Below are positions 1 to 64,000 of a DNA stretch of 64,000 nt, piece by piece (position 1 is the first letter of the stretch; each line of letters begins with the position of its first letter). This stretch comes from Natrinema saccharevitans (GTDB taxonomy: Archaea; Halobacteriota; Halobacteria; Halobacteriales; Natrialbaceae). The translations under genes were made by a program, and so were the position numbers. The stretch lies in the NCBI RefSeq assembly GCF_001953745.1, contig NZ_LWLN01000001.1, positions 1,612,001 through 1,676,000 on the forward strand, read 5' to 3'. The notes under the pieces are model-generated. The model searched no databases, had not been told where the DNA came from, and saw nothing but the letters and a program-made list of their open reading frames with translations.

Positions 1-232
1 CGGTGACACGGTAGCTATCGACTCGACCGTCCCCGAAGCCGTCGACTCGATCGTTCCCGATCCGGAGACACGCTACCAGATCGAGCAGACGCCCGCGTTC
101 ATGGAACGCGACGACGGTGGTCGGACGACCAGCGCGTTCGTCTCCTACGCCTACAACCCGGACGGTGGCTCGCTCACATTCACTGACGTGGCGACGTACT
201 CAGTGGATGATCGGACCGTGGTGTTCACCTGA
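1..232 (+). CDS. cas5: Cas5 (type I-B), C-terminal end only
   Basis: This is the 3' end of a gene that begins before the window: about 76 codons are open from base 2 to a TGA at 230-232. Cas5 is the Cascade subunit that caps the crRNA 5' handle in the type I-B interference complex. The fragment has no diagnostic motif. The call rests on its position directly before cas3 in the usual order cas6-cas8-cas7-cas5-cas3-cas4-cas1-cas2, on the 1-nt stop/start overlap with cas3, and on a beta-rich ending (VATYSVDDRTVVFT) that suits a Cas5 C-terminus. Another Cascade subunit is possible but less likely. Confidence 0.7.
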   Translation, partial: GDTVAIDSTVPEAVDSIVPDPETRYQIEQTPAFMERDDGGRTTSAFVSYAYNPDGGSLTFTDVATYSVDDRTVVFT

Positions 233-2811
233 TGGTGGATACGCCGATTTCTCATCCCGCCGAGGACGGTGACGAGGCGACCTTGCTCCTCGATCACCTA
301 AACGAGGTGGCCGAGCGGGCCGAGTCCGTCGTCTCCACAGATGCAACGACGATCGGCGACGACCCGCTCACCGAGATGGTGGCCATAGTGGCACGATGTC
401 ACGACTTCGGGAAGGCGACGACGTGGTTCCAGGAGTACGTGGTTGATGAGCGAGACACCAGCAAGCGGACGAACCACTCCCTGTTCGGGGCCTATCTCGG
501 GTACTACGTCCTCGATCGGTTGGGCTACGACAGCGAGGACTGTCTCGCGGCCTTCGTCGCTCTCGCGAAACACCACGGTCGTCTCCCCGATACGGAGGAA
601 TACGTCGAAGGAGTTTCGCGCTTCGACAACAAGAGCGAGGCGAGCAACGAGCGCCAACGAGTCGTGATCGAACAGGTCGAGAATGTCAATGACCGTCGCC
701 GGACGTTCGCGCGATCGTTCGTCTCTGACGCTACCGACGGTAACGGGTCGTGGGAGGAGTTCGCCGAGAAGATCAACGATGCGGACGACTCCCTGTTCGA
801 TACCGTCTACGATCACGTCTCCATGTTCGGTTTCGGCAGCGACCGCTCGGCACCTTCCGACGAGTTCTACGAACTGCTCCTCCAGCTTTGGAGTGGGCTG
901 ATTCTCGCCGACAAAACGGTGGCTGCCGGTGTCGAGGACGGTGATCTCGACGCATCCGAGCCGGATACTCGTACGCTCTCGGAGTACATCGCCGACCTAG
1001 GAGGAGATACCGACGGAGACAGTCAGGAGGACGCTCTCGATACGCTCCGTGACGAGGCGAGAGACGACGTACTCGACGGTGTCGAGCAGTTCCGCGACTC
1101 GGATACGTCGATCGCAACGCTGACACTACCAACCGGGATGGGCAAGACGCTGACCGGTCTCAATGCTGCTCTCGCACTCCGAAACGAGAGTGAACGGGTC
1201 GTCTACGCATTGCCTTTTACCTCCGTCATCGATCAGGTCGCCGACGAACTCACGGACGTGTTCGATACCGACGCTCGAGACGACCTGTTGACGATCCACC
1301 ACCATCTGGCCGAGACGGTGACGAAACTCGGTGATCCAGATGACGATCCCGACGAGCATGCCCGACTCGCGGAGATGGTCGCCGAGAGCTGGCGCTCCGG
1401 GATGACGCTCACGACGTTCGTCCAACTCTTCGAGAGCCTCGTTGGCCCGAGTAACACCCAGTCGATGAAACTGCCGGCGCTGTACGATTCCGTGATCGTG
1501 CTGGACGAGCCCCAGGCATTGCCAATGGAGTGGTGGAAGCTCGTCCGCCGAATCACGACGATCCTCACAGAAGAGTACAACGCGACGATCATCGCTATGA
1601 CTGCGACCCAGCCGGCGACAAACGACGAGGATGCGGCGTCTCAAGCCCTGTTCGACGACGCGTTCGAACTGGTCAACGACGTGGATAGATACTTCGATCA
1701 CTTCGAACGAGTCGAGTACGACATTCATGATTCTGTACTCGCGTTCGACGACACTGACGCAACAGTAGACTACGAGACCGCTGGCCGGACGATCCTCAAC
1801 GAGACCGGCGAGACCGAGTCGGTACTCGCGATCTGTAACACCATCGACAGCGCCACCGAACTCACGGATTCGATCGAGGAACGCGAAGCGGTCGTCGACG
1901 TTGGTCGGTGTCTCGAGTTGGAACTCGACGATGACGGAGCTGACGTGGACGCTCTCGTCAAACGGGTCGAGGCGACGCTCGGTTCGAACGAACGAGCACT
2001 CGTCCACCTCTCAACTCGCCTTCGTCCGCGGGACCGGCTTGCGCTCATCGAAGCCACGAAGCAACTCACCGAGTACGACGTTCCGATCGTGGCGGTGTCG
2101 ACGCAGCTCATCGAGGCTGGGGTAGACATCAGCTTCGATCGAGTGTACCGCGACATCGCACCGATCGATAGCGCCGTTCAGGCGGCGGGTCGGTGTAACC
2201 GGTCGTTCGAGAGTGATCTCGGAGCGGTGACGCTCTGGTGGCTTGCTCCACCAGCGGGCACGACCAAGACCCCAGCACAGGCCGTCTACGACTCTGAGGG
2301 AGTGAGTACGATTTCACTGACTTCCAAAACACTCGACGCGATCGGTGCGAACGACGGAACCGTCGCCGAACGGACGATGACCCGCGAGGCCGTTCAGCAC
2401 TACTACGGTCTCGTCGCCGGTCGCAATCCGGGATCCCCACAGTACGTCGAGTGGGTCGATGAGGCGAAGGGAGCGAAGCTCGGCACACTCTCGCTGATCG
2501 GCCAACGAGAGAGCGTTGACGTGGTCGTCTGCCGAACGGACGCCGACCGTGATTTGGTCGATGCGATGGAATTGGCCGTGAGAGAATTCGACTACGACGC
2601 GTTCGACGACCGGCGCGACGAAGCCAAGGAGATCACTGTTTCGCTCCCGATCTACAGCCAAGACTCGACCGAGGCCGAGACAGCTCGACACCTTGAACCG
2701 CTCGGTGATACTGACCTCTGTGTACTCAGGCGGCCACAGGGGACCTCGTACTTCGACACAACGAAGGGGCTCGCTGTGGATGAGCCGAGCGTCGACGACC
2801 GGTTCCTATGA
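232..2811 (+). CDS. cas3: Cas3 HD nuclease-helicase, type I-B
   Basis: This 859-aa single-chain Cas3 is recruited by target-bound Cascade to nick, unwind and degrade invader DNA. The N-terminal HD nuclease shows RCHDFGK with H57-D58, then H82 and H114-H115 as likely further metal ligands. The SF2 helicase follows: Walker A TGMGKT near residues 301-306, a Walker B/DExx variant LDEPQ near 424-428, the S/TAT motif MTATQ near 456, and motif VI QAAGRCNR from about 650. HD and helicase in one protein is typical of I-B. The ATG at 232 overlaps the cas5 stop by 1 nt and the gene ends in an ATGA overlap with cas4, so translation is probably coupled. No damage is visible. Confidence 0.95.
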   Translation: MVDTPISHPAEDGDEATLLLDHLNEVAERAESVVSTDATTIGDDPLTEMVAIVARCHDFGKATTWFQEYVVDERDTSKRTNHSLFGAYLGYYVLDRLGYDSEDCLAAFVALAKHHGRLPDTEEYVEGVSRFDNKSEASNERQRVVIEQVENVNDRRRTFARSFVSDATDGNGSWEEFAEKINDADDSLFDTVYDHVSMFGFGSDRSAPSDEFYELLLQLWSGLILADKTVAAGVEDGDLDASEPDTRTLSEYIADLGGDTDGDSQEDALDTLRDEARDDVLDGVEQFRDSDTSIATLTLPTGMGKTLTGLNAALALRNESERVVYALPFTSVIDQVADELTDVFDTDARDDLLTIHHHLAETVTKLGDPDDDPDEHARLAEMVAESWRSGMTLTTFVQLFESLVGPSNTQSMKLPALYDSVIVLDEPQALPMEWWKLVRRITTILTEEYNATIIAMTATQPATNDEDAASQALFDDAFELVNDVDRYFDHFERVEYDIHDSVLAFDDTDATVDYETAGRTILNETGETESVLAICNTIDSATELTDSIEEREAVVDVGRCLELELDDDGADVDALVKRVEATLGSNERALVHLSTRLRPRDRLALIEATKQLTEYDVPIVAVSTQLIEAGVDISFDRVYRDIAPIDSAVQAAGRCNRSFESDLGAVTLWWLAPPAGTTKTPAQAVYDSEGVSTISLTSKTLDAIGANDGTVAERTMTREAVQHYYGLVAGRNPGSPQYVEWVDEAKGAKLGTLSLIGQRESVDVVVCRTDADRDLVDAMELAVREFDYDAFDDRRDEAKEITVSLPIYSQDSTEAETARHLEPLGDTDLCVLRRPQGTSYFDTTKGLAVDEPSVDDRFL

Positions 2812-3368
2812 CCGATTCATCGACTGACCCTGTCGACCGGTTTCTCGACGCTGCTAGAGACGAGACCGCCGAACTCCCCTTCCGGCTGACCGGCGTTATG
2901 TTCCAGTACTACGTCGTCTGTGAGCGAGAACTCTGGTTCCTCAGCCGTGACGTAGAGATCGATCGTGACACGCCATCAATCGTTCGCGGCAGCGACGTTG
3001 ACGACTCGGCTTACTCGGACAAGCGCCGAGACGTGCGTGTCGATGGGATCATCGCGATCGACGTACTGGACAGCGGCGAGATCCTGGAGGTCAAACCCTC
3101 GTCGTCGATGACCGAACCAGCGCGGCTGCAGTTGCTGTTCTACCTCTGGTATCTCGATCGGGTCACCGGCGTTGAGAAGACCGGTGTCCTGGCACATCCG
3201 ACAGAGAAACGACGCGAGACGATCGAACTGACCCCGGAAACCAGCGCCGAAGTCGAATCGGCTATCCGTGGGATCCGTGAGGTCGTCACCGCAGAATCGC
3301 CGCCACCGGCCGAGGGGAAGCCGGTCTGTGACTCGTGTGCCTATCACGACTTCTGCTGGAGTTGTTGA
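2808..3368 (+). CDS. cas4: Cas4 RecB-like Fe-S nuclease
   Basis: This 186-aa protein helps choose and trim PAM-containing prespacers for Cas1-Cas2. Visible features are C38 (YYVVCERE), a RecB nuclease core with D79 (RVDG) and ExK at E94/K96 (LEVKPSS), and a C-terminal cysteine cluster at C174, C177, C183 and C186. C38 with three of the C-terminal cysteines would hold the iron-sulfur cluster; there is one cysteine more than needed. The start is fixed by the ATGA overlap with cas3. Length and context fit type I-B Cas4, and it lies 2 nt before cas1. Confidence 0.94.
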   Translation: MTDSSTDPVDRFLDAARDETAELPFRLTGVMFQYYVVCERELWFLSRDVEIDRDTPSIVRGSDVDDSAYSDKRRDVRVDGIIAIDVLDSGEILEVKPSSSMTEPARLQLLFYLWYLDRVTGVEKTGVLAHPTEKRRETIELTPETSAEVESAIRGIREVVTAESPPPAEGKPVCDSCAYHDFCWSC

Positions 3369-3370
3369 CC

Positions 3371-4363
3371 ATGAACGACAACTACCACGTGTTTTCCGAC
3401 GGACGGATCGAACGCCAAGACGACACGGTGCGTGTCGTCACCGACGACGGCGAGAAGAAGTACCTCCCGGTCGAGAACGCCGAGGCGATCTTCCTCCACG
3501 GACAGCTCGAGTACAACACTCGTTTCGTATCCTTCCTCAATCAGGAAGGCGTCGCAGTCCACGTCTTCGGCTGGCACGACCACTATGCCGGCTCAATCAT
3601 GCCAAAGAGGGGTCAGACCTCCGGCCAGACAATTGTTGATCAGGTCCGGGCCTACGACGATCCGGGCCACCGCCTCAAACTGGCGAAGGCGTTCGTCGAC
3701 GGCAGCATCCACAACATGCGCTCGAACGTCACCTACTACGACGGGCGTGGATACGACTTCGAGCATGTGCTGGAGGAACTGGAGGATGCACGGGCGTCGC
3801 TCGACGGAATGGGGACGATCGACGAGACAATGGGTGTCGAAGCGCGTGCCCGGAAGGCGTACTATTCGACTTTCGACGAGATCCTTCCCGAGGGATTTGT
3901 CTTCGGTGGCAGGCAGTACAACCCACCGAATAACGAGGTCAACAGCCTAATCTCCTTCGGCAACTCGCTGGTCTACGCGAACATCGTCTCGGCGATCCGC
4001 GCGACTGCACTGGATCCGACGGTCAGTTACCTCCATGAACCCGGTGAACGACGATACTCACTGGCGCTGGACATCGCCGACCTGTTCAAGCCACTGCTCG
4101 CCGATCGAGTCATCTTCAGACTCGTCAACCGCGGCCAGCTAACCACCGACGACTTTGAAGACGATATGAACTCCTGTCTCCTAAACGAAGCCGGCCGAAA
4201 GACCTACTCGAAAGCATACGAGAAGACTCTCGACGAAACGATCGACCACCCGGACTTGGGAAAGAAAGTGAGCTACCAGTATCTCCTCCGTGTCGAAGCG
4301 TACAAACTGAAAAAACATCTCCTGACCGGCGAGGAATACGTCCCGTTCCGACGGTGGTGGTGA
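3371..4363 (+). CDS. cas1: Cas1 integrase
   Basis: This 330-aa protein is the catalytic subunit of the Cas1-Cas2 integrase that joins new spacers to the leader end of the array. The metal-binding triad of the family is visible: E157 (GVEARARKAYY), H222 (SYLHEPGE) and an acidic residue in LALDIADLFKP (D234 or D237). The beta-rich N-terminal domain (residues 1-80) and alpha-helical C-terminal domain have normal length. I chose the ATG 2 nt after the cas4 stop; the frame stays open 12 codons further upstream, but that would overlap cas4. The end overlaps cas2. Confidence 0.95.
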   Translation: MNDNYHVFSDGRIERQDDTVRVVTDDGEKKYLPVENAEAIFLHGQLEYNTRFVSFLNQEGVAVHVFGWHDHYAGSIMPKRGQTSGQTIVDQVRAYDDPGHRLKLAKAFVDGSIHNMRSNVTYYDGRGYDFEHVLEELEDARASLDGMGTIDETMGVEARARKAYYSTFDEILPEGFVFGGRQYNPPNNEVNSLISFGNSLVYANIVSAIRATALDPTVSYLHEPGERRYSLALDIADLFKPLLADRVIFRLVNRGQLTTDDFEDDMNSCLLNEAGRKTYSKAYEKTLDETIDHPDLGKKVSYQYLLRVEAYKLKKHLLTGEEYVPFRRWW

Positions 4364-4629
4364 GTGTGGTCTACATCGTCGTGGTCTACGACATGGAAGC
4401 CGACCGGACCCACAGGATGCTGAAGTTCCTTCGGAGATATCTCACACACGTCCAAAACTCCGTGCTCGAGGGGGACGTGACTGAGGGCGACCTCGAAAAG
4501 ATCCGATCCGGCGTCGACGAAATGCTCAAACCCGGAGAATCGACGATCATCTACCGCGTTTCCTCTGAGAAGATGGTTGAGAGAACCGTCTTCGGTGACG
4601 ATCCTGCCGCCGACGATCAGTTCCTCTAA
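4360..4629 (+). CDS. cas2: Cas2
   Basis: This is an 89-aa ferredoxin-fold protein that forms the structural core of the Cas1-Cas2 integrase. The first strand reads VVYIVVVYDME, with the family aspartate in YDM, followed by RMLKFLRRYLTHVQNSVLEG, a standard haloarchaeal Cas2 pattern. Several in-frame GTG codons occur (4354, 4357, 4360, 4366). I chose 4360 because GTGA gives the same 4-nt overlap used between cas3 and cas4; 4366 would make the leader peptide shorter and cannot be excluded. It is the last gene of the operon, and the CRISPR leader follows directly. Confidence 0.92.
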   Translation: MSVVYIVVVYDMEADRTHRMLKFLRRYLTHVQNSVLEGDVTEGDLEKIRSGVDEMLKPGESTIIYRVSSEKMVERTVFGDDPAADDQFL

Positions 4630-4741
4630 CCGTCCCCGGTTGTTCCATCGACCCCGGGGGGTTCAGAGGTTATCGAGGGTCGACGGAAACGATGAAGTGT
4701 GAACGGCCAATAGAGCTGTTTACGTGGTCTAACTGGCCATG
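4630..4741 (+). promoter_or_regulatory. CRISPR leader
   Basis: About 112 bp separate the cas2 stop from the first repeat. By position this is the leader, which should hold the array promoter and the integration signal for new spacers. It has no open gene. TTTACG near 4720 is a weak TATA-like candidate. The leader is short and not strikingly AT-rich. Leader polarity (cas2 side = new end) agrees with the decayed repeats at the far end. Confidence 0.6.
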
Positions 4742-7715
4742 GTTTCAGAAGGACCCTTGTGGGGTCGAAGCACGACCTCCGCGGAGTCGTGCCGATCGGC
4801 GACGCGGTTTCAGAAGGACCCTTGTGGGGTCGAAGCCCAACTCTCGAGCGTGGTCCAATCCCACCGGAGATAGTTTCAGAAGGACCCTTGTGGGGTCGAA
4901 GCATGCAACCGGGTTCGGACGGGGTTATCAAAGGTATGTTTCAGAAGGACCCTTGTGGGGTCGAAGCGCCGTTCGTCCTGATCCGGTGGTAGCGTCCGCC
5001 TCGTTTCAGAAGGACCCTTGTGGGGTCGAAGCGCGTCATTATCCTCATCAACGCGGTCCCACAGACAGTTTCAGAAGGACCCTTGTGGGGTCGAAGCGCG
5101 GCTCGAGAGTACGACCCGTCGGCTCACCCGGGTTTCAGAAGGACCCTTGTGGGGTCGAAGCTCGAGGCCCCTGCCGTCCTTCGTGAACGCGTCCGCACCG
5201 GTTTCAGAAGGACCCTTGTGGGGTCGAAGCCCCGTCGACGCATGCTCCGCGGCTCCGCAGTGGCCCTGTTTCAGAAGGACCCTTGTGGGGTCGAAGCCGC
5301 ATCGGTCGAGACCGCGGCCTCGATCAGCGGCCCCGTTTCAGAAGGACCCTTGTGGGGTCGAAGCTAACTCTCTGTCGTGACCGATAAGTCCGAGTTGTTC
5401 GTTTCAGAAGGACCCTTGTGGGGTCGAAGCGGCCCGGTAGAGTCTCCCGAGGATGTTCCGGGCCTGTGTTTCAGAAGGACCCTTGTGGGGTCGAAGCTCC
5501 ACAAAGCGCTCACGCGCCCTCTCACGCAGGACGGGTTTCAGAAGGACCCTTGTGGGGTCGAAGCTATCTCCGGAGTCGATGCAAGCGAGGTCTCCGCAGA
5601 CGGTTTCAGAAGGACCCTTGTGGGGTCGAAGCGAATATGTCACCGTCTCGCCGTCGGGGCCGTCGATGTTTCAGAAGGACCCTTGTGGGGTCGAAGCTCG
5701 AGAAGGATTTTATCCCCGTTCGATGCCTCGTGTTTCAGAAGGACCCTTGTGGGGTCGAAGCGAGCGCGAGCGCCTCGAGGGCTGGGAGCGCCAGATCAGT
5801 TTCAGAAGGACCCTTGTGGGGTCGAAGCAACTATACAGCAAGCAACGATACCTATGCAAGTGGTTTCAGAAGGACCCTTGTGGGGTCGAAGCTGCCGCGT
5901 CGGGCAGGTCTATCGATTTCCCTGCTGTGGTTTCAGAAGGACCCTTGTGGGGTCGAAGCGTGCCGTTTCCATGTGTCCCCTCGATGTGAACGTTGTTTCA
6001 GAAGGACCCTTGTGGGGTCGAAGCCTCCACCTTGAGGAAGGAGAGAACCCGTCAAACCTGGTTTCAGAAGGACCCTTGTGGGGTCGAAGCGACTGATCGA
6101 ACGATCTCCACGAACGTTCACATCGAGTTTCAGAAGGACCCTTGTGGGGTCGAAGCGGGGAAGCACCAGCGAGATATCGAACTGCAAAGCCGTGTTTCAG
6201 AAGGACCCTTGTGGGGTCGAAGCTGTGGACAACTGATTATACACAGGTTCAGCGGGAGTTTCAGAAGGACCCTTGTGGGGTCGAAGCGTCGGTGAACGGG
6301 ACGTCGCCGTAGACGCCGCTGCCCCAGGTGTTTCAGAAGGACCCTTGTGGGGTCGAAGCGAGCGCTGCGCGATCACGTCATCGCTCAGCGGATGCTCGTT
6401 TCAGAAGGACCCTTGTGGGGTCGAAGCCAGGAGTGCGTGTTCGGCTTGAGCTTCGCGAACTCGTGTTTCAGAAGGACCCTTGTGGGGTCGAAGCCGGTAC
6501 TCGTGATCCGGGCAGGTGCACGTCTCGGCCGTTTCAGAAGGACCCTTGTGGGGTCGAAGCGCGAACTCGTACGTCGAGACGCTCGTCCCGTCGACGGGTT
6601 TCAGAAGGACCCTTGTGGGGTCGAAGCCTCGAAGGGCGGTTTGCCGTCCTCGGGTTGCGCGAGTTTCAGAAGGACCCTTGTGGGGTCGAAGCGACCGGCC
6701 GCTGCATGTTGGGGCCAGCGAGATCGAGTTTCAGAAGGACCCTTGTGGGGTCGAAGCTACGTGTCATACTCCGGGGAGCCAGAGTAAGACGGTTTCAGAA
6801 GGACCCTTGTGGGGTCGAAGCGATGGAGGTGGGGCCGGTGAGCCGTTCCGCACCAAGTTTCAGAAGGACCCTTGTGGGGTCGAAGCATGAACGCCGACGA
6901 CCGCGACCTCGAGGAGGCCAAGGTTTCAGAAGGACCCTTGTGGGGTCGAAGCGAGACCGTCGCGTCGAAACCGGTCACGATCGCTGAGTTTCAGAAGGAC
7001 CCTTGTGGGGTCGAAGCCCAGCGTCGTTTCCGACTCCCCCGACAGACAGTCCGGTTTCAGAAGGACCCTTGTGGGGTCGAAGCCGATCGGGCGGCATGAT
7101 GGTGGCGACGACGCCGACGAGTTTCAGAAGGACCCTTGTGGGGTCGAAGCGGGTCCCGTACCTCGATCTCGTCGATCTCGAGGGTGTTTCAGAAGGACCC
7201 TTGTGGGGTCGAAGCGTCGATAACGCTCTTACTCGGCGCGACGGCCAGCAAGTTTCAGAAGGACCCTTGTGGGGTCGAAGCCCGCCGTCGTCGTCGCCGG
7301 CGTCGCTCGACGAGTCGCGTTTCAGAAGGACCCTTGTGGGGTCGAAGCGCATACGCCATCGCCAGCGAGTAGCCCGTCGGATCGCGTTTCAGAAGGACCC
7401 TTGTGGGGTCGAAGCTACGGTATATAGAGGCTGTCTCTAAAAGTCGATAGCGTTTCAGAAGGACCCTTGTGGGGTCGAAGCAGGCATCGTCGCCACCTCG
7501 CTCGACAAGCAACAGCCCGTTTCAGAAGGACCCTTGTGGGGTCGAAGCCGGACGGCATCAAGGTCCTGTTTCGGGGTGACGCCGTTTCAGAAGGACCCTT
7601 GTGGGGTCGAAGCGTACTCGCGATCCGGGGCGACCGTGTCGTCCGTGAATGTTTCAGAAGGACCCTTGTGGGGTCGAAGCTTTTATCAGAAAGGTGGGGG
7701 TTGGTCAGCGGCAGC

Positions 7716-7847
7716 GTTTCAGAAGGACCCTTGTGGGGTCGAAGCGATGGTCGCCGGGTAGTCCATGTCAGCGGTCAGCTCGTTTCAGAAGGACCCTTGT
7801 GGGGTCGAAGCGATGGTCGCCGGGTAGTCCATGTCAGCGGTCAGCTC
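7716..7847 (+). repeat. Tandem duplication of one repeat-spacer unit
   Basis: Two consecutive 66-nt repeat-spacer units (7716-7781 and 7782-7847) carry the same spacer, starting GATGGTCGCCGGG and ending GGTCAGCTC. This is most simply explained by unequal recombination or replication slippage between repeats, not by independent acquisition. Confidence 0.9.
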
Positions 7848-8963
7848 GTTTCAGAAGGACCCTTGTGGGGTCGAAGCTATCGCTGTCCGTCGTACCCGTC
7901 GAAGCGGTCGACCAGTTTCAGAAGGACCCTTGTGGGGTCGAAGCCGTTTGAGGATCTACGCTGGGGTGGTTCGGAATGAGCGTTTCAGAAGGACCCTTGT
8001 GGGGTCGAAGCGGCCAGACGATGGTCATCGTCCTCGGTGCGCTCGGGGTTTCAGAAGGACCCTTGTGGGGTCGAAGCCTTGGTCAGACCACTCCACCGCT
8101 TTATCAGACCGGCGTTTCAGAAGGACCCTTGTGGGGTCGAAGCGGCGCGTCGGGCGTCATGTGGCTCCTGGCCACCGCGGTTTCAGAAGGACCCTTGTGG
8201 GGTCGAAGCGACGTTCTCCCCGTCTGTGCCGACTTCGTTAGCGACGTTTCAGAAGGACCCTTGTGGGGTCGAAGCGTATACGCGCCACGCGGCTTAGCAC
8301 CGTTGTACGTGTTTCAGAAGGACCCTTGTGGGGTCGAAGCACGTTGAGGACCTGGCCGACGGCGAACAGCGCGCCGAGTTTCAGAAGGACCCTTGTGGGG
8401 TCGAAGCTTCTACAAATCGTTTAACTTGAGTCCACAGTGTGTTGGTTTCAGAAGGACCCTTGTGGGGTCGAAGCGATCTCGACATCCAAGGCCTCGAGGC
8501 GCACCAGCGTTTCAGAAGGACCCTTGTGGGGTCGAAGCGACGACGATAAGCGCGGCGATGGGACAGTGACAGGTTTCAGAAGGACCCTTGTGGGGTCGAA
8601 GCCTGTCTGGTTGTACCGGCTGGACTCTGACGACACCGTTTCAGAAGGACCCTTGTGGGGTCGAAGCGCGGTATGCTCGCGACGCCTACCCGAGGTCGCG
8701 GGTGTTTCAGAAGGACCCTTGTGGGGTCGAAGCTCGACTTAGTCGCGAAGCCTCTGAGAATATATCTTGTTTCAGAAGGACCCTTGTGGGGTCGAAGCAA
8801 GATCCCCGAGGACAAGGTCATCAACCTCTACAGTTTCAGAAGGACCCTTGTGGGGTCGAAGCCGAGCGTGCACGTCTCGGCCCTCCGAGTCGGTGATGGT
8901 TTCAGAAGGACCCTTGTGGGGTCGAAGCGAGGTGTGCGAAATGACAGCGCGTAACGGGTCCGA

Positions 8964-9093
8964 GTTTCAGAAGGACCCTTGTGGGGTCGAAGCGGCTCAC
9001 GTCCTGGTGGTCCACGTCGAGGACACCGGTTTCAGAAGGACCCTTGTGGGGTCGAAGCGGCTCACGTCCTGGTGGTCCACGTCGAGGACACCG
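8964..9093 (+). repeat. Tandem duplication of one repeat-spacer unit
   Basis: Two consecutive 65-nt units (8964-9028 and 9029-9093) carry the same spacer, starting GGCTCACGTCCTGG and ending GAGGACACC before the next repeat. It is a second, independent example of a local unit duplication. Confidence 0.9.
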
Positions 9094-10149
9094 GTTTCAG
9101 AAGGACCCTTGTGGGGTCGAAGCTTCTCGCCGGTCTCCTCATCGACGTAGTTGTATGCGAGTTTCAGAAGGACCCTTGTGGGGTCGAAGCCCGATCACGT
9201 TCCACCAGCCACCGGGTGACCCATACGTTTCAGAAGGACCCTTGTGGGGTCGAAGCGCTGGTCGTCCTCCGCGTCGGCCAGCGTCTCGAGGTCTCGTTTC
9301 AGAAGGACCCTTGTGGGGTCGAAGCTATCCCCCAGTGCAACCGCTGAAAGAGTGGGCCGAGTTTCAGAAGGACCCTTGTGGGGTCGAAGCTCCACCGAGA
9401 CGGGTGTGACAACCCCTACGTGGGTTTCAGAAGGACCCTTGTGGGGTCGAAGCACAATTGAGAACTCAACCGATAGTATCGAAGTCAATGGTTTCAGAAG
9501 GACCCTTGTGGGGTCGAAGCACGAACTCGTCTCGACCATCGAGACAGAACTTGGTTTCAGAAGGACCCTTGTGGGGTCGAAGCTGTCCGGGGATGCAGAT
9601 CGCGTCGTCGTCGCCGTCGTTTCAGAAGGACCCTTGTGGGGTCGAAGCCGGTGTCGGAGTCGATGACTGCGACCCGGTCAGAATCGTTTCAGAAGGACCC
9701 TTGTGGGGTCGAAGCCTCTTTATCCAAGCCGAGAGTACACTTACTTCCACAGTTTCAGAAGGACCCTTGTGGGGTCGAAGCGACCGTGTGACGCTCGGTT
9801 AGCGATCCACCTGAGCAGTTTCAGAAGGACCCTTGTGGGGTCGAAGCCCGACGCTCTCCGCCGTCAGTGGCGATCTCCGGACTGTTTCAGAAGGACCCTT
9901 GTGGGGTCGAAGCTGTACTGAAACCCGCCGGTCCTAAATCTACCAATCTCGTTTCAGAAGGACCCTTGTGGGGTCGAAGCTCGACGAACAGCGAGTGGTA
10001 GGCCACCGAGCCGATGGTTTCAGAAGGACCCTTGTGGGGTCGAAGCGACGACGATCGTTCCGTCGGTGACAGCGCCCGGGTGGTTTCAGAAGGACCCTTG
10101 TGGGGTCGAAGCCGGCTCTTTGAGCCGTTTTCCGAGTGACGGGTCGCGC

Positions 10150-13025
10150 GTTTCAGAAGGACCCTTGTGGGGTCGAAGACCCGACGTATCGGATGGGGAA
10201 CGGCCGTCTGAGTGTGGTTTCAGAAGGACCCTTGTGGGGTCGAAGAATGTTTCAGCCGTGTCACATTGTGATATGGCTCTCCCGTTTCAGAAGGACCCTT
10301 GTGGGGTCGAAGAGTGGACGCCGTGTTTGACCATCCGCCGGTAGACAGCAGTTTCAGAAGGACCCTTGTGGGGTCGAAGATCTGGGAAGTCCGCTCAGTA
10401 GACTCAGGGGCTGAACGGTTTCAGAAGGACCCTTGTGGGGTCGAAGACCGCGCGGGCGCCTCGCGCTCGAGACTGCGGTTCAGTTTCAGAAGGACCCTTG
10501 TGGGGTCGAAGAGCTATCTTGGTCGGCACGATCCGAACCCAAATGGACCGGTTTCAGAAGGACCCTTGTGGGGTCGAAGACCGTGAGAAAATCCACTGGT
10601 TAACGGGTGAGATTGGTTTCAGAAGGACCCTTGTGGGGTCGAAGACGCAACTCGAGACCGGCGTGGTAGCACGTCGGCATCGTTTCAGAAGGACCCTTGT
10701 GGGGTCGAAGATTGCCACGCCATTACGACGGTCGTTTCAATCCGTTGTTTCAGAAGGACCCTTGTGGGGTCGAAGAACGGACTGGAAGGGGTTGGATGAA
10801 CGGGCAAAGGAAAGTTTCAGAAGGACCCTTGTGGGGTCGAAGAAAGCAACTCAGTGCGCTCGAGGGCGCGTTTGGGATAGGTTTCAGAAGGACCCTTGTG
10901 GGGTCGAAGAAGCACCAATGCACGGCGTGCGGGAAGGAAATCAGCAAGTTTCAGAAGGACCCTTGTGGGGTCGAAGATACACGGGCGTTGAATTGGTCTG
11001 TCGGAGTGGGTTGTGTTTCAGAAGGACCCTTGTGGGGTCGAAGACGATCACCCGCAGGGATCCATCCTCGCTCAGGAGACCGTTTCAGAAGGACCCTTGT
11101 GGGGTCGAAGAACGAAGGAACTCCAGGAGATGCTGTCTACGAAGGAAGTTTCAGAAGGACCCTTGTGGGGTCGAAGAGCGATCGCGACGAGGCTCGCGAG
11201 GTCGCGGGACACGTTTCAGAAGGACCCTTGTGGGGTCGAAGATGCGAGTGAGTGGCTCGTCGTCGAGGACCTGTCGGGGTTTCAGAAGGACCCTTGTGGG
11301 GTCGAAGAGATCGATCAGTATCGCCCGTCTCGGTATCGCTCATGGTTTCAGAAGGACCCTTGTGGGGTCGAAGAGAAGCGCCAAACGGCGGCGTCTGGAA
11401 AGCCCGCCGCGTTTCAGAAGGACCCTTGTGGGGTCGAAGATACACGAGCGTTGGGCGCTACCAGAGCGTCGTCCTCCGTTTCAGAAGGACCCTTGTGGGG
11501 TCGAAGAGACTCGTCGATCGTCGTCACCGACTCCTGTGCGAGTTTCAGAAGGACCCTTGTGGGGTCGAAGAGTCCGAATCACTTTGGCACATCGTAGCGA
11601 AGACTGGTTTCAGAAGGACCCTTGTGGGGTCGAAGATACTGCTCGCAGTAGCTGTGTTACTGTTCGCGTGGATGTTTCAGAAGGACCCTTGTGGGGTCGA
11701 AGACTCAAATTCCTCCGGGTCAACCCCACCGTTCAGAAGGTTTCAGAAGGACCCTTGTGGGGTCGAAGACCGGTTCGACGGCGACGAGTACCCGGGGTTG
11801 AAGGAGAGTTTCAGAAGGACCCTTGTGGGGTCGAAGAGAAGCCGACGAGCCCCAGTCGCTGACCTACGACGTGTTTCAGAAGGACCCTTGTGGGGTCGAA
11901 GACTCCCGTTGAGAGTACGGACGGCACGGACCCGGTGGTTTCAGAAGGACCCTTGTGGGGTCGAAGAGTCGAGCGGACCGGCGTTGACACGGACGGTTTC
12001 AACGGTTCCAGAAGGACCCTTGTGGGGTCGAAGACGCTATGTCCATCGTGTCATGGACAGGTCCATACGGGGTTTCAGAAGGACCCTTGTGGGGTCGAAG
12101 ACCCTCTCATCCAGCGGCGGATGGTATGACGATGAACCGTTTCAGAAGGACCCTTGTGGGGTCGAAGACCCTCTCATCCAGCGGCGGATGGTATGACGAT
12201 GAACCGTTTCAGAAGGACCCTTGTGGGGTCGAAGAGAGGTGTCTATCTAATTACCCGGCCACTTATATTCGTTTCAGAAGGACCCTTGTGGGGTCGAAGA
12301 ATGCAGCCGGACACGATCGCCGTCGTATTCCTCAGGTTTCAGAAGGACCCTTGTGGGGTCGAAGAGCTTCCCCGTGCGCGACGGGAAAGTACATCGTCGC
12401 TGTTTCAGAAGGACCCTTGTGGGGTCGAAGAACGGTTTGCTGTGGTTGACCAGCATTCATATCCGTCGTTTCAGAAGGACCCTTGTGGGGTCGAAGACAG
12501 ACACCCCAGCCCGAACATCTGGTCCCGGACTCGAGTTTCAGAAGGACCCTTGTGGGGTCGAAGAGGGACTTGCTCGAGGATATTGACGCGACAAGTTCGA
12601 GTTTCAGAAGGACCCTTGTGGGGTCGAAGACGAGATCAACCTCGAGGTTGGGCGGATCGGTGATTGTTTCAGAAGGACCCTTGTGGGGTCGAAAACCGAC
12701 CGAGCCCGAGGTCAACGTCGCCGTCGATCTCGGTTTCAGAAGGACCCTTGTGGGGTCGAAGAGGGCCCTCGGTGTCGATCTCGATCTCGATGCCGCGTTT
12801 CAGAAGGACCCTTGTGGGGTCGAAGAGCTGTCAGCGATGATTTGCCGACGCCGCCCGCTTCGTTTCAGAAGGACCCTTGTGGGGTCGAAGATGGTACTGC
12901 GTGTCGACCGTACTCTCGCCCTTGTCGAGTTTCAGAAGGACCCTTGTGGGGTCGAAGACGTAACTGCCTCTTCAACGGTGAGTGGGTCGTCGTTCGTTTC
13001 AGAAGGACCCTTGTGGGGTCGAAGA
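10150..13025 (+). repeat. Block of 44 CRISPR repeats ending in A
   Basis: From the repeat starting at 10150 to the one ending at 13025, every repeat ends ...GTCGAAGA rather than ...GTCGAAGC. The block is uninterrupted; the repeat at 12666 ends GAAAA. The next older repeat (13065-13094) ends in G, and the three older ones end in C. Because each new repeat is copied from the leader-proximal one, a contiguous block implies inherited changes of the template repeat rather than random mutation. Confidence 0.9.
12072..12205 (+). repeat. Tandem duplication of one repeat-spacer unit
   Basis: Two consecutive 67-nt units (12072-12138 and 12139-12205) carry the same spacer, starting CCCTCTCATCCAG and ending CGATGAACC. 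This is the third duplicated unit, and it lies within the A-ending repeat block. Confidence 0.9.
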
Positions 13026-13329
13026 TTCGAGACGGTGTAGTACCGTTCCTCCGTTTCGGTGAGTGTTTCAGAAGGACCCTTGTGGGGTCGAAGGCGTCGC
13101 GGGTCGGCTGATTCGTGGTGGCGCAGTTCATGTTTCAGAAGGACCCTTGTGGGGTCGAAGCGGGCACTGAGCCCGATCAGGATCAGGAGGACGCCGGTTT
13201 CAGAAGGACCCTTGTGGGGTCGAAGCCTGCGTTTGGAGTGTTGCGACTAACTCCGGTTGCTTGTGTTTCAGAAGGACCCTTGTGGGGTCGAAGCCGCGAT
13301 CACGTCGTGAAGTTGGCCCACCGGCATCC

Positions 13330-13424
13330 GTTATAGACGGACCTTGTGGGGTTGAAGTTTCCACTTGAACAGTTCGGAATTCGTCTCGGTAAACAGTTAC
13401 AGACGGACCCTTGTGGGTCGAAGC
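13330..13424 (+). repeat. Two degenerate distal CRISPR repeats
   Basis: The last two repeats are decayed: 13330-13357 (GTTATAGACGGACC..., one base deleted, GTTGAAG ending) and 13396-13424 (GTTACAGACGGACCC..., one G missing, GTCGAAGC ending). Both read AGACGGACC where all intact copies read AGAAGGACC. They mark the old end of the array. Confidence 0.85.
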
Positions 13425-13849
13425 CTCTAAAGGAAGGAAAATAGGAACAGATTTCCGGTCAGTTCTACTCGTACCAGCCCCGCGACACCGTTATCCTGAT
13501 AGTGCCGACCAATTGACGATCTCCACGGCATCCGACTAACCTGGCCGGCGAAAGACGTTGGAGTCTCTGATCTCTTCAGAACCAAATACGGGCATTTCAG
13601 TCGGTTGAAAAGGTTGTTTAGCCGTGAAGGGGGAACGATATACGATACCAAAATCCGGTTTCGACTAACGCTCTTGCGTAGCACATTGTTGATGGAGAGC
13701 CGTCTTGCGCTTCTGCGGGGAATTGAGCGAGGATAGTATCTGGTCGATAGGCGATCAAACGGCCGGTTTCTGTTCCAACCCTTCTTTGGAGAGTTGTATC
13801 AACAATCTCCGACGGAAGAGCGTACGAGGAAACTCCACATCATAGAGCC
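13425..13849. other. Array flank without a convincing gene
   Basis: About 425 bp of lower-GC DNA follow the last repeat. A minus-strand frame of 85 codons (13427-13684) and a plus-strand frame ending with a TAG near 13736 are open, but neither resembles a family I know. It is probably decayed DNA between the array and the integrase remnant. Confidence 0.4.
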
Positions 13850-14056
13850 GTGACATCACACTACGGCCGTCATCGGTTTACGACCTACTGGCGTGTTGAG
13901 CAGGATCTCAACCGAGAGTTAATTAAGTACATGCGGGGCGATACGTCGGCAGGTGGTGTGAACGATCCCGCCGGAGGCATCGACCACTACATCCACAGTT
14001 ACTACGAGGACATCGAACCGGTATATCGGGAACGTATCTTCAAATTAGGAGTGTGA
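13850..14056 (+). pseudogene. C-terminal remnant of a tyrosine integrase
   Basis: The frame encodes SHYGRHRFTTYWRVE, which matches the H-x-x-R box of tyrosine recombinases, then RELIKYMRGD and the HYIHSYYEDI segment that supplies the nucleophilic tyrosine, ending RERIFKLGV at a TGA. This is the last 65-70 residues of a family whose members usually have 300 or more. The same frame is open for only a few codons upstream, so the catalytic N-terminal part is gone. The GTG at 13850 is simply the first possible start and is unlikely to be used. It indicates that an integrated element once ended here. Confidence 0.7.
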
Positions 14057-14250
14057 CGAGGTCGCAACCTCCGAATCGGAACTGGTAATAGAGGAGACCC
14101 GCCTCTTCATTCGGATATTCGTGGTCTTGTAGATTTAGGGACATCGTCGGTGTCTACCAGCACATCGTAGATCGATCTTTTACCGCGATTCACGGAGAAC
14201 GTCGATACGGAAACCACTACGAAGGGCGGACAGCCTCGCATTTCGAGAAC

Positions 14251-14259
14251 GCATATACG
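14251..14259 (+). promoter_or_regulatory. TATA-like box of the nop5-flpA operon
   Basis: GCATATACG lies 23-31 nt before the nop5 ATG, the spacing expected for a haloarchaeal TATA box with a leaderless transcript. The 225 bp between the integrase remnant and nop5 hold no other gene that I can support. Confidence 0.4.
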
Positions 14260-14281
14260 GGACCGGTCTCTTAGGAAGGAC

Positions 14282-15181
14282 ATGAACGATAGGAGTGTCA
14301 CGAGTGCGGGGTGGTTCGCGGACATCGATCCAGCGGATGTAGAAGCGGCTACAGAGGCTATTCGGGAGAAGACTGCTGAGGAACCTCGAGATTGGCCTGC
14401 CGAAGCCGTAGACGCGGGTTTCGCGGACGACGAAGCCGACTACTACACCAAACTCCACGAGTCCACGGTCGAATCCACCCGCGAAGCCGTCAGAGAGCGA
14501 GAAACGGCAGATGATCAACAGCTAAAACATAGTATTCGAGCCATGGACGACTGCGAGCGGACGGCCAACGAACTCGCCGAGCGGCTGGCCGAGTGGGCCG
14601 GGACCGTCGACCCCGACGCCGGGACCGGCGTCGAGTACGCGCGGGAGTTGGCCAGCGGCGAGGCCGGCGACGACCTCGAGGAACCGGCCGTACGCTCGCT
14701 CGCCGAACGCGTGGCAGGGCTCGCCGACGAGGCCGACGACCTCCGCGAGTTCGTCCAGCGGCGGACGCCCGCGGTCGCGCCGAACCTCTCGGCGCTGGCC
14801 GACCCCGTGCTGGCGGCGCGGCTGATCTCGCTGGCCGGCGGCCTCGAGGAACTCGCGAAAAAGCCCAGCGGGACGGTTCAGGTGTTGGGCGCGGAGGACG
14901 CCCTCTTTGCCCACCTGCGTGGTCACGCGCCCTCGCCCAAACACGGGATCATCTACACCCACGACGCGGTTCGGGGGACCAACCCCGGCGAGCGCGGCTC
15001 CGCGGCGCGTGCGGTGGCCGGGAAACTCGCCATCGCCGCCCGCGTCGATCACTACTCCGGCGAACTGAAACCGGAACTCGAGGCGGAACTCGCAGAGCGG
15101 ATCGAGACGATTCAAGCCCGGAACGCGGACAGTGACGTCGGGGACGACGCGGCGACCGACGGAGGTGCCGACGATGAGTGA
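14282..15181 (+). CDS. nop5: NOP5 (Nop56/58), box C/D RNP core protein
   Basis: This 299-aa protein binds the L7Ae-C/D RNA complex and recruits fibrillarin for guided 2'-O-methylation of rRNA and tRNA. A coiled-coil-like acidic middle precedes the Nop domain, recognised by GAEDALFAHLRGHAPSPKHG near residues 200-220 and RGSAARAVAGKLAIAARVD shortly after. The acidic tail (DDAATDGGADDE) is a usual haloarchaeal feature. The gene overlaps flpA by 8 nt. The first 80 or so codons use noticeably more A/T-ending codons (GTA, GCT, ACA, ATT) than the rest, so the 5' part may have a different recent history. The start could be one of several, but ATG 14282 fits the TATA box. Confidence 0.9.
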   Translation: MNDRSVTSAGWFADIDPADVEAATEAIREKTAEEPRDWPAEAVDAGFADDEADYYTKLHESTVESTREAVRERETADDQQLKHSIRAMDDCERTANELAERLAEWAGTVDPDAGTGVEYARELASGEAGDDLEEPAVRSLAERVAGLADEADDLREFVQRRTPAVAPNLSALADPVLAARLISLAGGLEELAKKPSGTVQVLGAEDALFAHLRGHAPSPKHGIIYTHDAVRGTNPGERGSAARAVAGKLAIAARVDHYSGELKPELEAELAERIETIQARNADSDVGDDAATDGGADDE

Positions 15182-15863
15182 GGACCTCCCGACGGGGGTC
15201 CAGCGCCGCACCTTCGACGGGGCCGAGCGCCTCGCGACCCGCGGGGAACCGGTCTACGGCGAGCCCACCGACGTTCAGCAGACGGAGTCTGCTGCAGCCC
15301 ATCAGAACTCGGAGAGTTCTGAGGACGGCGAGTGGCGCGCGTGGAACCCCAACCGCTCGAAGCTCGGCGCGATGCTCGAGCTGGGCATGGACACCGGCCT
15401 CGCGGGCGGCGAGACGGTCCTCTATCTGGGGGCCGCCAGCGGGACGACGGTGAGCCACGTGGCCGACTTCGCCGGCCCGACCTACGCCGTCGAGTTCGCC
15501 GCGCGGCCCGCCCGGGACCTGCTCGAGGCTGCAGAGTCGCGCGAGCGGCTCTTCCTGCTGCTGAAAGACGCGCGAAAGCCCGAGACCTACGCCCACGTCG
15601 TGGAGTCCGACGTCGACGTCATCGTCCAGGACGTGGCGACGAGGGGGCAAGCGCGGGTGGCCCTCGAGAACCGGCAGTTCCTGGCCGAGGACGGGCGATT
15701 ACTGTTGGCCGTGAAGGCACGGAGCGAGGACGTGACTCGAGAGCCCGAGGCGGTGTTCGAGGACGTTCGAACGGAGTTGGAGGAGGGGTACGAGATCGTG
15801 GAGGCGGAACGACTCGAGCGCTATCATACGGATCACCTCGGGGTCGTTGCGCGGCCGCTGTGA
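15174..15863 (+). CDS. flpA: Fibrillarin-like rRNA/tRNA 2'-O-methyltransferase
   Basis: This is the 229-aa catalytic subunit of box C/D RNPs; it uses S-adenosylmethionine to methylate ribose 2'-OH groups chosen by the guide RNA. The SAM site is VLYLGAASGTTVSHVADF, followed by YAVEFAARPARDLL and DVIVQDVATRGQ. The ATG at 15174 overlaps the nop5 stop by 8 nt; an upstream GTG in frame would lie inside nop5. An unusual insertion near residues 34-50 (VQQTESAAAHQNSESSED) sits between EPVYGEPTD and GEWRAWNPNRSK. The DNA behind it holds two perfect hairpins, described separately. The rest of the protein is intact. Confidence 0.93.
   Translation: MSEDLPTGVQRRTFDGAERLATRGEPVYGEPTDVQQTESAAAHQNSESSEDGEWRAWNPNRSKLGAMLELGMDTGLAGGETVLYLGAASGTTVSHVADFAGPTYAVEFAARPARDLLEAAESRERLFLLLKDARKPETYAHVVESDVDVIVQDVATRGQARVALENRQFLAEDGRLLLAVKARSEDVTREPEAVFEDVRTELEEGYEIVEAERLERYHTDHLGVVARPL
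15276..15321 (+). repeat. Twin 8-3-8 palindromes inside flpA
   Basis: CAGCAGAC-GGA-GTCTGCTG (15276-15294) and CAGAACTC-GGA-GAGTTCTG (15303-15321) are two perfect 8-bp inverted repeats. Each has the same 3-nt GGA loop, and 8 nt separate them. They encode most of the low-complexity insertion in fibrillarin. They look like an in-frame palindromic insertion element comparable in principle to coding palindromic repeats of other prokaryotes. Confidence 0.8.
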
Positions 15864-16361
15864 GGGTGCCCCACTGCGATTTGAGTCTGGTATCGCCACG
15901 CTGGTCGGCCGTGTGACAGTAGTTATTAAATCTATCGAGCTGTAGTCGCCATTGAAACGATTCACGTATCGATATCGACGCCGTTTCCGATCCGATGTGC
16001 GACGGTTTTCACCGACGACGGAACGCGAGTCACGTGACTGCCGCGCGCTTCGGTCGGCCTCGAGTGGGTCCCCCTCGAGACCGAGGCTCGTACCTCGAAC
16101 GGCAGATGATATAACGAACTACAGTCTTTCTTTCCCCGCTCGAGGGACGAACGTATCCGGGACACTCATGTCCGTTCGTGTGGCGTGGTAACGCAGCCGT
16201 TCGTGGGAGCGGTTCCAACCAGTCACGGAGTTACTAAGTCCCACCCGGGCCACCCCGGCCCTGTTGTCGTCGCTCTCTCCCGACGAGTCGGATCCGTAGA
16301 GCCACGGCCCGCTGACGGCGTGCTAACTACTATAAGGTCGGTCGTGGTACGCGACCGTGGT
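15864..16361. other. Intergenic region before the acyl-CoA synthetase gene
   Basis: About 500 bp without a supported gene; the frames open here lack family resemblance and are crossed by stops. At the right end ACTATAAG (16329-16336) lies 26-33 nt before the ATG at 16362 and is a good TATA-box candidate for a leaderless transcript. Confidence 0.5.
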
Positions 16362-17954
16362 ATGTCAGAACATCCTACTATCGGCGACACGCTCGAGGGG
16401 ACGGTCGACCGCCACCCGGACCAGGACGCGATCGTCTATCCGCGCAAGGACCAGCGCTGGACCTTCGCCGAGTTCGACGAGCGGGTGAATCGGCTGGCCA
16501 ACGCCTTGCTCGAGGCTGGCATCGAGCAGGGTGATCGGGTCGCGACGGTACTGTACAACGGCTCCGAGATGGCCCTGACCGTTTACGCCTGCGCGAAGAT
16601 CGGCGCGGTCTTCACCCCGCTGAACTTCCGGCTGCCGGCGGGGGAGATCGAGTACATCGTCACCGACGCCGAGGCGGAACTGGTGCTGTTCGAGGCCGAC
16701 ACCCGGGAGGCCGTCGAGGGCGCAAAGCCCGACCTCGAGACCGTCTCGGAGTACGTGTTCATCGACGACGACCGCGAAGCGGCTCCCGACTACGCCCGCG
16801 GGTTCTACGACCTGCTCGAGTCGGGTTCGGCCGAGCGGCCCGACGTTCGCGTCGCCGAGGACGACGTGTACGCGTTCATCTACACCTCCGGCACCACGGG
16901 CCGGCCGAAGGGCGTCGTCCACGAACACCGCGACATGGTCGAGCACAACCTCCTGTGTATCGCGGAGGGAAAGATGACTCGCGACGACGTCGGGCTGTCG
17001 GTGATGCCGCTGTATCACTGCGCCGAACTCCACTGCAACCTCTTCCCGCGGGTCCACCGCGGCGCGACCAGCGTCATCCACCACGAGTTCGATCCGGAGG
17101 CGGCCCTCGAGGCGGTCGCGGAACACGGCGTCACGCTCCTCTTTGCGGCCCCGACGGCCTGGAACGCGCTGTCGATAACCGCCGCCGAAGCGGACGTCGA
17201 CGTCTCCTCGCTCCGGCTCGGCCTCTACGGCGCGGCCCCGATGCCCGAGCAGGTCCTCGAGAACTGCCGAGAACACCTCTGTGAGGACTACCTCCAGGCC
17301 TACGGGATGACCGAGATCGGCCCCGCCGGCGTCTTCCAGCCCCCGGAGGACCAGCTCTCGAAACAGGGCTCGGCCGGCCTCCCGGCGCTCAACCACCGGC
17401 TGCGCATCGTCGAGCCCGACGCGGAGCCGGACGCCGAAGTCGAGCCGAGCGAGATCGGCGAGATCCTGATCGCCAGTCCCTGTACGATGCGCGAGTACTG
17501 GAACCGGCCGGAGGCGACCGCGGAGTCGCTGCGCGAAGCCGACGGGACGACCTGGTACTACACCGGCGATCTGGGCTATCGCGACGACGACGGCTACCTC
17601 TACGTCGTCGACCGCAAGGACGACATGATCGTCTCCGGCGGCGAGAACGTCTACCCCGCCGAGGTCGAGGACGCGCTGTTCGCCCACGACGCCGTCGCGG
17701 AGGCGGCCGTCGTCGGCGAACCCGACGACGAGTGGGGTGAGCGAGTCGCTGCCTACGTCGTCGCCGACGGCGTCGAGGCGTCCGACCTCGACGCGTTCGT
17801 TCGCGAGAGCGACCAGCTGGCCGACTTCAAGCGCCCCCGGACCTACTACTTCGTCGACGAACTCCCCAAGAACCCCAGCGGGAAGGTCCAGAAGTTCAAA
17901 CTCCGCGAGGACGAGACCGCCGACGAGCCCGAACCCGAGACCGTCACGTCCTGA
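16362..17954 (+). CDS. Acyl-CoA synthetase (AMP-forming), fadD-like
   Basis: This 530-aa adenylating enzyme should activate a carboxylic acid, probably a fatty or aromatic acid, to its acyl-CoA by way of an acyl-AMP. The phosphate loop YTSGTTGRPKG starts near residue 174, the YGMTE motif lies near 313-317, the YTGDLG motif follows, and the C-terminal catalytic lysine is K508 in NPSGKVQKF. Length is normal for the class. The frame extends 59 codons upstream, but ATG 16362 follows a TATA-like box at leaderless spacing and begins the conserved N-terminus. The substrate cannot be told from sequence alone. Confidence 0.88.
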   Translation: MSEHPTIGDTLEGTVDRHPDQDAIVYPRKDQRWTFAEFDERVNRLANALLEAGIEQGDRVATVLYNGSEMALTVYACAKIGAVFTPLNFRLPAGEIEYIVTDAEAELVLFEADTREAVEGAKPDLETVSEYVFIDDDREAAPDYARGFYDLLESGSAERPDVRVAEDDVYAFIYTSGTTGRPKGVVHEHRDMVEHNLLCIAEGKMTRDDVGLSVMPLYHCAELHCNLFPRVHRGATSVIHHEFDPEAALEAVAEHGVTLLFAAPTAWNALSITAAEADVDVSSLRLGLYGAAPMPEQVLENCREHLCEDYLQAYGMTEIGPAGVFQPPEDQLSKQGSAGLPALNHRLRIVEPDAEPDAEVEPSEIGEILIASPCTMREYWNRPEATAESLREADGTTWYYTGDLGYRDDDGYLYVVDRKDDMIVSGGENVYPAEVEDALFAHDAVAEAAVVGEPDDEWGERVAAYVVADGVEASDLDAFVRESDQLADFKRPRTYYFVDELPKNPSGKVQKFKLREDETADEPEPETVTS

Positions 17955-18040
17955 TCGCACGAGCGCGCGGCTGACCCACGTTCCGGCCGAACGCTCCGAC
18001 TCCAAACCGTATTTACTGTCGGCGTCGAAAAGGCGATACG

Positions 18041-19123
18041 ATGGAACGCGGGTCCCGAGAGTCGTTTACGCGCATGGGTACGGTGGGGATCGAGGAGGAG
18101 TGTTTCGTCGTCGACGAGGACGGTCGCCCCACCAGCGGGACCGACGACCTCGTCTACGAACACGACCCGCCCGAGATCCTCGAGGGCCGACTCGATCACG
18201 AACTGTTCAAGTTCGTCATCGAGACCCAGACGCCGCTGATCGAGGACCCCGACGACGCCCGCGACGCGCTGCTTGCGATCCGACAGGCGTTAGTCGACCA
18301 CGCCGAGGCCCACGGCTACCGGATCGCCGCCGCCGGCCTCCACCCGCTCGCGAAGTGGCAGGAACTCGAACACGCCGAGAAGCCACGCTATCGGGCACAG
18401 CTCGACCGGATCCAGTACCCACAGCACCGGAACACGACCGCGGGGGTCCACGTCCACGTCGGCGTCGACGACGCCGACAAGGCGGTCTGGATCGCCAACG
18501 AACTGCGGTGGTACGTGCCGATCATGCTGGCGCTGTCCGCGAACTCGCCGTACTGGAACGGGTTCGACACCGGGCTCCAGTCGGCCCGCGCGAAGATCTT
18601 CGAGGCGCTGCCCAACACCGGCATGCCGACCCACTTCGAGGACTTCGAGGCCTTCGACCGGTTCGAGCGCCGGATGCTCGAGACCGACTCGATCAACGAT
18701 CGGGGCGAACTCTGGTACGACGTGCGGCCCCACACCGCCCACGGAACCGTCGAGTTGCGCACGCCCGATAGCCAGGCCGATCCCGGCGTCGTGCTGGCGT
18801 TCGTCGAGTACGCCCACGCGCTCGTCGAGGCTTTGGCCGAGGCCTACGAGGACGGCGCGACCGGCCACGACCACCGACGGGAACTGCTCGACGAGAACAA
18901 GTGGCGCGCGATCCGGTACGGACAGGACGCATCCTTCATCGACCGCGACCTCGAGGGGACCGTCGACCTCGGCGAAGTCGTCGACCGCGAGTGCGAGCGA
19001 CTCGGCATCGACGGGATCAAGCGGGTCTACGAGCGCGAGAGCGGCGCGGACCGCCAGCGCCGACTGCTCGAGGACGAGGGACCCGACGCGCTGTGTGACT
19101 CGCTGTTTCTGCAGACCGAGTAA
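18041..19123 (+). CDS. gshA: Glutamate-cysteine ligase (GCS2 type)
   Basis: This 360-aa protein belongs to the carboxylate-amine ligase family. In haloarchaea it makes gamma-glutamylcysteine, the major thiol that replaces glutathione. The signature [10 protein letters not shown] begins near residue 13, and the substrate and metal pocket is seen in [15 protein letters not shown] and [17 protein letters not shown]. The length matches the haloarchaeal form. The start gives a short untranslated region after the 3' end of the acyl-CoA synthetase gene, 86 nt away. It appears intact. Confidence 0.9.
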
Positions 19124-19177
19124 CGTCCTCACAAAGGTTTAACTCCGCGGGAAGCCTCGTCCTGTACGAGAAAACAC

Positions 19178-19801
19178 ATGAGTTTCGACGACACTGACGA
19201 GGGTCCGGTCGACGGCGATGGAGACGAACCGCTCGAGGACCGCGACGTCGTCGAGCCGGGGACCGAGCGCCGCAGTCCGACGGTCGAGGAACTCGACCAG
19301 CGGTTGATCGACCTGCTCTCGTGGATCCTCGATACGGAGACCCGCGCGAAGATCTACGTGTTTCTGCTGGCCAACCAGGGGAGTACGTCTGAGGAGGTCG
19401 CGAAAGGGACCGGCCTCTATCCAAGCACCGTCCGCGAGGCGCTGGCGGAACTCCACGAGGAAGAGCGAGTCACGCGGGAGAAACGGGAGAACGAGGGGGC
19501 CGGCAACAACCCCTACGAGTACACCGCGATCCAGCCCAGCGAACTCGTCGGCGGCGTCGTCGATCAGGTTCAGGCGGAACTGAACACGATCTTCGCGCTC
19601 GATCGCATCGTCGACCGCGAGACGCCGCCCGATCTCGAGGCGGAAGCCGAACCGGTGACGATCACGATCGACGATACGGCACCGATTCTCGAGTCCGACG
19701 AGTCGGACGAGACCGATACCGACGTCATCGAGTTCGAAGACGAGACGGACACGGACACCGTCGGGACGGACGCCGACGGCCCGGCGGACGGCGACGAGTA
19801 G
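19178..19801 (+). CDS. Winged-helix transcription regulator (TrmB/MarR-like)
   Basis: This 207-aa protein has an acidic N-terminal tail, then a winged helix from about residue 40 to 120: ETRAKIYVFLLANQG, STSEEVAKGTGLYPSTVREAL (recognition helix) and a wing near REKRENEGAGNNPYEYTAI. The C-terminal 60 residues are an acidic low-complexity tail rich in D, E and T. No ligand domain is visible, so the effector is unknown. GTTTAAC at 19137-19143, 35-41 nt before the ATG, is a possible TATA box. Its targets could include the gshA gene just upstream, but that is only a guess from position. Confidence 0.8.
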   Translation: MSFDDTDEGPVDGDGDEPLEDRDVVEPGTERRSPTVEELDQRLIDLLSWILDTETRAKIYVFLLANQGSTSEEVAKGTGLYPSTVREALAELHEEERVTREKRENEGAGNNPYEYTAIQPSELVGGVVDQVQAELNTIFALDRIVDRETPPDLEAEAEPVTITIDDTAPILESDESDETDTDVIEFEDETDTDTVGTDADGPADGDE

Positions 19802-19813
19802 CCGGAGCGCGAC

Positions 19814-20947
19814 CTACGCCTCGCGGACGAGCGGGACCGGCCGCTCGAGTTCGAGGTCACGATCGACCGCCGCGGCGGTCACGGTCGGCCAGCGGTCGGT
19901 CGCCGTCAGGAGTTCGATCCCGTCGTCGGTGACGAGCGCGGTGTCCTCGCTTTTCGCGCCCCGTACCGTCGGGTTCCACGCGTAGGCCATCGGCGCTTCG
20001 ACGGGCGCGTCGTGACCCGGCGTGGCGATCCACTCCCGACCGGCGAAGCCGGCGGCCCCGCCCTGGTGGTGGTGTCGCCACTCGCCCTCGTAGCCGACCG
20101 CGTCGTAGGCGTCCTGTATGGCACCGAACACGTCTCCTGCAGTGTCGCCGGTGCCCCCGTCGCTGCCGTCCACATCGCCACCGACGGCCGCCACCCGCGT
20201 CGCCGCCAGCGCCGTCGTTTCGACGCGAGCCGCCGCTCTGTGTCGCTCCTCGAGCCAGGCCGGCGGGTCGAACGCCACGGTTCGGGTACAGCTCGCGTGG
20301 AGCCCGCCCCGTTCGGCGGTCACGGAGACGAGGACGTAGTCGCCGAGTTCGGCCTCGGTCGGAGTGTAGTGGCGGTAGCGCTGGACGCGCTCGGCACCGC
20401 CGACGAGGACCACCGGCGTCTCGATGTTCCGGGCCGACAGCGCGACTCGCAGGGCCGAGGCGACCTCGTGTTCCGTATCGCCGCGCTGTAGCTCCCGACA
20501 GACCGATTCGACGGCGGTCGCCGTCTCCTCGCCGAGGTCGCGGTAGCGCTCCCGGTCGCGCTCGGTCAGGGGCTGGCGCAGCGCGGTCGGGTCGACGCGC
20601 TCGAGCCCGGGGACCTCGATATCGGCGGCGGCCCGTTCGTCCGGTCCGACGCGGTCGGCGATCGCCGCGGCCAGCGACGACGCGTGCCAGGGAAACTCGA
20701 CGACCGACACCGCGTCGGCCTCGAGGTCGGGGAGTTCCTCGGCGGCGATGCGATCGGCCTCGATGTTGTTCGCCACGAGCGTGATCTCGGCCCCGTCGTA
20801 GCCTACCGCGGCGACGCCGGTGTCTCCCTCGCGGTCGACGACGTTGTTCCCGCCGGTGAGCCACGCGAACGCGTTCGGTCGAGCGAACCAGACCGAGTCG
20901 AGTCCGTTCGACTCGAGGTGGGCCTCGAGTCGGTCGCGTTTGTCCAT
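19814..20947 (-). CDS. M24-fold (creatinase/aminopeptidase-like) protein lacking metal-binding Asp
   Basis: This 377-aa protein has the pita-bread fold of Xaa-Pro peptidases: an N-terminal creatinase domain (FARPNAFAWLTGGNNVVDREG) and a C-terminal domain ending SEDTALVTDDGIELLT. In active M24 enzymes two Asp residues bind metal in a D-x-G...D-x-TRT strand pair. Here the corresponding stretch reads VLVSVTAERGGLHASCTRTV, with neither Asp. A histidine-rich HHHQGGAAG is present near the usual His ligand. It may be a non-peptidase member. I chose the ATG at MDKRDRLEAHL because the 23 upstream codons are not conserved-looking. It converges with the regulator gene. Confidence 0.78.
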   Translation of the reverse strand: MDKRDRLEAHLESNGLDSVWFARPNAFAWLTGGNNVVDREGDTGVAAVGYDGAEITLVANNIEADRIAAEELPDLEADAVSVVEFPWHASSLAAAIADRVGPDERAAADIEVPGLERVDPTALRQPLTERDRERYRDLGEETATAVESVCRELQRGDTEHEVASALRVALSARNIETPVVLVGGAERVQRYRHYTPTEAELGDYVLVSVTAERGGLHASCTRTVAFDPPAWLEERHRAAARVETTALAATRVAAVGGDVDGSDGGTGDTAGDVFGAIQDAYDAVGYEGEWRHHHQGGAAGFAGREWIATPGHDAPVEAPMAYAWNPTVRGAKSEDTALVTDDGIELLTATDRWPTVTAAAVDRDLELERPVPLVREA

Positions 20948-21120
20948 GTCGGGTGCTTGCGAGGCCGCGTCTTGAATGCGGCGAACGCCGACCCGCCGGT
21001 TCCCGTAAGACGTCACTGCGCGGACAGTATCGGGGACGGAACCGACGTGTCGGGGGTCGATCGGGCCGTCGCGACGACCGTCTCGGCCACGATTCTCAGC
21101 GGGTTGGACGACTCGGTCAA

Positions 21121-21129
21121 CATAAATAG
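21121..21129 (+). promoter_or_regulatory. TATA box of ctaA
   Basis: CATAAATAG lies 28-36 nt upstream of the GTG at 21157 and fits a haloarchaeal TATA box. The transcript would be nearly leaderless. Confidence 0.45.
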
Positions 21130-21156
21130 GGGCCGTCCTAACCTCGGCTAGAGACC

Positions 21157-22035
21157 GTGTCGTACGATAATCACACGCCCGACTCGAGGTTTCGATCGTT
21201 GATCGATCGGTTCGGCTTCCCGCACCTGCTGACGGCGACGCTCGCGCTGGTCGCGACGACGATCCTGCTGGGGATCGCCGCGAAGGCGACGGGCTCGGGG
21301 CTGGCCTGCGAGGCCAACTGGCCGCAGTGTGACGCCGGACCGTTTAACCTGTTCCCGGCGAATCTCCCGAGTTTCTACGAGTGGTTTCACCGCTTCGTCG
21401 CGATGTTCGCCGGCTTCGCCATCATCGGCTCCGCGATCGCCGCCTGGCGACTGCCCGATATCGACCGAAAAATCGCTGGACTGGTCGTCCTCGGGATGGT
21501 CCTGACCCCCGTGCAGGTCGCGCTCGGCCGCGAGACCGTCACGACCTACACGATGAACATCCTCTCCCTGCACTTCTGGACGGCCGTCCTGATCTTCACG
21601 CTGTTTCTGGTCGCGACCGTCCTCGTGTGGGCCCACCGACTGACCGGCCGCCACGTCACCGCCGCGCTCGTGCTGGGGCTCGTCGCCTTACCCGCACACG
21701 TCGTGCTTAGCCCCGTCGTCGGCTCGGGGATCTCGAGTTATTCGCCGACGATGCAGATGGCTCAGTACGGCGTGACCCTGACGCTGCTCGGAGCGGCGAT
21801 CGTCGCCGCGATGGTCGGTCGTCGCCGACTGAGCGGTCGAACCGTCGTTCCGCTACTGGCAGCACCGCCGATCGTCGTCGCCGTCCTCTTCTTCGGTCGG
21901 CAGGCGGTCAACCCCGCGCTCGAGGTGCCGTATCTCGTCGCGGTGGCCGTCTCGCTCGTTACCTTCCTCGCCGGACTGGCGTTCGCCCGCGGCGCGGACT
22001 CGGCCGGCGGTGACGCCGACGCGCTCTCACCCTGA
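21157..22035 (+). CDS. ctaA: Heme A synthase (COX15/CtaA family)
   Basis: This 292-aa protein oxidises the C8 methyl of heme O to make heme A for terminal oxidases. It has about eight membrane helices. Conserved features are EANWPQCDAG after the first helix, EWFHRFVAMFAGF with a heme-ligand histidine, and LHFWTAVLIF with another. The start is a GTG (MSYDNHTPDS) placed by the TATA box upstream. Archaeal CtaA proteins are shorter than mitochondrial ones, and this length is usual. Confidence 0.9.
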   Translation: MSYDNHTPDSRFRSLIDRFGFPHLLTATLALVATTILLGIAAKATGSGLACEANWPQCDAGPFNLFPANLPSFYEWFHRFVAMFAGFAIIGSAIAAWRLPDIDRKIAGLVVLGMVLTPVQVALGRETVTTYTMNILSLHFWTAVLIFTLFLVATVLVWAHRLTGRHVTAALVLGLVALPAHVVLSPVVGSGISSYSPTMQMAQYGVTLTLLGAAIVAAMVGRRRLSGRTVVPLLAAPPIVVAVLFFGRQAVNPALEVPYLVAVAVSLVTFLAGLAFARGADSAGGDADALSP

Positions 22036-22085
22036 CCGGGCACTACCCGCCACGGGCGGCTCGCGGTACTGTGTTATCCGTCCGA

Positions 22086-22586
22086 TCAGCCGAGAACCAT
22101 CACGGTCGCGACTCCGGCGAGGATCGAACCGACGCCCAGACCCAACAGTCCGTAGTTCGCCAGCGGGTTCGCCGCGGTCGTCACCTCGAGGGAGTAGCGC
22201 CGCCGAGAGAGGGGCCAGAACGGGCGGACGCCCATCGGCGTCAGCGCGTCGACGAACAGGTGTGAGCCGACCGAGACGAGGCCGACGAGGAAGGCGAAGG
22301 TCACGAAGCCGGCGTCGGCGAAGGCCGAGGACGCGTCGACGAGGGCGGCCGTCATCGTCGCGAGGCCGACGCCGACTAACAGTGCGAACGGGATCGTGTG
22401 GGTCGGCCCGCGGTGGTCGACCAGTGGGAGTCGGTGATCGTAGTCCGGCAGCGTCGAGAGCGAAACGCAGACGAGGCCGCCGACGATCGCGACTTCGCCG
22501 TAGCCACCCAGGGCGACGATGGTGCCAAGCGGTGCGTACGCCGTGAGCGCACCGCCGTAGTGGCCCACCTGATACATATACGACAT
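22086..22586 (-). CDS. Membrane metal-dependent hydrolase, DUF457 family
   Basis: This 166-aa protein with four or five membrane helices belongs to the YdjM/DUF457 family. The family motifs are visible: LPDYDHRLP, HRGPTHTIPFAL and GSHLFVDALTPMGVRPFWPL, whose Asp and His residues may bind metal. The biological substrate of the family is not known. I chose MSYMYQVGHYGG as the start; an upstream ATG six codons earlier is possible. Two further members occur at 43337 and 43838. Confidence 0.8.
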   Translation of the reverse strand: MSYMYQVGHYGGALTAYAPLGTIVALGGYGEVAIVGGLVCVSLSTLPDYDHRLPLVDHRGPTHTIPFALLVGVGLATMTAALVDASSAFADAGFVTFAFLVGLVSVGSHLFVDALTPMGVRPFWPLSRRRYSLEVTTAANPLANYGLLGLGVGSILAGVATVMVLG

Positions 22587-22702
22587 GATCGGCCAGCGGA
22601 GCATAAAGCCACCGCCATCCGGTCGCGAGCGACAGCCGGCGCGAGACGACCCCGTTCGCCGCGACCGACGCGGTTTTCGTCGTGACCCCCCTTCGAACGG
22701 CT

Positions 22703-23341
22703 GTGCGAAACGTTACGGACAGGACGAGCAACCCGTTCGGACTGCGAGCGCCGTTCGATCGCTCCGACCCCGGTGACCGGCCCGCCGTCTTCGGCTACGG
22801 CGACGCCAACGCCGACTTCCACGTGATCGGCGACTACCCCGGCGTCCACGGCGGCGAAACGACCGGCGTCCCGTTCACCGAAACCGAGGCCGGACTCGCC
22901 GTGCAGGACGTCGTTCGTGCGGTCGGCTTCGCGAGCGGCCCGCGGGACGAACCAGTACTCGAGAACTGCTTCTGGAGCTACGTCCATCCCTGTAGCCTGC
23001 CCGCGGGCGAGACGCCGACCGACGACGACTACGACGACCTCGAGCGCTTTTTCGACGCCGAACTCCGCGCGATCAACGCGCATATACTCCTGCCGGTCGG
23101 GGCGCGCCCGACCGACCGGGTTCTCCGTGAGTACACGACCCAGCGCCGTCGGTACGACGACCCCCTCGAGATGGCCGCGCTCCACGCCTCCGAGATCCGC
23201 GGGCGAGGGTTTCTCGTCGTCCCGATCAGGGACCCGCGCGAGTGGGGCGACGGCGACCGCGAGGCGATCGTCGCACGGCTCGAGGCGCTGCTCGAGAGCG
23301 ATTACCGGCAGACGAAAGGGGTCGCGACGACGGTCGGCTAG
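22703..23341 (+). CDS. Uracil-DNA glycosylase family protein
   Basis: This 212-aa protein would excise uracil from DNA in base-excision repair. The N-terminal part has VIGDYPGVHGGE, a GD-PG-x(n)-G pattern used by family 4/5-like glycosylases, followed by VPFTETEAGLAVQDVV and ENCFWSYVHPCSLP. Four conserved cysteines for a Fe-S cluster are not evident, so it is an outlying member. The GTG at 22703 (MRNVTDRTSNPFG) looks like the true start; another GTG lies seven codons upstream. Confidence 0.7.
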   Translation: MRNVTDRTSNPFGLRAPFDRSDPGDRPAVFGYGDANADFHVIGDYPGVHGGETTGVPFTETEAGLAVQDVVRAVGFASGPRDEPVLENCFWSYVHPCSLPAGETPTDDDYDDLERFFDAELRAINAHILLPVGARPTDRVLREYTTQRRRYDDPLEMAALHASEIRGRGFLVVPIRDPREWGDGDREAIVARLEALLESDYRQTKGVATTVG

Positions 23342-23407
23342 CGGCGCGCTCGAAACGACTCACACACCGATCGCACCGCCGTCCTGCGACCGGGTGGACG
23401 TTGATTG

Positions 23408-23719
23408 TCAGGAGCTATCGTCGGTCTTCGGGGCGAAAACGAGCAGTGCCGTACTCGCCTCGCGCGCGTACGGCGAGATGTCATGATCGCCGTCGAACCG
23501 GGCCACGTCGCCCGGCTCGAGGTCGTAGACCTCGTCTCCGAGGGTGAGTTCGACAGCACCCTCGAGGAGGTAGAGGACGACGTTCGACTCCGAGTGGCGG
23601 TGTTCGGGAACGCGTTGGTCCTCGGTCAACTCGAGACGGACGGTTCGCGGGGTCTGGTCGTCGAATACCTCCGCGTGCGGCGCGTCGTCGAGGCGCTCGA
23701 GCGACGTGACTTCGGGCAT
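23408..23719 (-). CDS. Cupin-domain protein
   Basis: This 103-aa single cupin has the two conserved motifs. The first is PEHRHSESNVVLYLLEGAVEL with its HxH-like pair (H41, H43) and Glu/Asn position. The second is DLEPGDVARFDGDHDISPY, with a likely metal-binding His. Such small cupins may be enzymes or sugar- and metal-binding sensors; nothing shows which. It converges with the uracil-DNA glycosylase gene. Confidence 0.8.
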   Translation of the reverse strand: MPEVTSLERLDDAPHAEVFDDQTPRTVRLELTEDQRVPEHRHSESNVVLYLLEGAVELTLGDEVYDLEPGDVARFDGDHDISPYAREASTALLVFAPKTDDSS

Positions 23720-23898
23720 ACACGAATCGAAACGGGTCGTGGACTTATACCTCCGGACGAATCGGTTCGACCCGACCGACGCGGCCGGCGGCGAATCCGG
23801 TACTGAGTTGTATTCTCACCATATTCAGGAATTTTACTCGGATGAAGTCTCCGTTATCCGCGAAAAGTTAAACTGTGTACGTGGCGGATGACTTTCGT

Positions 23899-25260
23899 AT
23901 GGAGGTAATCAATCCGGCCACCGGCGAGCGAGAGCGGACGATCGAGGCGCAGACCGAGTCCGACGTCGACGACGCCCTCGAGCGGGCGACGGCGGCCTAC
24001 GAGGCGTGGCGCGACCGGCCGATCCGCGAGCGCGAGGAACTGCTCGCGGCGGCGGGGGACGTGCTTCGGGAGAACAAACGCGAGTACGCCGAGACGATGA
24101 CCCGCGAGATGGGCAAGCCGATCTCGCAGGGGATCGCCGAGGTCGAGAAGTGCGCCTGGGTCTGTGATCACTACGCCGAACACGGTAGCGCCTACCTCTC
24201 GGCGGACGGCCACCCGAGCCCGGCGGGCTCGTCGGTCGAGACGGTCTACGATCCGCTCGGCCCGGTCCTGGCGGTGATGCCGTGGAACTTCCCGTTCTGG
24301 CAGGTGTTCCGCTTTGCGGCCCCGCATCTCACCGCGGGGAACGTGGGACTGCTCAAGCACGCCTCGAACGTCCCCGGCTGCGCGCAGGCGATCGAGGACG
24401 TGTTCCGGGCGGCGGGCTACCCCGAGGACGTCTTCCAGACGCTGCTGATCCCCTCCGATCTGGTCGCCGGCGTCATCGAGGACGACCGCGTCGAGGCCGC
24501 GACGGTCACCGGCAGCGGCCCGGCCGGCCGCGCCGTGGCTTCGACGGCGGGCGACCAGCTCAAGAAGTCCGTCCTCGAGCTGGGCGGGAGCGACCCGTTC
24601 GTCGTCCTCGACGACGCCGACATCGAGGCCGCGGCCGAGACGGGCGCGTGGGCGCGCAACCAGAACGGCGGCCAGTCCTGCATCGCCGGCAAGCGCTTTC
24701 TGGTCCACACCGACGTCTACGACGAGTTCCTCGAGGCCTTCGTCGACGAGGTCGAGTCGTTGACCGTCGGCGATCCGACGGACGAGGCGACGGACATCGG
24801 CCCGCAGGCCCGCGCGGACCTCATGGACGAGCTTCACGCACAGGTCGAAGCGAGCGTCGAAGCCGGTGCCGAGTTGCTCACCGGCGGCGAACCGCTGGAC
24901 CGAGAGGGCGCGTTCTACCCGCCGACCGTCCTCGCGGACGTTCCGGAGGGCTGTCCGGCCGACAGCGAGGAGACGTTCGGCCCGGTCGCCGCGGTCTACG
25001 AGATCGACGACGAGGACGCTCTCGTCGCCAAGGCCAACGACACCGAGTTCGGCCTCGGGGCGAGCGTCTGGACCGAAGACCGCGAGCGCGGCCGGCGGCT
25101 CGCCCGCGAAATCGAGGCCGGCTGCGTCTACGTCAACCAACTCGTCAAGTCCGACCCGCGGGTTCCCTTCGGCGGCGTCGCCGAGTCGGGCTACGGCCGC
25201 GAACTCGCTCGCGAAGGCATGCTCGAGTTCGTCAATCGGAAGACGGTCTGGGTCGAGTGA
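23899..25260 (+). CDS. Aldehyde dehydrogenase, succinate-semialdehyde type
   Basis: This 453-aa NAD(P)-dependent enzyme oxidises an aldehyde to an acid. The cofactor motif [11 protein letters not shown] follows the TVTGS element, the general base is E227 (LELGGSDPF), and the nucleophile is C261 ([12 protein letters not shown]). The [11 protein letters not shown] motif and the short form resemble succinate-semialdehyde dehydrogenases of the GabD type, so a 4-aminobutyrate or semialdehyde role is plausible but unproved. The start [10 protein letters not shown] replaces an in-frame GTG eight codons upstream. GTTAAAC about 30 nt before the ATG may be the TATA box. Confidence 0.9.
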
Positions 25261-25367
25261 ACCGCTGAGGCACCTGCCCGGACCGACTCGACTGTCCCGT
25301 CCGTGTCCCTGACTCTCCTGACGACCAACATATACGTGGCTCGAGCCGAAACGGTTCGAACGGAGCC

Positions 25368-26444
25368 ATGACGCCGAGCGTCTCCCGCAGGCGACTTCTC
25401 ACGGCCAGTTGTGGTGCAGTCGTCGCAGGAACCGCCGGCTGTCTCGCCCGATCGGCGGGTTCGGAGCCGCCGAACCCGACCGAATCGACGGCCGCGAGTG
25501 CGGCCGACAACGCGTACGGAACCGTGTACGAGGACGCGATCGACTCGGTCGTCGAGGTACGGACCCCGCAGGGTAGCGGGACCGGGTTCGCGTTCGACGA
25601 CGGCCACGTCGTCACGAACGCTCACGTGGTCGGAAACGCGAGCGCCGTCGAGGTTCGGTTTTCCGACGGGCAGTGGCGGTCCGGATCGGTCGCGGGGACG
25701 GATCCCCACAGCGATCTGGCCGCCGTCGAGATCGAGGACCGGCCGTCGGCGGCGACGCCGCTTCCCTTCGTCGACGAGTCGCCGGCCGTCGGCCGCGAGG
25801 TCGTCGCGATCGGCAACCCCTTCGATCTCGAGGGCACGGTCACGACGGGGATCGTCAGCGGCGTCGACCGATCGATCCCGGCACCGACCGGCTACAGCAT
25901 CCCCGACGCGATCCAGACCGACGCCGCGGTCAACCCGGGCAACAGCGGCGGTCCGCTGATGACCCTCGAGGGCGCGGTCGCCGCGGTCGTCAACTCCGGC
26001 GGCGGGGACAACGTCGGCTTCGGCATCTCCGCGGCACTGACCGAACGCGTCGTCCCCGAACTCGTCGAGGACGGGGCGTACGACCACTCGTTTCTCGGCG
26101 TGTCGTTCACCGACGTCACGCCCGCCGTCGCGTCGGCGAACGACCTCGCGGACCGCGGCGGCCTGCTCGTCGTCGACGTCGTCGACGGCGGGCCGGCGGC
26201 CGGCGTCCTCGAGCCGAGTACCGGGACGGAGTACACCGGTCGGGGACGAGTGCCCGTCGGCGGCGACGTCCTCCTCGCCGCCGACGGGCCGACACTGGCG
26301 ACGAAAGAGGACCTCGGAAGCTATCTCGCGCTCGAGACGCGGCCGGGCGATACCGTCGAACTGACCGTCGGCCGTGACGGCACCGAATGGTCCGTCTCGC
26401 TCGAACTCGGGACCCGGCCCGCGCGTCGCGGGCCGTACCGGTAG
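25368..26444 (+). CDS. HtrA/DegP-type secreted serine protease lipoprotein
   Basis: This 358-aa periplasm-facing protease is probably involved in extracytoplasmic protein quality control. The N-terminus has a twin-arginine motif (RRRLLT) and a lipobox (GTAGC), so it should be exported by Tat and anchored by lipid. The trypsin-like triad is H86 (TNAHVVG), D116 (HSDLA) and S193 (GNSGGPL). A PDZ-like domain covers the last 110 residues, ending with a GDTVELTVGRDG strand. CATATACG at 25329-25336 is a possible TATA box. No damage is visible. Confidence 0.92.
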   Translation: MTPSVSRRRLLTASCGAVVAGTAGCLARSAGSEPPNPTESTAASAADNAYGTVYEDAIDSVVEVRTPQGSGTGFAFDDGHVVTNAHVVGNASAVEVRFSDGQWRSGSVAGTDPHSDLAAVEIEDRPSAATPLPFVDESPAVGREVVAIGNPFDLEGTVTTGIVSGVDRSIPAPTGYSIPDAIQTDAAVNPGNSGGPLMTLEGAVAAVVNSGGGDNVGFGISAALTERVVPELVEDGAYDHSFLGVSFTDVTPAVASANDLADRGGLLVVDVVDGGPAAGVLEPSTGTEYTGRGRVPVGGDVLLAADGPTLATKEDLGSYLALETRPGDTVELTVGRDGTEWSVSLELGTRPARRGPYR

Positions 26445-26577
26445 CGGGACGGCCCCGTGCCGTGTCACGGTTCTCGACCAGCCGTGGTCCCCGGGCACGC
26501 ACGGACCGCCATTTGAGTTCCACACGAGAACGTGTTCCTAAGTCTTCTCGACCGGTAAGAACTGATTTACGGGGTAT

Positions 26578-26622
<45 letters not shown>

Positions 26623-26654
26623 TTATACGCCGGCTATTCTTAGGACGGACTGTC

Positions 26655-27566
26655 ATGAGCGATCGAATCGGCGCACCCGGACTGGGGCTATCGCGACGCG
26701 AATTCGTTGCTGCGACCGGTGACGTGGCGGCACTGACCGGCATGGCCGACTGTGTGAGCCGGGGCACTCAGGGGGACGACGGCGACCCGAGCGTCCCCGG
26801 CCCGCCCTCCGAACGACGGCGGGCAACGACATCGAGGTGACGCTGGACAACAACGACCACCCGCACACGCTGCACTCACGGGCCACAGAAGATCTGGGAG
26901 AACGACGGCGTCCCGACGACGGCGGGGATCACGGTCAACCCCGGCGAGAAACACACCGACACGATCCCGGCGACCGTCCCGGGGACGCACCGCTATCACT
27001 GCCATTACCGGACCCACCGCCACATCGACATGGAGATGGACGGCATCTTCGGCGTCGATCCGAAGGAGTACGAGCCCGCCGACAAGGAGTACTTCTTCAC
27101 GCTGAAAGACTGGGACTCGCGGGTCAACCGCCAGTTCGCCGGCGAGGACGTCGACGACAGCCCCCGGAACCGCAACCCCGACGCGTTCACGATCGACGGC
27201 AAGAGCCCCCCGCGGACGCTCCACCCCGGGGAGGGCTCCCCGATCATCGTCGACCGCGGCGACACCGTCCGCCTCCACATGGTCAACGCGGGCTACATGT
27301 CCCACCCGATGCACACGCACAATCACCGGTTCCGGCCCGTGGAAAAAGACGGCGGACAGATCGCCGACGCGGCCCAGTACGAGGAGGACGTTACCAACAT
27401 CGCGCCGGCGGAACGTCACACGATAGAGTTCGAGGTCACCGCCGATCGCGGCCGATCACCGTGGCTGCGGTCTCCCGTCGAGACCGAGCGTCGGTTTCTC
27501 GTTCCGAGTCCGACGGCGCGGACTGGACTCGAGACGCTGTTCTCCGTCTGCTTGGTACCTCGATGA
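26655..27566 (+). pseudogene. Broken multicopper oxidase
   Basis: The protein starts with a Tat signal (LSRREFVAATGD) and continues to SVPGP. A shift of frame near 26804 moves the reading to GNDIEVTLDNNDHPHTLH (about 26831-26876), and a second shift returns it to GPQKIWENDGVPTTAG and the long frame from 26877. The pattern suggests loss of one base, then of two. Copper-ligand motifs HPHTLH, HRYHCHYRTHRH and HPMHTHNH are all present. Similarity stops after IEFEVTADRG near 27450, so the C-terminal HCH copper segment is replaced by unrelated codons. Unrepaired, the gene stops at 26840. The family includes nitrite reductase-like and laccase-like oxidases. Confidence 0.75.
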
Positions 27567-27600
27567 ACCAGCTGCCATCGCCGACCGCTGTCGCAAGGAG

Positions 27601-27858
27601 TCAGGGACGGCCTTCCGTTCCGGTCCGAACGTCGGGGTCGGTCACGACCGGCGTCTCGTCGGCGAGTCGCCGCCGACCCGCGGCCGTGATCTCGTACCGC
27701 TGGCCGCCGATCAGTCGCACCTCGTCCCGCTCGTGGAGTCGGTCACAGACGTGATCGACCGTCACCGGATGGGCGTCGATCGCCGCGGCGAGATCGACGG
27801 CGGCCAGCGGCCCGTCCGCGGCCAGCGTCTCGAGAACCGGGCGGTCGTCCCCGGTCAT
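27601..27858 (-). CDS. Small winged-helix DNA-binding protein
   Basis: This 85-aa protein has a winged helix: VLETLAADGPLAAVDLAAAI, then HPVTVDHVCDRLHERDEV and a wing ending GGQRYEITAAGRRRL. It fits small haloarchaeal MarR/ArsR-like regulators. Its ATG follows the tfb TAG with no gap, so the two are co-transcribed and perhaps act together. Ligand and targets are unknown. Confidence 0.75.
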   Translation of the reverse strand: MTGDDRPVLETLAADGPLAAVDLAAAIDAHPVTVDHVCDRLHERDEVRLIGGQRYEITAAGRRRLADETPVVTDPDVRTGTEGRP

Positions 27859-28830
27859 CTATCGATCACGGGTGGCCCCGTAGGCGTTCAGGAGTTCCCG
27901 GTAGCGGTTCCGGACCGTGACGTCGCTGACACCGGTTTCCTCGCCGATCCGTTCCTGTGTGAGTTCCTCGTCGGTCAGCCGACCCGCCCCGTAGATCGCC
28001 GCCGCGGCCAGTCCGGCCGGGCTCCGCCCGCTGTGGAGATCCCGCTCTTTGGCCGCCTCGAGGATCTCCCGAGCGAGGCGTTCGGTCTCGTCGCCGACGC
28101 CCATTTCGGAGGCGTACTGCGGGAGGTAGTGGATCGGGTCGGCGGGCTCGATTTTGAGCCCCAGTTCGCTCGAGAGATAGCGATATGCCCGCTGGACGGG
28201 CAGTTTCTCGACCCGGCTGACCGACGCGAACGCGACGAGCGTCCGCGGGGTGCCCTGCTGGCGGGCGGCCGCGTACAGACAGGCGGTCGCCATCGCCTCG
28301 ATCGACCGGCCCGGCAACAGCTCTTCCTCGAGCGCCCGGCGGTAGATGACGCTGGCCGTCTCGCGACACGGGTCGGGGAGGCCGAGCGCCGACGCCATGC
28401 GCTCGATCTCGCCGAGTGCCTGTTTGAGGTTCCGTTCGCGGGCGTTCTTCGAGGTACAGCGTTCGTTCCAGGTTCGCAGCCGTTGGAGTCGGCGGCGTTT
28501 CCGCCCCGAGATGCGGTTCCCGTACGCGTCCTCGTCCTGCCAGCCGATCGTCGTGCTGAGGCCCTTGTCGTGTTTGCGCGCCGTGACCGGCGCACCGACT
28601 CGACGCCGGTCGTCGCCGTCGTCGAAGCGTCGCCACTCCGGTCCGTAATCGATCCCGTCGGCATCGAGAACGAGCCCGCAGTCGATACAGGCTCGCTCGC
28701 CGCGTTCCTCGTCGTCGGCGATCCGGCCGGTACACTCCGGACACTCCGTTCGCTCCCGCTCGGGAGCGGCGTTGCGCTTATCGTTTCGGGCCGTCCGCTG
28801 GTCGGTCGCGTCGACGCTCGTTCCAGTCAT
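27859..28830 (-). CDS. tfb: Transcription initiation factor TFB
   Basis: This 323-aa TFIIB homolog bridges TBP-bound promoters and RNA polymerase. The N-terminal zinc ribbon has C30, C33, C48 and C51 (CPEC...CIDC), followed by the B-reader/linker region and two cyclin-like repeats (from about residue 120 and about 215). The C-terminal repeat ends with the helix-turn-helix EETGVSDVTVRNRYRELL, which reads the BRE. The ATG at MTGTSVDATDQ is chosen over an in-frame start 52 codons upstream. Haloarchaea carry several TFBs, so this may serve a subset of promoters. It is co-transcribed with the winged-helix gene at 27601. Confidence 0.93.
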   Translation of the reverse strand: MTGTSVDATDQRTARNDKRNAAPERERTECPECTGRIADDEERGERACIDCGLVLDADGIDYGPEWRRFDDGDDRRRVGAPVTARKHDKGLSTTIGWQDEDAYGNRISGRKRRRLQRLRTWNERCTSKNARERNLKQALGEIERMASALGLPDPCRETASVIYRRALEEELLPGRSIEAMATACLYAAARQQGTPRTLVAFASVSRVEKLPVQRAYRYLSSELGLKIEPADPIHYLPQYASEMGVGDETERLAREILEAAKERDLHSGRSPAGLAAAAIYGAGRLTDEELTQERIGEETGVSDVTVRNRYRELLNAYGATRDR

Positions 28831-29019
28831 GTGTCTGTCTCCGCCGGAGTTGCCCCCGGACCGTGTGCCGTCTTCCCTTGGAACGGAGGGAACGGACGGT
28901 ATCAACGACCGGCGGATTCCCACGGCCTGAGAACGGGTCCACACCCTCGTGCCCCGATCACGTTGCCGTGAGTTCGAGAAGAACAACGTTTATTCGCTGC
29001 GAGCCGTCACCACTGACGA

Positions 29020-29415
29020 ATGCCGAACGAGGGGGACCCGCTCGAGGACATCGAGATCGACGACGACCGCGTCGAACGCGGCCTCGCACTGCTGGCCCGT
29101 CTCGAACACGAACAGTTGCCACTTCCCGACGCAGTCGATCGGATCGAGACGGTCACGTCCGATCCGACGGTGACCAGGACGATCCTCGATCGGGCCGAAC
29201 TCCACGGCATCATCGAACGCGAGGACGGGATCGTCCGACCGAAAAGTCGCCAGTACGTCCGCTTCGAGCGGGACGTCATCACGAAAGAGGGGGACTTCTC
29301 CTGTCGGCGCTGTGGCTCGGGGCTGAAGACCGGCTACTTCATCGACCTCGAGGCGGGCGAACTCGGCCCCTTCGGCTCCTCGTGTATCCGAAAAGTGACC
29401 GGCCGGGACGACTAA
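29020..29415 (+). CDS. DUF5830-type zinc-containing haloarchaeal protein
   Basis: This 131-aa conserved haloarchaeal protein has an N-terminal helical region (ERGLALLARLEHEQLPLPDAVDRIETV). A winged-helix-like part follows (TRTILDRAELHGIIEREDG), then a probable zinc site: CRRCG near residue 95 and GPFGSSCIRKVTG at the end. Its function is not known. The last codons overlap the end of the convergent DUF7115-type gene by 4 bp. Confidence 0.75.
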   Translation: MPNEGDPLEDIEIDDDRVERGLALLARLEHEQLPLPDAVDRIETVTSDPTVTRTILDRAELHGIIEREDGIVRPKSRQYVRFERDVITKEGDFSCRRCGSGLKTGYFIDLEAGELGPFGSSCIRKVTGRDD

Positions 29416-30551
29416 CGGCCCTGCCGGAGTTCCGCGATCAACTGCTCGATCGTCTCCTCCTGTCGCTCGATGATCTCGCTTTGCCGTTCGACCGCCGCCT
29501 CGAGGGACTCGATCCGCTCTAAGAGTTCGGGATCCGTTTCGGTCGGCGGTCGCTGCGTCTGCCCGGTCGCCTCGGCGACCGACTCGTCGTCGCTCGCCGA
29601 CTCGAAGACCGACCCGGTTTCCGCACGGCTTTCCTCCGACGAGCCGGCGTCGACACGCCCGTCGCCGGTCGCCCCGCGAGTCGCCGACTGGGCCGCCGAT
29701 CCGCTGCCGGCCGCGGCCCCCGTCGACGCCGCCCCGCTCGCGGCGGCGTCGTCCGTCGTCCCGTCGGCGAGGGGATCCGCCGACCCGGTCCGGCCGGCGT
29801 CGCCGGTCCCCGCCGTCTCGCGATCGTCCGGTTCGGGCGGATCGGCGTTCAGCGGGTCGACGCCGCCGCCGAAGTCCATCGATCCCTCGTCGGCGGCCGC
29901 CTCGTCCTCGTCGTCGCCGACTGTCAGGTTGAACTCCTCGAGCGATTCGACGTCGTGGTAGTCGAATAGCGCCCGCTGCAGCCGTTCACGGAGGTCGTTT
30001 GCCTCCTCGTTTGGGGCCTTGATCCGCTGTGGGCGGCCGTCGACCGTGAGGACGATCTGGGTCGCGACGCTGCCGTCCTCGAAGGTCAGGTTCGTCACGT
30101 CCTCGAAGCGGTACTCCTCGTAGTCGCCGTCCCAGACCGCGCCGCCGATGTGTTTGACGAGTCGGTCGCTCGTGACGATCAGCGTCAGTTCGCTGAAACG
30201 GTAGGTCTTGACGACCGTCTCGCCGGGGTCGGTGATCCCGTTGCCGTTCAACACGCCCGCCAGGACGGGATGGAGGACGTCGTCGGTCTTTTTCGCGGGC
30301 ACGGCGAACTCCCGTTCGCCCTCGAGGGCGTACTCGAGGGCGAACTTGGTCTTTCGCCGGCCCTCGGAGATGGTCAGCCGGTCGGCGTCGTGGGGGTATT
30401 CGTCGGCCGATTCGTCGCTCAGGAGGCCGTCGGCACGGTAGACGATCGTCCTCGTCGGCGTGATGAAGAGTTCGTCGTCACTGCCAAGAGAGACTCGCGC
30501 CGCGATCTCCTCGCCATCGAGAGAAGCGTCGACGATGCCGGGAACGCTCAT
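29412..30551 (-). CDS. DUF7115-type haloarchaeal protein with coiled coil
   Basis: This 379-aa protein has an N-terminal beta-rich domain (residues 1-215) of the PH-like DUF7115 kind: GSDDELFITPTRTIVYRADG and SELTLIVTSDRLVKHIGG. A long acidic, Ala/Gly/Ser-rich linker and a C-terminal coiled coil (LLERIESLEAAVERQSEIIE) follow. It looks like a membrane- or partner-associated scaffold; no catalytic motif is seen. I took the ATG at MSVPGIVDASL; the 45 codons before it in the same frame are probably untranslated. It precedes tRNA-Met on the opposite strand. Confidence 0.7.
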   Translation of the reverse strand: MSVPGIVDASLDGEEIAARVSLGSDDELFITPTRTIVYRADGLLSDESADEYPHDADRLTISEGRRKTKFALEYALEGEREFAVPAKKTDDVLHPVLAGVLNGNGITDPGETVVKTYRFSELTLIVTSDRLVKHIGGAVWDGDYEEYRFEDVTNLTFEDGSVATQIVLTVDGRPQRIKAPNEEANDLRERLQRALFDYHDVESLEEFNLTVGDDEDEAAADEGSMDFGGGVDPLNADPPEPDDRETAGTGDAGRTGSADPLADGTTDDAAASGAASTGAAAGSGSAAQSATRGATGDGRVDAGSSEESRAETGSVFESASDDESVAEATGQTQRPPTETDPELLERIESLEAAVERQSEIIERQEETIEQLIAELRQGR

Positions 30552-30653
30552 GCCGCGCCCTTCGTAACACCGTGTGATAAATCCGTGGGTCCACGTTGCA
30601 CGCCGGATTCGAATGAGAAGGTTAAAGAAACGGACCGCACTATCCGTAACTGA

Positions 30654-30805
30654 GCCCGGGTGGCTTAGCTGGACATAGCGCCGCACTCATAGGGTTCAGA
30701 GATTCGGTGCGGTTTCGCCTTGGAAGCCTCCGTGTCCCACAGAGGACTGCCGAGCCTCGAACCTGGGACATGCGGAGATCGAGGGTTCGGAGCCCTCCCC
30801 GGGCA
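30654..30805 (+). tRNA. tRNA-Met (CAT), elongator, with intron
   Basis: The 5' exon (30654-30691) gives acceptor GCCCGGG, a D arm, anticodon stem CCGCA and loop CTCATA with anticodon CAT at 30688-30690. An intron of about 78 nt (30692-30769) follows. The 3' exon completes the anticodon stem (TGCGG), T arm (GAGGG-TTCGGAG-CCCTC) and acceptor (CCCGGGC plus A). An intron of about 75 nt between positions 37 and 38 is known for elongator tRNA-Met in haloarchaea. CCA is not encoded. Confidence 0.92.
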
Positions 30806-30918
30806 CTCATCAAATTCTTCACATGCCCGCGTAAGAACCCTCTCTCAAGGGCGTGGGCACTCCGTTTCTGCTTCATCAGCTCCTGTAGCGGATGAACCAT
30901 ATCCTGCGATAGCGACTT

Positions 30919-31110
30919 CTAACGGGGTGTCGTGGCGTGAGTTCCGCGACCGACGGCCTCCGCGGGTTCGACGTCGTGATCGACGAGACGGTCGGCGGCC
31001 AGCTGCCACGCTTCGCTCGAGAGTTCGGGATCGGCTTGCTCGTAGTGAACTGAGAACTCGGTCAGTGCGACTGCGATCAGGAGGTCTTCGCGACGATCGT
31101 CCAGAGACAT
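30919..31110 (-). CDS. Small acidic haloarchaeal protein
   Basis: This is a 63-aa protein (DDRREDLLIAVALTEFSVHYEQ, then SSEAWQLAADRLVDHDVEPAEAV) of a small helical type found in haloarchaea without known function. It is preceded by an in-frame GTG one codon upstream. It is the best-preserved of four related sequences in this region; remnants lie at 34516-34650, 35345-35410 and 36210-36260. Its final codons (GRGTHATTPR) differ from the DALEI ending of those copies, so its own C-terminus may be altered. Confidence 0.55.
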   Translation of the reverse strand: MSLDDRREDLLIAVALTEFSVHYEQADPELSSEAWQLAADRLVDHDVEPAEAVGRGTHATTPR

Positions 31111-31113
31111 CAC

Positions 31114-31331
31114 TGCCGTTGGCCGCGGCTTCCCTGAAAACCCTCGCTGGACTATTTGCTAATCATATATTTATCTAATTAGGAATAAGATTTGGTTATC
31201 TATAAATAGTATTTATATACTGATAATATATTTTTAATAGTATTTCATTAGTCGGAAGATGTTTCCTACTAGCAAGTATTTAATACTAAACTAAACAATT
31301 TGTGGATATAGAGAATAATTACCCAGGCAAT
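31114..31331. other. AT-rich intergenic DNA
   Basis: Roughly 220 bp of strongly AT-rich sequence (runs such as TATATTTATCTAATTAGG) mark an abrupt composition change from the GC-rich chromosome. Promoter elements for the secreted-protein operon must lie here; TTTAATACTAAAC near 31280-31292 is one candidate. No gene is seen. Confidence 0.5.
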
Positions 31332-31793
31332 ATGAATCGGCGGAGAGCACTAAAGACCATAGCGGTATCGACAGTCACCGGTGCTGGCCTGACGACCACA
31401 GTTTCTGCTAACAATGGCGCACGAAAGGAAGGTGTTGCATACGACCCCTTTACTCATGAGATTCTAGGTGAGGCATCAGGACAATTCAACGAGCGAAAAG
31501 AGAACTTTGTCGGGAATTTGAGAGTCAACGGGAAGAAATACAATATGAATCAGCCCGAACTTTTTGAAGAAAACGAAGAAGGCGACATGAAATCCAGAAC
31601 ATACAGGGATATAAATAAAATTAGTAATAAAGAGTATAATAGGATTATTGAAGTAAGATCAAGTAATAATTCAAATATTACTGGATTTGTTCGGTCACCT
31701 GAATCGCTTGATAGGGTAGCATTCGCACTTGAAGGAAAACAAACCGGTTCTCATGATCGTATTATTAATTTTCTCAAGGAGGGAGGTGAATAA
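31332..31793 (+). CDS. Tat-exported protein of unknown function
   Basis: This 153-aa product has a clear twin-arginine signal (MNRRRALKTIAVSTV, then GAGLTTTVSAN with an Ala-x-Ala-like cleavage site). The mature part is charged and rich in Asn, Lys and Glu, unlike the acidic Ala/Val-rich proteins around it. I do not recognise it. An in-frame GTG ten codons upstream is less likely because it delays the RR motif. The gene ends 2 nt before the next ATG, so it is the first gene of an operon with the split gene at 31796. Low GC suggests transfer. Confidence 0.65.
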   Translation: MNRRRALKTIAVSTVTGAGLTTTVSANNGARKEGVAYDPFTHEILGEASGQFNERKENFVGNLRVNGKKYNMNQPELFEENEEGDMKSRTYRDINKISNKEYNRIIEVRSSNNSNITGFVRSPESLDRVAFALEGKQTGSHDRIINFLKEGGE

Positions 31794-31906
31794 CAATGTC
31801 GAATTATGACGATGGTGATTTCAAAGAGATCCCTGGAGATTATAAGGAAATAGATTATGGGGTCACTTATAAGTCTCATCATAGTACTGATTACATTCAG
31901 GGGAAT

Positions 31907-32974
31907 TAGGGTGTCATAGAAGTCTTCTCACACCGAGATCACGGTACTTCCTGGGTTGTCTCCACGTTCATAGTTGGTGATCGCAACGACGAGACGGAGA
32001 CATAGAGCAAGAAACACCTGCGCTCGTGCATGGACGCGGCCTCGGGCTCGGACGTGCCCGAGGCCGCAGTCTTTGACTGCATTGTTGGTTCGTTCGACTC
32101 CTGTGCGGCGGTTGTACGTCTCGTCTAACGTCGACTGCTTCAACTGAACGTCCTTACTGTGCTCAGTGATGCGGTCTTCGACCCTGTACTCGATATCTTT
32201 CGGGTCGTCAGTGTTTCGTGCGTTGTACGGAGCGACTGGCACGACCCCTGCGGCCAGCAGGTGGTCGTGCCAGTCAAGCGTGTCGTAGGCACTATCACCG
32301 ACCATCCAGATCGGCTTGGCGACGGCGAGCGCGTCACGCGTGACGCGCATCGCCGTCTCTTCTGGTGCTTGTTTGCTCTCGGTGAATTCCGCGGCAATAG
32401 GGATCTTTTGTCCGGTCGAGACGATCGTGCAGCCGTAGCCGTAGTAGTATTCTTCGGCGGTTGGATCGTAGCATTTCGACGCATCTTGATCGGCTGGCAT
32501 CGTCCTCACGTCAGTCGAATCGATGCAGTAGGTCAAGTCGAGCAGGCCGCGGCGGGCGGCCTGCTCGACGAGGTGGTCGAAGATTTCGTCAACGACGTGT
32601 TCGAGATCGGTGAGAAAGCGATCGACCGCGTCTCTCGACGGCGGTCGATCGAAGCCACAACTGAGCCAGACAACCGCATTCTGAAGTTCTCGTTCAACGG
32701 GGCGGATGCCGTAGATGTCTTTATAGTAGCAATGGAGAAAGCCACGCATCAGCTCTGGTGGCTCGTGATCTCGTGTTCGCCCCGTCTCCGCCGGGGCGAA
32801 CACGTCGAACTCTTCGAGAAACTCGAAGGAGAGATGCTCAAACAACGCGAGCGTCTCTGTCTCCACGACATTGAAGAACGTCTCTACCGAAGGATCATCT
32901 TGCAGGGTCGCTGGGCTCATCCACCACAGCGTTCACCCTGCTCTTTGGTGTGCTACTCGTTCTATGACACCCTC
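31907..32974 (-). mobile_element. Complete DDE insertion sequence, about 1.07 kb
   Basis: Terminal inverted repeats are GGGTGTCATAGAA at the left (31909-31921) and TTCTATGACACCC at the right (32960-32972), extended by one more matching base outside and by CACACC seven bases further in. A direct repeat GGGGAAT flanks it (31900-31906 and 32975-32981). It carries one intact transposase gene on the minus strand. Both ends and the gene are whole, so it may still move. Confidence 0.88.
31928..32920 (-). CDS. Transposase, DDE type (IS4/IS5 superfamily)
   Basis: This 330-aa transposase would cut and paste the surrounding element. The first catalytic Asp is in TYCIDSTDVRT, the second in WMVGDSAYDTLDW, and the Glu in RRTGVERTNNAVKD, the usual DDE arrangement with Y/R-x3-E. 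The N-terminal 110 residues are helical and probably bind the ends. Length and spacing suit IS4/IS5-type elements; I cannot name the exact subgroup. The gene fills almost the whole element. The GC content is higher than the AT-rich DNA it interrupts. Confidence 0.88.
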   Translation of the reverse strand: MSPATLQDDPSVETFFNVVETETLALFEHLSFEFLEEFDVFAPAETGRTRDHEPPELMRGFLHCYYKDIYGIRPVERELQNAVVWLSCGFDRPPSRDAVDRFLTDLEHVVDEIFDHLVEQAARRGLLDLTYCIDSTDVRTMPADQDASKCYDPTAEEYYYGYGCTIVSTGQKIPIAAEFTESKQAPEETAMRVTRDALAVAKPIWMVGDSAYDTLDWHDHLLAAGVVPVAPYNARNTDDPKDIEYRVEDRITEHSKDVQLKQSTLDETYNRRTGVERTNNAVKDCGLGHVRARGRVHARAQVFLALCLRLVVAITNYERGDNPGSTVISV

Positions 32975-33637
32975 GGGGAATGCTAAAGTTGTTTCTTATA
33001 TTCTAGGAAGGAGCGATGTTGATTCTTTTGATGACCCACTAAAGCCATCAGTCTCTTGGGCGAATGGATCCAATAGGTGGGCACTCATGTGGCATTATGA
33101 AGATCCGCCTGAGCTTAGTGACGAATATGCTCCTGGAGATATGCCCCAGATGCCTTATTATGATATTAAGACACACAGAGCAGAATTCCAACTTGACTTC
33201 GGAGATAATACCTTTGACGATGACCTAAATACAGATAATCACTTCCCAACTAAGGATACCTCTGATCCCGGGATCTCGGTCTCTATTGGAGCTGGGTTCG
33301 GGCCGGTCTCAGTGGGTGTAGGTAAAGCGATAACTGGTACAACGAATATTGGTTTTGATCATAAAGATAACTCCTACACTGAATGGGATTACGCGGTGAA
33401 TAATATGCCAGATGGTAAAGACAATGCTGCAGGCGTTGTATTTGACGTTGTCGGAGGGAATAATGATGTAACAGCAGAGATGACTGCAGAGTGGAATCGT
33501 GGATATTACGTAACCAAAACTACTAGGAGTGGGCAGGAAACGTTGTTCACTCGTGGTGAAGGAAGAACATTTGATCTTGATGTTGATGTCACGCCATTAA
33601 ACGACGGATAGAAGTAGGATCAAAAGTAGTATTTCAC

Positions 33638-34009
33638 ATGGATCGCAGAGAGACAATCAAAAAAATAGGTTCGGTATCAGTATGCTCTCTTCTCGGAGGA
33701 TGCGGTTATTTTGATCAGAGTTCCGTATCTATTGCAATAATGAATAGATTAGACGAAGAAATCAGTCTGCAGATATCACTATCTCATGAAGGAGAAGAAA
33801 TTTATTCGAACAATTATAGTTTAGAACCCGGTAGTGAAATACGCGAAAATAGTATTGCCACTGGAAGACGTTATACTGTAACTGCAACTGTAAATAAGTC
33901 CGATTGGTACACGCATACGTTAGAAATGCAAGGATGTGAGGAACAGATGCTTACAGTCAGTATTCTCAGAGATAAATCCGTAGATTTCGGAAATAACGTC
34001 TGTAGTTGA
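33638..34009 (+). CDS. Small lipoprotein of unknown function
   Basis: This is a 123-aa protein with a Tat/lipoprotein start: MDRRETIKKIGSVSV and lipobox LLGGC. The mature part is a likely immunoglobulin-like beta sandwich (SVSIAIMNRLDEEISLQI, YTVTATVNKSDWYTHTLEM) with a Cys pair near the end. It is 26 nt after the split gene, in the same AT-rich tract and orientation, so the three genes probably form one operon encoding exported products. The function is unknown. Confidence 0.7.
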   Translation: MDRRETIKKIGSVSVCSLLGGCGYFDQSSVSIAIMNRLDEEISLQISLSHEGEEIYSNNYSLEPGSEIRENSIATGRRYTVTATVNKSDWYTHTLEMQGCEEQMLTVSILRDKSVDFGNNVCS

Positions 34010-34073
34010 TTAATATACTAGATTATTATAATATACAATTACCAATGTTCTGGATTTAGGTCACCTCGTTGGT

Positions 34074-34192
34074 GCGTGTCATAGAATCTACCCCATAGCT
34101 TCTCACGGCCCGGCTCGTTTCCTCGTTCGTAGTTGGTGATTGCAACGACGAGCCGTAGGCAGAGCGCAACGAACACGTTCCAGATTGCACCG
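34074..34192 (-). mobile_element. Terminal remnant of the same insertion-sequence family
   Basis: GCGTGTCATAGAA at 34074 matches the left end of the complete element. On the minus strand the following bases encode VFVALCLRLVVAITNYERGN, nearly identical to the end of the transposase (VFLALCLRLVVAITNYERGD). Similarity fades after about 120 bp. It is the last 35-40 codons plus one end of a second, older copy about 1.1 kb downstream of the complete one. Confidence 0.75.
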
Positions 34193-34261
34193 TGAGATCG
34201 TCAATACCGAGTAAATCGAGTACTGCGACGACCTCTGGATCACGGTACTCCCGGGCGAGCA

Positions 34262-34519
34262 GGCACACGCCGAGAGCCGCGACAGGTTCGGATCCTCGAG
34301 GAGAAGGCCTCAAAGCAGGCGGCCGTGACGATCCGCGAGGTTCCGGATGGCTCGAACTTTGTCAGCGATGCTGCAACGGAGAACACGATCTCGCTCACTG
34401 TTCCTAATAACGCCGGTGACGGGATCTCATCTGGGGACTTCGCTGTGATAGAGTGGGAAACAGAGTGGCTCAACGACGCATTCTACGAGGCCTCGATCGA
34501 GATCGCACCGATCGTGTAG
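34262..34519 (+). pseudogene. C-terminal remnant of an unknown protein
   Basis: From about 34283 an open frame reads VRILEEKASKQAAVTIREV, then SDAATENTISLTVPNNAGDG and ends ASIEIAPIV at a TAG. There is no start codon with a sensible upstream region, and the adjacent DNA is insertion debris. It looks like the beta-rich end of a larger protein. A GTG at 34325 could start a 64-aa product, but I think a truncated gene is more likely. Confidence 0.4.
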
Positions 34520-34650
34520 CTATTTCCCAATCTCGAGTGCGTCGACGGCCTCGGCGGGCCCGACGTCGTGATCGACGAAGTGGTCCGCTGCAAACTGCCA
34601 CGCTTTGCTCGAGAGGTCGGGACCGGCGACTAACAGAAGTGAGATCAGTC
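34516..34650 (-). pseudogene. Remnant of the small acidic protein gene
   Basis: On the minus strand this reads GPDLSSKAWQFAADHFVDHD followed by VGPAEAVDALEIGK and a stop. It matches SSEAWQLAADRLVDHDVEPAEAV of the gene at 30919. No start codon in a suitable place is seen. Confidence 0.55.
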
Positions 34651-35307
34651 GAAAACGATCTGCCAGGGGAACTGCGACTGAACAGCAACCCATCCGACAC
34701 CGTCAAAGTCGACAGGGACATCTCCACCTCCCTCTTGTCCGGCGGATAAACGTTCTCCAGAGTCTCCCTCTGGCGGATAGATAGTCGCTGCAAACTCTGT
34801 TTGGGGACGAGGAGATAAGTATGCAGTCTCTATCGAGTCGAACTCAAACGGCCCAGCAACGACGGGCCGCTCATCGGAGATGGTCTCTGGTATGTCGCCA
34901 CTCTCCGCTCGAGGGTGGCGGAGTTCGACACTCCACTGTGCGCCGTTGCCGTCGGCGTGAAAGACGTAGTCTCCACCCTCGAATAGCCTGGCAGATGTCC
35001 CGTCGTACTCGTGATCTATCTCGAGCTCGTAGGCGTCCCCTCTATCGAGCGGGGACACCCGTAGATCGAAATCGTCGCCTTCGTACTCCACGTCAAAAAC
35101 TGTCAGACCACTCCCGATCGAGACGGGGTCTACCGTATGGGAGGCGGACCCCAACCACTGCATCGACTCGAGTGGCTCTTTTGGGGAGTTCCGTCCGGGT
35201 TGTTCCTCTTCATTACCGTTCCCGTCATTCGCTTCGTCGCTTGAACAGCCTGCGAGCGCTGTTGAGATTGCCATCCCACTCCCGAGAAGAAGGCTCCGCC
35301 GGTTCAT
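34645..35307 (-). CDS. Lipoprotein of unknown function
   Basis: This 220-aa protein has a twin-arginine start (MNRRSLLLGSG) and lipobox ALAGC, then an acidic Asn/Gly/Glu linker. The mature part is probably an all-beta domain (TVFDVEYEGDDFDLRVSPL, YVFHADGNGAQWSVELRHP) ending AVQSQFPWQIVFD. I do not recognise a family. The frame extends 28 codons further upstream, but the RR/lipobox start at 35307 is clearly right. It ends inside the remnant at 34516-34650. Confidence 0.72.
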   Translation of the reverse strand: MNRRSLLLGSGMAISTALAGCSSDEANDGNGNEEEQPGRNSPKEPLESMQWLGSASHTVDPVSIGSGLTVFDVEYEGDDFDLRVSPLDRGDAYELEIDHEYDGTSARLFEGGDYVFHADGNGAQWSVELRHPRAESGDIPETISDERPVVAGPFEFDSIETAYLSPRPQTEFAATIYPPEGDSGERLSAGQEGGGDVPVDFDGVGWVAVQSQFPWQIVFD

Positions 35308-35344
35308 ATCTCCGCAATTGGATGGTTCGGTGATAATATTGTCG

Positions 35345-35410
35345 CCACTATTCGTTGATCTCGAGCGCGTCGACGGCCTCGCGCGGCTCAACGCCCAGGA
35401 CGCTTTGCTG
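35345..35410 (-). pseudogene. Short remnant of the small acidic protein gene
   Basis: The minus strand reads VLGVEPREAVDALEINE followed by a stop, matching the C-terminal EAVDALEI of the related copies. Only about 17-20 codons remain, between two lipoprotein genes. Confidence 0.45.
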
Positions 35411-35475
35411 AGCAGAACACGATCCGATGCCCGCTACCACTAGTTTCTTGATGCTCATGAAAGTCGTAGCGAATA

Positions 35476-35958
35476 ATGCTTCTGGCGCGTCGAAAGCTGA
35501 TCGGTGCGACCGTGCTCGTCGGTCTTGCCGGCTGTACCGGTTCCGATTCGAACAGTGACGATGAGGATGCCGAAGACCCTGTGGAGGTCGGTGACAGCGG
35601 TGGCGGGGTCTCGTTTGTACGGCATCATTTCGAGGACCACGACGAAATCGGCCCGAGACTGTTCGTGACAATCCGCAACAGTCGTGACGCTGCTTTCGAA
35701 CTTGGAGAGTTGGAATGTCGCGTGTACGATGACGACGACACGCTAGTCGCTGGGGAGTACAGGACTATCTCCATGTCGGCAAACACGACCGAGGAGTTCG
35801 ACCTGACGTTCGACATGGGACTCGAACCCGAGGACCTGCGGCAGGCAACACATTATGAAATTATCGCTGACATACCGTACAAAAATGGGGTCACCGACGA
35901 GACACAAGAGGAGTTCAACCGACCGATACGGTTTGCCGAGTCTACCGACGAGGAGTGA
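35476..35958 (+). CDS. Lipoprotein with a likely Ig-like domain
   Basis: This 160-aa protein starts MLLARRKLIGATVLV with lipobox GLAGC, then an acidic linker of about 20 residues. The mature domain (RLFVTIRNSRDAAFELGELE, NTTEEFDLTFDMGLEPEDL) has the alternating pattern of haloarchaeal FxLYD/Ig-like surface lipoproteins. It faces away from the lipoprotein gene at 34645 with a remnant between them. No ligand can be named. Confidence 0.75.
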   Translation: MLLARRKLIGATVLVGLAGCTGSDSNSDDEDAEDPVEVGDSGGGVSFVRHHFEDHDEIGPRLFVTIRNSRDAAFELGELECRVYDDDDTLVAGEYRTISMSANTTEEFDLTFDMGLEPEDLRQATHYEIIADIPYKNGVTDETQEEFNRPIRFAESTDEE

Positions 35959-36867
35959 CTGCTCGCCGCGACCAACCTCCCGCTGGTCCGGCGTGGGGAG
36001 AAAGGATAGCCGATCAGTCGCTGGCGGCGCTACTCATACTTGCGGGATGCTCCTCGAGCATCGCGTCTTTCGCCTTCTGGACCCGCTTGTACTCGGTGAC
36101 ATCGAGATCGTCACCGTCGGGGTGGACGTTCGCCGACTTCCGGCGGCCGCCTTGTGCCCATCCGACCGGCCTTTTGAGGTCTTCTCGAGGCGATCAAACC
36201 CGAGCGATAGTTATCCGATCTCGAGCGCGTCGACGCCCTCCGCGGACTCGACGTCGTCATTACAGCGGTCACCGGGACGATTCCGAGTCCCTTGGAATCG
36301 GAACGAGATTGATAATCAGTTCGCCGAACATCTTCACCGTCGCGTTCCTCGCGCGACAGTGACGATCCAATCAGCATCCACCCCGATCTTGTCCCGTTTC
36401 CGCCCGGCGGCCGTCCCCCTGTGCCCATCCGGGCGGGTTCTGCGGTCTTTTCGACGCGCACCGATCGCCGAGCGGGAACTGTTCGCCGTTGAGTGTCGCG
36501 ACACCCGGGTCGACCCCGACCTCGAGTCCGTGATCCGGCCAGCCGCCGAATAGTGACGAAGATTGGATATACTGCGATGACGTTTGTTATCGTCCACTGA
36601 CGCTAGTACGGTATGTAGAACCGACATATCACGATTTTCGCGCTCGAGGGAGCCGGATTCGGCGTTATCCGCTATCTCATCGCTCGAGCGACCGTCCGCT
36701 CCTTATTCGATGTCCGCCGTCTGATACCACGGGTTTCCCACGTCGGTATCGTCGCGAACGTCGTCGGTGGTACCGTGGACTCGCCCTCGTCGTGGTCGTC
36801 ACGGTGTTGGTGATCCGACGCCTCGGATTAGACAAGGTGTCGCTATCGGGAGTCGAGATGACCGCGA
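35959..36867. other. Decayed region with gene fragments
   Basis: About 900 bp without an intact gene. It holds a fragment ending MLEEHPASMSSAASD (36014-36180, minus), a second shorter copy of its upstream part near 36405-36450, an EAVDALEI-type fragment (about 36210-36260, minus), and near 36640-36840 plus-strand pieces of what may have been a small membrane protein (GLALVVVVTVLVIRRLGLD). Frames are interrupted throughout. Confidence 0.5.
36014..36180 (-). pseudogene. C-terminal fragment of a small haloarchaeal protein
   Basis: The minus strand encodes GWAQGGRRKSANVHPDGDDL and then DVTEYKRVQKAKDAMLEEHP, ending at TGA (36014-36016). The composition and clean stop indicate a real coding end, but no start is found because the 5' side runs into another fragment. 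A similar GTGCCCATCCG...GTCTT block occurs near 36410-36450, so the module was probably duplicated before decaying. Confidence 0.45.
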
Positions 36868-37134
36868 TCAGGCGTCGCCGTGGTCCTCGCTCCAGTCGGT
36901 AAAACAGTCCGCCGGACGGACGTCGCGGATGGCCTCCATCCCCTCGCTCGGGATGTGTTTGAAACAGCGCGGTTCGCCCTCCGTTTCGGCGATCCAGGCC
37001 GCTTCGTCGCCGCACTCACCACACCGCGGGGCACCGCCGATCCGCAGCGCGTACCACCACCGCAGGTTCTCGAGTCGCTCCCGGACGGCCGCCTCGAGGC
37101 GGCGTCGGAGCCGGGAGAGTCGGCCGTCGGTCAC
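36868..37134 (-). CDS. Small protein with a Cys-rich site
   Basis: This is an 88-aa protein starting at GTG (TDGRLSRLRRRLEAAVRERL). A basic helical N-terminus is followed by RCGECGDEAAWI and RCFKHIPSEGMEAIRDV, whose CxxC...C...H may bind zinc. I chose the GTG near the conserved helix; the frame continues 23 codons further upstream with no good ribosome site. The function is unknown. It lies next to the glycosyltransferase genes but is not obviously part of them. Confidence 0.5.
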   Translation of the reverse strand: MTDGRLSRLRRRLEAAVRERLENLRWWYALRIGGAPRCGECGDEAAWIAETEGEPRCFKHIPSEGMEAIRDVRPADCFTDWSEDHGDA

Positions 37135-37379
37135 AGTCGAACACCCGTCTCGAGCCGGTCCCGGTCGTCGGTAGGCATGGACGGCACTACCGGGGGCAGC
37201 CACTTCGGCCTTCCCGATCGTCGGCCTCGAGAAACCGATCGCGTATCGCGCCGATCGCGGCCGTTCCGTCGCCGGTCACGACCGGTTCGTATCGAACGCG
37301 CCGTCTGGACTCGGCCGAACGTCGGGAATCGGTTTCGGCCGGGCTCGACGGAGCTGCGAGTCGAAGCGAGGATGTGCGG

Positions 37380-38477
37380 CTAGCTCCGTTCCTCGTCGGA
37401 GAAGCGCCACGGCGCGTCGGCGTCGACCGGCGACTCGTCTTTCGCCAGCGGCACGTTGTGATACAGCTGTTCGAGGTGTTCCATCGTGTACTCGACGGAG
37501 TAGCGTTCGACCGCTGCCCGGGTGTCGCGGTCGGTCTCGAGACAGGCGTCGATGGCGTCGACCATCGCCTCGAGGTCGCCGTACGCGAACCGTTCGCCGT
37601 TGTCCTCGCCGATGGTCTGCTCGAAGGGCAACACGTCGGTGGCCGCGACGGGGGTGCCACAGGCGTTGGCCTCGAGCGTCGAGAGCCCGAGGGTGTCGGC
37701 GGTCGAGGCGGTCAGGAAGACATCGATCGAGGAGTAGAAGATCGGCAACTCCTCGCGCGGGAGGAAGCCGCGGATTTCGACGTTGTCGGGAGCGTCCCGC
37801 TCGAGGCAGGTCCGATAGGGGCCGTCGCCAACGATCACGAAGTCGTACTCGGGTAGCTCCTCGGCGACCCGGAGAATCTCGCTGACGTTTTTCTCCATGC
37901 TGAGTCGGCCGCTGTAGCCGATCACCGTCCGGTCGGGATACCAGTCCTCGTCGGTCCGCTGGAAGAAGTCCATGTCGATGCCGACCGGAAGCTGGACGTG
38001 TTCGACGTTCCGTTCGATTCGCTCGGTCGAGGCGGTGACGATGTCGAAGCCCTCGAGGAAGGCGTTCTCGAAGGGGACGTACACTTTCGAGAGGGCGTTG
38101 GCGACCGACTCGAACTTGACGTTCTGATGGAAGTACTCCTCGAGAGGGGTGTGGTGCGTGTAGATCGAGGGCAGATCGTGTTTGCGGGCGTAATACCGAC
38201 CGAGCAGGCCGACGGGGGCCGGGCCGTGGCAGTGGACGACGTCGAGATCGGGTAGCGTCGATGGCCGCCGAGTGAGCGGGATCCGATAGCCGGGATAGAA
38301 CGGGTTCGACACCGATGTGACGGGAATCTCGCGCTCGCCGGGGTCGTAGTCGCCGTCTGGATAGACGACGTAGACCTCGTGTCCCTTCCGCTCTAACTCC
38401 TCACGCCACAGTTTGATCGTATACGTTACGCCGTCGATCTCGGGGAAGTAACTGTCCGTAAAAAATCCGATCTTCAT
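37380..38477 (-). CDS. Glycosyltransferase family 4
   Basis: This 365-aa GT-B-fold enzyme transfers a nucleotide-activated sugar to a glycan or lipid acceptor. The N-terminus reads MKIGFFTDSYFPEIDGVTYT, with the family's acceptor-side glycine loop, and the C-terminal domain has the donor motif near STADTLGLSTLEANACGTPV (E-x7-E). The ATG at 38477 overlaps the stop of the upstream GT4 gene by 4 nt (ATGA), so the two are coupled. The pattern resembles 1,2-diacylglycerol or phosphatidyl-inositol-type transferases, but the substrate cannot be determined. Confidence 0.88.
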   Translation of the reverse strand: MKIGFFTDSYFPEIDGVTYTIKLWREELERKGHEVYVVYPDGDYDPGEREIPVTSVSNPFYPGYRIPLTRRPSTLPDLDVVHCHGPAPVGLLGRYYARKHDLPSIYTHHTPLEEYFHQNVKFESVANALSKVYVPFENAFLEGFDIVTASTERIERNVEHVQLPVGIDMDFFQRTDEDWYPDRTVIGYSGRLSMEKNVSEILRVAEELPEYDFVIVGDGPYRTCLERDAPDNVEIRGFLPREELPIFYSSIDVFLTASTADTLGLSTLEANACGTPVAATDVLPFEQTIGEDNGERFAYGDLEAMVDAIDACLETDRDTRAAVERYSVEYTMEHLEQLYHNVPLAKDESPVDADAPWRFSDEERS

Positions 38478-39460
38478 GGTGTCACCGCCGTGTACAGCGA
38501 CTGGTACTGGTTCGCGACCGCCTCGAGGGAGAACGCCTCGCTGCGGTCGGCCGCGTTCGATCCGAGTCGGTCCCGGAGGTTCGGATCCCGAAGCCGCTCG
38601 AGGGCGTCGACGAACGGCGCGACGCCGTCGCCCGACGCCTTGAGACAGTCCGCGCCGTCCTCGAGCCACGAGAACGTCTCGATGTCCCGGACCAGCACCG
38701 GTTTGCCGGCGGCCATCGCCTCCAGCAGCGCGATCCCCTCGTTCTCCTCGTGGGTGGGGAAACAGAAGATGTCGCCCGCGGCGTAGGCCCCGCGGATGTC
38801 GTCGATGAACCCGGTGAACGTGCAGTTGTTCGGGGCGTTCTCGATCAGTCGCGTCGTCTCCCGGCCCTTCAGGGAGAGATCGAGCGGCCCGAACCACGCG
38901 AAGTCCACGTCGGGCAGCCGCCGCGCCAACTCGACGAACGTCTCGAGGCCCTTGCGCTTGATCACGTGGCCGACGAGAAAGACCGTCGGCGGCTCGAGGT
39001 CGTACCGGTCGCGGTACTCGGCCTCGAGGGACTCGAACCCCTCGAGTTTCCCGCGATCGACGCCGTTCGAGATGACGGTCGTCGGGGTGTCGGTGTAGCC
39101 CTCGATCAGTTCCTGATTGTACTCGGAAGGACAGACCAGGGCGTCGGCCAGCCCGTAGGCCCACCGCAGGTACGGTTTCAGCGGTTTGGCGAGCGCGTTC
39201 GTAAAGCGAAAGCTGTCGCCGAAGTCCTCGGCGGTGACGTGGGTGTTCGCGACGACCGGAATCCCCTTCGAACGCGCCCGTCGCGCGTACCAGACCGATC
39301 GCGGCCCCATCAGATTACAGTGGAACACGTCGGCCTCGAGGGTCGGTTCGGTCGTGTACTGCAGTCCCAGCCGATCCAGCATCGCCCGCTGGTGGGCGAC
39401 GGACTCGCTGATGCCGCCGGTGACGTGATCCTCGAGTTCGAAGTAGTGGCTGATTTTCAT
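38474..39460 (-). CDS. Glycosyltransferase family 4
   Basis: This 328-aa GT4 enzyme has the N-terminal MKISHYFELEDHVTGGISES start, a donor-domain entry VFLVGHVIKRKGLETFVELA, and the E-x7-E motif in THEENEGIALLEAMAAGKPV. It is the upstream partner of the GT4 gene at 37380. The next upstream gene encodes a sulfatase-fold protein in the same direction 69 bp away. Together they look like a surface-glycan assembly set. Confidence 0.88.
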   Translation of the reverse strand: MKISHYFELEDHVTGGISESVAHQRAMLDRLGLQYTTEPTLEADVFHCNLMGPRSVWYARRARSKGIPVVANTHVTAEDFGDSFRFTNALAKPLKPYLRWAYGLADALVCPSEYNQELIEGYTDTPTTVISNGVDRGKLEGFESLEAEYRDRYDLEPPTVFLVGHVIKRKGLETFVELARRLPDVDFAWFGPLDLSLKGRETTRLIENAPNNCTFTGFIDDIRGAYAAGDIFCFPTHEENEGIALLEAMAAGKPVLVRDIETFSWLEDGADCLKASGDGVAPFVDALERLRDPNLRDRLGSNAADRSEAFSLEAVANQYQSLYTAVTP

Positions 39461-39529
39461 GCCCGACTCCCTGTGGCTGTCGTCCCCGCAGTCGTCACCC
39501 ATCCGATTCGCCGATCGTCCCCCCGCAGA

Positions 39530-40393
39530 CTACGCGACCTCGAGCCAGGGCACCTCCATCAGCGGCGGGATGTGCGTCTCGATGTGGTGTTCCCAGACTC
39601 CCTCCTCGCCGAAGGCTTCCCCGTGGTCGGCGGTCACGACGACTTTGCCGTCCAGTTCCGGGATCAGTTCGGCGACCGACTCCAAGGCGATCCGTAGGTT
39701 CTCCTCGTACAGCGCCAGCGCCGCCTCCCGGGTGCCGTTCTTGACGAGGTCGGCCGGATCGAGTTCGAGCCAGAGCCCCGCCTTCTGGGCGAGTTCGCTG
39801 CCGTCGAGTTTCTCCTCGACTTTCGGTCGGATCGTGTCGCCGAGCGACGAGAGCGCGCCGCCGCCGGCGTCGCCGTCGTCCTTCTCGGCTTCCTCCTGTT
39901 TCCGGATCCCCTTCTGGATCTGTTTGAGCTTCTGGCCCTTCCCGCGGGAGAGATACGGCGCGTGGGGCTGCATGTAGTGCAGCACCGTCCGATCGGCCCG
40001 CTCGACGGCGTCTTGGTTGTTGTAATAGGCCTCGGCGAGGCTGTCCGGCGGCACCGTTCCGAGATCGTCGTCCCAGCCGGACTTCCAGACGTCGTGGATA
40101 TCGCTGATGTGGTCGGAGGCCGTCCACTCGTAGTCGCAACTGGCCCCCCACTTGAGTTCGTTCAGCGGGATCCCCAGGTCGTTGATGAAGGGGTTCCCCG
40201 AGAAATAGGCGATATCGTGGTCCTCGGTAAAGGTCCGATAGGCCCACTCCGGCGTCGACGAGCCGACGCTCCATCGCTTCTCCAGCGTTCCGTCGAGATA
40301 CTCGTCGTATACTTCGCTGAATACGTCGTACCGACACGCATCCAGCACGAGACAGTAGTCCCACTCCGACTCGAGGAAGTGCTGGTCCTCCAT
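39530..40393 (-). CDS. Sulfatase/phosphatase-superfamily protein, short form
   Basis: This 287-aa protein of the alkaline phosphatase superfamily begins ESEWDYCLVLDACRYDVFSE, where DACRYD carries an Asp ligand and a Cys near the nucleophile position. It ends with VVVTADHGEAFGEEGVWEHH, the second metal-binding pair (D-H and H). Length is short because the C-terminal subdomain is lacking. The substrate may be a sulfo- or phospho-group on glycans. It is in the same orientation as the two GT4 genes downstream and the larger sulfatase gene upstream. Confidence 0.78.
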   Translation of the reverse strand: MEDQHFLESEWDYCLVLDACRYDVFSEVYDEYLDGTLEKRWSVGSSTPEWAYRTFTEDHDIAYFSGNPFINDLGIPLNELKWGASCDYEWTASDHISDIHDVWKSGWDDDLGTVPPDSLAEAYYNNQDAVERADRTVLHYMQPHAPYLSRGKGQKLKQIQKGIRKQEEAEKDDGDAGGGALSSLGDTIRPKVEEKLDGSELAQKAGLWLELDPADLVKNGTREAALALYEENLRIALESVAELIPELDGKVVVTADHGEAFGEEGVWEHHIETHIPPLMEVPWLEVA

Positions 40394-40529
40394 TAGTTGC
40401 GGCTACCTTTCGAGTCGACCTACGTATTCTTATTGGTTCCCGGAAAGTCACCGCGACCCGTCCGTTCCGGTGGCTCAGTCCCTGTACCGTCGGCGGGGCG
40501 TCCGCCGCCGAGGACAGTTCCCGGGACGG

Positions 40530-42125
40530 TCACTCGAGGTAGCCGAGTTCGCGCAGTCGCTTCTGGGTCTCTTCGTCGGCCTCGGCCAGCGCGTCGGCCT
40601 CGTCGGGGTCGGCCTCGCTGGGATCGTCCCACGCGCCGCCGACCGCGTCCTCGAAGCGTGCCAGCGCCCGCTCGGTCGCGGCGACGACCTCGTCATCGTC
40701 GGGACCGACAGGCGACTCCTCGGCCGGATCCTCGTCGAGGCGGTACCCCTCGTCGGGAATCCGATCCGCGCGGACGTACTTGGCGTCGGTGCTGCGGGCC
40801 GCACGCAGGCGCGAGTACGCGCGGTGATCGTCCGGCAGTTCGATGCCCGCCTCGCTGGCCTTCTCCTCTAAGTGATGGAGTTCGATGACCGGCTGGGCGT
40901 ACTCGACGAACGCGTAGTCGTGGCTCGAGGTGTCGGCGGACGCCGTGTCGCCCTCGAGGACGGCCCGCTGGCCGGGATCGGGCTCGCTCGCCCCCTCGAA
41001 GGCGCGGTACTCCCCCGACAGCAGCGACCGGGTCGGGTCGCGGGGGACGGGCGCGTCGTCGCCGGTCGTCCCGACCGCGGCCGCGGGATCGACGCCGACG
41101 GCGTCGAGGATCGTGTGATAGAGGTCCAGCAGTTCGACGAGGTCGTCGCGTCGGTCGGCATCGAGGTCGGGGTGTTTGACCAGCAACGGCACGTTGATCA
41201 GCTGGTCGTAGAGGGCGAACTCGTGGCCGTAGAGGTCGTGTTCGCCGTGGAGTTCGCCGTGGTCGGCACAGACCACGACCGTCGTGTCGTCCCACTGGTC
41301 GGTCTCGCGCAGCCAGTCGAACAGCCGGCCGAGTTCGGCGTCCATGTGGGCGATCTCGGCGTCGTAGAGCCCGCGGATGTCCGAAAACTCGTCGTCGTCG
41401 ATGTCGCGGGCCCCGGCGTTGTACTCCTTGGAGTTCTGGCAGACCTCGCTCGGGTCGACGCCCGGTGCGAACTCCTCGCGGTACTCGGCGGGCGGGTAGT
41501 ACGGCAGGTGGGCGTCCATCAGATTGATAAAGCCGAACCACCCCTCGTCGCCGTCGCTCTCGTCGATGAAGGACTTCGTCCGATCGATGACCGACGGCGT
41601 CTTCGAGTCGGCCCCCTCGCCGCTGGCGAGTTTGGCGTGGGCCTTGGCCCCGATGTGGACGATCGACGACGCCAGTTCGCGGAGGTAGGCGTTGTCGTTG
41701 ACCGCCTGCCACGCGCTGGCCAGCGGCCCCGAGAGGACGTCGCCGGGCAGGACCTCGAAGAACGAGTCCTGTCGGTCGAAGCCGTCGGTCAGGCTCGTGT
41801 AGGGCGTGATCCAGGCGTTCGAGGAGTAACAGGCCGTGTCGTAGCCGGCCGCCGACAGCGACGACGCGAGCGTCGTGGCGTCGTCGAGGTACGGACTCCC
41901 CTGGTCGGCACCGTGTTCGCTCGGGTACAGCCCGGTAAACAGCGAGGCGTGTACCGGCAGCGTCCACGGTGCGGGGGCGACCGCCGACCCGAAGACGGTC
42001 GCCTCCTCGGCGAACCGGGAGAGAGCCGGCGTCGTCGGCCGCTCGTAGCCGTAGGGCTCGAGGTGGTCCTTCCGAACCGTATCAAGCACGACGAAGAGGA
42101 CGTTCGACTGGGGGGTGTGATCCAT
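40530..42125 (-). CDS. Sulfatase-family protein without formylglycine motif
   Basis: This 531-aa protein has the sulfatase fold: NVLFVVLDTVRKDHLEPYGY with the first metal-binding Asp, and TTVVVCADHGELHGEHDLYGH with the second site. True sulfatases need C/S-x-P-x-R to make formylglycine; here the loop reads APWTLPVHASLFTG, with Thr and no Arg. It may therefore use Thr or Ser like phospho- or phosphoethanolamine transferases. The start MDHTPQSNV was preferred to an ATG 18 codons upstream. It is divergent from the flippase-like gene. Confidence 0.82.
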   Translation of the reverse strand: MDHTPQSNVLFVVLDTVRKDHLEPYGYERPTTPALSRFAEEATVFGSAVAPAPWTLPVHASLFTGLYPSEHGADQGSPYLDDATTLASSLSAAGYDTACYSSNAWITPYTSLTDGFDRQDSFFEVLPGDVLSGPLASAWQAVNDNAYLRELASSIVHIGAKAHAKLASGEGADSKTPSVIDRTKSFIDESDGDEGWFGFINLMDAHLPYYPPAEYREEFAPGVDPSEVCQNSKEYNAGARDIDDDEFSDIRGLYDAEIAHMDAELGRLFDWLRETDQWDDTTVVVCADHGELHGEHDLYGHEFALYDQLINVPLLVKHPDLDADRRDDLVELLDLYHTILDAVGVDPAAAVGTTGDDAPVPRDPTRSLLSGEYRAFEGASEPDPGQRAVLEGDTASADTSSHDYAFVEYAQPVIELHHLEEKASEAGIELPDDHRAYSRLRAARSTDAKYVRADRIPDEGYRLDEDPAEESPVGPDDDEVVAATERALARFEDAVGGAWDDPSEADPDEADALAEADEETQKRLRELGYLE

Positions 42126-42246
42126 TACGCGTGACACCTCCCTCCACCCAAATAAATCGATTGAACGACGGATCGCCACCGATCGCGAGCGGTCGGCCGC
42201 CGGCGTCGATCAGACGTTTCAAGTTCGATGACGATTCATACCAGCC

Positions 42247-43266
42247 ATGGACGAGCGAAATCGGCGCGCGTTTCTCGTCGGTGCCGTCGGGACGATCGCG
42301 GTCTTTGCGGTCCTGTTTTTCGCCGTCGGCGCGCGGGACATCGTCGATTCGTTGCTGTCGGCGAGGCCGTCGCTAGTCGTCGCGACCTTCGTCCTCGCGG
42401 TCGCCTGGTTGGTCTCCTGGAGCCTCATGCTCCGGACCGTCCTCGCCGGCCTCGGGATCCGCGTGCCGGTGGGCAAGTCCTTCCTCGTCTACTCCGGTGC
42501 CGTCTTCGCCAACAACGTCACCCCGTTCGGCCAGGCCGGCGGCGAACCGATCGCCGCCCTGCTCATCTCGAAGGTCTCCGACGCCCGCTACGAGACGGGG
42601 CTGGTCGGCATCGCCAGCGTCGACGTCCTGAACGTGGTCCCCTCGATCTCGCTGATCCTCGTCGGCGTCGGCTACTACGCGACGACCGCCGCGCTCGGCG
42701 AGACGCTCGAGACGGCCGTCAGCTCCGCGATCGTCCTGATCGCCGGCATCGTCGTCGCGATGTGGCTGGTCTGGCGATACCACCAGACGATCATCGACCG
42801 CCTCCCCGGGATCGTCGCGCCCCGCCTCGGGAAACTCGGCATCGAGCGCTTCCAGTCAGACACCCTCGAGTCGGACATCGAGGACCGGCTCGGCCGCTTC
42901 TTCGAGAACATCGAGCGCGTGGCGACGGACCGCTGGCGGCTGGCGGCGGTCGTCGGCCTGTCGCTGTGTGGCTGGCTCTTTCAGGTGGCCGCGCTGACGG
43001 CGGCCTTCGCCGCGCTGGGCTATGCCGTCCCGCCGTACGTGTTGCTGTTCGTCATCCCGCTCGCGAACCTCGCGGGGGCCGCGCCCCTGCCGGGCGGGCT
43101 CGGGGGAATCGAGGCCGCGTTCGTCACCTTGCTCGTCCCCACGACCGGCATCGCGGCGTCGACCATCACCGCCGCTGTCCTCATCTTCCGGGGGGCGATC
43201 TACTGGATGCCCGTCCTGATCGGCGGGCTATCGGTGTCGGCCCTCGGCGTCCGGGCGCTACGGTGA
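42247..43266 (+). CDS. Flippase-like membrane protein (UPF0104/LPG-synthase TM family)
   Basis: This 339-aa protein has about eight membrane helices. It shows the family features VYSGAVFANNVTPFGQAGGEPIAA and AGAAPLPGGLGGIEAAFVTL. The family includes the transmembrane part of lysyl-phosphatidylglycerol synthases and putative lipid flippases. Divergent position beside the glycan genes suggests a role in moving lipid-linked glycans, but this is an inference. It is intact. Confidence 0.82.
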   Translation: MDERNRRAFLVGAVGTIAVFAVLFFAVGARDIVDSLLSARPSLVVATFVLAVAWLVSWSLMLRTVLAGLGIRVPVGKSFLVYSGAVFANNVTPFGQAGGEPIAALLISKVSDARYETGLVGIASVDVLNVVPSISLILVGVGYYATTAALGETLETAVSSAIVLIAGIVVAMWLVWRYHQTIIDRLPGIVAPRLGKLGIERFQSDTLESDIEDRLGRFFENIERVATDRWRLAAVVGLSLCGWLFQVAALTAAFAALGYAVPPYVLLFVIPLANLAGAAPLPGGLGGIEAAFVTLLVPTTGIAASTITAAVLIFRGAIYWMPVLIGGLSVSALGVRALR

Positions 43267-43336
43267 TCGGACGACCGATCGTCGGCTGCCGTTCGTCCGA
43301 CAGCGTCATAGCCGTCGGTCGCCGACTGGCGTCCGA

Positions 43337-43807
43337 ATGTATCGCGACGGCCACGCCGGGTTCAACGCCTTGCTGTATGCTCCGTTCCTCCCGGTCGTCA
43401 GCGGCCGCTGGTCGCTCGAGTTGGCGCTGGTCGGCGCGGTCGTCGCCCTCGCCGCCGCGAACCTCCCGGATATAGATCAGCCGCTGCCGCGGATTCGCCA
43501 TCGGGGGCCGACCCACACCGTCTGGTTCGCCGCCCTCGTCGGGCTGATCGCCGGCGTCGGGACCGCGATCGCCGTCCCCGCGACGCCGGCCGCGTTCGCG
43601 TTCGGCTTTCTGGTCGGCTCCTGCGGGATCCTCGCACACCTCGCGGGCGACGTGGTGACGCCGATGGGGATCAGCCCCTTCGCCCCGCTGTGGCGGGCCC
43701 ACGTCACCCTCGAGTGGTTCAAATCGAAACACGAACGGATCAACCGCGGGTTCCTGCTCGCGGGGACGGCCGCGCTGTCGATGTCGCTGCTGGTCGCGGT
43801 GTGGTGA
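43337..43807 (+). CDS. Membrane metal-dependent hydrolase, DUF457 family
   Basis: This 156-aa protein has about four helices and the family motifs NLPDIDQPLPRIRHRGPTHT and LAHLAGDVVTPMGISPFAPL. Asp and His residues in these motifs may form a metal site. It is 70 bp downstream of the flippase-like gene and may share its transcript. It ends 30 bp from another DUF457 gene that faces it. Confidence 0.82.
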   Translation: MYRDGHAGFNALLYAPFLPVVSGRWSLELALVGAVVALAAANLPDIDQPLPRIRHRGPTHTVWFAALVGLIAGVGTAIAVPATPAAFAFGFLVGSCGILAHLAGDVVTPMGISPFAPLWRAHVTLEWFKSKHERINRGFLLAGTAALSMSLLVAVW

Positions 43808-43837
43808 CCGCACAGTCCGACAGCCGGCAACGCAACT

Positions 43838-44290
43838 TCACCGCAGCGAGGGGCGGCCGTCGGCGCGCCACAGGAGCAGGCCGATCGATGCGGTCCAGAG
43901 CAGGAGCGTCGCGGTCGGTCCGTGGACCGCGAGGCCGGGGCTCCAGTCGGTTCGCAGCGGAAACAGCCACTCGATGCCCTTCGGCGAGAGCGAGTCGATC
44001 GCCAGATGTGACCCGACCGCGAGCGCGAGCGCGGCCGCGACGGCCCGTTCGCGGATCATCGCGTAGCAGCCGACGACGACGGTCAGCGCGAACAGCGGCG
44101 TGTGGGTGATCCCGCGGTGGACGAACGGCCAGCCGACCGCCGCCGGGAAGAGGAAATCGGCGTCCGGCAGGAGCCCGAAGGCGATCCCGAGCCGCGGATC
44201 GGCGTCGGTGAACCCGTAAACGAGCGCGGTGCCGACCAGCGCGTGGGTCGCGAACGCGCCGGTAAGAAAGAGGACTCGCCCGAGTTCCAT
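43838..44290 (-). CDS. Membrane metal-dependent hydrolase, DUF457 family
   Basis: This 150-aa protein has the DUF457 pattern GLLPDADFLFPA, HRGITHTPLFALTV and GSHLAIDSLSPKGIEWLFPL. It is distant from its convergent neighbour at 43337, so the pair is not a recent duplication. The family function is unknown; members have been linked to LexA regulation in bacteria. Confidence 0.82.
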   Translation of the reverse strand: MELGRVLFLTGAFATHALVGTALVYGFTDADPRLGIAFGLLPDADFLFPAAVGWPFVHRGITHTPLFALTVVVGCYAMIRERAVAAALALAVGSHLAIDSLSPKGIEWLFPLRTDWSPGLAVHGPTATLLLWTASIGLLLWRADGRPSLR

Positions 44291-44416
44291 CGGACGTTCC
44301 TTTGGTCACCGCCCTCAGATAGGTTTCGGTTCGCTGAACATCGTTTCCATAACTAATATATCACTATATCGGTCGAACCAACAGGACTTACCTCCGGGGT
44401 CGAATACGGACCGCTA

Positions 44417-44941
44417 ATGGGTCCGTTGCAACTCGAGGGGACGCCGCCCTGGCTCGAGTCGATGCTGACGTCGGAACTCGCGTTCGCCGTCCTGTTGGGA
44501 ATCTGTGTTCTCGAGGGAGCGATGCTGTTGCGGTTCATGCCGAGCGAACTCGTCGTGCCGGCCGCGCTGGCGCTGATCGGGTCGACGATCCCGAAGACGG
44601 TCACGATCGTCGCGATCGCGGTCGTCGGAACGACGGTCGGCCAACTCCTTCTGTTCCTCCTCGTCCGTCGAGCGGGCCGGGAGTACGTCATCCAGAAGGG
44701 GTGGTTCCCGCTCACCGAGTCGCGCCTCGAGCGGTTCGACGGCTGGTTCGACCGCTGGGGTGCGATCGCGGTGGCGGTGAGCAACACGATGCTGTTCGTT
44801 CGCGGACTGCTGACCGTCCCCGCGGGCCTCTCGGAGATGGACGCGAAAACGTTCCTCGCCCTGTCGGCGATCGGGTCGCTGTCCTTCCAGTCGATCCTCG
44901 CGGCGCTGTACCTGCTCGGTGGGCACCTGTTAGCGCTGTAG
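44417..44941 (+). CDS. DedA-family membrane protein
   Basis: This 174-aa protein is of the DedA/SNARE-associated type, members of which move phospholipids across membranes. It has about four helices. The conserved region includes EGAMLLRFMPSELVVPAALA, GTTVGQLLLFLLVRRAGREY and FVRGLLTVPAGLSEMDAKTFL. AT-rich bases with ATAACTAATATATC upstream contain the promoter. It is intact but short compared with bacterial DedA. Confidence 0.8.
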   Translation: MGPLQLEGTPPWLESMLTSELAFAVLLGICVLEGAMLLRFMPSELVVPAALALIGSTIPKTVTIVAIAVVGTTVGQLLLFLLVRRAGREYVIQKGWFPLTESRLERFDGWFDRWGAIAVAVSNTMLFVRGLLTVPAGLSEMDAKTFLALSAIGSLSFQSILAALYLLGGHLLAL

Positions 44942-45040
44942 TCCCCGATCGAGAGATCACGCGAGCAGCGGTGACACAGCGAGGGAGAAGAGACGAGAGA
45001 GGCGTTCTGAGAGCGCGTGACGGGTCGCGGCTCCGATCGA

Positions 45041-46474
45041 CTACTCGCTTCGGGTCCGGTAGAACGGCAGCCGGAACCGGACGCCGGCGTCCCGGAGTTT
45101 CCACCTGATCTCGAGGGCGATCCACGCCAGCCCCGAGAAGAGGGCGACGCCGATGGCGGCGAACTCGGTCGACCCCATCCAGACCGGGCTCACGAACAGG
45201 AGGGCGTTGTAGATCCGGTGTGGCAGAATCGACTCGATGAGATCGCCGAGGAAGGCGAGCGGGTTGAAGCCGAAGCCACCGCCGCCGTCACCGCCGTCAC
45301 CGCCGGTGTCGGCCGCGGTGCGGTTCTCGAGGCCGAGCGACTGGGCGCTTTCCCCACCCGCGCTTTCGTCGCCGGTTTCGAGGCGTTCGGCCTCGTAGGG
45401 GAGCGACGACCCGACTTCCCAGACGATCTCACCCGACTGGTTGACCTCGATGACGCGGTTGCCGTGGGTGTCGGAGATCAGCGTGTTGCCGTTGGGCAGT
45501 CGATCGGCGTCGCGGGGCCACTGGATCCGATCGTCCTCCCACTGCCAGGTCTGGGTCCACTCGCCGTCCTCGCGCTGGAACTCCTTGATCTGGGCGTTCT
45601 CGGAGTCGGCCACGAGGACCGCCGGTCCGCCCTGACTCTCGGGGATGTAGTCGGGGTTGTGCTGCTCGTGGAGGACGTCGTACTCGTTCTCGCTGCCGAG
45701 CGTCCAGTCCTCGAGCAGGCCCTCCTCCCGATCGAGGAAGACGACCTGATCTTGATTGCGCAGGCTGGCCATGATGGTCCCTTCCATCTCGCCGCTCTCG
45801 ATGTACTCGACGTCGTTGATGTGGGCCCAGTCGCGGGGCCAGGAGTGGCCGCCCTCGAGCGGGAAGTCGCTCTGTGCGTCCCAGAGCCACTCGACGACTT
45901 CGGTCTCGGTGTTCACGATGAACACCTGGTCGGCGACCATGTCCGCGACGACGAAGTGACTCTCGTTGATGCGGTCGACGTCGTGCCACTCGCCGGCGTA
46001 CTCCTTGTAGTCGTAGCGCTCGTAGAGGACCTCGACCTCGCCGGTCTCGAGGTCGGCGCGCTCGATGACGTTACGGGTACACGGCGGAGCGCCGCAGTTC
46101 GGCCCCTCCGTGTGGAGCGTGTCCGTCGCGGCGTACTCGACGGTCAACGGGTCGCCTTCGACGGGGTCGGCGTCGAAGTACTTCGTCCGCGAGTTGTTGT
46201 AGTAGAGGACCTCGCCGTCGGGCTGGTACGCCGTGATCGTTCCGGCGCGGCCGGACTCGGTGACGACGGTGTGGTTATCGGTCGGTGGGGCGTCCGGGAC
46301 GTCTTCCTTCGACGCCGTCGAGACGCCCTCCCCCGCGGCGCTCGCGACGACGGCCGCCGAGACGAGAATCAGGACGACGAACGCGACGCGGACGTGGTTT
46401 CTCGAGACCGCCGCTCGAGCGTCGGCGAGTCCCGAACGGACCTCGCCGGCCGACGGCAGCGAGCGCTCGGTCAC
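45041..46474 (-). CDS. Arylsulfotransferase (ASST)-like membrane protein
   Basis: This 477-aa protein has an N-terminal helix (VRVAFVVLILVSAAVVASAA) that anchors it, then a six-bladed beta-propeller domain of the ASST kind: EWHDVDRINESHFVVADMV, GGHSWPRDWAHINDVEYI, PRDADRLPNGNTLISDTHGN. It ends with a Gly-rich linker and two C-terminal helices. ASST enzymes transfer sulfate between phenols; whether catalytic His and Arg are retained cannot be judged fully. The propeller could bind substrate only. It follows the glycan and sulfatase cluster. Confidence 0.75.
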   Translation of the reverse strand: MTERSLPSAGEVRSGLADARAAVSRNHVRVAFVVLILVSAAVVASAAGEGVSTASKEDVPDAPPTDNHTVVTESGRAGTITAYQPDGEVLYYNNSRTKYFDADPVEGDPLTVEYAATDTLHTEGPNCGAPPCTRNVIERADLETGEVEVLYERYDYKEYAGEWHDVDRINESHFVVADMVADQVFIVNTETEVVEWLWDAQSDFPLEGGHSWPRDWAHINDVEYIESGEMEGTIMASLRNQDQVVFLDREEGLLEDWTLGSENEYDVLHEQHNPDYIPESQGGPAVLVADSENAQIKEFQREDGEWTQTWQWEDDRIQWPRDADRLPNGNTLISDTHGNRVIEVNQSGEIVWEVGSSLPYEAERLETGDESAGGESAQSLGLENRTAADTGGDGGDGGGGFGFNPLAFLGDLIESILPHRIYNALLFVSPVWMGSTEFAAIGVALFSGLAWIALEIRWKLRDAGVRFRLPFYRTRSE

Positions 46475-46603
46475 GGTGCGATCACCAGTGCGGCTACTGT
46501 CTGGGGTACCATTGAATGCCGGTTCAGAGCCGAGGCATTAGTACCTTTTCTAACCGATCCAGTGGCGTGATTTCAGGGCCTGTATTCAGCAGAGACCGGG
46601 CAG

Positions 46604-47482
46604 TCAGTCCCGATCGTCAGCGAGGCGCGTCGTGAGAACCGGGACCGGTGCGGTGCGCATCACCCGCTCGGTGAAGCTCCCGAGCAGGTGTCGGTCGAGG
46701 CCGGTGTGTCCGTGGGTCCCCATCACGATGAGATCCGCTCCCGTGGAGTCGGCGACGGCCGTGATCTTCCGGGCGACCGGTCCCGACTCGATCGTCGTCG
46801 TCACGTCGTCGACGCCGGCTTCTCGAGCGGTCGCCGCGGCCTCGTCGAGGACCGCCTGCACGTTCTCCTCGACCGCCTCGGAGAGGGCAGCCGACCCCGT
46901 GTCGAGGACCTCCGGGAGTTCGTCGACGACCGACAGCAGGTGCAGCGTCGCGCCGCAGTCGGCGGCGACCGCCGCGGCTTCCTCGAGCGCGGCCGTGGCG
47001 TGGTCGCTGCCGTCGGTCGGCACCAAGACGGTCTCGTACGGATAGGTCGTCCTCGCGTCCTCGGCGGCGCGAACGGTCAGGACCGGCACGTCGCTGCGAT
47101 TGACGACGTGATCGGTGACGTTTCCGAGGACGTACTCCCCGAGGCCGCGCCGGCCGTGGGTCCCCATCGCGACGCGGTCGAACTCGTCGCCGGAGGCGTA
47201 CTCGGTGATCACGTCCCGCGGGTCGCCCTGAGCGACGTCCTTCACGGAGGAGACGCCCCGTTCGTCGGCTCGCTCGGCGGCGTCCGAGACGATCTCCGCC
47301 CCCTCCAGCTCGAGGGCGTCGACGACCTCGGTGCCGAGGCGCGTGATACTCGGTTGGTTCGTGTCCGCGACCGAGAGCAGGTGGACCGTCAGTCCCCGGT
47401 CGGCCGCGATGTCGAGCGCGTGGTCGAGGGCGGCCGTCGCGGCGTCGCTCCCGTCGGTCGGTACGAGGATTCGACTCGCCAT
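46604..47482 (-). CDS. Tandem universal stress protein (UspA)
   Basis: This 292-aa protein consists of two USP domains. Domain 1 begins MASRILVPTDGSDAATAALD and ends GTHGRRGLGEYVLGNVTDHV; domain 2 begins ETVLVPTDGSDHATAALEEA and ends GTHGHTGLDRHLLGSFTERV. Both keep the ATP-binding G-x2-G-x9-G pattern. Such proteins respond to stress or starvation; the target is not known. The start MASRILVP replaces an ATG seven codons upstream. Confidence 0.9.
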   Translation of the reverse strand: MASRILVPTDGSDAATAALDHALDIAADRGLTVHLLSVADTNQPSITRLGTEVVDALELEGAEIVSDAAERADERGVSSVKDVAQGDPRDVITEYASGDEFDRVAMGTHGRRGLGEYVLGNVTDHVVNRSDVPVLTVRAAEDARTTYPYETVLVPTDGSDHATAALEEAAAVAADCGATLHLLSVVDELPEVLDTGSAALSEAVEENVQAVLDEAAATAREAGVDDVTTTIESGPVARKITAVADSTGADLIVMGTHGHTGLDRHLLGSFTERVMRTAPVPVLTTRLADDRD

Positions 47483-47585
47483 GGGTCGGGGTTCGGCCGC
47501 CATCCGCTTACCGTTGTGGGATCTCCCGGCCCGGAGCCGATCGGGAGCGGACGAATGGCTCGGGAAAAAGCGGATCGACTGCGTC

Positions 47586-47885
47586 TCAGACCGACGCGAC
47601 GCGGACTTCGCCGTCCGCCGTGACCGTGACGCGACAGTCGCTGTACTCGAACGTCACCGAGCCGTCGGCGCGGAGGCCGTCCGCCCGCGGCTCGAACAAC
47701 CGCTCGAGCGCGTCGGCGTTGATCGAGTAGTGAAGCGGCTCGAGATCGGTAACGTCGACCCCCGTGAACGTTGCGACGGCGTCCGCGACGGTAACGCTGA
47801 GCGGCTCGTCGTCGAGTCTATCGTATTGAACGGCGTAGTGATCCCCGTGTGCGGTCGACTGCGGTCGTGAACTCGTTTCAGTCAT
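47586..47885 (-). CDS. HalOD1-domain protein
   Basis: This 99-aa protein matches the haloarchaeal output domain HalOD1: PLSVTVADAVATFTGVDVTD, PLHYSINADALERLFEPR and SVTFEYSDCRVTVTADGEV. Such proteins are usually outputs of signalling chains but have no known ligand. It sits 106 bp downstream of the stop of the large Bat-type sensor and in the same direction, so it may be regulated with it. Confidence 0.82.
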   Translation of the reverse strand: MTETSSRPQSTAHGDHYAVQYDRLDDEPLSVTVADAVATFTGVDVTDLEPLHYSINADALERLFEPRADGLRADGSVTFEYSDCRVTVTADGEVRVASV

Positions 47886-47991
47886 GTATCGTACCCCCAA
47901 CGCGATCGATGGGAACTCGTCCCCCGATTCACGAGTGGTTGCAAAGAACTTGATCGTTAACTGTATAATGATGATTTCGTGACGTGGTTAA

Positions 47992-50900
47992 TCAGTTAAT
48001 CCCCTCCGTGGTCGTCCCCTCGAAAAGCGCCGCGAAGAGTTTCCGCTCGGCCGATCGAACGTGCTTGTGAAACGCGGGCGAGGAGATGGAAAGCGAGTCG
48101 GCGATCTCTTCGCCGGTCGCCCGACGCGGCCACTCGAAGAACCCGCCGTGATAGGCCGTCTGGACGACCTCCCGCTGGCGATCGGTAAAGGACTCGAGCA
48201 GGGCCGTCCGCGCGGCCCCGCCGACCGTCGCGGGGTCGTCGGTCGGGATCTCGCGTCGCGCGACCATCGACACCGAGGGGCCGCTGCGGGTGATGTCGGC
48301 CAGCAGTTCGCGGACCTCGACGGCGTCGGGAACGTCGACGACGGCGCGACCGCCCGACTCGTCGACCGCGAACTCGCGCAGTTGCGCGCCGTGAGTGCCG
48401 GCGATCGAGCCGAGGAACGAATCGGTCATCCGGAGCTGTACGAGCGTCTCCCCCTCGTGGTCGGCGATCGTCGTGATCTCGCCGATCCCGTCGACCGCGG
48501 CGAGGTCGACGGCCGACGCGGGATCGTCGATCGGTTCCTCGATCGCTGCGAAGACGAGCTGTGACCCGTCGTCCGGTGCCGTCGCTCCCTCGTATCCCAC
48601 GGGCGATCCGAGACGCGCCGCCAACTGACACAGCGTCGCGTCGGCCGCGACCTCGAGTTCGATCTCGGTGCGGTCGTCGCCAAACAGCGCGTTCTTGCGT
48701 TTGACGGCGTCGATCGCGTAGGCGATAGTCTCGCCGAGTTCCGACAGCATCGATCGAAGCGTCTCGTCGACGGCGTCGCGCTCCTCGCCGTAGATCGAGA
48801 CGACGCCGTAGCAGAACCCGTCGTAGACCAGCGGCACCGCATACACCGACTGGAAGTTCCGGGAGAGCGCCTCCCGTCGCCACTGCCCGTCGTGGACCGC
48901 GTCGGCGACGTTCTCGACGTAGACCGGGGCCTGCGTTCGCGCCGCCCGCCCCGCGGGTTCGGCCGCCGAATCGTCGACCGTCGTCACCGTCACCCCCTCG
49001 AGATACCCCCGATCGGAACCCTCGCTGGCCCGCACCTGCAGGTGGCTCCCGCCGGGGTCGGGCTCCCCGAACCAGACCAGCGAACACGACTCGAGGGCGG
49101 CCAGCCGCCGGGGGACGCCGCGTTCGATTTCGGCCCGGGAGTCGGCCTTCAACAGGAGTTCCTCGATCGACTGTCGGATCTCGTTAGCGTCGTTGAGCCG
49201 CTCGAGGTGGCGGTTCTGTGCCTCGAGTTCGCGGTCGCGGTCGCGGAGCCGACGCGTCCGACCGATCCGATCGAGCGCCGCCTCCGCGGCTCGAGCGAAC
49301 AGTTCCGCGAGTTCGACCGTCTCGTCGTCGTAGGCGGCCCGGTCGGTCGACAGCGCGACTATCACGCCGTGTTCACCTAGCGGAACGGAGAGAACGCTCC
49401 GCGCGGTCGTTTCCCCGTCGTACACCGCGGTCGAACCCCGAGCGTCGTCGTCGACCGCCGTCTCGCCGGCCACGAACGTCTCCCAGACGACGCTCCCGTC
49501 CGGCTCGATCCGCGGCGGCGAGCCGAAGGTCGATTCGAACGCCGGGGCGTGAGCCGCCGGCCGGAGTTCGTTCGCGCGCTCGTCGAACCGGTAGACGACG
49601 CTGTCGAGACCGAGGACGGCGGTCGCGACGTCGACGATGTACTCGCAGGCGGTCGCCTTCGATTCGACGGTCAACAGACGGCTGCTGGCCTCGTGGAGCC
49701 CGTTGAGCGCCTCCTGATACTGCACCCGTTCGGTGATGTCGCTCGCGACGCCGATCACGCGGTCGACGTCGCCGCCGTCGGTGATCGGCCGGTACCACGT
49801 TTCGAAGACCCGGTCCGAGAGCTCCCGCCGGGCGTGGACGTCCTCGCCCTCGAGGGCGCGTCTCGCGTCGTCGCAGATGGCCGGATAGTCCGCGAGCCGG
49901 TCGAAAACGGAGTCGCCGATGACCTCGCCGGCATCGGTGCCGAGGTTCGCGAACCCGTGCCCCTCCGAGAGCGTGAACGTCCCGTCCTCGTCGAGGACGA
50001 ACAGGACGACCGGGACGTTCTCGACCAGCGTCTGTAACCGCTCGGTCCGTTCGGTCAGGTCCCGCTTTCGCTGGACGCGGTCCGTGACGTCCCGCCAGTA
50101 GACCGACATCCCCGACGGCGACGGGTAGATCCGCGCCTCGATCCACGCGTCGTAGGCGTCGAGGTAGCCCTCGACGGTCCGGGGTTCCTGCTCGTCCATC
50201 GCCTCGAGGGCCGCGGACTGAAACGCCGTCCCGATCATCTCCGGGAACACGTCGAGGATGTGTCGGCCGAGCAGTTCGGAGCGGTCGGCCGAGAGGATCT
50301 CGAGGGCGCGGTCGTTGACGTAGGTGAACTCCCAGTCCGAATCGAGGGCGTAGAAGGCGTCGGTGACGCGTTTGAACGACTCGCTCAGTTCCCGCTCGAT
50401 GCGGTGGTACTCCGTGATGTCCCGAATCGACGCGACGACGCCGTCGACGACGCCGTCCCCGAGCCGATTGGTGAGGACGGCCTCGTGGACGTACCACGCG
50501 CCGTCCGCGTGCCGGCACATGTACTCGACGGTTCGGGAGATTCCCAGGTCGGCCTCACAGACCGCCTCGAACTCGGCCGCGACCGTCGCCGTATCGTCCT
50601 CGTGGACGTGTTCGAGGTAGTGATCCCCGCGGAGGGACGCGGGATCGTAGCCGCCGGCGACTTCGACCGCCGGACTGGCGTAGGAGATCTCCCCGCCGGC
50701 GTCGATCGTGAGTACCACCTCGGAGGAACACTCGAGGATCGTCCGGTACCACTCCGGTCCCCGATCGGGCGGTCCGTCCGCCGTCGCTGCCCGCCCGTCG
50801 GCGGCGACCGCCCGCTCGAGCCGATGGGCCAGCAGCGCCGGGTTCCGGGCGGTCGTCGCGGCGATCACGTCGGTCGCCTCTCGCCGGACGTCGTCGATCG

Positions 50901-51156
50901 ATTCGTCCCCCGTCGGGTCGAGGGCGTAGACGATCGGGCGCGACCCACCGAGCGCGTCGACGACGCTCCGATCGTCGGTCAGGACGCAGTCGGCCGCCTC
51001 GAGTCGGTCGTCGGCGAGGTCGTCGATCGCCGTGACCGGCCCCGATACCGTCAGCCGTTCGTCCGCGAGCCCCGCCGCCGACCGGGCCCACTCGGACGCA
51101 CCGACGACGAGCGCGCGAACCGGCGTCGGTTCGGACGCCGCGAAACCGCGTGTCAT
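47992..51156 (-). CDS. Bat-type sensor-regulator with PAS and GAF domains
   Basis: This 1054-aa soluble protein begins with a receiver-like domain (residues 1-120), followed by three PAS domains (about 135-255, 265-370 and 385-490) and two GAF domains (about 495-650 and 680-830). It ends with the bacterio-opsin activator region and HTH_10 DNA-binding domain (FTDRQREVVQTAYHGGFFEW, then EEIADSLSISSPAFHKHVRS). No histidine kinase core is present, so it is a one-component regulator. Light or redox sensing is suggested by the family only. Targets are unknown. Confidence 0.88.
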   Translation of the reverse strand: MTRGFAASEPTPVRALVVGASEWARSAAGLADERLTVSGPVTAIDDLADDRLEAADCVLTDDRSVVDALGGSRPIVYALDPTGDESIDDVRREATDVIAATTARNPALLAHRLERAVAADGRAATADGPPDRGPEWYRTILECSSEVVLTIDAGGEISYASPAVEVAGGYDPASLRGDHYLEHVHEDDTATVAAEFEAVCEADLGISRTVEYMCRHADGAWYVHEAVLTNRLGDGVVDGVVASIRDITEYHRIERELSESFKRVTDAFYALDSDWEFTYVNDRALEILSADRSELLGRHILDVFPEMIGTAFQSAALEAMDEQEPRTVEGYLDAYDAWIEARIYPSPSGMSVYWRDVTDRVQRKRDLTERTERLQTLVENVPVVLFVLDEDGTFTLSEGHGFANLGTDAGEVIGDSVFDRLADYPAICDDARRALEGEDVHARRELSDRVFETWYRPITDGGDVDRVIGVASDITERVQYQEALNGLHEASSRLLTVESKATACEYIVDVATAVLGLDSVVYRFDERANELRPAAHAPAFESTFGSPPRIEPDGSVVWETFVAGETAVDDDARGSTAVYDGETTARSVLSVPLGEHGVIVALSTDRAAYDDETVELAELFARAAEAALDRIGRTRRLRDRDRELEAQNRHLERLNDANEIRQSIEELLLKADSRAEIERGVPRRLAALESCSLVWFGEPDPGGSHLQVRASEGSDRGYLEGVTVTTVDDSAAEPAGRAARTQAPVYVENVADAVHDGQWRREALSRNFQSVYAVPLVYDGFCYGVVSIYGEERDAVDETLRSMLSELGETIAYAIDAVKRKNALFGDDRTEIELEVAADATLCQLAARLGSPVGYEGATAPDDGSQLVFAAIEEPIDDPASAVDLAAVDGIGEITTIADHEGETLVQLRMTDSFLGSIAGTHGAQLREFAVDESGGRAVVDVPDAVEVRELLADITRSGPSVSMVARREIPTDDPATVGGAARTALLESFTDRQREVVQTAYHGGFFEWPRRATGEEIADSLSISSPAFHKHVRSAERKLFAALFEGTTTEGIN

Positions 51157-51231
51157 ACTCCTGCTGGGAGCGCAGCGCGTAAAAAACTCGTGTCGGTCAC
51201 GACACCGGTTCGCTCGCGCCGGTCGACTCGC

Positions 51232-52278
51232 CTACTCGAGGGAGAGCGGAGCGTGTTCGGCCCGGTACCCCTCGGCGGTGTCGACGACCTCGCTAACTTC
51301 CCACAGCCGAACCGCTCGTTCCATCGCCGTTACGACCGGCGTCTGGTAGTGATCGGCCTCGTACTCGAGGGACTCGCCCGCCGCCCGGCGGCGCTCGACG
51401 AACTCGCGGTGGCGCTCGAGTCGCGTCCGGCCGACCGACCGGGACAGCGCCGGTACCTCCGCGAGGTGATCGTCGAAGGTCTCGAGAAACGCCGCTTCGA
51501 GTTCCGTGCCAATGGAGTTGCGACCGGCACACATCGCCGCCAGCGTCGTCGTCCCGGTCCCCCAGAAGGGGTCGAGAACGGTGTCCTCGTAGGCCGAGTA
51601 CATACAGATCAGCCGGTATGGGATCTCGAGGGGGTAGGCCGCGGACCGCTCCCGGAGTTCGCCGTCCTCGAGCGCCTGTAACTCGCCGGTGACCTCCGTC
51701 CAGACGTCGGAGAACCAGCGGTTGCGCTCCTCCCAGAAGTAGGCGGCCTCGTACCGGCGGTCGGCACCCGGCTCGAACGAGCGCCGCTGTCCGCCCTTCC
51801 GAAAGACCAGGATGTACTCGTGTTCCAGCGTGACGTAGGCGTTGGGCGGGATCATCCCGCTGCCCATGAACTTGGCCGCGCTGTTTGCCGGCTTCCGCCA
51901 GAGGACGTCCGGCAGCGGGTCGAACCCCCGCTCCTCGAACGCCGAGAGGACGCGAGCGTGGTTCGGATAGACCCGGAAGCTGTCGTCGATCGATCGGGTG
52001 GCGTCGCCAACGTTGATACAGGCGATCCCACCGTCGACCAACACCCGTTCGAGTTCGTCCCAGACCCGATCGAGTTGGGCGTGCATCGCCTCGAACGCCG
52101 CCCGCCCGTCGCCGGCGTCTAACGCGTCCCCGACGGCCGGATCGAGATCGGTAAAGAGGTCGTCCCACATCTCGATCATCGGGTACGGCGGGGACGTGAC
52201 GACGAGTTCGACGGACGCGTCGTCGACCGCGGAGAGATCGCGAGCGTCGCCGACGAACACGCGATGGGTCGTTTCCAT
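51232..52278 (-). CDS. Orphan N4-cytosine DNA methyltransferase (beta class)
   Basis: This 348-aa protein has the catalytic motif TSPPY (residues 28-32), before the SAM motif DPFWGTGTTT (236-245). That order is the beta class, and S/TSPPY points to N4-cytosine (or N6-adenine). No restriction endonuclease is adjacent. Haloarchaea commonly carry an orphan enzyme of this kind (Zim-like) that modifies CTAG; this is a plausible but unproved identity. The gene is whole and ends 75 bp from the sensor gene. Confidence 0.85.
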   Translation of the reverse strand: METTHRVFVGDARDLSAVDDASVELVVTSPPYPMIEMWDDLFTDLDPAVGDALDAGDGRAAFEAMHAQLDRVWDELERVLVDGGIACINVGDATRSIDDSFRVYPNHARVLSAFEERGFDPLPDVLWRKPANSAAKFMGSGMIPPNAYVTLEHEYILVFRKGGQRRSFEPGADRRYEAAYFWEERNRWFSDVWTEVTGELQALEDGELRERSAAYPLEIPYRLICMYSAYEDTVLDPFWGTGTTTLAAMCAGRNSIGTELEAAFLETFDDHLAEVPALSRSVGRTRLERHREFVERRRAAGESLEYEADHYQTPVVTAMERAVRLWEVSEVVDTAEGYRAEHAPLSLE

Positions 52279-52416
52279 TGGCTACACACTGTCAGCGTCG
52301 CGCCCTTAGCTCCTTCGTCACCGCCGCGACCGCAGGCCTCGGCGGCGAGGCTGACGAACCGATCGCGGGCGGAAACGGACGGCGTGCGAAAACGGGTACG
52401 GCGGTCGGCTCGCGGC

Positions 52417-52986
52417 TTACTCTTCGGTCGCTTCTTCCGTCTCCGACTCGGCCTCGGCGTTCTCGACCTCGGCCGCCTCGTCGCCCTCGTCACCCTCATT
52501 ACCCTCGTCGCTCTCGTCGCCTGTGGCCGGTTCGAACTCCTCGATCGGCTCCCACTCGGCGTCCTCGTCGCCGTCGAGTCGCCGCCGGAGGATCGCGGCC
52601 CCAGCAAGCAGTCCGACGCCGAGCAGGAGCCGCGATAGCATCGAGGAGCCGCCATCGGATTCGTCCGTCGTCCCGGCCGTCTCCCCGGTCGGTTCGCTCG
52701 TTCCGGTCGTCGTCTCCATCACGTCTTCGATGATCTCGGGTTCCTCGATGTCCTCGATCGGCGACTCCTCGAGGTCGGGCGAGTTCCGTCCCGCCAGAAA
52801 GCCAAGCGCCGCACCGAGGCCGAACAGGGCCCCCGCGAGCGGCAGCCGCCCGCCGGAGCGTCCGCCCTCCGACTCTTCGACGGCCTCGAGGATCGACTCG
52901 CGCATCGGCGAGTCCATCCCCTTGGTAACCGCTTCTTTGACGACGAGTTCCGATAACGTCCTGTCCTGTTGCTCCGTCTCGGGCAT
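52417..52986 (-). CDS. Haloarchaeal membrane protein of unknown function
   Basis: This 189-aa protein has an N-terminal helical region (RTLSELVVKEAVTKGMDSPM), one hydrophobic helix (LPLAGALFGLGAALGFLAGR), an acidic linker, a second helix (LSRLLLGVGLLAGAAILRRR) and a long Glu/Asp tail. It probably spans the membrane twice. I do not know a function. The start at MPETEQQDR was taken because the 27 upstream codons look noncoding. Confidence 0.65.
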   Translation of the reverse strand: MPETEQQDRTLSELVVKEAVTKGMDSPMRESILEAVEESEGGRSGGRLPLAGALFGLGAALGFLAGRNSPDLEESPIEDIEEPEIIEDVMETTTGTSEPTGETAGTTDESDGGSSMLSRLLLGVGLLAGAAILRRRLDGDEDAEWEPIEEFEPATGDESDEGNEGDEGDEAAEVENAEAESETEEATEE

Positions 52987-53449
52987 AATCCGCCACGACC
53001 ACTCCGCCGTACATAGTTCTATCCACTGTTTCCCTCGATTCGAACGCGGTCCGCCCGCGTTAGACACCGACTAACCGACCGGAGTAGGGAAACAACCGGT
53101 GGCTACCGCCGGACCGACCGCGGCGTTTCGCGCACGGTCGCGAACGGACAGGGCGACCGCGACCGGCTCGAAAAGTGAGCCGAGACTGCCACCCGGCGAG
53201 GCGGCCCGCACACGTCACGTCCGAACCGCCGACCGCCAGCGCGGTCACGTCTCGACCGGGCGAGGCGGCGGACGACGATCCCGACGGCCAGCGAAGGCGG
53301 CGCTGGTCCCCGCGCGTCAGCCCGGCACCCTCGAGGGGCCGGGAAAGCCGTTCCTGCCCGACCTATAAAACTGAGCCGGCCGCCTCCCGGCGGGTCGCCG
53401 CATCGAACGGGTTCCATAACGAAAGGGCTCCCCCGAAAGTCGACCGGAC
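52987..53449. other. Intergenic region, GC-rich
   Basis: About 460 bp without a supported gene. I looked for a stable RNA (SRP or RNase P RNA) and found no diagnostic core. CCTATAAAAC near 53365 (plus strand) is a TATA-like box, about 85 bp before the next ATG, so a leader may exist. Confidence 0.4.
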
Positions 53450-54091
53450 ATGAGCGTTATCCGTCGGACGGAGGTTCTCGGCCGGACGACGCGACGACGC
53501 GTCGCGGGGGTGACGGCCGCGCTCTCGGCCGCGGCCGTCGAAACGCTCGGGGTCGGGATTTGGTTCGGATTGGTCGTCGACTCGCGAACGACGACGACCG
53601 CGCTCGCGGGGCTCGGGGTGTTGTTCTGTGGCGCACTCCTCAGAACGGTCGTCGTCGACGCGACGATCGGCGACCTCGGCGATCTCCTGCAACCGCACCG
53701 ACTCGCCGCGCCGCTTCTTCTCACCGCCGGCTGGATCGTCTGGCTGCTCGTGGCCGAACTGATCGGCGACGCGATCGGCGTCGCCGTCGCGACCATCGTC
53801 CTGACCGCGGTCCTCACCGCGCAGTGTCGCCTCGAGCGACGCGTCTGCGATCGCTACGCGCGCCACCGAACGGGCTGGCTCGTCAGCCCGGGCCTGCTGT
53901 TGGCGCTCGGGGCCGGCGCACTGTTGGCCTCCGCCTGGTTCACCGGCTGGACGCTCTCCTCGGGGCCAGTATCGATCGGGGCCACGACAGTCGTCGTCCG
54001 ACTCGAGGCCGTCCACTTCGGCGCGGTGGCGTTCGGACTCGCGGCCGTTCTCGCCCACCAGCGCCGGTTCCAGCGACTTCTCGAGTCCTGA
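53450..54091 (+). CDS. Membrane protein of unknown function
   Basis: This 213-aa protein has about six hydrophobic helices separated by short loops (LSAAAVETLGVGIWFGLVV, LLLTAGWIVWLLVAELIGDA, LVSPGLLLALGAGALLASAW). The last region contains a basic tail (HQRRFQRLLES). I recognise no family. It converges with the flavin reductase gene at 54093, separated by one base. Confidence 0.65.
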   Translation: MSVIRRTEVLGRTTRRRVAGVTAALSAAAVETLGVGIWFGLVVDSRTTTTALAGLGVLFCGALLRTVVVDATIGDLGDLLQPHRLAAPLLLTAGWIVWLLVAELIGDAIGVAVATIVLTAVLTAQCRLERRVCDRYARHRTGWLVSPGLLLALGAGALLASAWFTGWTLSSGPVSIGATTVVVRLEAVHFGAVAFGLAAVLAHQRRFQRLLES

Positions 54092-54092
54092 T

Positions 54093-54686
54093 TCACTTCC
54101 CTTCCGCACCGACGTTCTGATGGCTCTCGAAGGAGTCCGGGTCCGGCTCGATCGTCGCGTACTGGACCGCCCGCCGTCCTAGCGTCTCGACCCGCGTGGC
54201 CAGTTTCGGATCGACAAACTCGCCGTCCGCGAACGCGTCGTGGGCGTTCGGAATCGCCGCCTCGTGGGGGATCACCCACGCGTTCAGCGCCCGACAGACC
54301 GACCGCATGTGCTCGAGGGCCGTCACGGGGAAGGCACCGCCCGATACCGCGAGCAGACCGACCGTCGTGTCCTCGAACTCGTCGAACCCGCAGTAATCGA
54401 GCGCCGTCTTCAGCGGCGACGAGTACGAGCCGTGATACATCGGCGACCCCAACAGGACCGTCTCCGCGTCCCGGACCCGCGCGGCCAGTGCCGCGGCGTC
54501 GCCGGCGTCTTCCCGGTCCCGGTCCGCATCGAAGACCGGCAGTTCGTACTCGCGGAGGTCCAGTAGCTCGGTACTCGCGCCCACACCCTCGGCGGCCGCG
54601 AGGGCCCGCTCGAGTCCGGTCCGGGTGCGGCTCGCGTCGCGGAGGCTGCCACACAGTGCGATCACGCGAACGTCGTCGTCGCTCAT
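54093..54686 (-). CDS. NADPH-dependent FMN reductase-like flavodoxin-fold protein
   Basis: This 197-aa enzyme should reduce FMN or a quinone/azo compound with NAD(P)H. The flavin phosphate loop GSLRDASRTRT follows the first strand VIALCGS, and LLGSPMYHGSYSSPLKTALDY is the second flavin motif. Length suits the family. The start MSDDDVRVIALCG is well placed; the same frame continues upstream without a good start. The substrate is unknown. Confidence 0.85.
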   Translation of the reverse strand: MSDDDVRVIALCGSLRDASRTRTGLERALAAAEGVGASTELLDLREYELPVFDADRDREDAGDAAALAARVRDAETVLLGSPMYHGSYSSPLKTALDYCGFDEFEDTTVGLLAVSGGAFPVTALEHMRSVCRALNAWVIPHEAAIPNAHDAFADGEFVDPKLATRVETLGRRAVQYATIEPDPDSFESHQNVGAEGK

Positions 54687-54797
54687 GGGTCGTCGGACGA
54701 CCGGAAGTGGGAAAAACGGTCCGAAAGAGAATATCGTTGATAGGAACCGGCCGCGCGATCCGATGGCCCTTTGCTCCCGGACTCCCAACCGGTCGCC

Positions 54798-55787
54798 GTG
54801 CAGGCAGTCGTCTCGGTCCTCCTCGAGGAAGCGCTCCCGCGCGTGCTGACGATCACGCTGTTGATCGGGGCGGGCGTCGGACTGGCGAACCTCGCGGTGG
54901 AGTACGGTCTCGTCACGGTCGTCGCCCGGGTCGGGCGCTATCTCACGGAGCCGGCGAACCTCCCCCCGGAGGTCGGCACCGCCGTCCTCACGAACACCGT
55001 CTCGGTGACCGCGGGCTACGGCATGCTCGCTGAGTTCCGCGAAGAGGGGCTGTTGGACGACCGCGCGACGCTGATCGCCGTCGTCATCAACACCTTCTTC
55101 GGATTCGTACAGCACATCTTCACCTACTACGGCCCCGTCCTCGTGCCGATTCTGGGGCTGCAGGTCGGGCTCATGTACGTCGGCGCGCGTGCGGGGATCT
55201 CGCTCGGCATCTCGCTCGTGGGCCTACTCGCCGGTGCCGTCCTCCTCCGTGGCTACGAGTACGACCCCCACGCCCTCGATCCCGAGACGCCCGACGAGGA
55301 GGTCCGGACGACCCGCGACAAGCTCCGCGCCGCCGGCGCGAGTACGCTCGAGCGACTCCGCTCGATCGTCCCCCGGCTGGCCGTCGTCTACTCGCTGGTC
55401 TTTCTCGCGCTCGAGTACTCGGATCGGCTTCTGGAAGCCCTCGCCGAGGTCGGGATAACGGAGCCGGCCGCGATTGTGGACCCGATCGCCGGTCTACTCG
55501 GACTGCCGGGCGCGGCGGTGCCGGTGATCCTCGTCTCGCTTGTCGACCCGACGACCGGTGCGATCACGGTCGCACCGCTGCTCGGTGACGTCCTGACCCC
55601 CGATCAGGCGGTGATCACGCTGCTGGTCGGCAGTCTCGTGTCGCTGACGATCGGTACCGTCAAGCGCTCGATCCCGTTCCAGTTCGGCATCTGGGGCGCG
55701 TCGTTCGGAGCGAAGGTGATCGTCGTCAACGTCGGACTGAAAGCCGCCTTCATCGTCGTCGCCATCGCCGTCTTCTTCGTCGCCTGA
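54798..55787 (+). CDS. Nucleoside-recognition (Gate) domain membrane protein
   Basis: This 329-aa protein has about eight membrane helices with the two Gate segments typical of nucleoside transporter and spore-maturation-type proteins (VGTAVLTNTVSVTAGYGMLA; PGAAVPVILVSLVDPTTGAI). The family's role is transport or gating of unknown solutes. The GTG at 54798 was selected because the conserved part starts there; a TTG nine codons upstream is less plausible. It is divergent from the flavin reductase gene. Confidence 0.75.
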   Translation: MQAVVSVLLEEALPRVLTITLLIGAGVGLANLAVEYGLVTVVARVGRYLTEPANLPPEVGTAVLTNTVSVTAGYGMLAEFREEGLLDDRATLIAVVINTFFGFVQHIFTYYGPVLVPILGLQVGLMYVGARAGISLGISLVGLLAGAVLLRGYEYDPHALDPETPDEEVRTTRDKLRAAGASTLERLRSIVPRLAVVYSLVFLALEYSDRLLEALAEVGITEPAAIVDPIAGLLGLPGAAVPVILVSLVDPTTGAITVAPLLGDVLTPDQAVITLLVGSLVSLTIGTVKRSIPFQFGIWGASFGAKVIVVNVGLKAAFIVVAIAVFFVA

Positions 55788-55883
55788 CCGATCGACCCGG
55801 CAACTCGAGCCGTCGACCGGATCCGCTGCTGGCTACGATAGCACTGAAAAATCGTTCGGCGAGTTCAGTATCGCATCGCCGGC

Positions 55884-56276
55884 TTACGCGCTCGCCGCGC
55901 CGGCGCTCGAGGTCCGAACGCTCCCGTAGATCCCGACCAGCGACAGGATCGCGATGAAAACGCCGGCCAGCCCGTTGATCCCGACGGCGAGGGTCTGTGA
56001 CGAATCGATCACGTAGGGCGCGGCCGCGATCCAGATACCGAGCAGCGTCAACACCGCGGCGAGGACGACACTCGGCGATCGCTGCTCGCCGGTCCGGTAG
56101 GCGTGAACCGACGCCAATAGGGCGACGAGCGCGCCGACGACGACGTTGTGGATGCCGAGCGTGTCGGTAATCGTGAAGACCGCCGTCGAAACCATGACGA
56201 ACGCCCCCAGAACCGCGGTCAGTCCCGCCGTTCGTTCGACCAGTACCGCCGCATCGTCCGCCGATTGCGTACTCAT
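55884..56276 (-). CDS. SPW-repeat membrane protein
   Basis: This 130-aa protein has four hydrophobic helices and SPW-like repeats (TLLGIWIAAAPYVID). Such proteins occur in haloarchaea and actinobacteria and have no proven function. A related protein lies 114 bp away at 56391 in the same direction. Their order and size suggest an old duplication. Confidence 0.75.
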   Translation of the reverse strand: MSTQSADDAAVLVERTAGLTAVLGAFVMVSTAVFTITDTLGIHNVVVGALVALLASVHAYRTGEQRSPSVVLAAVLTLLGIWIAAAPYVIDSSQTLAVGINGLAGVFIAILSLVGIYGSVRTSSAGAASA

Positions 56277-56390
56277 ATTCTGACACTAGCGACGGCCACA
56301 TATATGAGGGTAGCGACGGTTCCCCGGAACTGACCATCGGAGTAGCGTCGGACTCCGGCAGAGCCACGGCGGTTGCCGGCCGGGACCGTA

Positions 56391-56825
56391 TCAGGCACGG
56401 GCACCGGCCCGTTCCGGCGTGTCGGCCTTGTTATTGGCGTAGGCGTTGTACGCCGCGAGGGCCGCGACGAGCAGCCCCGAGATGGCCGTCCCGGTCGCGA
56501 GCGCGCTGGCGCCCATGTCGATGAACGAGGGCGAGACGAGCGCCCACAGCCCCAGCAGGACCGTCAACGACGCGACGCCGACGCTGGCCAACCGGCCTTT
56601 CGACAGCCGGTAGAAGTTGTAGCCGGCCGTCAGGAAGATCGCCGTCCCGACCAGCGTGTCGTTCCAGACCGCCGCGTCCGTCGACTCGAGCAGGAACGGC
56701 GACGCGACCAGATACAGGCCAAGCAGCGCCGCGAGGGCGCTGACCCACTGCATCACGTCGGTGTTGAGCGAGTTGTAATCAGTGCGGGTCCGGCGTTCGG
56801 GGTCGGTGTCGGATGCGTTGCTCAT
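56391..56825 (-). CDS. SPW-repeat membrane protein
   Basis: This 144-aa protein has an acidic N-terminus (SNASDTDPERRTRTDYN), four hydrophobic helices and the two SPW-type segments LYLVASPFLLES and LLGLWALVSPSFID. It closely resembles the neighbour at 55884. The start MSNASDTDPE is chosen over an ATG three codons upstream. The function is unknown. Confidence 0.78.
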   Translation of the reverse strand: MSNASDTDPERRTRTDYNSLNTDVMQWVSALAALLGLYLVASPFLLESTDAAVWNDTLVGTAIFLTAGYNFYRLSKGRLASVGVASLTVLLGLWALVSPSFIDMGASALATGTAISGLLVAALAAYNAYANNKADTPERAGARA

Positions 56826-56977
56826 GGGTCTCACCCCTCAGTAGCCGAGGTCGGGGAATAACGACAACGCCTGCAGTCGTCGGGCGGTTCATAGCGTCAC
56901 AGGGGAGTGTGGGCCGACCGGGACCGTCATGTGCGGGAGAACGAAGCGCCGGCCCGACGACCGCTCGATCCGTCGAG

Positions 56978-57103
56978 TCACCCCAGCCGCCGGCCGTCCG
57001 CAGCGACCGCCAACGTGCAGTCGTCACAGCACCACCAGCCCACCAGCGGGTCACGCTCGAGCGGGACGCCACAGCTCGGACACCGCTGGCGGTCCCCGGT
57101 CAT
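56978..57103 (-). CDS. Zinc-ribbon microprotein
   Basis: This 41-aa protein (MTGDRQRCPSCGVPLERD, then WWCCDDCTLAV) has two CxxC pairs forming a zinc ribbon. Its ATG overlaps the upstream winged-helix gene's stop by 4 nt (ATGA), so it is translated from the same message. Short zinc-finger proteins of this type are common in haloarchaea, and some act with regulators. Confidence 0.65.
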   Translation of the reverse strand: MTGDRQRCPSCGVPLERDPLVGWWCCDDCTLAVAADGRRLG

Positions 57104-57477
57104 CGGTCGGCCCCTCGAGCGACCACCGTGAGGTCGCAGGCCGCCGCGAGGCGTTCGGCCCGCTGGATGATCAGCGCACGACCGGCGTCCGTCAGCCGGT
57201 AGGCGCGCTCGCACGTGTCGAGCAGACCGCGTCCCACCAGCGCCCGCAGGTTCCGCTCGAGCCTGGCGCGACTGACGCTCGGATAGCGCCGCTCGAGTTC
57301 GCCGGCGATCGCGTCGATCGGGTTCGGCGTCCGCGTGCGCTCGAGGCGGACGAGGGCCTCGAGACAGTCGCGCTGGAGGGCGGTACACTGGATCCAGCGC
57401 CGGCTCGCGTCGTGGTCGTCGGGCAATGCGGTCGCGCTGTCGGGGCTTTCAAGGCCCCGCGAATCGTCGTCGTGCAT
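57100..57477 (-). CDS. Winged-helix regulator
   Basis: This 125-aa protein has an acidic N-terminus, then LQRDCLEALVRLERTRTPNPID, the recognition element YPSVSRARLERNLRALVGR and a wing ending CERAYRLTDAGRAL. It resembles PhiH1 repressor-like or MarR-like haloarchaeal regulators. MHDDDSRG is taken as the start; 40 further codons are open upstream. It is coupled to the zinc-ribbon gene by an ATGA overlap. Confidence 0.7.
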   Translation of the reverse strand: MHDDDSRGLESPDSATALPDDHDASRRWIQCTALQRDCLEALVRLERTRTPNPIDAIAGELERRYPSVSRARLERNLRALVGRGLLDTCERAYRLTDAGRALIIQRAERLAAACDLTVVARGADR

Positions 57478-57590
57478 GGCTTCCGAAGGGTGGTTTTGGG
57501 AGCCGATCGCGGGCCGGTGGTGCAACACCGGCCCGCGGCTTTCGGACCCGTAAGCGGTGGGTCCGTATATCGCTCCCCACATACACCATA

Positions 57591-57626
57591 ATCTCATGAG
57601 TCAATAAAACCATGGGACAATGAGAT
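57591..57626. promoter_or_regulatory. Inverted repeat in the divergent promoter region
   Basis: ATCTCAT (57591-57597) and ATGAGAT (57620-57626) are 7-bp inverted arms with a 22-nt gap, between the winged-helix gene (minus) and the antitoxin-like gene (plus). Several ATA-rich stretches nearby suit TATA boxes. The arms could bind a regulator encoded beside them; this is inferred from position. Confidence 0.35.
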
Positions 57627-57679
57627 AGTCAGGCCATGATATACGGGAAGCTTTGAAATCGGACTTTCATAGCTAGCCC

Positions 57680-57817
57680 ATGGCCGATGAGAAGACGACG
57701 GTAACGGTGTCGACGGAGACCTGGAAGCGGCTTACGATGCGAAAAGATCCGGGCGATAGTTTCGACGACGTGATCACCGACCTGCTCGACGAAGTCGAAG
57801 ACACGGACGGCGACTGA
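57680..57817 (+). CDS. VapB-like antitoxin/ribbon-helix protein
   Basis: This 45-aa protein (KTTVTVSTETWKRLTMRKDP, then SFDDVITDLLDEVED) has the strand-helix-helix form of VapB or DUF7557-type antitoxins: a leading beta strand binds DNA and the C-terminal helix would bind a toxin. No toxin gene follows, so it may be an orphan antitoxin. The ATG at 57680 is preceded by CTAGCCC. Confidence 0.6.
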   Translation: MADEKTTVTVSTETWKRLTMRKDPGDSFDDVITDLLDEVEDTDGD

Positions 57818-57882
57818 CTCATAGTCGCGGACTGCTCTCAGCCTCGAGCCTTTCGAACGATGAAAGACGACGGTCAAAACCT

Positions 57883-58107
57883 ATGATTCTCGAGGCATTG
57901 AACTCGTCGGGTATAATTCTCTCTTCAGCAGTGATTGGGAAGAATATCGACAGGAGCCGAGAAGAGGTAACACGTCGCCTTTCGGATCTTGTAACCGATG
58001 GACTCGTCTCTCGCGTTGAACGCGGATACTACGAAATCACGGACCTCGGCGAGCAGTATCTCGAGGGAGATTTCGATGCGGACGACCTCGAGCCGGATAC
58101 CGAGTGA
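57883..58107 (+). CDS. Small winged-helix protein
   Basis: This 74-aa protein reads MILEALNSSGIILSSAVIGK, then RSREEVTRRLSDLVTDGLVS and a wing ending RGYYEITDLGEQYLEGDFD. It is of the PhiH1 repressor-like type. The frame stays open for some codons upstream, so a longer N-terminus is possible. It is probably debris or a regulator of an integrated element next to tRNA-Trp. Confidence 0.6.
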   Translation: MILEALNSSGIILSSAVIGKNIDRSREEVTRRLSDLVTDGLVSRVERGYYEITDLGEQYLEGDFDADDLEPDTE

Positions 58108-58112
58108 TCGGT

Positions 58113-58406
58113 TTACTGGTCTCGACGGACGGAGTGAACGTTCGGCATCGTGATACCGACCGAGTCCTGGTCGATCTGACGAAGTTTGTGCACCTTGGTT
58201 TCGACAGGGATACTGGGCTCGACGAGGACGATCCCGTAGAACGGCAGCGACCGATCCGGCTCGAGGACAGCAGTGGTTCGAGCGTCGTGCTAGGTCGCGG
58301 TCCGATCACCGACGTACTCCAAGGCGTCGACGGTCAGGACGATCGTGCCTTCGAGGGCGTCACCGCTGGCCGTCGGACTCTCGAGTTCCGACGCTCGAGA
58401 ACTCAT
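58113..58406 (-). pseudogene. 97-codon gene interrupted by an in-frame amber codon
   Basis: From ATG at 58406 the frame reads MSSRASELESPTASGDALEG, then VLTVDALEYVGDRTAT and a TAG at 58292-58290 (codon 39). In the same frame it continues HDARTTAVLEPDRSLPFYG, VETKVHKLRQIDQDSVGI and ends VHSVRRDQ with TAA at 58115-58113. Codon use stays typical after the TAG. The ATG overlaps the stop of the zinc-finger microprotein by 4 nt (ATGA). The simplest reading is a nonsense mutation, for example CAG to TAG, in a mobile-element gene. I do not recognise the protein. Confidence 0.6.
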
Positions 58407-58522
58407 AGCGGATCCTCCCGCACGTTCCGAACCGCGCGCGTACACTCGGGGCAGAGTCGGCGAAGCGCGTCGAGGCGATCATCGCATCGTTCGCACTCGT
58501 CGGCCTCGACGAGTCGGTTCAT
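58403..58522 (-). CDS. Zinc-finger microprotein
   Basis: This 39-aa protein reads MNRLVEADECERCDDRLDAL, then RRLCPECTRAVRNV, with CERC and CPEC pairs that make a zinc ribbon. It is coupled by ATGA to the interrupted gene downstream. Similar paired microproteins are frequent in haloarchaeal viruses and integrated elements. Confidence 0.55.
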   Translation of the reverse strand: MNRLVEADECERCDDRLDALRRLCPECTRAVRNVREDPL

Positions 58523-58631
58523 CGAGAACCACCGTCTGTGCGGACGCTACCCGGTTGTAGTGACCAACTACTATTAGAAGTTTAATAGGTGGGGCGTTAG
58601 ATCGATAACTATCTAGTGTAGTTTTAATTCT

Positions 58632-58862
58632 ATGGCTACTGAAGAAGAGCCCACTCAGCCCAACCAGTCTACGACTACCGAGTATAGTAATACGGTAATC
58701 ACTATTATCGGCTCTTTCGCGGTTCTTGGTTTCTCTCTCGCCGGGGAAATGGACGATCCGGGAGTTCTGATAGAGAGCATTTGGATGGGAATGGGGTTCG
58801 CGATAGTCTACCTGCTCTTGGTCGTGGCTAGCAATCTCAAGCGGTTGAAATCCGCTCCCTGA
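58632..58862 (+). CDS. Small membrane protein
   Basis: This 76-aa protein has a polar Thr/Gln-rich N-terminus and two helices (NTVITIIGSFAVLGFSLAG and GMGFAIVYLLLVVASNLKRL). AT-rich codons and an AT-rich upstream region (AAGTTTAATAGG) set it apart from neighbouring genes, consistent with foreign origin. The function is unknown. Confidence 0.6.
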   Translation: MATEEEPTQPNQSTTTEYSNTVITIIGSFAVLGFSLAGEMDDPGVLIESIWMGMGFAIVYLLLVVASNLKRLKSAP

Positions 58863-59009
58863 TCGGTCAATACCGCTCGAGGGCTGTCCGCCGTCAGTAC
58901 AGACCTCTCGGTCCTCGAGCGCGCGGCGAACGTCGGCGTCGGTCGCTCGATGGGCCGGATGGGAGTCCGGCTGTCGACATCGTACAACTCGCTTGCTCGG
59001 ACGAACCCG

Positions 59010-59240
59010 CTACGCATCGGCCTCACCTCCGTGGCGGCCTTCGAATGTCTCCGGATCGGGAACCGCCACGTCGATACCAACAGCGGAGCCGCGGCTCAGT
59101 CGGGCGTACGTATCGCAGTCACCACAGCGGTGGGCCCGGTCCTCGTCGTCGCCGAAGACGCGGCGGAATCGATCCGTGACGTGGGCTCCGCAGTGCTGGC
59201 ACGTCGAGTGATCAGTCTCGTTCAAATTCTCCTCGTCCAA
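59010..59240 (-). CDS. DUF7563-type zinc-finger protein
   Basis: This 76-aa protein has STCQHCGAHVTDRFRRVFGD and RAHRCGDCDTYARLSRG, two CxxC pairs flanking a conserved R-x5-FGD segment, as in small haloarchaeal DUF7563 proteins. The acidic N- and C-termini are normal. It lies 35 bp from tRNA-Trp. Confidence 0.65.
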   Translation of the reverse strand: MDEENLNETDHSTCQHCGAHVTDRFRRVFGDDEDRAHRCGDCDTYARLSRGSAVGIDVAVPDPETFEGRHGGEADA

Positions 59241-59275
59241 TACGCGCCGCTCACGAGTTTGCGAGCGGCGAGAAA

Positions 59276-59450
59276 TGGGGTCGGAGGGATTTGAACCCCC
59301 GATCTACTGATATCTCCGGTGCGCCTCGGAACTCCAGAGGGTCATCACACGGACACTGATCAGGTGCCCGATCAGTATATCAGTCTGGAGTGTCGTCCCG
59401 GGCGCGTTGCCTCTGGAGTCAGCCGCCATGCCTGGCTTGGCCACGACCCC
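59276..59450 (-). tRNA. tRNA-Trp (CCA) with C/D-box intron
   Basis: On the minus strand the 5' end GGGGTCG (59450-59444) pairs with CGACCCC at the 3' end (59283-59277), and 59276 is the discriminator A. Anticodon loop CTCCAGA holds CCA at 59416-59414; stem GCTGA pairs with TCAGT (59310-59306). T arm GGGGG-TTCAAAT-CCCTC is present. The intron (about 59412-59312, near 101 nt) contains a TGATGA-type C box and CTGA-type D boxes, as in other haloarchaeal tRNA-Trp introns that guide 2'-O-methylation of the same tRNA. Confidence 0.93.
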
Positions 59451-59502
59451 TCGAGTCTTCGTTGGGCCATGGTCCCTAAAGTGGTTTCGATTCAGAATCG
59501 CC

Positions 59503-60384
59503 TTACAGCCACGGGGCACGGCCCGGGGCGTCGGTCCCGTCCTCGCCCGCGGACTCGCCGTCGACGGCCGGCGACTCCGTCGTATCCCCGCCGTCGGCCA
59601 GCGCGTCTATCTTGGCGGCCGCGCTCCCGTCGGCGCTCGAGTCCTCGTCCTCGCCCGCGCGGAAGGGGATGTCGACGGCGAAGAGGCCGGCGACGATCAG
59701 GGCCGCCAGCGGGGCCTGTCCGAAGGCCATCCCGAGCAGGGACAGCGGGAGCAGGCCCAAGGCGACGGCACTGCCGAAGCGGAACCGATCGATGTCCATG
59801 TATTCCCGGAGGTAGGGACCCGTGAGCGCGATGACCAGTGCGAAGCCGACGCCGACGGCCGCCGCCAGCGTCGCGTTCGCGACGAGGGCGGGGTCGGTCA
59901 GCAGCGCGAACGACGCCCCCGAGGGATCGACGCTCGCGACCAGCCCCAGCCCGATGACGACGACGGGGTTGGGGAGGTACTCGCCGATGGTCGCGCTGGC
60001 GGTCTGGGCCGCGATCGTGGCGATGACCAGCGCCGCGAACCGCTCGAAGATGACGATGTCGATGACGCTCTCGATCGCCGGGGCCAGCGCCGCCTGCACC
60101 GCCGCCAGCAGGATCAGCGGGAGCCCGACCAGCAGGACGACCGCCGCCTGCTCGCGGGGGGAGCCCTCCATCTCCGCGAGGATGACCGCGACGGTGGCGC
60201 TGCCGCCGAAGATCAGCAATCCGATCTGGAGGGCTCCGAGCGGCTCGTCGAGCGCGCCGGCCAGGATCAGTGCGGGGAAGACGCCGTCGACTAACGGCAG
60301 CATCATCACGAGCGCCAGCAGCCTGGCGTCGCCCCCCACGATGCGCTCCATCTGGAGCGCGACCGGGTGTTGGGACGTACTCAT
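59503..60384 (-). CDS. DUF5794 haloarchaeal membrane protein
   Basis: This 293-aa protein has about eight hydrophobic helices (DARLLALVMMLPLVDGVFPA, GLLIFGGSATVAVILAEMEG, GVGFALVIALTGPYLREYMD) and an acidic C-terminal tail of about 60 residues. It is a conserved haloarchaeal family of unknown role. The start MSTSQHPVALQ is natural and close to a possible promoter upstream. Confidence 0.75.
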   Translation of the reverse strand: MSTSQHPVALQMERIVGGDARLLALVMMLPLVDGVFPALILAGALDEPLGALQIGLLIFGGSATVAVILAEMEGSPREQAAVVLLVGLPLILLAAVQAALAPAIESVIDIVIFERFAALVIATIAAQTASATIGEYLPNPVVVIGLGLVASVDPSGASFALLTDPALVANATLAAAVGVGFALVIALTGPYLREYMDIDRFRFGSAVALGLLPLSLLGMAFGQAPLAALIVAGLFAVDIPFRAGEDEDSSADGSAAAKIDALADGGDTTESPAVDGESAGEDGTDAPGRAPWL

Positions 60385-60877
60385 CGGTCAGGGTCGATGG
60401 CCGTGACCCGAGGCCGATGGGTAAGAGGACGGACGGTCCCGTACCGACTGGTCCGTGGGCCAGTCGATCGCATTCGGATTAGGGCCTCGAGCTGTGAGTT
60501 TCGCTGTAAAATTCCCGAACATCGTCGTGACGGAGTCGGAGCTCGTCAGACCGGCGGTCCGGGCGTCGAATGCACTCACAGCGTACATACACGGCAAGAC
60601 GGGGGGATTGTCAATAAACGTTGTGTGAGAACCGATTCCACGACTCGGCGATCGTTCCACCAACGACGCACAGATGCAGACGAAAGCGTACAGATCTGCG
60701 CTCGCGGTGGGCGTTCGTCACGGGATCACGAACGAGAGACGGCGGGACGGACACGGGCGACCGGTCAGCGGCGGTCGACGGCCGAGCCGCGGCGAATCGC
60801 CCGCTGAGTGCCCCGTCAACCGTTCACAGCCGGATTTGTCTCGCAACGCTTTTCCCCCGGGACCACGGACGGCTTAC
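60385..60877. other. Intergenic region before guaB
   Basis: About 490 bp without a supported gene. It contains GC-rich DNA with few features apart from CGCTTTTCC near 60847-60855, which lies 23-31 nt before the guaB ATG and may be the TATA-like element. A frame in phase with guaB stays open to 60674 but starts without a good signal. Confidence 0.45.
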
Positions 60878-62380
60878 ATGGCGAACGACGTTCCCGAGCA
60901 CGAGCCCTATTCTTCGAAACTGCAGGTACCGGAAGCGCTAACGTTCGACGACGTCCTTCTCCGCCCCAAGGAGAGTCGCGTCGAACCCGACGACGCCAAC
61001 CTCACGTCGCACGTCTCGAAAAACGTCGAACTCTCGGTCCCCATCCTCTCGGCGGCGATGGACACCGTCACCGAGAGCGACATGGCGATCGCGATGGCCC
61101 GCCACGGCGGGCTCGGCGTCCTCCATCGAAACATGAACATCGACGAGATGGTCGAGGAGATCGGCCGCGTCAAGAGCGCGGACGAACTCATTATCCCGCT
61201 GGAGGAAGTCGTCACCGCCGATCCCGAGATGTCCGTCCGCGAGGTCGACGAACGGATGGCCCGCCGGGGCGTCGGCGGCGCGCCCGTCGTCAATACCAAC
61301 GGCGAAGTCCTGGGGATCATCTCGAGTACGGACATCCGGCCCCACCTCGAGGTCAACGAGGACGACCCGGTCACCGAGGCCATGACCGACGAGGTCATCA
61401 CGGCTCACGAGGACATAAACGCCCGCGAGGCGTTCGATCTGATGTACGAACACCGGATCGAGCGCGTCCCGGTCGTCGACGACGAGAACCTCCTCGTCGG
61501 ACTCGTGACGATGCAGGGCATCCTCCAGCGCCGCGAGTACGGCGAGGCGGTCCGCGACGAGGACGGCCGACTCCGCTGTGGCGTCGCCGTCAGCCCGTTC
61601 GAACACGACCGCGCGGTCGCGGCCGACGAGGCCGACGCGGACGTCCTCTTCATTGATACCGCGCACGCGCACAACCTGAACGTCATCGACGGCGCGCGGG
61701 ACATCAAAGAGTCCGTCGACGCGGATGTCGTCGTGGGCAACGTTGGCACCCGCGAGGCGGCCGCGGACCTGATCGAGTTCGCTGACGGCATCAAGGTCGG
61801 CATCGGGCCGGGCTCGATCTGTACGACCCGTATCGTCTCCGGCTCCGGCATGCCCCAGATCACGGCCGTCGCACAGGTGGCCGACGTGGCCGCCGAACAC
61901 GACGTGCCGGTCATCGCCGATGGCGGCATCCGGTACTCCGGCGACGCGATCAAGGCGATCGCCGCCGGCGCGGACGCGGTCATGCTGGGCTCGTACTTCG
62001 CCGGCACCGACGAAGCGCCCGGCCGCGTCGTCACGATGAACGGCAAGAAGTACAAGCAGTACCGCGGTATGGGGTCGGTCGGTGCGATGAAATCGGGCGA
62101 CAGTGACCGCTACCTGAAAGACGAGCCCGAAGAGGAAGACGAGTACGTCCCCGAGGGCGTCGAGGCGGCGACCCCCTACAAGGGAACGCTCAAGTCCGAA
62201 CTCCACCAGCTCGCGGGCGGCATGCAGTCGGGGATGGGATACGTCGGTGCCGAGACGATCCCCGAGTTCAAAGAGCGCAGCGAGTTCGTCCGCGTCTCCT
62301 CGGCCGGACAGGCCGAGAGCCACGCCCACGACGTCGTCATCACCGACGAAGCGCCGAACTACTCGCCCGACAGCGAGTAG
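60878..62380 (+). CDS. guaB: Inosine-5'-monophosphate dehydrogenase
   Basis: This 500-aa enzyme oxidises IMP to XMP, the committed step of GMP synthesis. The N-terminus reads ALTFDDVLLRPKESRVEPDD, the catalytic nucleophile is C315 in GPGSICTTRIVSG, and the flap region includes GKKYKQYRGMGSVGAMKSG. Two CBS domains (about residues 110-225) are inserted and could sense nucleotides. Near-normal length, with a tail ending DEAPNYSPDSE. ATG 60878 gives the conserved start (MANDVPEHEPYSSKL). Confidence 0.95.
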   Translation: MANDVPEHEPYSSKLQVPEALTFDDVLLRPKESRVEPDDANLTSHVSKNVELSVPILSAAMDTVTESDMAIAMARHGGLGVLHRNMNIDEMVEEIGRVKSADELIIPLEEVVTADPEMSVREVDERMARRGVGGAPVVNTNGEVLGIISSTDIRPHLEVNEDDPVTEAMTDEVITAHEDINAREAFDLMYEHRIERVPVVDDENLLVGLVTMQGILQRREYGEAVRDEDGRLRCGVAVSPFEHDRAVAADEADADVLFIDTAHAHNLNVIDGARDIKESVDADVVVGNVGTREAAADLIEFADGIKVGIGPGSICTTRIVSGSGMPQITAVAQVADVAAEHDVPVIADGGIRYSGDAIKAIAAGADAVMLGSYFAGTDEAPGRVVTMNGKKYKQYRGMGSVGAMKSGDSDRYLKDEPEEEDEYVPEGVEAATPYKGTLKSELHQLAGGMQSGMGYVGAETIPEFKERSEFVRVSSAGQAESHAHDVVITDEAPNYSPDSE

Positions 62381-62384
62381 TCGC

Positions 62385-62996
62385 TTACGGGTCGATCGGC
62401 GGCGTCCGGAACGCACCCTCGTCGATCTCGGGGTCGTACTCCTCGATTGCGGCCCGGACGATGGTGAACACGGCGCGCTTGCTCCAGCGGGCCGTGTTGA
62501 TGTGGAGGTCGTAGAACTCCCGGTCGTCGATGTCGATCTCGTAGTAGGACTCGTAGCGGCCGGCTTCGCTGACCTCGCGGACCCGCATCTCCGCCTCGGT
62601 TTCGACGCGGTCGTCGATGCGCTCGAGGCGAACGGCTTCCGGCGCGTCGAGCCAGAGCCGCAGGTCGGCGCGGTCGCCGGCGATCCAGCCCGCCAGCCGC
62701 GACTCGAGGATGAACGGCTTGTTCGACATGCCCCACTTTTCGGCGATCTGCTGGAGCCGCTGATCGAGTGCGCGGTCGATCTCGTCGGACTCGTCGGCCT
62801 TGGCGATGAGCTGGTTGAGGCTCATATCGCGGTCCTCGGCGAGTTCCCGAAAGACCTCGCCGCCGGAGACGTAGGGACAGCCGATCGCGTCGGCGAGCTG
62901 TTCACACAGCGTCGTCGCTCCACAGCCCGGCGGCCCGGAGACGGTGATGAACAGTGACGTGTCGATATCGACGGTCGAACCCTCTTGTGCGGCCAT
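62385..62996 (-). CDS. Cytidylate-kinase-like P-loop protein
   Basis: This 203-aa protein has the fold of archaeal CMP kinase: a P-loop ITVSGPPGCGATTL (residues 17-30), then ILESRLAGWIAGDRADLRLW and a lid with RLERIDDRVETEAEMRVREV. The P-loop lacks the usual Lys: GPPGCGATT instead of GPPGxGKS. Such variants occur in some cytidylate-kinase-like proteins but may alter catalysis. The start MAAQEGSTVD is chosen over an ATG ten codons upstream. It is convergent with guaB (4 nt apart). Confidence 0.75.
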   Translation of the reverse strand: MAAQEGSTVDIDTSLFITVSGPPGCGATTLCEQLADAIGCPYVSGGEVFRELAEDRDMSLNQLIAKADESDEIDRALDQRLQQIAEKWGMSNKPFILESRLAGWIAGDRADLRLWLDAPEAVRLERIDDRVETEAEMRVREVSEAGRYESYYEIDIDDREFYDLHINTARWSKRAVFTIVRAAIEEYDPEIDEGAFRTPPIDP

Positions 62997-63115
62997 ACGT
63001 CGATACTCTCGGTCCCCGGTGAACAACTTTCCCCTCCGTCCTCGGGAGCGAAAGCGCTCGGATCGGTGGGAACGAGACGTAACCGCGGGATCGACCGTCG
63101 GGCGTGCCTCGTCGG

Positions 63116-63595
63116 TTACGGTGGAACGAATGCGTTACCACACTCGATACAGGTCAGGCGGAAGTCCCCGTCGTCGGTGAGTTCGAGGCCGTGACCGATC
63201 TCCTCCTCGCACTCCTGACAGTAGACCAGCGACTCGATCTGGTCCCAGTCGTGTTTGGACTTGGGCGCGCCGAAGGCGAAGCCGACGACCCGCTCGTCGG
63301 TGTCGTTGTAGCCGGTCTGGAAGTCGCCGGGTTCGAACCGGATCACCTCGCCCGCATCGACGATGACTTCGCCCTCTTCCGTATCGAAGGTCGCGGTGCC
63401 TTCCTGCACGTAGAACACTTCTTCCTGGTCGTGGTGGGTGTGCATGCCGCCCGAGAACGACTCGTCGGGCTCGAGTTCGAAGTAGTTCATCGCGAAGTCG
63501 CTGAATCCGAGCGCGTCCGAGATCGGCCGCCTGACGGAGTGGACGCCCATCGGGTTGACTTCGATCTCGACATCGTCGATCGCTGTTTTCTCCAT
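63116..63595 (-). CDS. Cupin protein with C-terminal zinc ribbon
   Basis: This 159-aa protein has a cupin domain (GGMHTHHDQEEVFYVQEGTA with His ligands; IRFEPGDFQTGYNDTDERVV) and a C-terminal zinc ribbon (YCQECEEEIGH...CIECGNAF). The combination is found in haloarchaeal proteins of unknown function. Both domains look complete. It is upstream of the kinase-like gene in the same direction but separated by 119 bp. Confidence 0.82.
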   Translation of the reverse strand: MEKTAIDDVEIEVNPMGVHSVRRPISDALGFSDFAMNYFELEPDESFSGGMHTHHDQEEVFYVQEGTATFDTEEGEVIVDAGEVIRFEPGDFQTGYNDTDERVVGFAFGAPKSKHDWDQIESLVYCQECEEEIGHGLELTDDGDFRLTCIECGNAFVPP

Positions 63596-63720
63596 GTAGG
63601 AACGTTAGGATAATGAACCAAAAAGGTCGCGGGTGTCGATCTCTGTCACGCCGAGGGCCAGACGCGACCGACTCGGACCGAAGAGTAACGCATACAGTCG
63701 TCCACCACCGAGGGAACTAC

Positions 63721-64000
63721 GTGAACCGCCGTACGGCACTTCGAACTGCCGGGGTAGCCGCCGTCGCCGGACTGTCCGGCTGTCTCGATGCCCTGCGGGA
63801 ACACTATCAGGGCAGTTTCCAGGGGCTGATCCCGATCGAGATCAAAAGCGAGGCCGAACGCCACTACGACGTCGTCCTCGAGGCCTACGAGTCCGGCACC
63901 GACCGGCAGACCTACGACGAGAGCTACACCGTCACGCCCGACCAGCGGGTGTCGGCGCCGCATCTCGACGCGGTCGAGCAGAGCTTTCGAGTGACCAAGT
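63721..64000 (+). CDS. Lipoprotein, 5' part only
   Basis: The gene starts at GTG 63721 and is cut off by the window end after about 93 codons. It has a twin-arginine start (MNRRTALRTAG), a hydrophobic stretch and the lipobox GLSGC. The mature part begins IEIKSEAERHYDVVLEAYES and looks like a beta-sandwich surface lipoprotein of the kind seen at 35476. The function is unknown. Confidence 0.7.
   Translation, partial: MNRRTALRTAGVAAVAGLSGCLDALREHYQGSFQGLIPIEIKSEAERHYDVVLEAYESGTDRQTYDESYTVTPDQRVSAPHLDAVEQSFRVTK

What the first reader, a model, noticed from the sequence alone, without database searches (positions are those of the whole stretch)
10150..13094. Contiguous block of CRISPR repeats with a different last base
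Repeats 83-126 (starts 10150-12996) all end in A, the older repeat at 13065 ends in G, the three oldest intact ones end in C, and the 82 newest end in C. A spacer-derived last base would give a mixture, not blocks. Known biology: each new repeat is copied from the leader-proximal one, so the block should record two or three sequential changes of the template (C to G to A, then back to C) or a fusion of two arrays. The last base lies in the 8-nt crRNA handle, so the change could affect handle recognition and self/non-self discrimination. One array that preserves such states in order is unusual.
Basis: partly seen in the sequence, partly recalled or inferred. Interest (0 to 1): 0.75.

Follow-up and report, generated by a model that had tools for sequence, protein, structure and literature searches.

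The report
CRISPR array recording repeat-template changes
A 130-repeat CRISPR memory bank in a salt-loving archaeon carries a block of 44 repeats ending in A between blocks ending in C, because each new repeat is copied from its predecessor and inherits its errors; this is known CRISPR behaviour, though such errors pile up at the repeat's last base more than chance predicts.

Summary
Of 130 intact repeats, #1-82 end in C, #83-126 in A, #127 in G and #128-130 in C. Chance cannot give this (p below 1e-29). The array is the only one in the genome. It lies behind a complete type I-B operon.

The main alternative, a PAM/spacer-derived last base as in E. coli, was tested and fails. Protospacers of A-block spacers 85, 101, 118 and 123 carry C, not A, at -1 (TTC in three). 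C-block spacer 9 has a perfect protospacer with G at -1. The last base is therefore copied from the leader-proximal repeat, and the blocks record successive template states.

It is not unique. In 83 haloarchaeal I-B arrays, 8 have last-base blocks (e.g. A5-G4-T4-C4, T118-C20). The last base takes 9 of 14 block changes (p about 1e-10). Stretches of repeat variants explained by copying were reported in 2010 (PMC2886076). In Haloferax, crRNA with A at -1 works and G does not (PMC4326828).

What makes the last base labile, and how A returned to C, remains open. Array fusion is disfavoured, not excluded.

The parts
232..2811 (+). cas3 (HD + helicase)
   Evidence: NCBIfam cas3_core and cas3_HD
2808..3368 (+). 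cas4
   Evidence: NCBIfam TIGR00372
3335..4363 (+). cas1, type I-B
   Evidence: NCBIfam TIGR03641 cas1_HMARI, 423 bits
4369..4629 (+). cas2
   Evidence: NCBIfam TIGR01573
4630..4741 (+). leader, between cas2 and the first repeat
   Evidence: sequence; no copy inside the array
4742..10149 (+). C block: repeats 1-82 (newest) ending in C, with their spacers
10150..13064 (+). A block: repeats 83-126 ending in A, with their spacers
   Evidence: protospacers of spacers 85, 101, 118, 123 have C at -1
13065..13131 (+). repeat 127 ending in G, with spacer 127
13132..13329 (+). repeats 128-130 (oldest intact) ending in C, with spacers
13330..13424 (+). two degenerate distal repeats (13330-13358 and 13396-13424); both carry C at position 9 (GACGG), as in relatives, where the 130 intact repeats carry A (GAAGG)
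   Evidence: sequence

Best explanation
This is a type I-B haloarchaeal CRISPR array in which the whole 30-nt repeat, last base included, is copied from the leader-proximal repeat each time a spacer is inserted. A change at the last base of that repeat is then inherited by all later repeats until the next change, giving blocks. Read from oldest to newest, the template went C, G (one acquisition), A (44 acquisitions), C (82 acquisitions). Shown here: the block order, and the independence of the last base from the protospacer base in both the A and C blocks. Inferred: that each switch was a substitution (or, for the return to C, possibly gene conversion) in the first repeat. Also inferred: that A persisted because an A at crRNA position -1 is tolerated by the effector.
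For: Exact blocks. A-block protospacers have C at -1: spacer 85 TTC in two genomes (a third, G020, has TTT), 101 TTC in a genome and in virus HJTV-4, 123 TTC in four genomes (GAC in a fifth), 118 GTC. C-block spacer 9 has a 100% match with G at -1, and 58 and 80 have T, yet their repeats end in C. In the survey the last base is constant through most arrays and changes in blocks in 8 of 83. L143 #13, the first T-ended repeat after C, has a protospacer with TTC in normal register, so its T is not spacer-derived. Complete cas6-cas8b-cas7-cas5-cas3-cas4-cas1-cas2 set and a single array. Literature: polarised duplication, and stretches of repeat variants explained by copying (PMC2886076).
Against: Good protospacers were found for only four A-block spacers, with 2-3 mismatches. 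Three changes at the same base, one of them an exact return to C, is more than uniform point mutation would give. No protospacer was found for the switch-point spacers 126 and 127, so the cause of those switches is untested.
Confidence: 0.88

Rival explanations
1. The last base comes from the PAM end of each incoming spacer, as in E. coli type I-E, and the blocks reflect a past change of PAM choice.
For: The dominant last base C equals the last base of the TTC PAM; in E. coli the last repeat base is PAM-derived (PMC10011333).
Against: A-block protospacers have C, not A, at -1; C-block spacers 9, 58 and 80 have G or T at -1 but C-ended repeats.
Confidence: 0.02
2. The A block (with or without the G repeat) came in by recombination with another array of the same repeat type.
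For: It explains C-A-C without a return mutation; recombination between repeats leaves no scar. Three adjacent duplicated spacers (46/47, 65/66, 112/113) suggest that units do recombine or slip. L107 shows a similar there-and-back block at position 9.
Against: All 130 repeats share one 29-nt core (two single variants) found in no other of 391 class genomes; only one array in the genome; no leader remnant inside; spacer length and GC do not differ significantly between blocks (p = 0.12 and 0.07); no shared spacers seen in arrays of the genus.
Confidence: 0.1
3. The copied base is switched by occasional one-base-early integration: the duplicated repeat is cut one base short, the prespacer supplies its last base, and that base is then copied. 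Copying is the same as in the best explanation; only the cause of each switch differs.
For: The last base takes 9 of 14 block changes in 83 arrays, more than uniform or tolerance-weighted expectation (p = 9e-11 and 3e-8). Block-to-singleton ratio is higher there (9:7 against 5:34, p = 0.002). Switch-point spacers have odd lengths in 3 of about 20 cases, p = 0.01 post hoc; spacer 126, at the G-to-A switch, is 39 nt and begins with TTC.
Against: The one switch-point protospacer found (L143 #13) has TTC in normal register and does not supply the new T. An excess of C-to-T changes looks like ordinary mutation. Selection on the other positions for integration could also produce the hotspot.
Confidence: 0.25

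Closest known systems
Stretches of conserved repeat variants in Escherichia/Salmonella CRISPR arrays (Touchon and Rocha 2010, PMC2886076)
   Same: Contiguous variant repeats taken as evidence that a new repeat is a duplicate of the adjacent one.
   Different: Enterobacterial systems there; here type I-B, the change is at the junction base, and copying is separated from PAM derivation by protospacers.
Haloarcula hispanica type I-B adaptation (PMC3936756)
   Same: TTC PAM (91 of 97 new spacers there) and leader-end acquisition.
   Different: The passages read there report no change of the last repeat base.
E. coli type I-E repeat end (Goren et al. 2012, cited in PMC10011333)
   Same: A special status of the last repeat base at the repeat-spacer junction.
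   Different: In E. coli that base comes from the PAM; here it is independent of the protospacer.
Haloferax volcanii crRNA handle variants (PMC4326828)
   Same: The base at issue is -1 of the 8-nt handle; C, U and A at -1 are active.
   Different: Laboratory variants there, natural blocks here. G at -1 was inactive there; here G lasts one repeat, but in relatives G runs reach 37 (L106) and all 27 repeats (L109).

Membership tests
Type I-B CRISPR-Cas | cas8b (Csh1), cas7 (Csh2), cas5h, cas6, cas3 | tested here: met
   NCBIfam matches above cut-off
Type I-B CRISPR-Cas | cas1 of HMARI type with cas2 and cas4 next to a leader and array | tested here: met
Haloarchaeal I-B array | 30-nt repeat GTTTCAG...GAAGN with 33-39 nt spacers | tested here: met
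   one spacer of 42 nt; survey
Haloarchaeal I-B array | TTC PAM | tested here: met
   spacers 28, 34, 57, 63, 79, 85, 101, 123; a few sites with other motifs
E. coli-like PAM-derived last repeat base | last repeat base equals protospacer -1 base | tested here: not met
   both blocks
Copied repeat variants (polarised duplication) | variant shared by a contiguous run and independent of the spacer | tested here: met
Fused or recombined array | second leader, differing core, or the block present separately elsewhere | tested here: not met
   conspecific strains not available, so not excluded

The most novel reading that the evidence does not exclude
The repeat-spacer junction of haloarchaeal I-B arrays is a real hotspot: Cas1-Cas2 sometimes duplicates 29 instead of 30 bases, lets the prespacer donate the last base, and then fixes it by copying, so arrays carry a record of integration errors.
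Probability: 0.25. Interest if true: 0.5.

Novelty: new member of a known kind. Interest (0 to 1): 0.3.

Why it matters
It shows from natural sequences that in type I-B the whole 30-nt repeat is copied, unlike in E. coli type I-E. The block boundaries give ordered marks along the spacer record that could be used to detect recombination between arrays. If the junction hotspot is real, it gives a natural count of integration errors.

Tried and rejected
PAM-derived last base: rejected by protospacers. Differences in spacer length or GC between blocks as a sign of fusion: not significant. Leader remnant inside the array: none, best 20 of 40 matching bases. Protospacers of the switch-point spacers 126 and 127 and of the switch-point spacers of relatives: no match in phages; only partial matches in plasmids of unrelated bacteria; none in viral contigs; in class and family genomes only partial or chance matches except L143 #13. 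A scan of genome contigs for an 18-mer of spacer 126 gave three matches in unrelated bacteria, not pursued. Viral-contig scans for spacers 85 and 123 gave nothing. Single odd repeats in L105, L159 and L172 sit at partly duplicated or N-containing repeats and were not counted as blocks.

Full report
Check. A mechanical scan of the window finds 130 intact repeats in one array from 4742 to 13294, all with the 29-nt core GTTTCAGAAGGACCCTTGTGGGGTCGAAG, two of them with a single change (#111, #121). The last base runs C82, A44, G1, C3 from the leader side. With these counts four or fewer runs has a probability below 1e-29.

Context. Upstream lie cas6, cas8b, cas7, cas5 (locus L242, just before the window), then cas3, cas4, cas1 and cas2, a short leader (4630-4741) and the array. 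This is a complete type I-B system. The repeat pattern occurs nowhere else in the genome. The exact core was found in no other of 391 genomes of the class.

Is the last base copied or spacer-derived? In E. coli type I-E the last repeat base is the PAM's G (PMC10011333). Here the usual last base C equals the end of the TTC PAM known from Haloarcula hispanica (PMC3936756), so the same could hold. I collected protospacers from relatives and viruses and read the flanks. A-block spacers: 85 (two mismatches, TTC in two genomes; TTT in a third, with four), 101 (two mismatches, TTC in a genome and in virus HJTV-4), 123 (three to five mismatches, TTC in four genomes, GAC in a fifth) and 118 (three mismatches, GTC). 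None has A at -1. C-block spacers 28, 34, 57, 63 and 79 have TTC, but spacer 9 matches its own genome perfectly with ATG upstream, and 58 and 80 match with TTT. The repeat base is therefore independent of the protospacer in both blocks; it is copied with the repeat.

How common is it? I fetched the neighbourhood of type I-B cas1 genes across the order, and arrays of the genus, and tabulated the arrays. In 83 arrays with about 4,080 repeats the last base is mostly C (72 arrays), T in 7, G in 3, A in 1. Eight arrays, the window included, have last-base blocks under a strict criterion (runs of at least three, the three distal repeats dropped). Full columns include L106 G37 C23, L108 G5 A1 G3 C14 A1, L110 T7 A3 T1 C2, L126 A4 C20, L143 A5 G4 T4 C4, L149 C53 T6 C1 and L184 T118 C20. 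Elsewhere in the repeat only positions 9 and 17 showed blocks: L107 and L186 at position 9, L171 at 9 and 17. The last base takes 9 of 14 block changes: p = 9e-11 for uniform positions, 3e-8 when positions are weighted by their variability between arrays, and 3e-7 by the same weighting with one window change removed. Blocks relative to unpropagated singletons are also enriched there (9:7 against 5:34, p = 0.002).

Why the last base? Three causes are open. (1) Tolerance: in Haloferax a crRNA with U or A at -1 works, one with G does not (PMC4326828). This fits A persisting for 44 acquisitions and G for one here, but relatives hold long G blocks. (2) A junction error in which integration one base early lets the prespacer supply the base. 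Odd spacer lengths at switch points (3 of about 20 against 2.3%, p = 0.01, post hoc) hint at it; spacer 126, at the G-to-A switch, is 39 nt and begins with TTC. The only switch-point protospacer found, L143 #13, has TTC in normal register and does not supply the T. (3) Ordinary mutation, with other positions held by the integrase and Cas6. I cannot decide between them.

The return from A to C. It may be a back mutation, gene conversion from an old C-ended repeat (haloarchaea are polyploid, from general knowledge), or recombination with another array. The shared unique core, the single array and the lack of a leader remnant speak against a foreign array, but a sister strain's array would look the same. 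L107 shows a comparable there-and-back block at position 9 (C34 T31 C4), so the pattern is not confined to the last base. The two degenerate distal repeats of the window carry C at position 9, as relatives do, while the 130 intact repeats carry A; this looks like an older template change.

Prior knowledge. Touchon and Rocha (PMC2886076) already read stretches of repeat variants as evidence for duplication of the adjacent repeat. The finding is a clear type I-B example of a known kind, with a last-base hotspot that I did not find described in the papers searched; the library lacks most subscription papers, so this is no proof of novelty.

Limits. Four A-block spacers carry the test; the survey is one genome per species; conspecific strains were not available; the organism's name is not given. 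The survey counts depend on the run-length criterion.

Noticed in passing
window 5162-5200 (spacer 7) and 5298-5334 (spacer 9): Both match the organism's own chromosome at 100%: spacer 7 a gene for a DAO-family FAD oxidoreductase (PAM position ACC), spacer 9 a gene with a volactin domain (ATG). Neither site has TTC, which may explain tolerance.
   Followed up: partly
window 7746-7847, 8994-9093, 12102-12205: Three adjacent pairs of identical spacers (46/47, 65/66, 112/113), probably unit duplications.
   Followed up: no
window 13330-13424: Two degenerate distal repeats with C at position 9, as in relatives, unlike the 130 intact repeats.
   Followed up: partly
L107 (genome G021), array 5763-10284: Repeat position 9 runs C34 T31 C4, an internal there-and-back block.
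   Followed up: partly
L105, L159, L172: Single repeats with partial duplication, some with an N, followed by 49-60 nt 'spacers' that contain repeat pieces; possibly assembly artefacts.
   Followed up: no
L133, after repeat 75: About 400 bp interrupt the array, and the part beyond has G-ended repeats.
   Followed up: no
window 9914-9950 (spacer 79) and 11375-11410 (spacer 101): Spacers matching haloviruses HJIV1 and HJTV-4 of Natrinema/Haloterrigena hosts with TTC upstream.
   Followed up: yes

Follow-up and report, generated by a model that had tools for sequence, protein, structure and literature searches.

The 97-codon frame considered here, interrupted by one TAG, lies in a 64,000-nucleotide stretch of the Natrinema saccharevitans genome (the window). 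In our opinion, it almost certainly belongs to a decayed SNJ2-type betapleolipovirus provirus beside a tRNA-Trp gene, in which a fragment of gp22 was joined to other virus pieces by deletion and its Trp39 codon was turned into TAG. Judged by its sequence, the frame is best described as a pseudogene fragment within a provirus relic, carrying an ordinary Trp-to-stop mutation. Since the interrupted gene appears to be a broken virus leftover and its stop an ordinary disabling change, nothing unusual need be assumed about how genes are read in this cell.

The frame is on the minus strand. Its ATG (58406-58404) is followed by an in-frame TAG (58292-58290), and 97 codons, the TAG counted, separate the ATG from the next stop, a TAA. 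The sequence ATGA at 58406-58403 overlaps the ATG with the TGA of a 39-aa microprotein (58522-58403). This geometry, including the overlap with a CERC/CPEC microprotein, had been described in an earlier note and proved exact when the sequence was re-read. The same note took the frame for a single interrupted gene; that view has to be abandoned, because the 97 codons are a deletion chimera of pieces from gp22, gp11 and the flank of gp4. BLAST against related loci resolves the region into three abutting pieces: 58536-58193, containing gp23 and codons 1-71 of gp22; 58192-58141, a 52-base piece of the beginning of SNJ2 gp11; and 58140-58057, the 3' flank and end of SNJ2 gp4. In SNJ2 these pieces stand approximately 9 kb and 4.4 kb apart in identical order and orientation, and the chimera is therefore best read as a product of deletions. 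The features of the relic, listed from its tRNA border inward, are as follows.

59276-59450, minus strand: tRNA-Trp(CCA), interrupted by a 101-base intron; the relic is bordered on the left by the 3' end of this gene, the likely attachment site (ARAGORN with introns; Rfam tRNA, 46.8 bits; one genome copy).
59010-59240, minus strand: homologue of SNJ2 gp25, a DUF7563 zinc-finger protein of 76 aa (tblastn, 79% identity; Pfam PF24444, E 1.6e-21).
58856-59017, minus strand: 5' fragment of SNJ2 gp24, cut short and with its frame broken (tblastn matches in two frames, to gp24 residues 1-46 and 17-56).
58632-58862, plus strand: 76-aa ORF with no Pfam match, in place of the gp24 remainder (common to the matching site in a sister species, G062).
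58403-58522, minus strand: homologue of SNJ2 gp23, the 39-aa CERC/CPEC microprotein, with an uninterrupted frame (tblastn, 77% across all 39 residues).
58193-58406, minus strand: the first 71 codons of SNJ2 gp22, interrupted at codon 39 by TAG, about 100 codons being absent (DNA match to the intact copy elsewhere in this genome, 87.5% identical and ending at 58193).
58290-58292, minus strand: the in-frame TAG at codon 39, where homologues have TGG (Trp) (sequence re-read and homologue comparison).
58141-58192, minus strand: piece of SNJ2 gp11 covering residues 3-19, fused in phase (blastn, 83-87% to loci L010 and L012; tblastn with gp11, 76%).
58108-58140, minus strand: 3' flank of gp4, supplying the last codons of the chimera and its TAA (58057-58140 matches SNJ2 at 87% across the gp4 end).
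57883-58107, plus strand: homologue of SNJ2 gp4 (phiH1-like repressor), a 74-aa winged-helix protein without its first ~15 residues (tblastn, gp4 16-88, 54%; wHTH Pfam matches).
57118-57477, minus strand: homologue of SNJ2 gp3 (recombination accessory protein) (tblastn, gp3 1-130, 45%; phrog_4278, E 1.7e-15).

The frame stays open past the TAG because 32 further codons are genuine gp22, about 17 come from gp11 in phase, and the last few are open by chance. Being put together from three virus pieces, it would still be broken if the TAG were a sense codon; intact SNJ2 gp22 has 173 aa. Of 29 genomes of the genus, only the host genome itself showed a match spanning the gp22-gp11 or gp11-gp4 junction, among the matches listed.

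The relic is collinear with SNJ2 (Saline Natrinema sp. J7-1 virus 2, OP012469.1, Betapleolipovirus), the two sharing the order gp25-gp24-gp23-gp22-gp11-gp4-gp3, the orientation of these genes and the ATGA overlap of gp23 with gp22. Unlike SNJ2, the relic lacks gp21-gp12, gp10-gp5, gp2 and gp1, and its gp24, gp22 and gp11 are truncated. When all 25 SNJ2 proteins were compared with the window by tblastn, only those seven were matched; neither gp1 nor any of gp12-gp19, which include the integrase, Rep (gp19) and the structural block, gave a match in the window at E 1e-4. For this reason, the locus is, as far as its sequence tells, an SNJ2-type provirus relic rather than a complete provirus. Open frames remain for gp25, gp23, gp4 and gp3. 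The tRNA expected at the border is present, tRNA-Trp (59450-59276) adjoining gp25 just upstream, whereas SNJ2 itself integrates at tRNA-Met, according to the accessible part of PMC7547991. This intron-bearing tRNA was missed by the default tRNA scan. Two further small frames lie nearby: a VapB-like antitoxin frame of 45 aa (57680-57817, plus strand) within the relic region, and a 41-aa frame with two CxxC motifs (56980-57102, minus strand) that overlaps the end of the gp3 homologue and is possibly another zinc microprotein.

Sister genomes show the matching site in other states. In G062 it is without gp23, gp22, gp11 and gp4, and shares the arrangement in which the 76-aa plus-strand ORF stands where the gp24 remainder would be; in G065 and G075 it holds gp18-bearing elements, a contig end interrupting the site in G075. 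G062 and G065 have the 3' end of tRNA-Trp twice at the matching site. Several genomes of the genus have SNJ2-like or gp18-bearing elements next to tRNA-Trp.

A search of the host genome with the 410-base query returned six places, including the window itself. One is a second copy, 87% identical over the first 330 bases; two others match only bases 331-382, and two are shorter gp23-type matches. The second copy (L002/L010) contains an intact 173-aa gene, 90% identical to SNJ2 gp22. Its surroundings are provirus-like (L010, within G000:C1:411000-430900) and resemble the window in having 87.5% DNA identity over gp23-gp22 and a gp11 homologue, but differ in that gp22 is complete with Trp39, that gp9, gp14, gp15, gp17 and gp18 are matched, and that the adjoining tRNA is tRNA-Ala(CGC).

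The identity of the lost codon is clear from homologues. Codon 39 was compared in the tblastn gp22 matches from loci L001-L086; those that did not reach it were dropped, which left 58 matches with 41 distinct DNAs. The loci included 30 taken from the best matches in 125 family genomes, 22 from named genomes, and SNJ2. The codon is TGG (Trp) in all 40 other distinct DNAs, the intact copy in the same genome included. This is the comparison that the earlier note had called for, and it bears out a sense codon at this position. It also bears out the single nonsense mutation proposed there, though not its supposed origin from CAG: an ancestral Gln codon is ruled out by TGG in every other homologue examined. 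Matches to gp22 were present in 90 of the 125 genomes, and gp22 DNA in genomes of the host genus was identical to the Natrinema mahii and N. thermotolerans loci. In the family search, 17 listed gp22 matches showed an internal stop when inspected by eye; the other copies among them are also decayed, via TGA or TAA, many being weak, distant matches, and only that of the window, among the matches listed, has TAG.

The succession of events may be pictured as follows. An SNJ2-type betapleolipovirus would have inserted next to the tRNA-Trp of a Natrinema genome and then decayed. At least two internal deletions would have brought the 5' part of gp22 up against a remnant of gp11, and that remnant against the 3' flank of gp4, the repressor gene, the joins leaving a short open frame by luck; a G-to-A change would have turned Trp39 of the gp22 part into TAG. 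Homology, gene order, the junctions, Trp in every other homologue examined and the lack of the segment at the sister site are direct observations, whereas we infer which came first, the deletions or the TAG, and that no product acts. Also in favour of this reading, the available portion of PMC13107129 reports that the excised SNJ2 genome no longer replicates when a nonsense mutation is placed in any one of orf19-orf26; from the numbering, its orf22 and orf23 would be gp22 and gp23 of the SNJ2 record.

Programmed read-through of the TAG, or amber suppression, yielding a protein of 97 aa whose N-terminal 38 aa would be separable, was the more attractive proposal of the earlier note. Openness past the TAG and a low dN/dS over codons 40-71 (0.18 against L002) could be cited for it. 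However, the openness is inherited from gp22 and gp11, and the frame is absent at the sister site. A recoded gene should keep its stop in homologues, but TAG at codon 39 occurs in 1 of the 41 distinct DNAs, the window itself, and Trp in all others. Nor is the frame statistically conspicuous. Counting frames in which an ATG opens 38 codons or more, a TAG follows and the frame then stays open for 58 codons or more, we found 24 in the 64-kb window (both strands, including frames antisense to real genes), and 86 with all three stops allowed. The TAG cases in 36001-64000 number 13, against a mean of 14.7 per 28 kb in 50 first-order Markov copies of that part; a TAG-interrupted frame of such size is no commoner than chance gives. 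TAG is an ordinary terminator in the window, ending 9 of the 29 non-overlapping acidic ORFs of at least 150 aa, acidity serving as a filter for likely haloarchaeal genes.

The decoding machinery points the same way. The earlier note had suggested a look for amber-suppressor tRNAs, and none turned up. The genome has 47 tRNA genes by Rfam, for all of which ARAGORN gave an anticodon, none of them CTA, TCA or TTA; tRNA-Trp is absent from this list, probably because of its intron, and with it included none of 48 has a CTA anticodon, a scan in which long-intron tRNAs could be missed. The best PylS score in the genome was 33 bits against a cut-off of 178, which only 1 of 14 control genomes passed. 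With PylS under the cut-off and no CTA tRNA, amber suppression was discarded; a mutated tRNA-Trp acting as suppressor, a candidate because this gene adjoins the relic, was likewise rejected, its anticodon being CCA and its copy the only one found. In view of these data and the commonness of TAG frames, read-through finds no support, and we give it practically no chance of being right. Scarcely more probable is that the TAG is a sequencing or assembly error for TGG, leaving the gene truncated and not interrupted. A single base is at stake, known here from the assembly; against this, the genome is in 3 contigs and 99.99% complete, and other changes found only in the window surround the site. The truncation of gp22 would stand even then.

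It is also very unlikely, if somewhat less so, that the host has retained the surviving small frames (gp23, gp25, gp4 and possibly the 38-aa stub), for instance as a protection from superinfection by SNJ2-like viruses. The gp23 microprotein is complete, retains its four cysteines and has a dN/dS of 0.14 against L002, and the gp4 frame is open. Nevertheless, the sister species G062 is without gp23 to gp4 at the matching site, gp4 is without its first residues, and transcription of the SNJ2 operon starts inside the integrase gene, as reported in the available portion of PMC13107129, a gene with no match here. A more specific proposal, that the relic is still expressed and that gp23, the repressor in its shortened form and the gp22 stub (read through to some degree or not at all) interfere, as a host defence, with the replication of incoming SNJ2-like viruses, strikes us as a shade less probable again.

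Selection on the gp22 part agrees with decay without settling it. Between the window and L002, dN/dS is 0.28 over codons 1-71 (0.49 before the TAG, 0.18 after), against 0.04-0.17 for intact gp22 pairs over the same codons. Where nine other sequences agree, changes confined to the window comprise 5 nonsynonymous, 1 stop and 4 synonymous; together with dN/dS they hint at relaxation, the numbers being small. No greater relaxation is visible in codons 40-71 than in codons 1-38, on 14 and 10 changes. The before/after comparison says little, as it would mostly record evolution before the gene broke, and is in itself no proof of death.

The preferred reading, a decayed provirus with a chimeric gp22 remnant, disposes of a misleading case of apparent stop-codon recoding in haloarchaea; a deletion chimera of virus genes can evidently pass for a single gene that contains an amber codon in frame. 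A further SNJ2-type relic is placed as well, at tRNA-Trp. Like the C(P)XCG zinc-finger microproteins of haloarchaea, the gp23 homologue is very small and has two CxxC motifs; those described in the accessible parts of PMC11241148 and PMC6562870 are Haloferax volcanii genes, whereas the gp23 homologue belongs to a virus replication operon.

The gp22 family itself has no Pfam match, PHROGs gives only phrog_2095 (function unknown), PDB gave a chance-level match, and no relatives were found in viral_contigs. An AlphaFold2 model from 18 sequences has a mean pLDDT of 42. Two motifs, W39-H40-D41 and E69-x-K71, are invariant in 18 of 18 sequences and suggest a nuclease-like active site; presumably they resemble those of PD-(D/E)XK nucleases, a putative likeness. 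Another family member lies at L044 3001-3519.

Elsewhere in the same genome, the provirus-like region around the second copy, L010 from about 3100 to 19900, is a second SNJ2-like provirus with intact gp22, gp17, gp18 and others. Between its gp24 and gp23 lies a stretch whose translation, by eye only, resembles a cytosine methylase. A fragment with gp23 and gp24 pieces lies beside tRNA-Pro(GGG) at L011 8020-9340.
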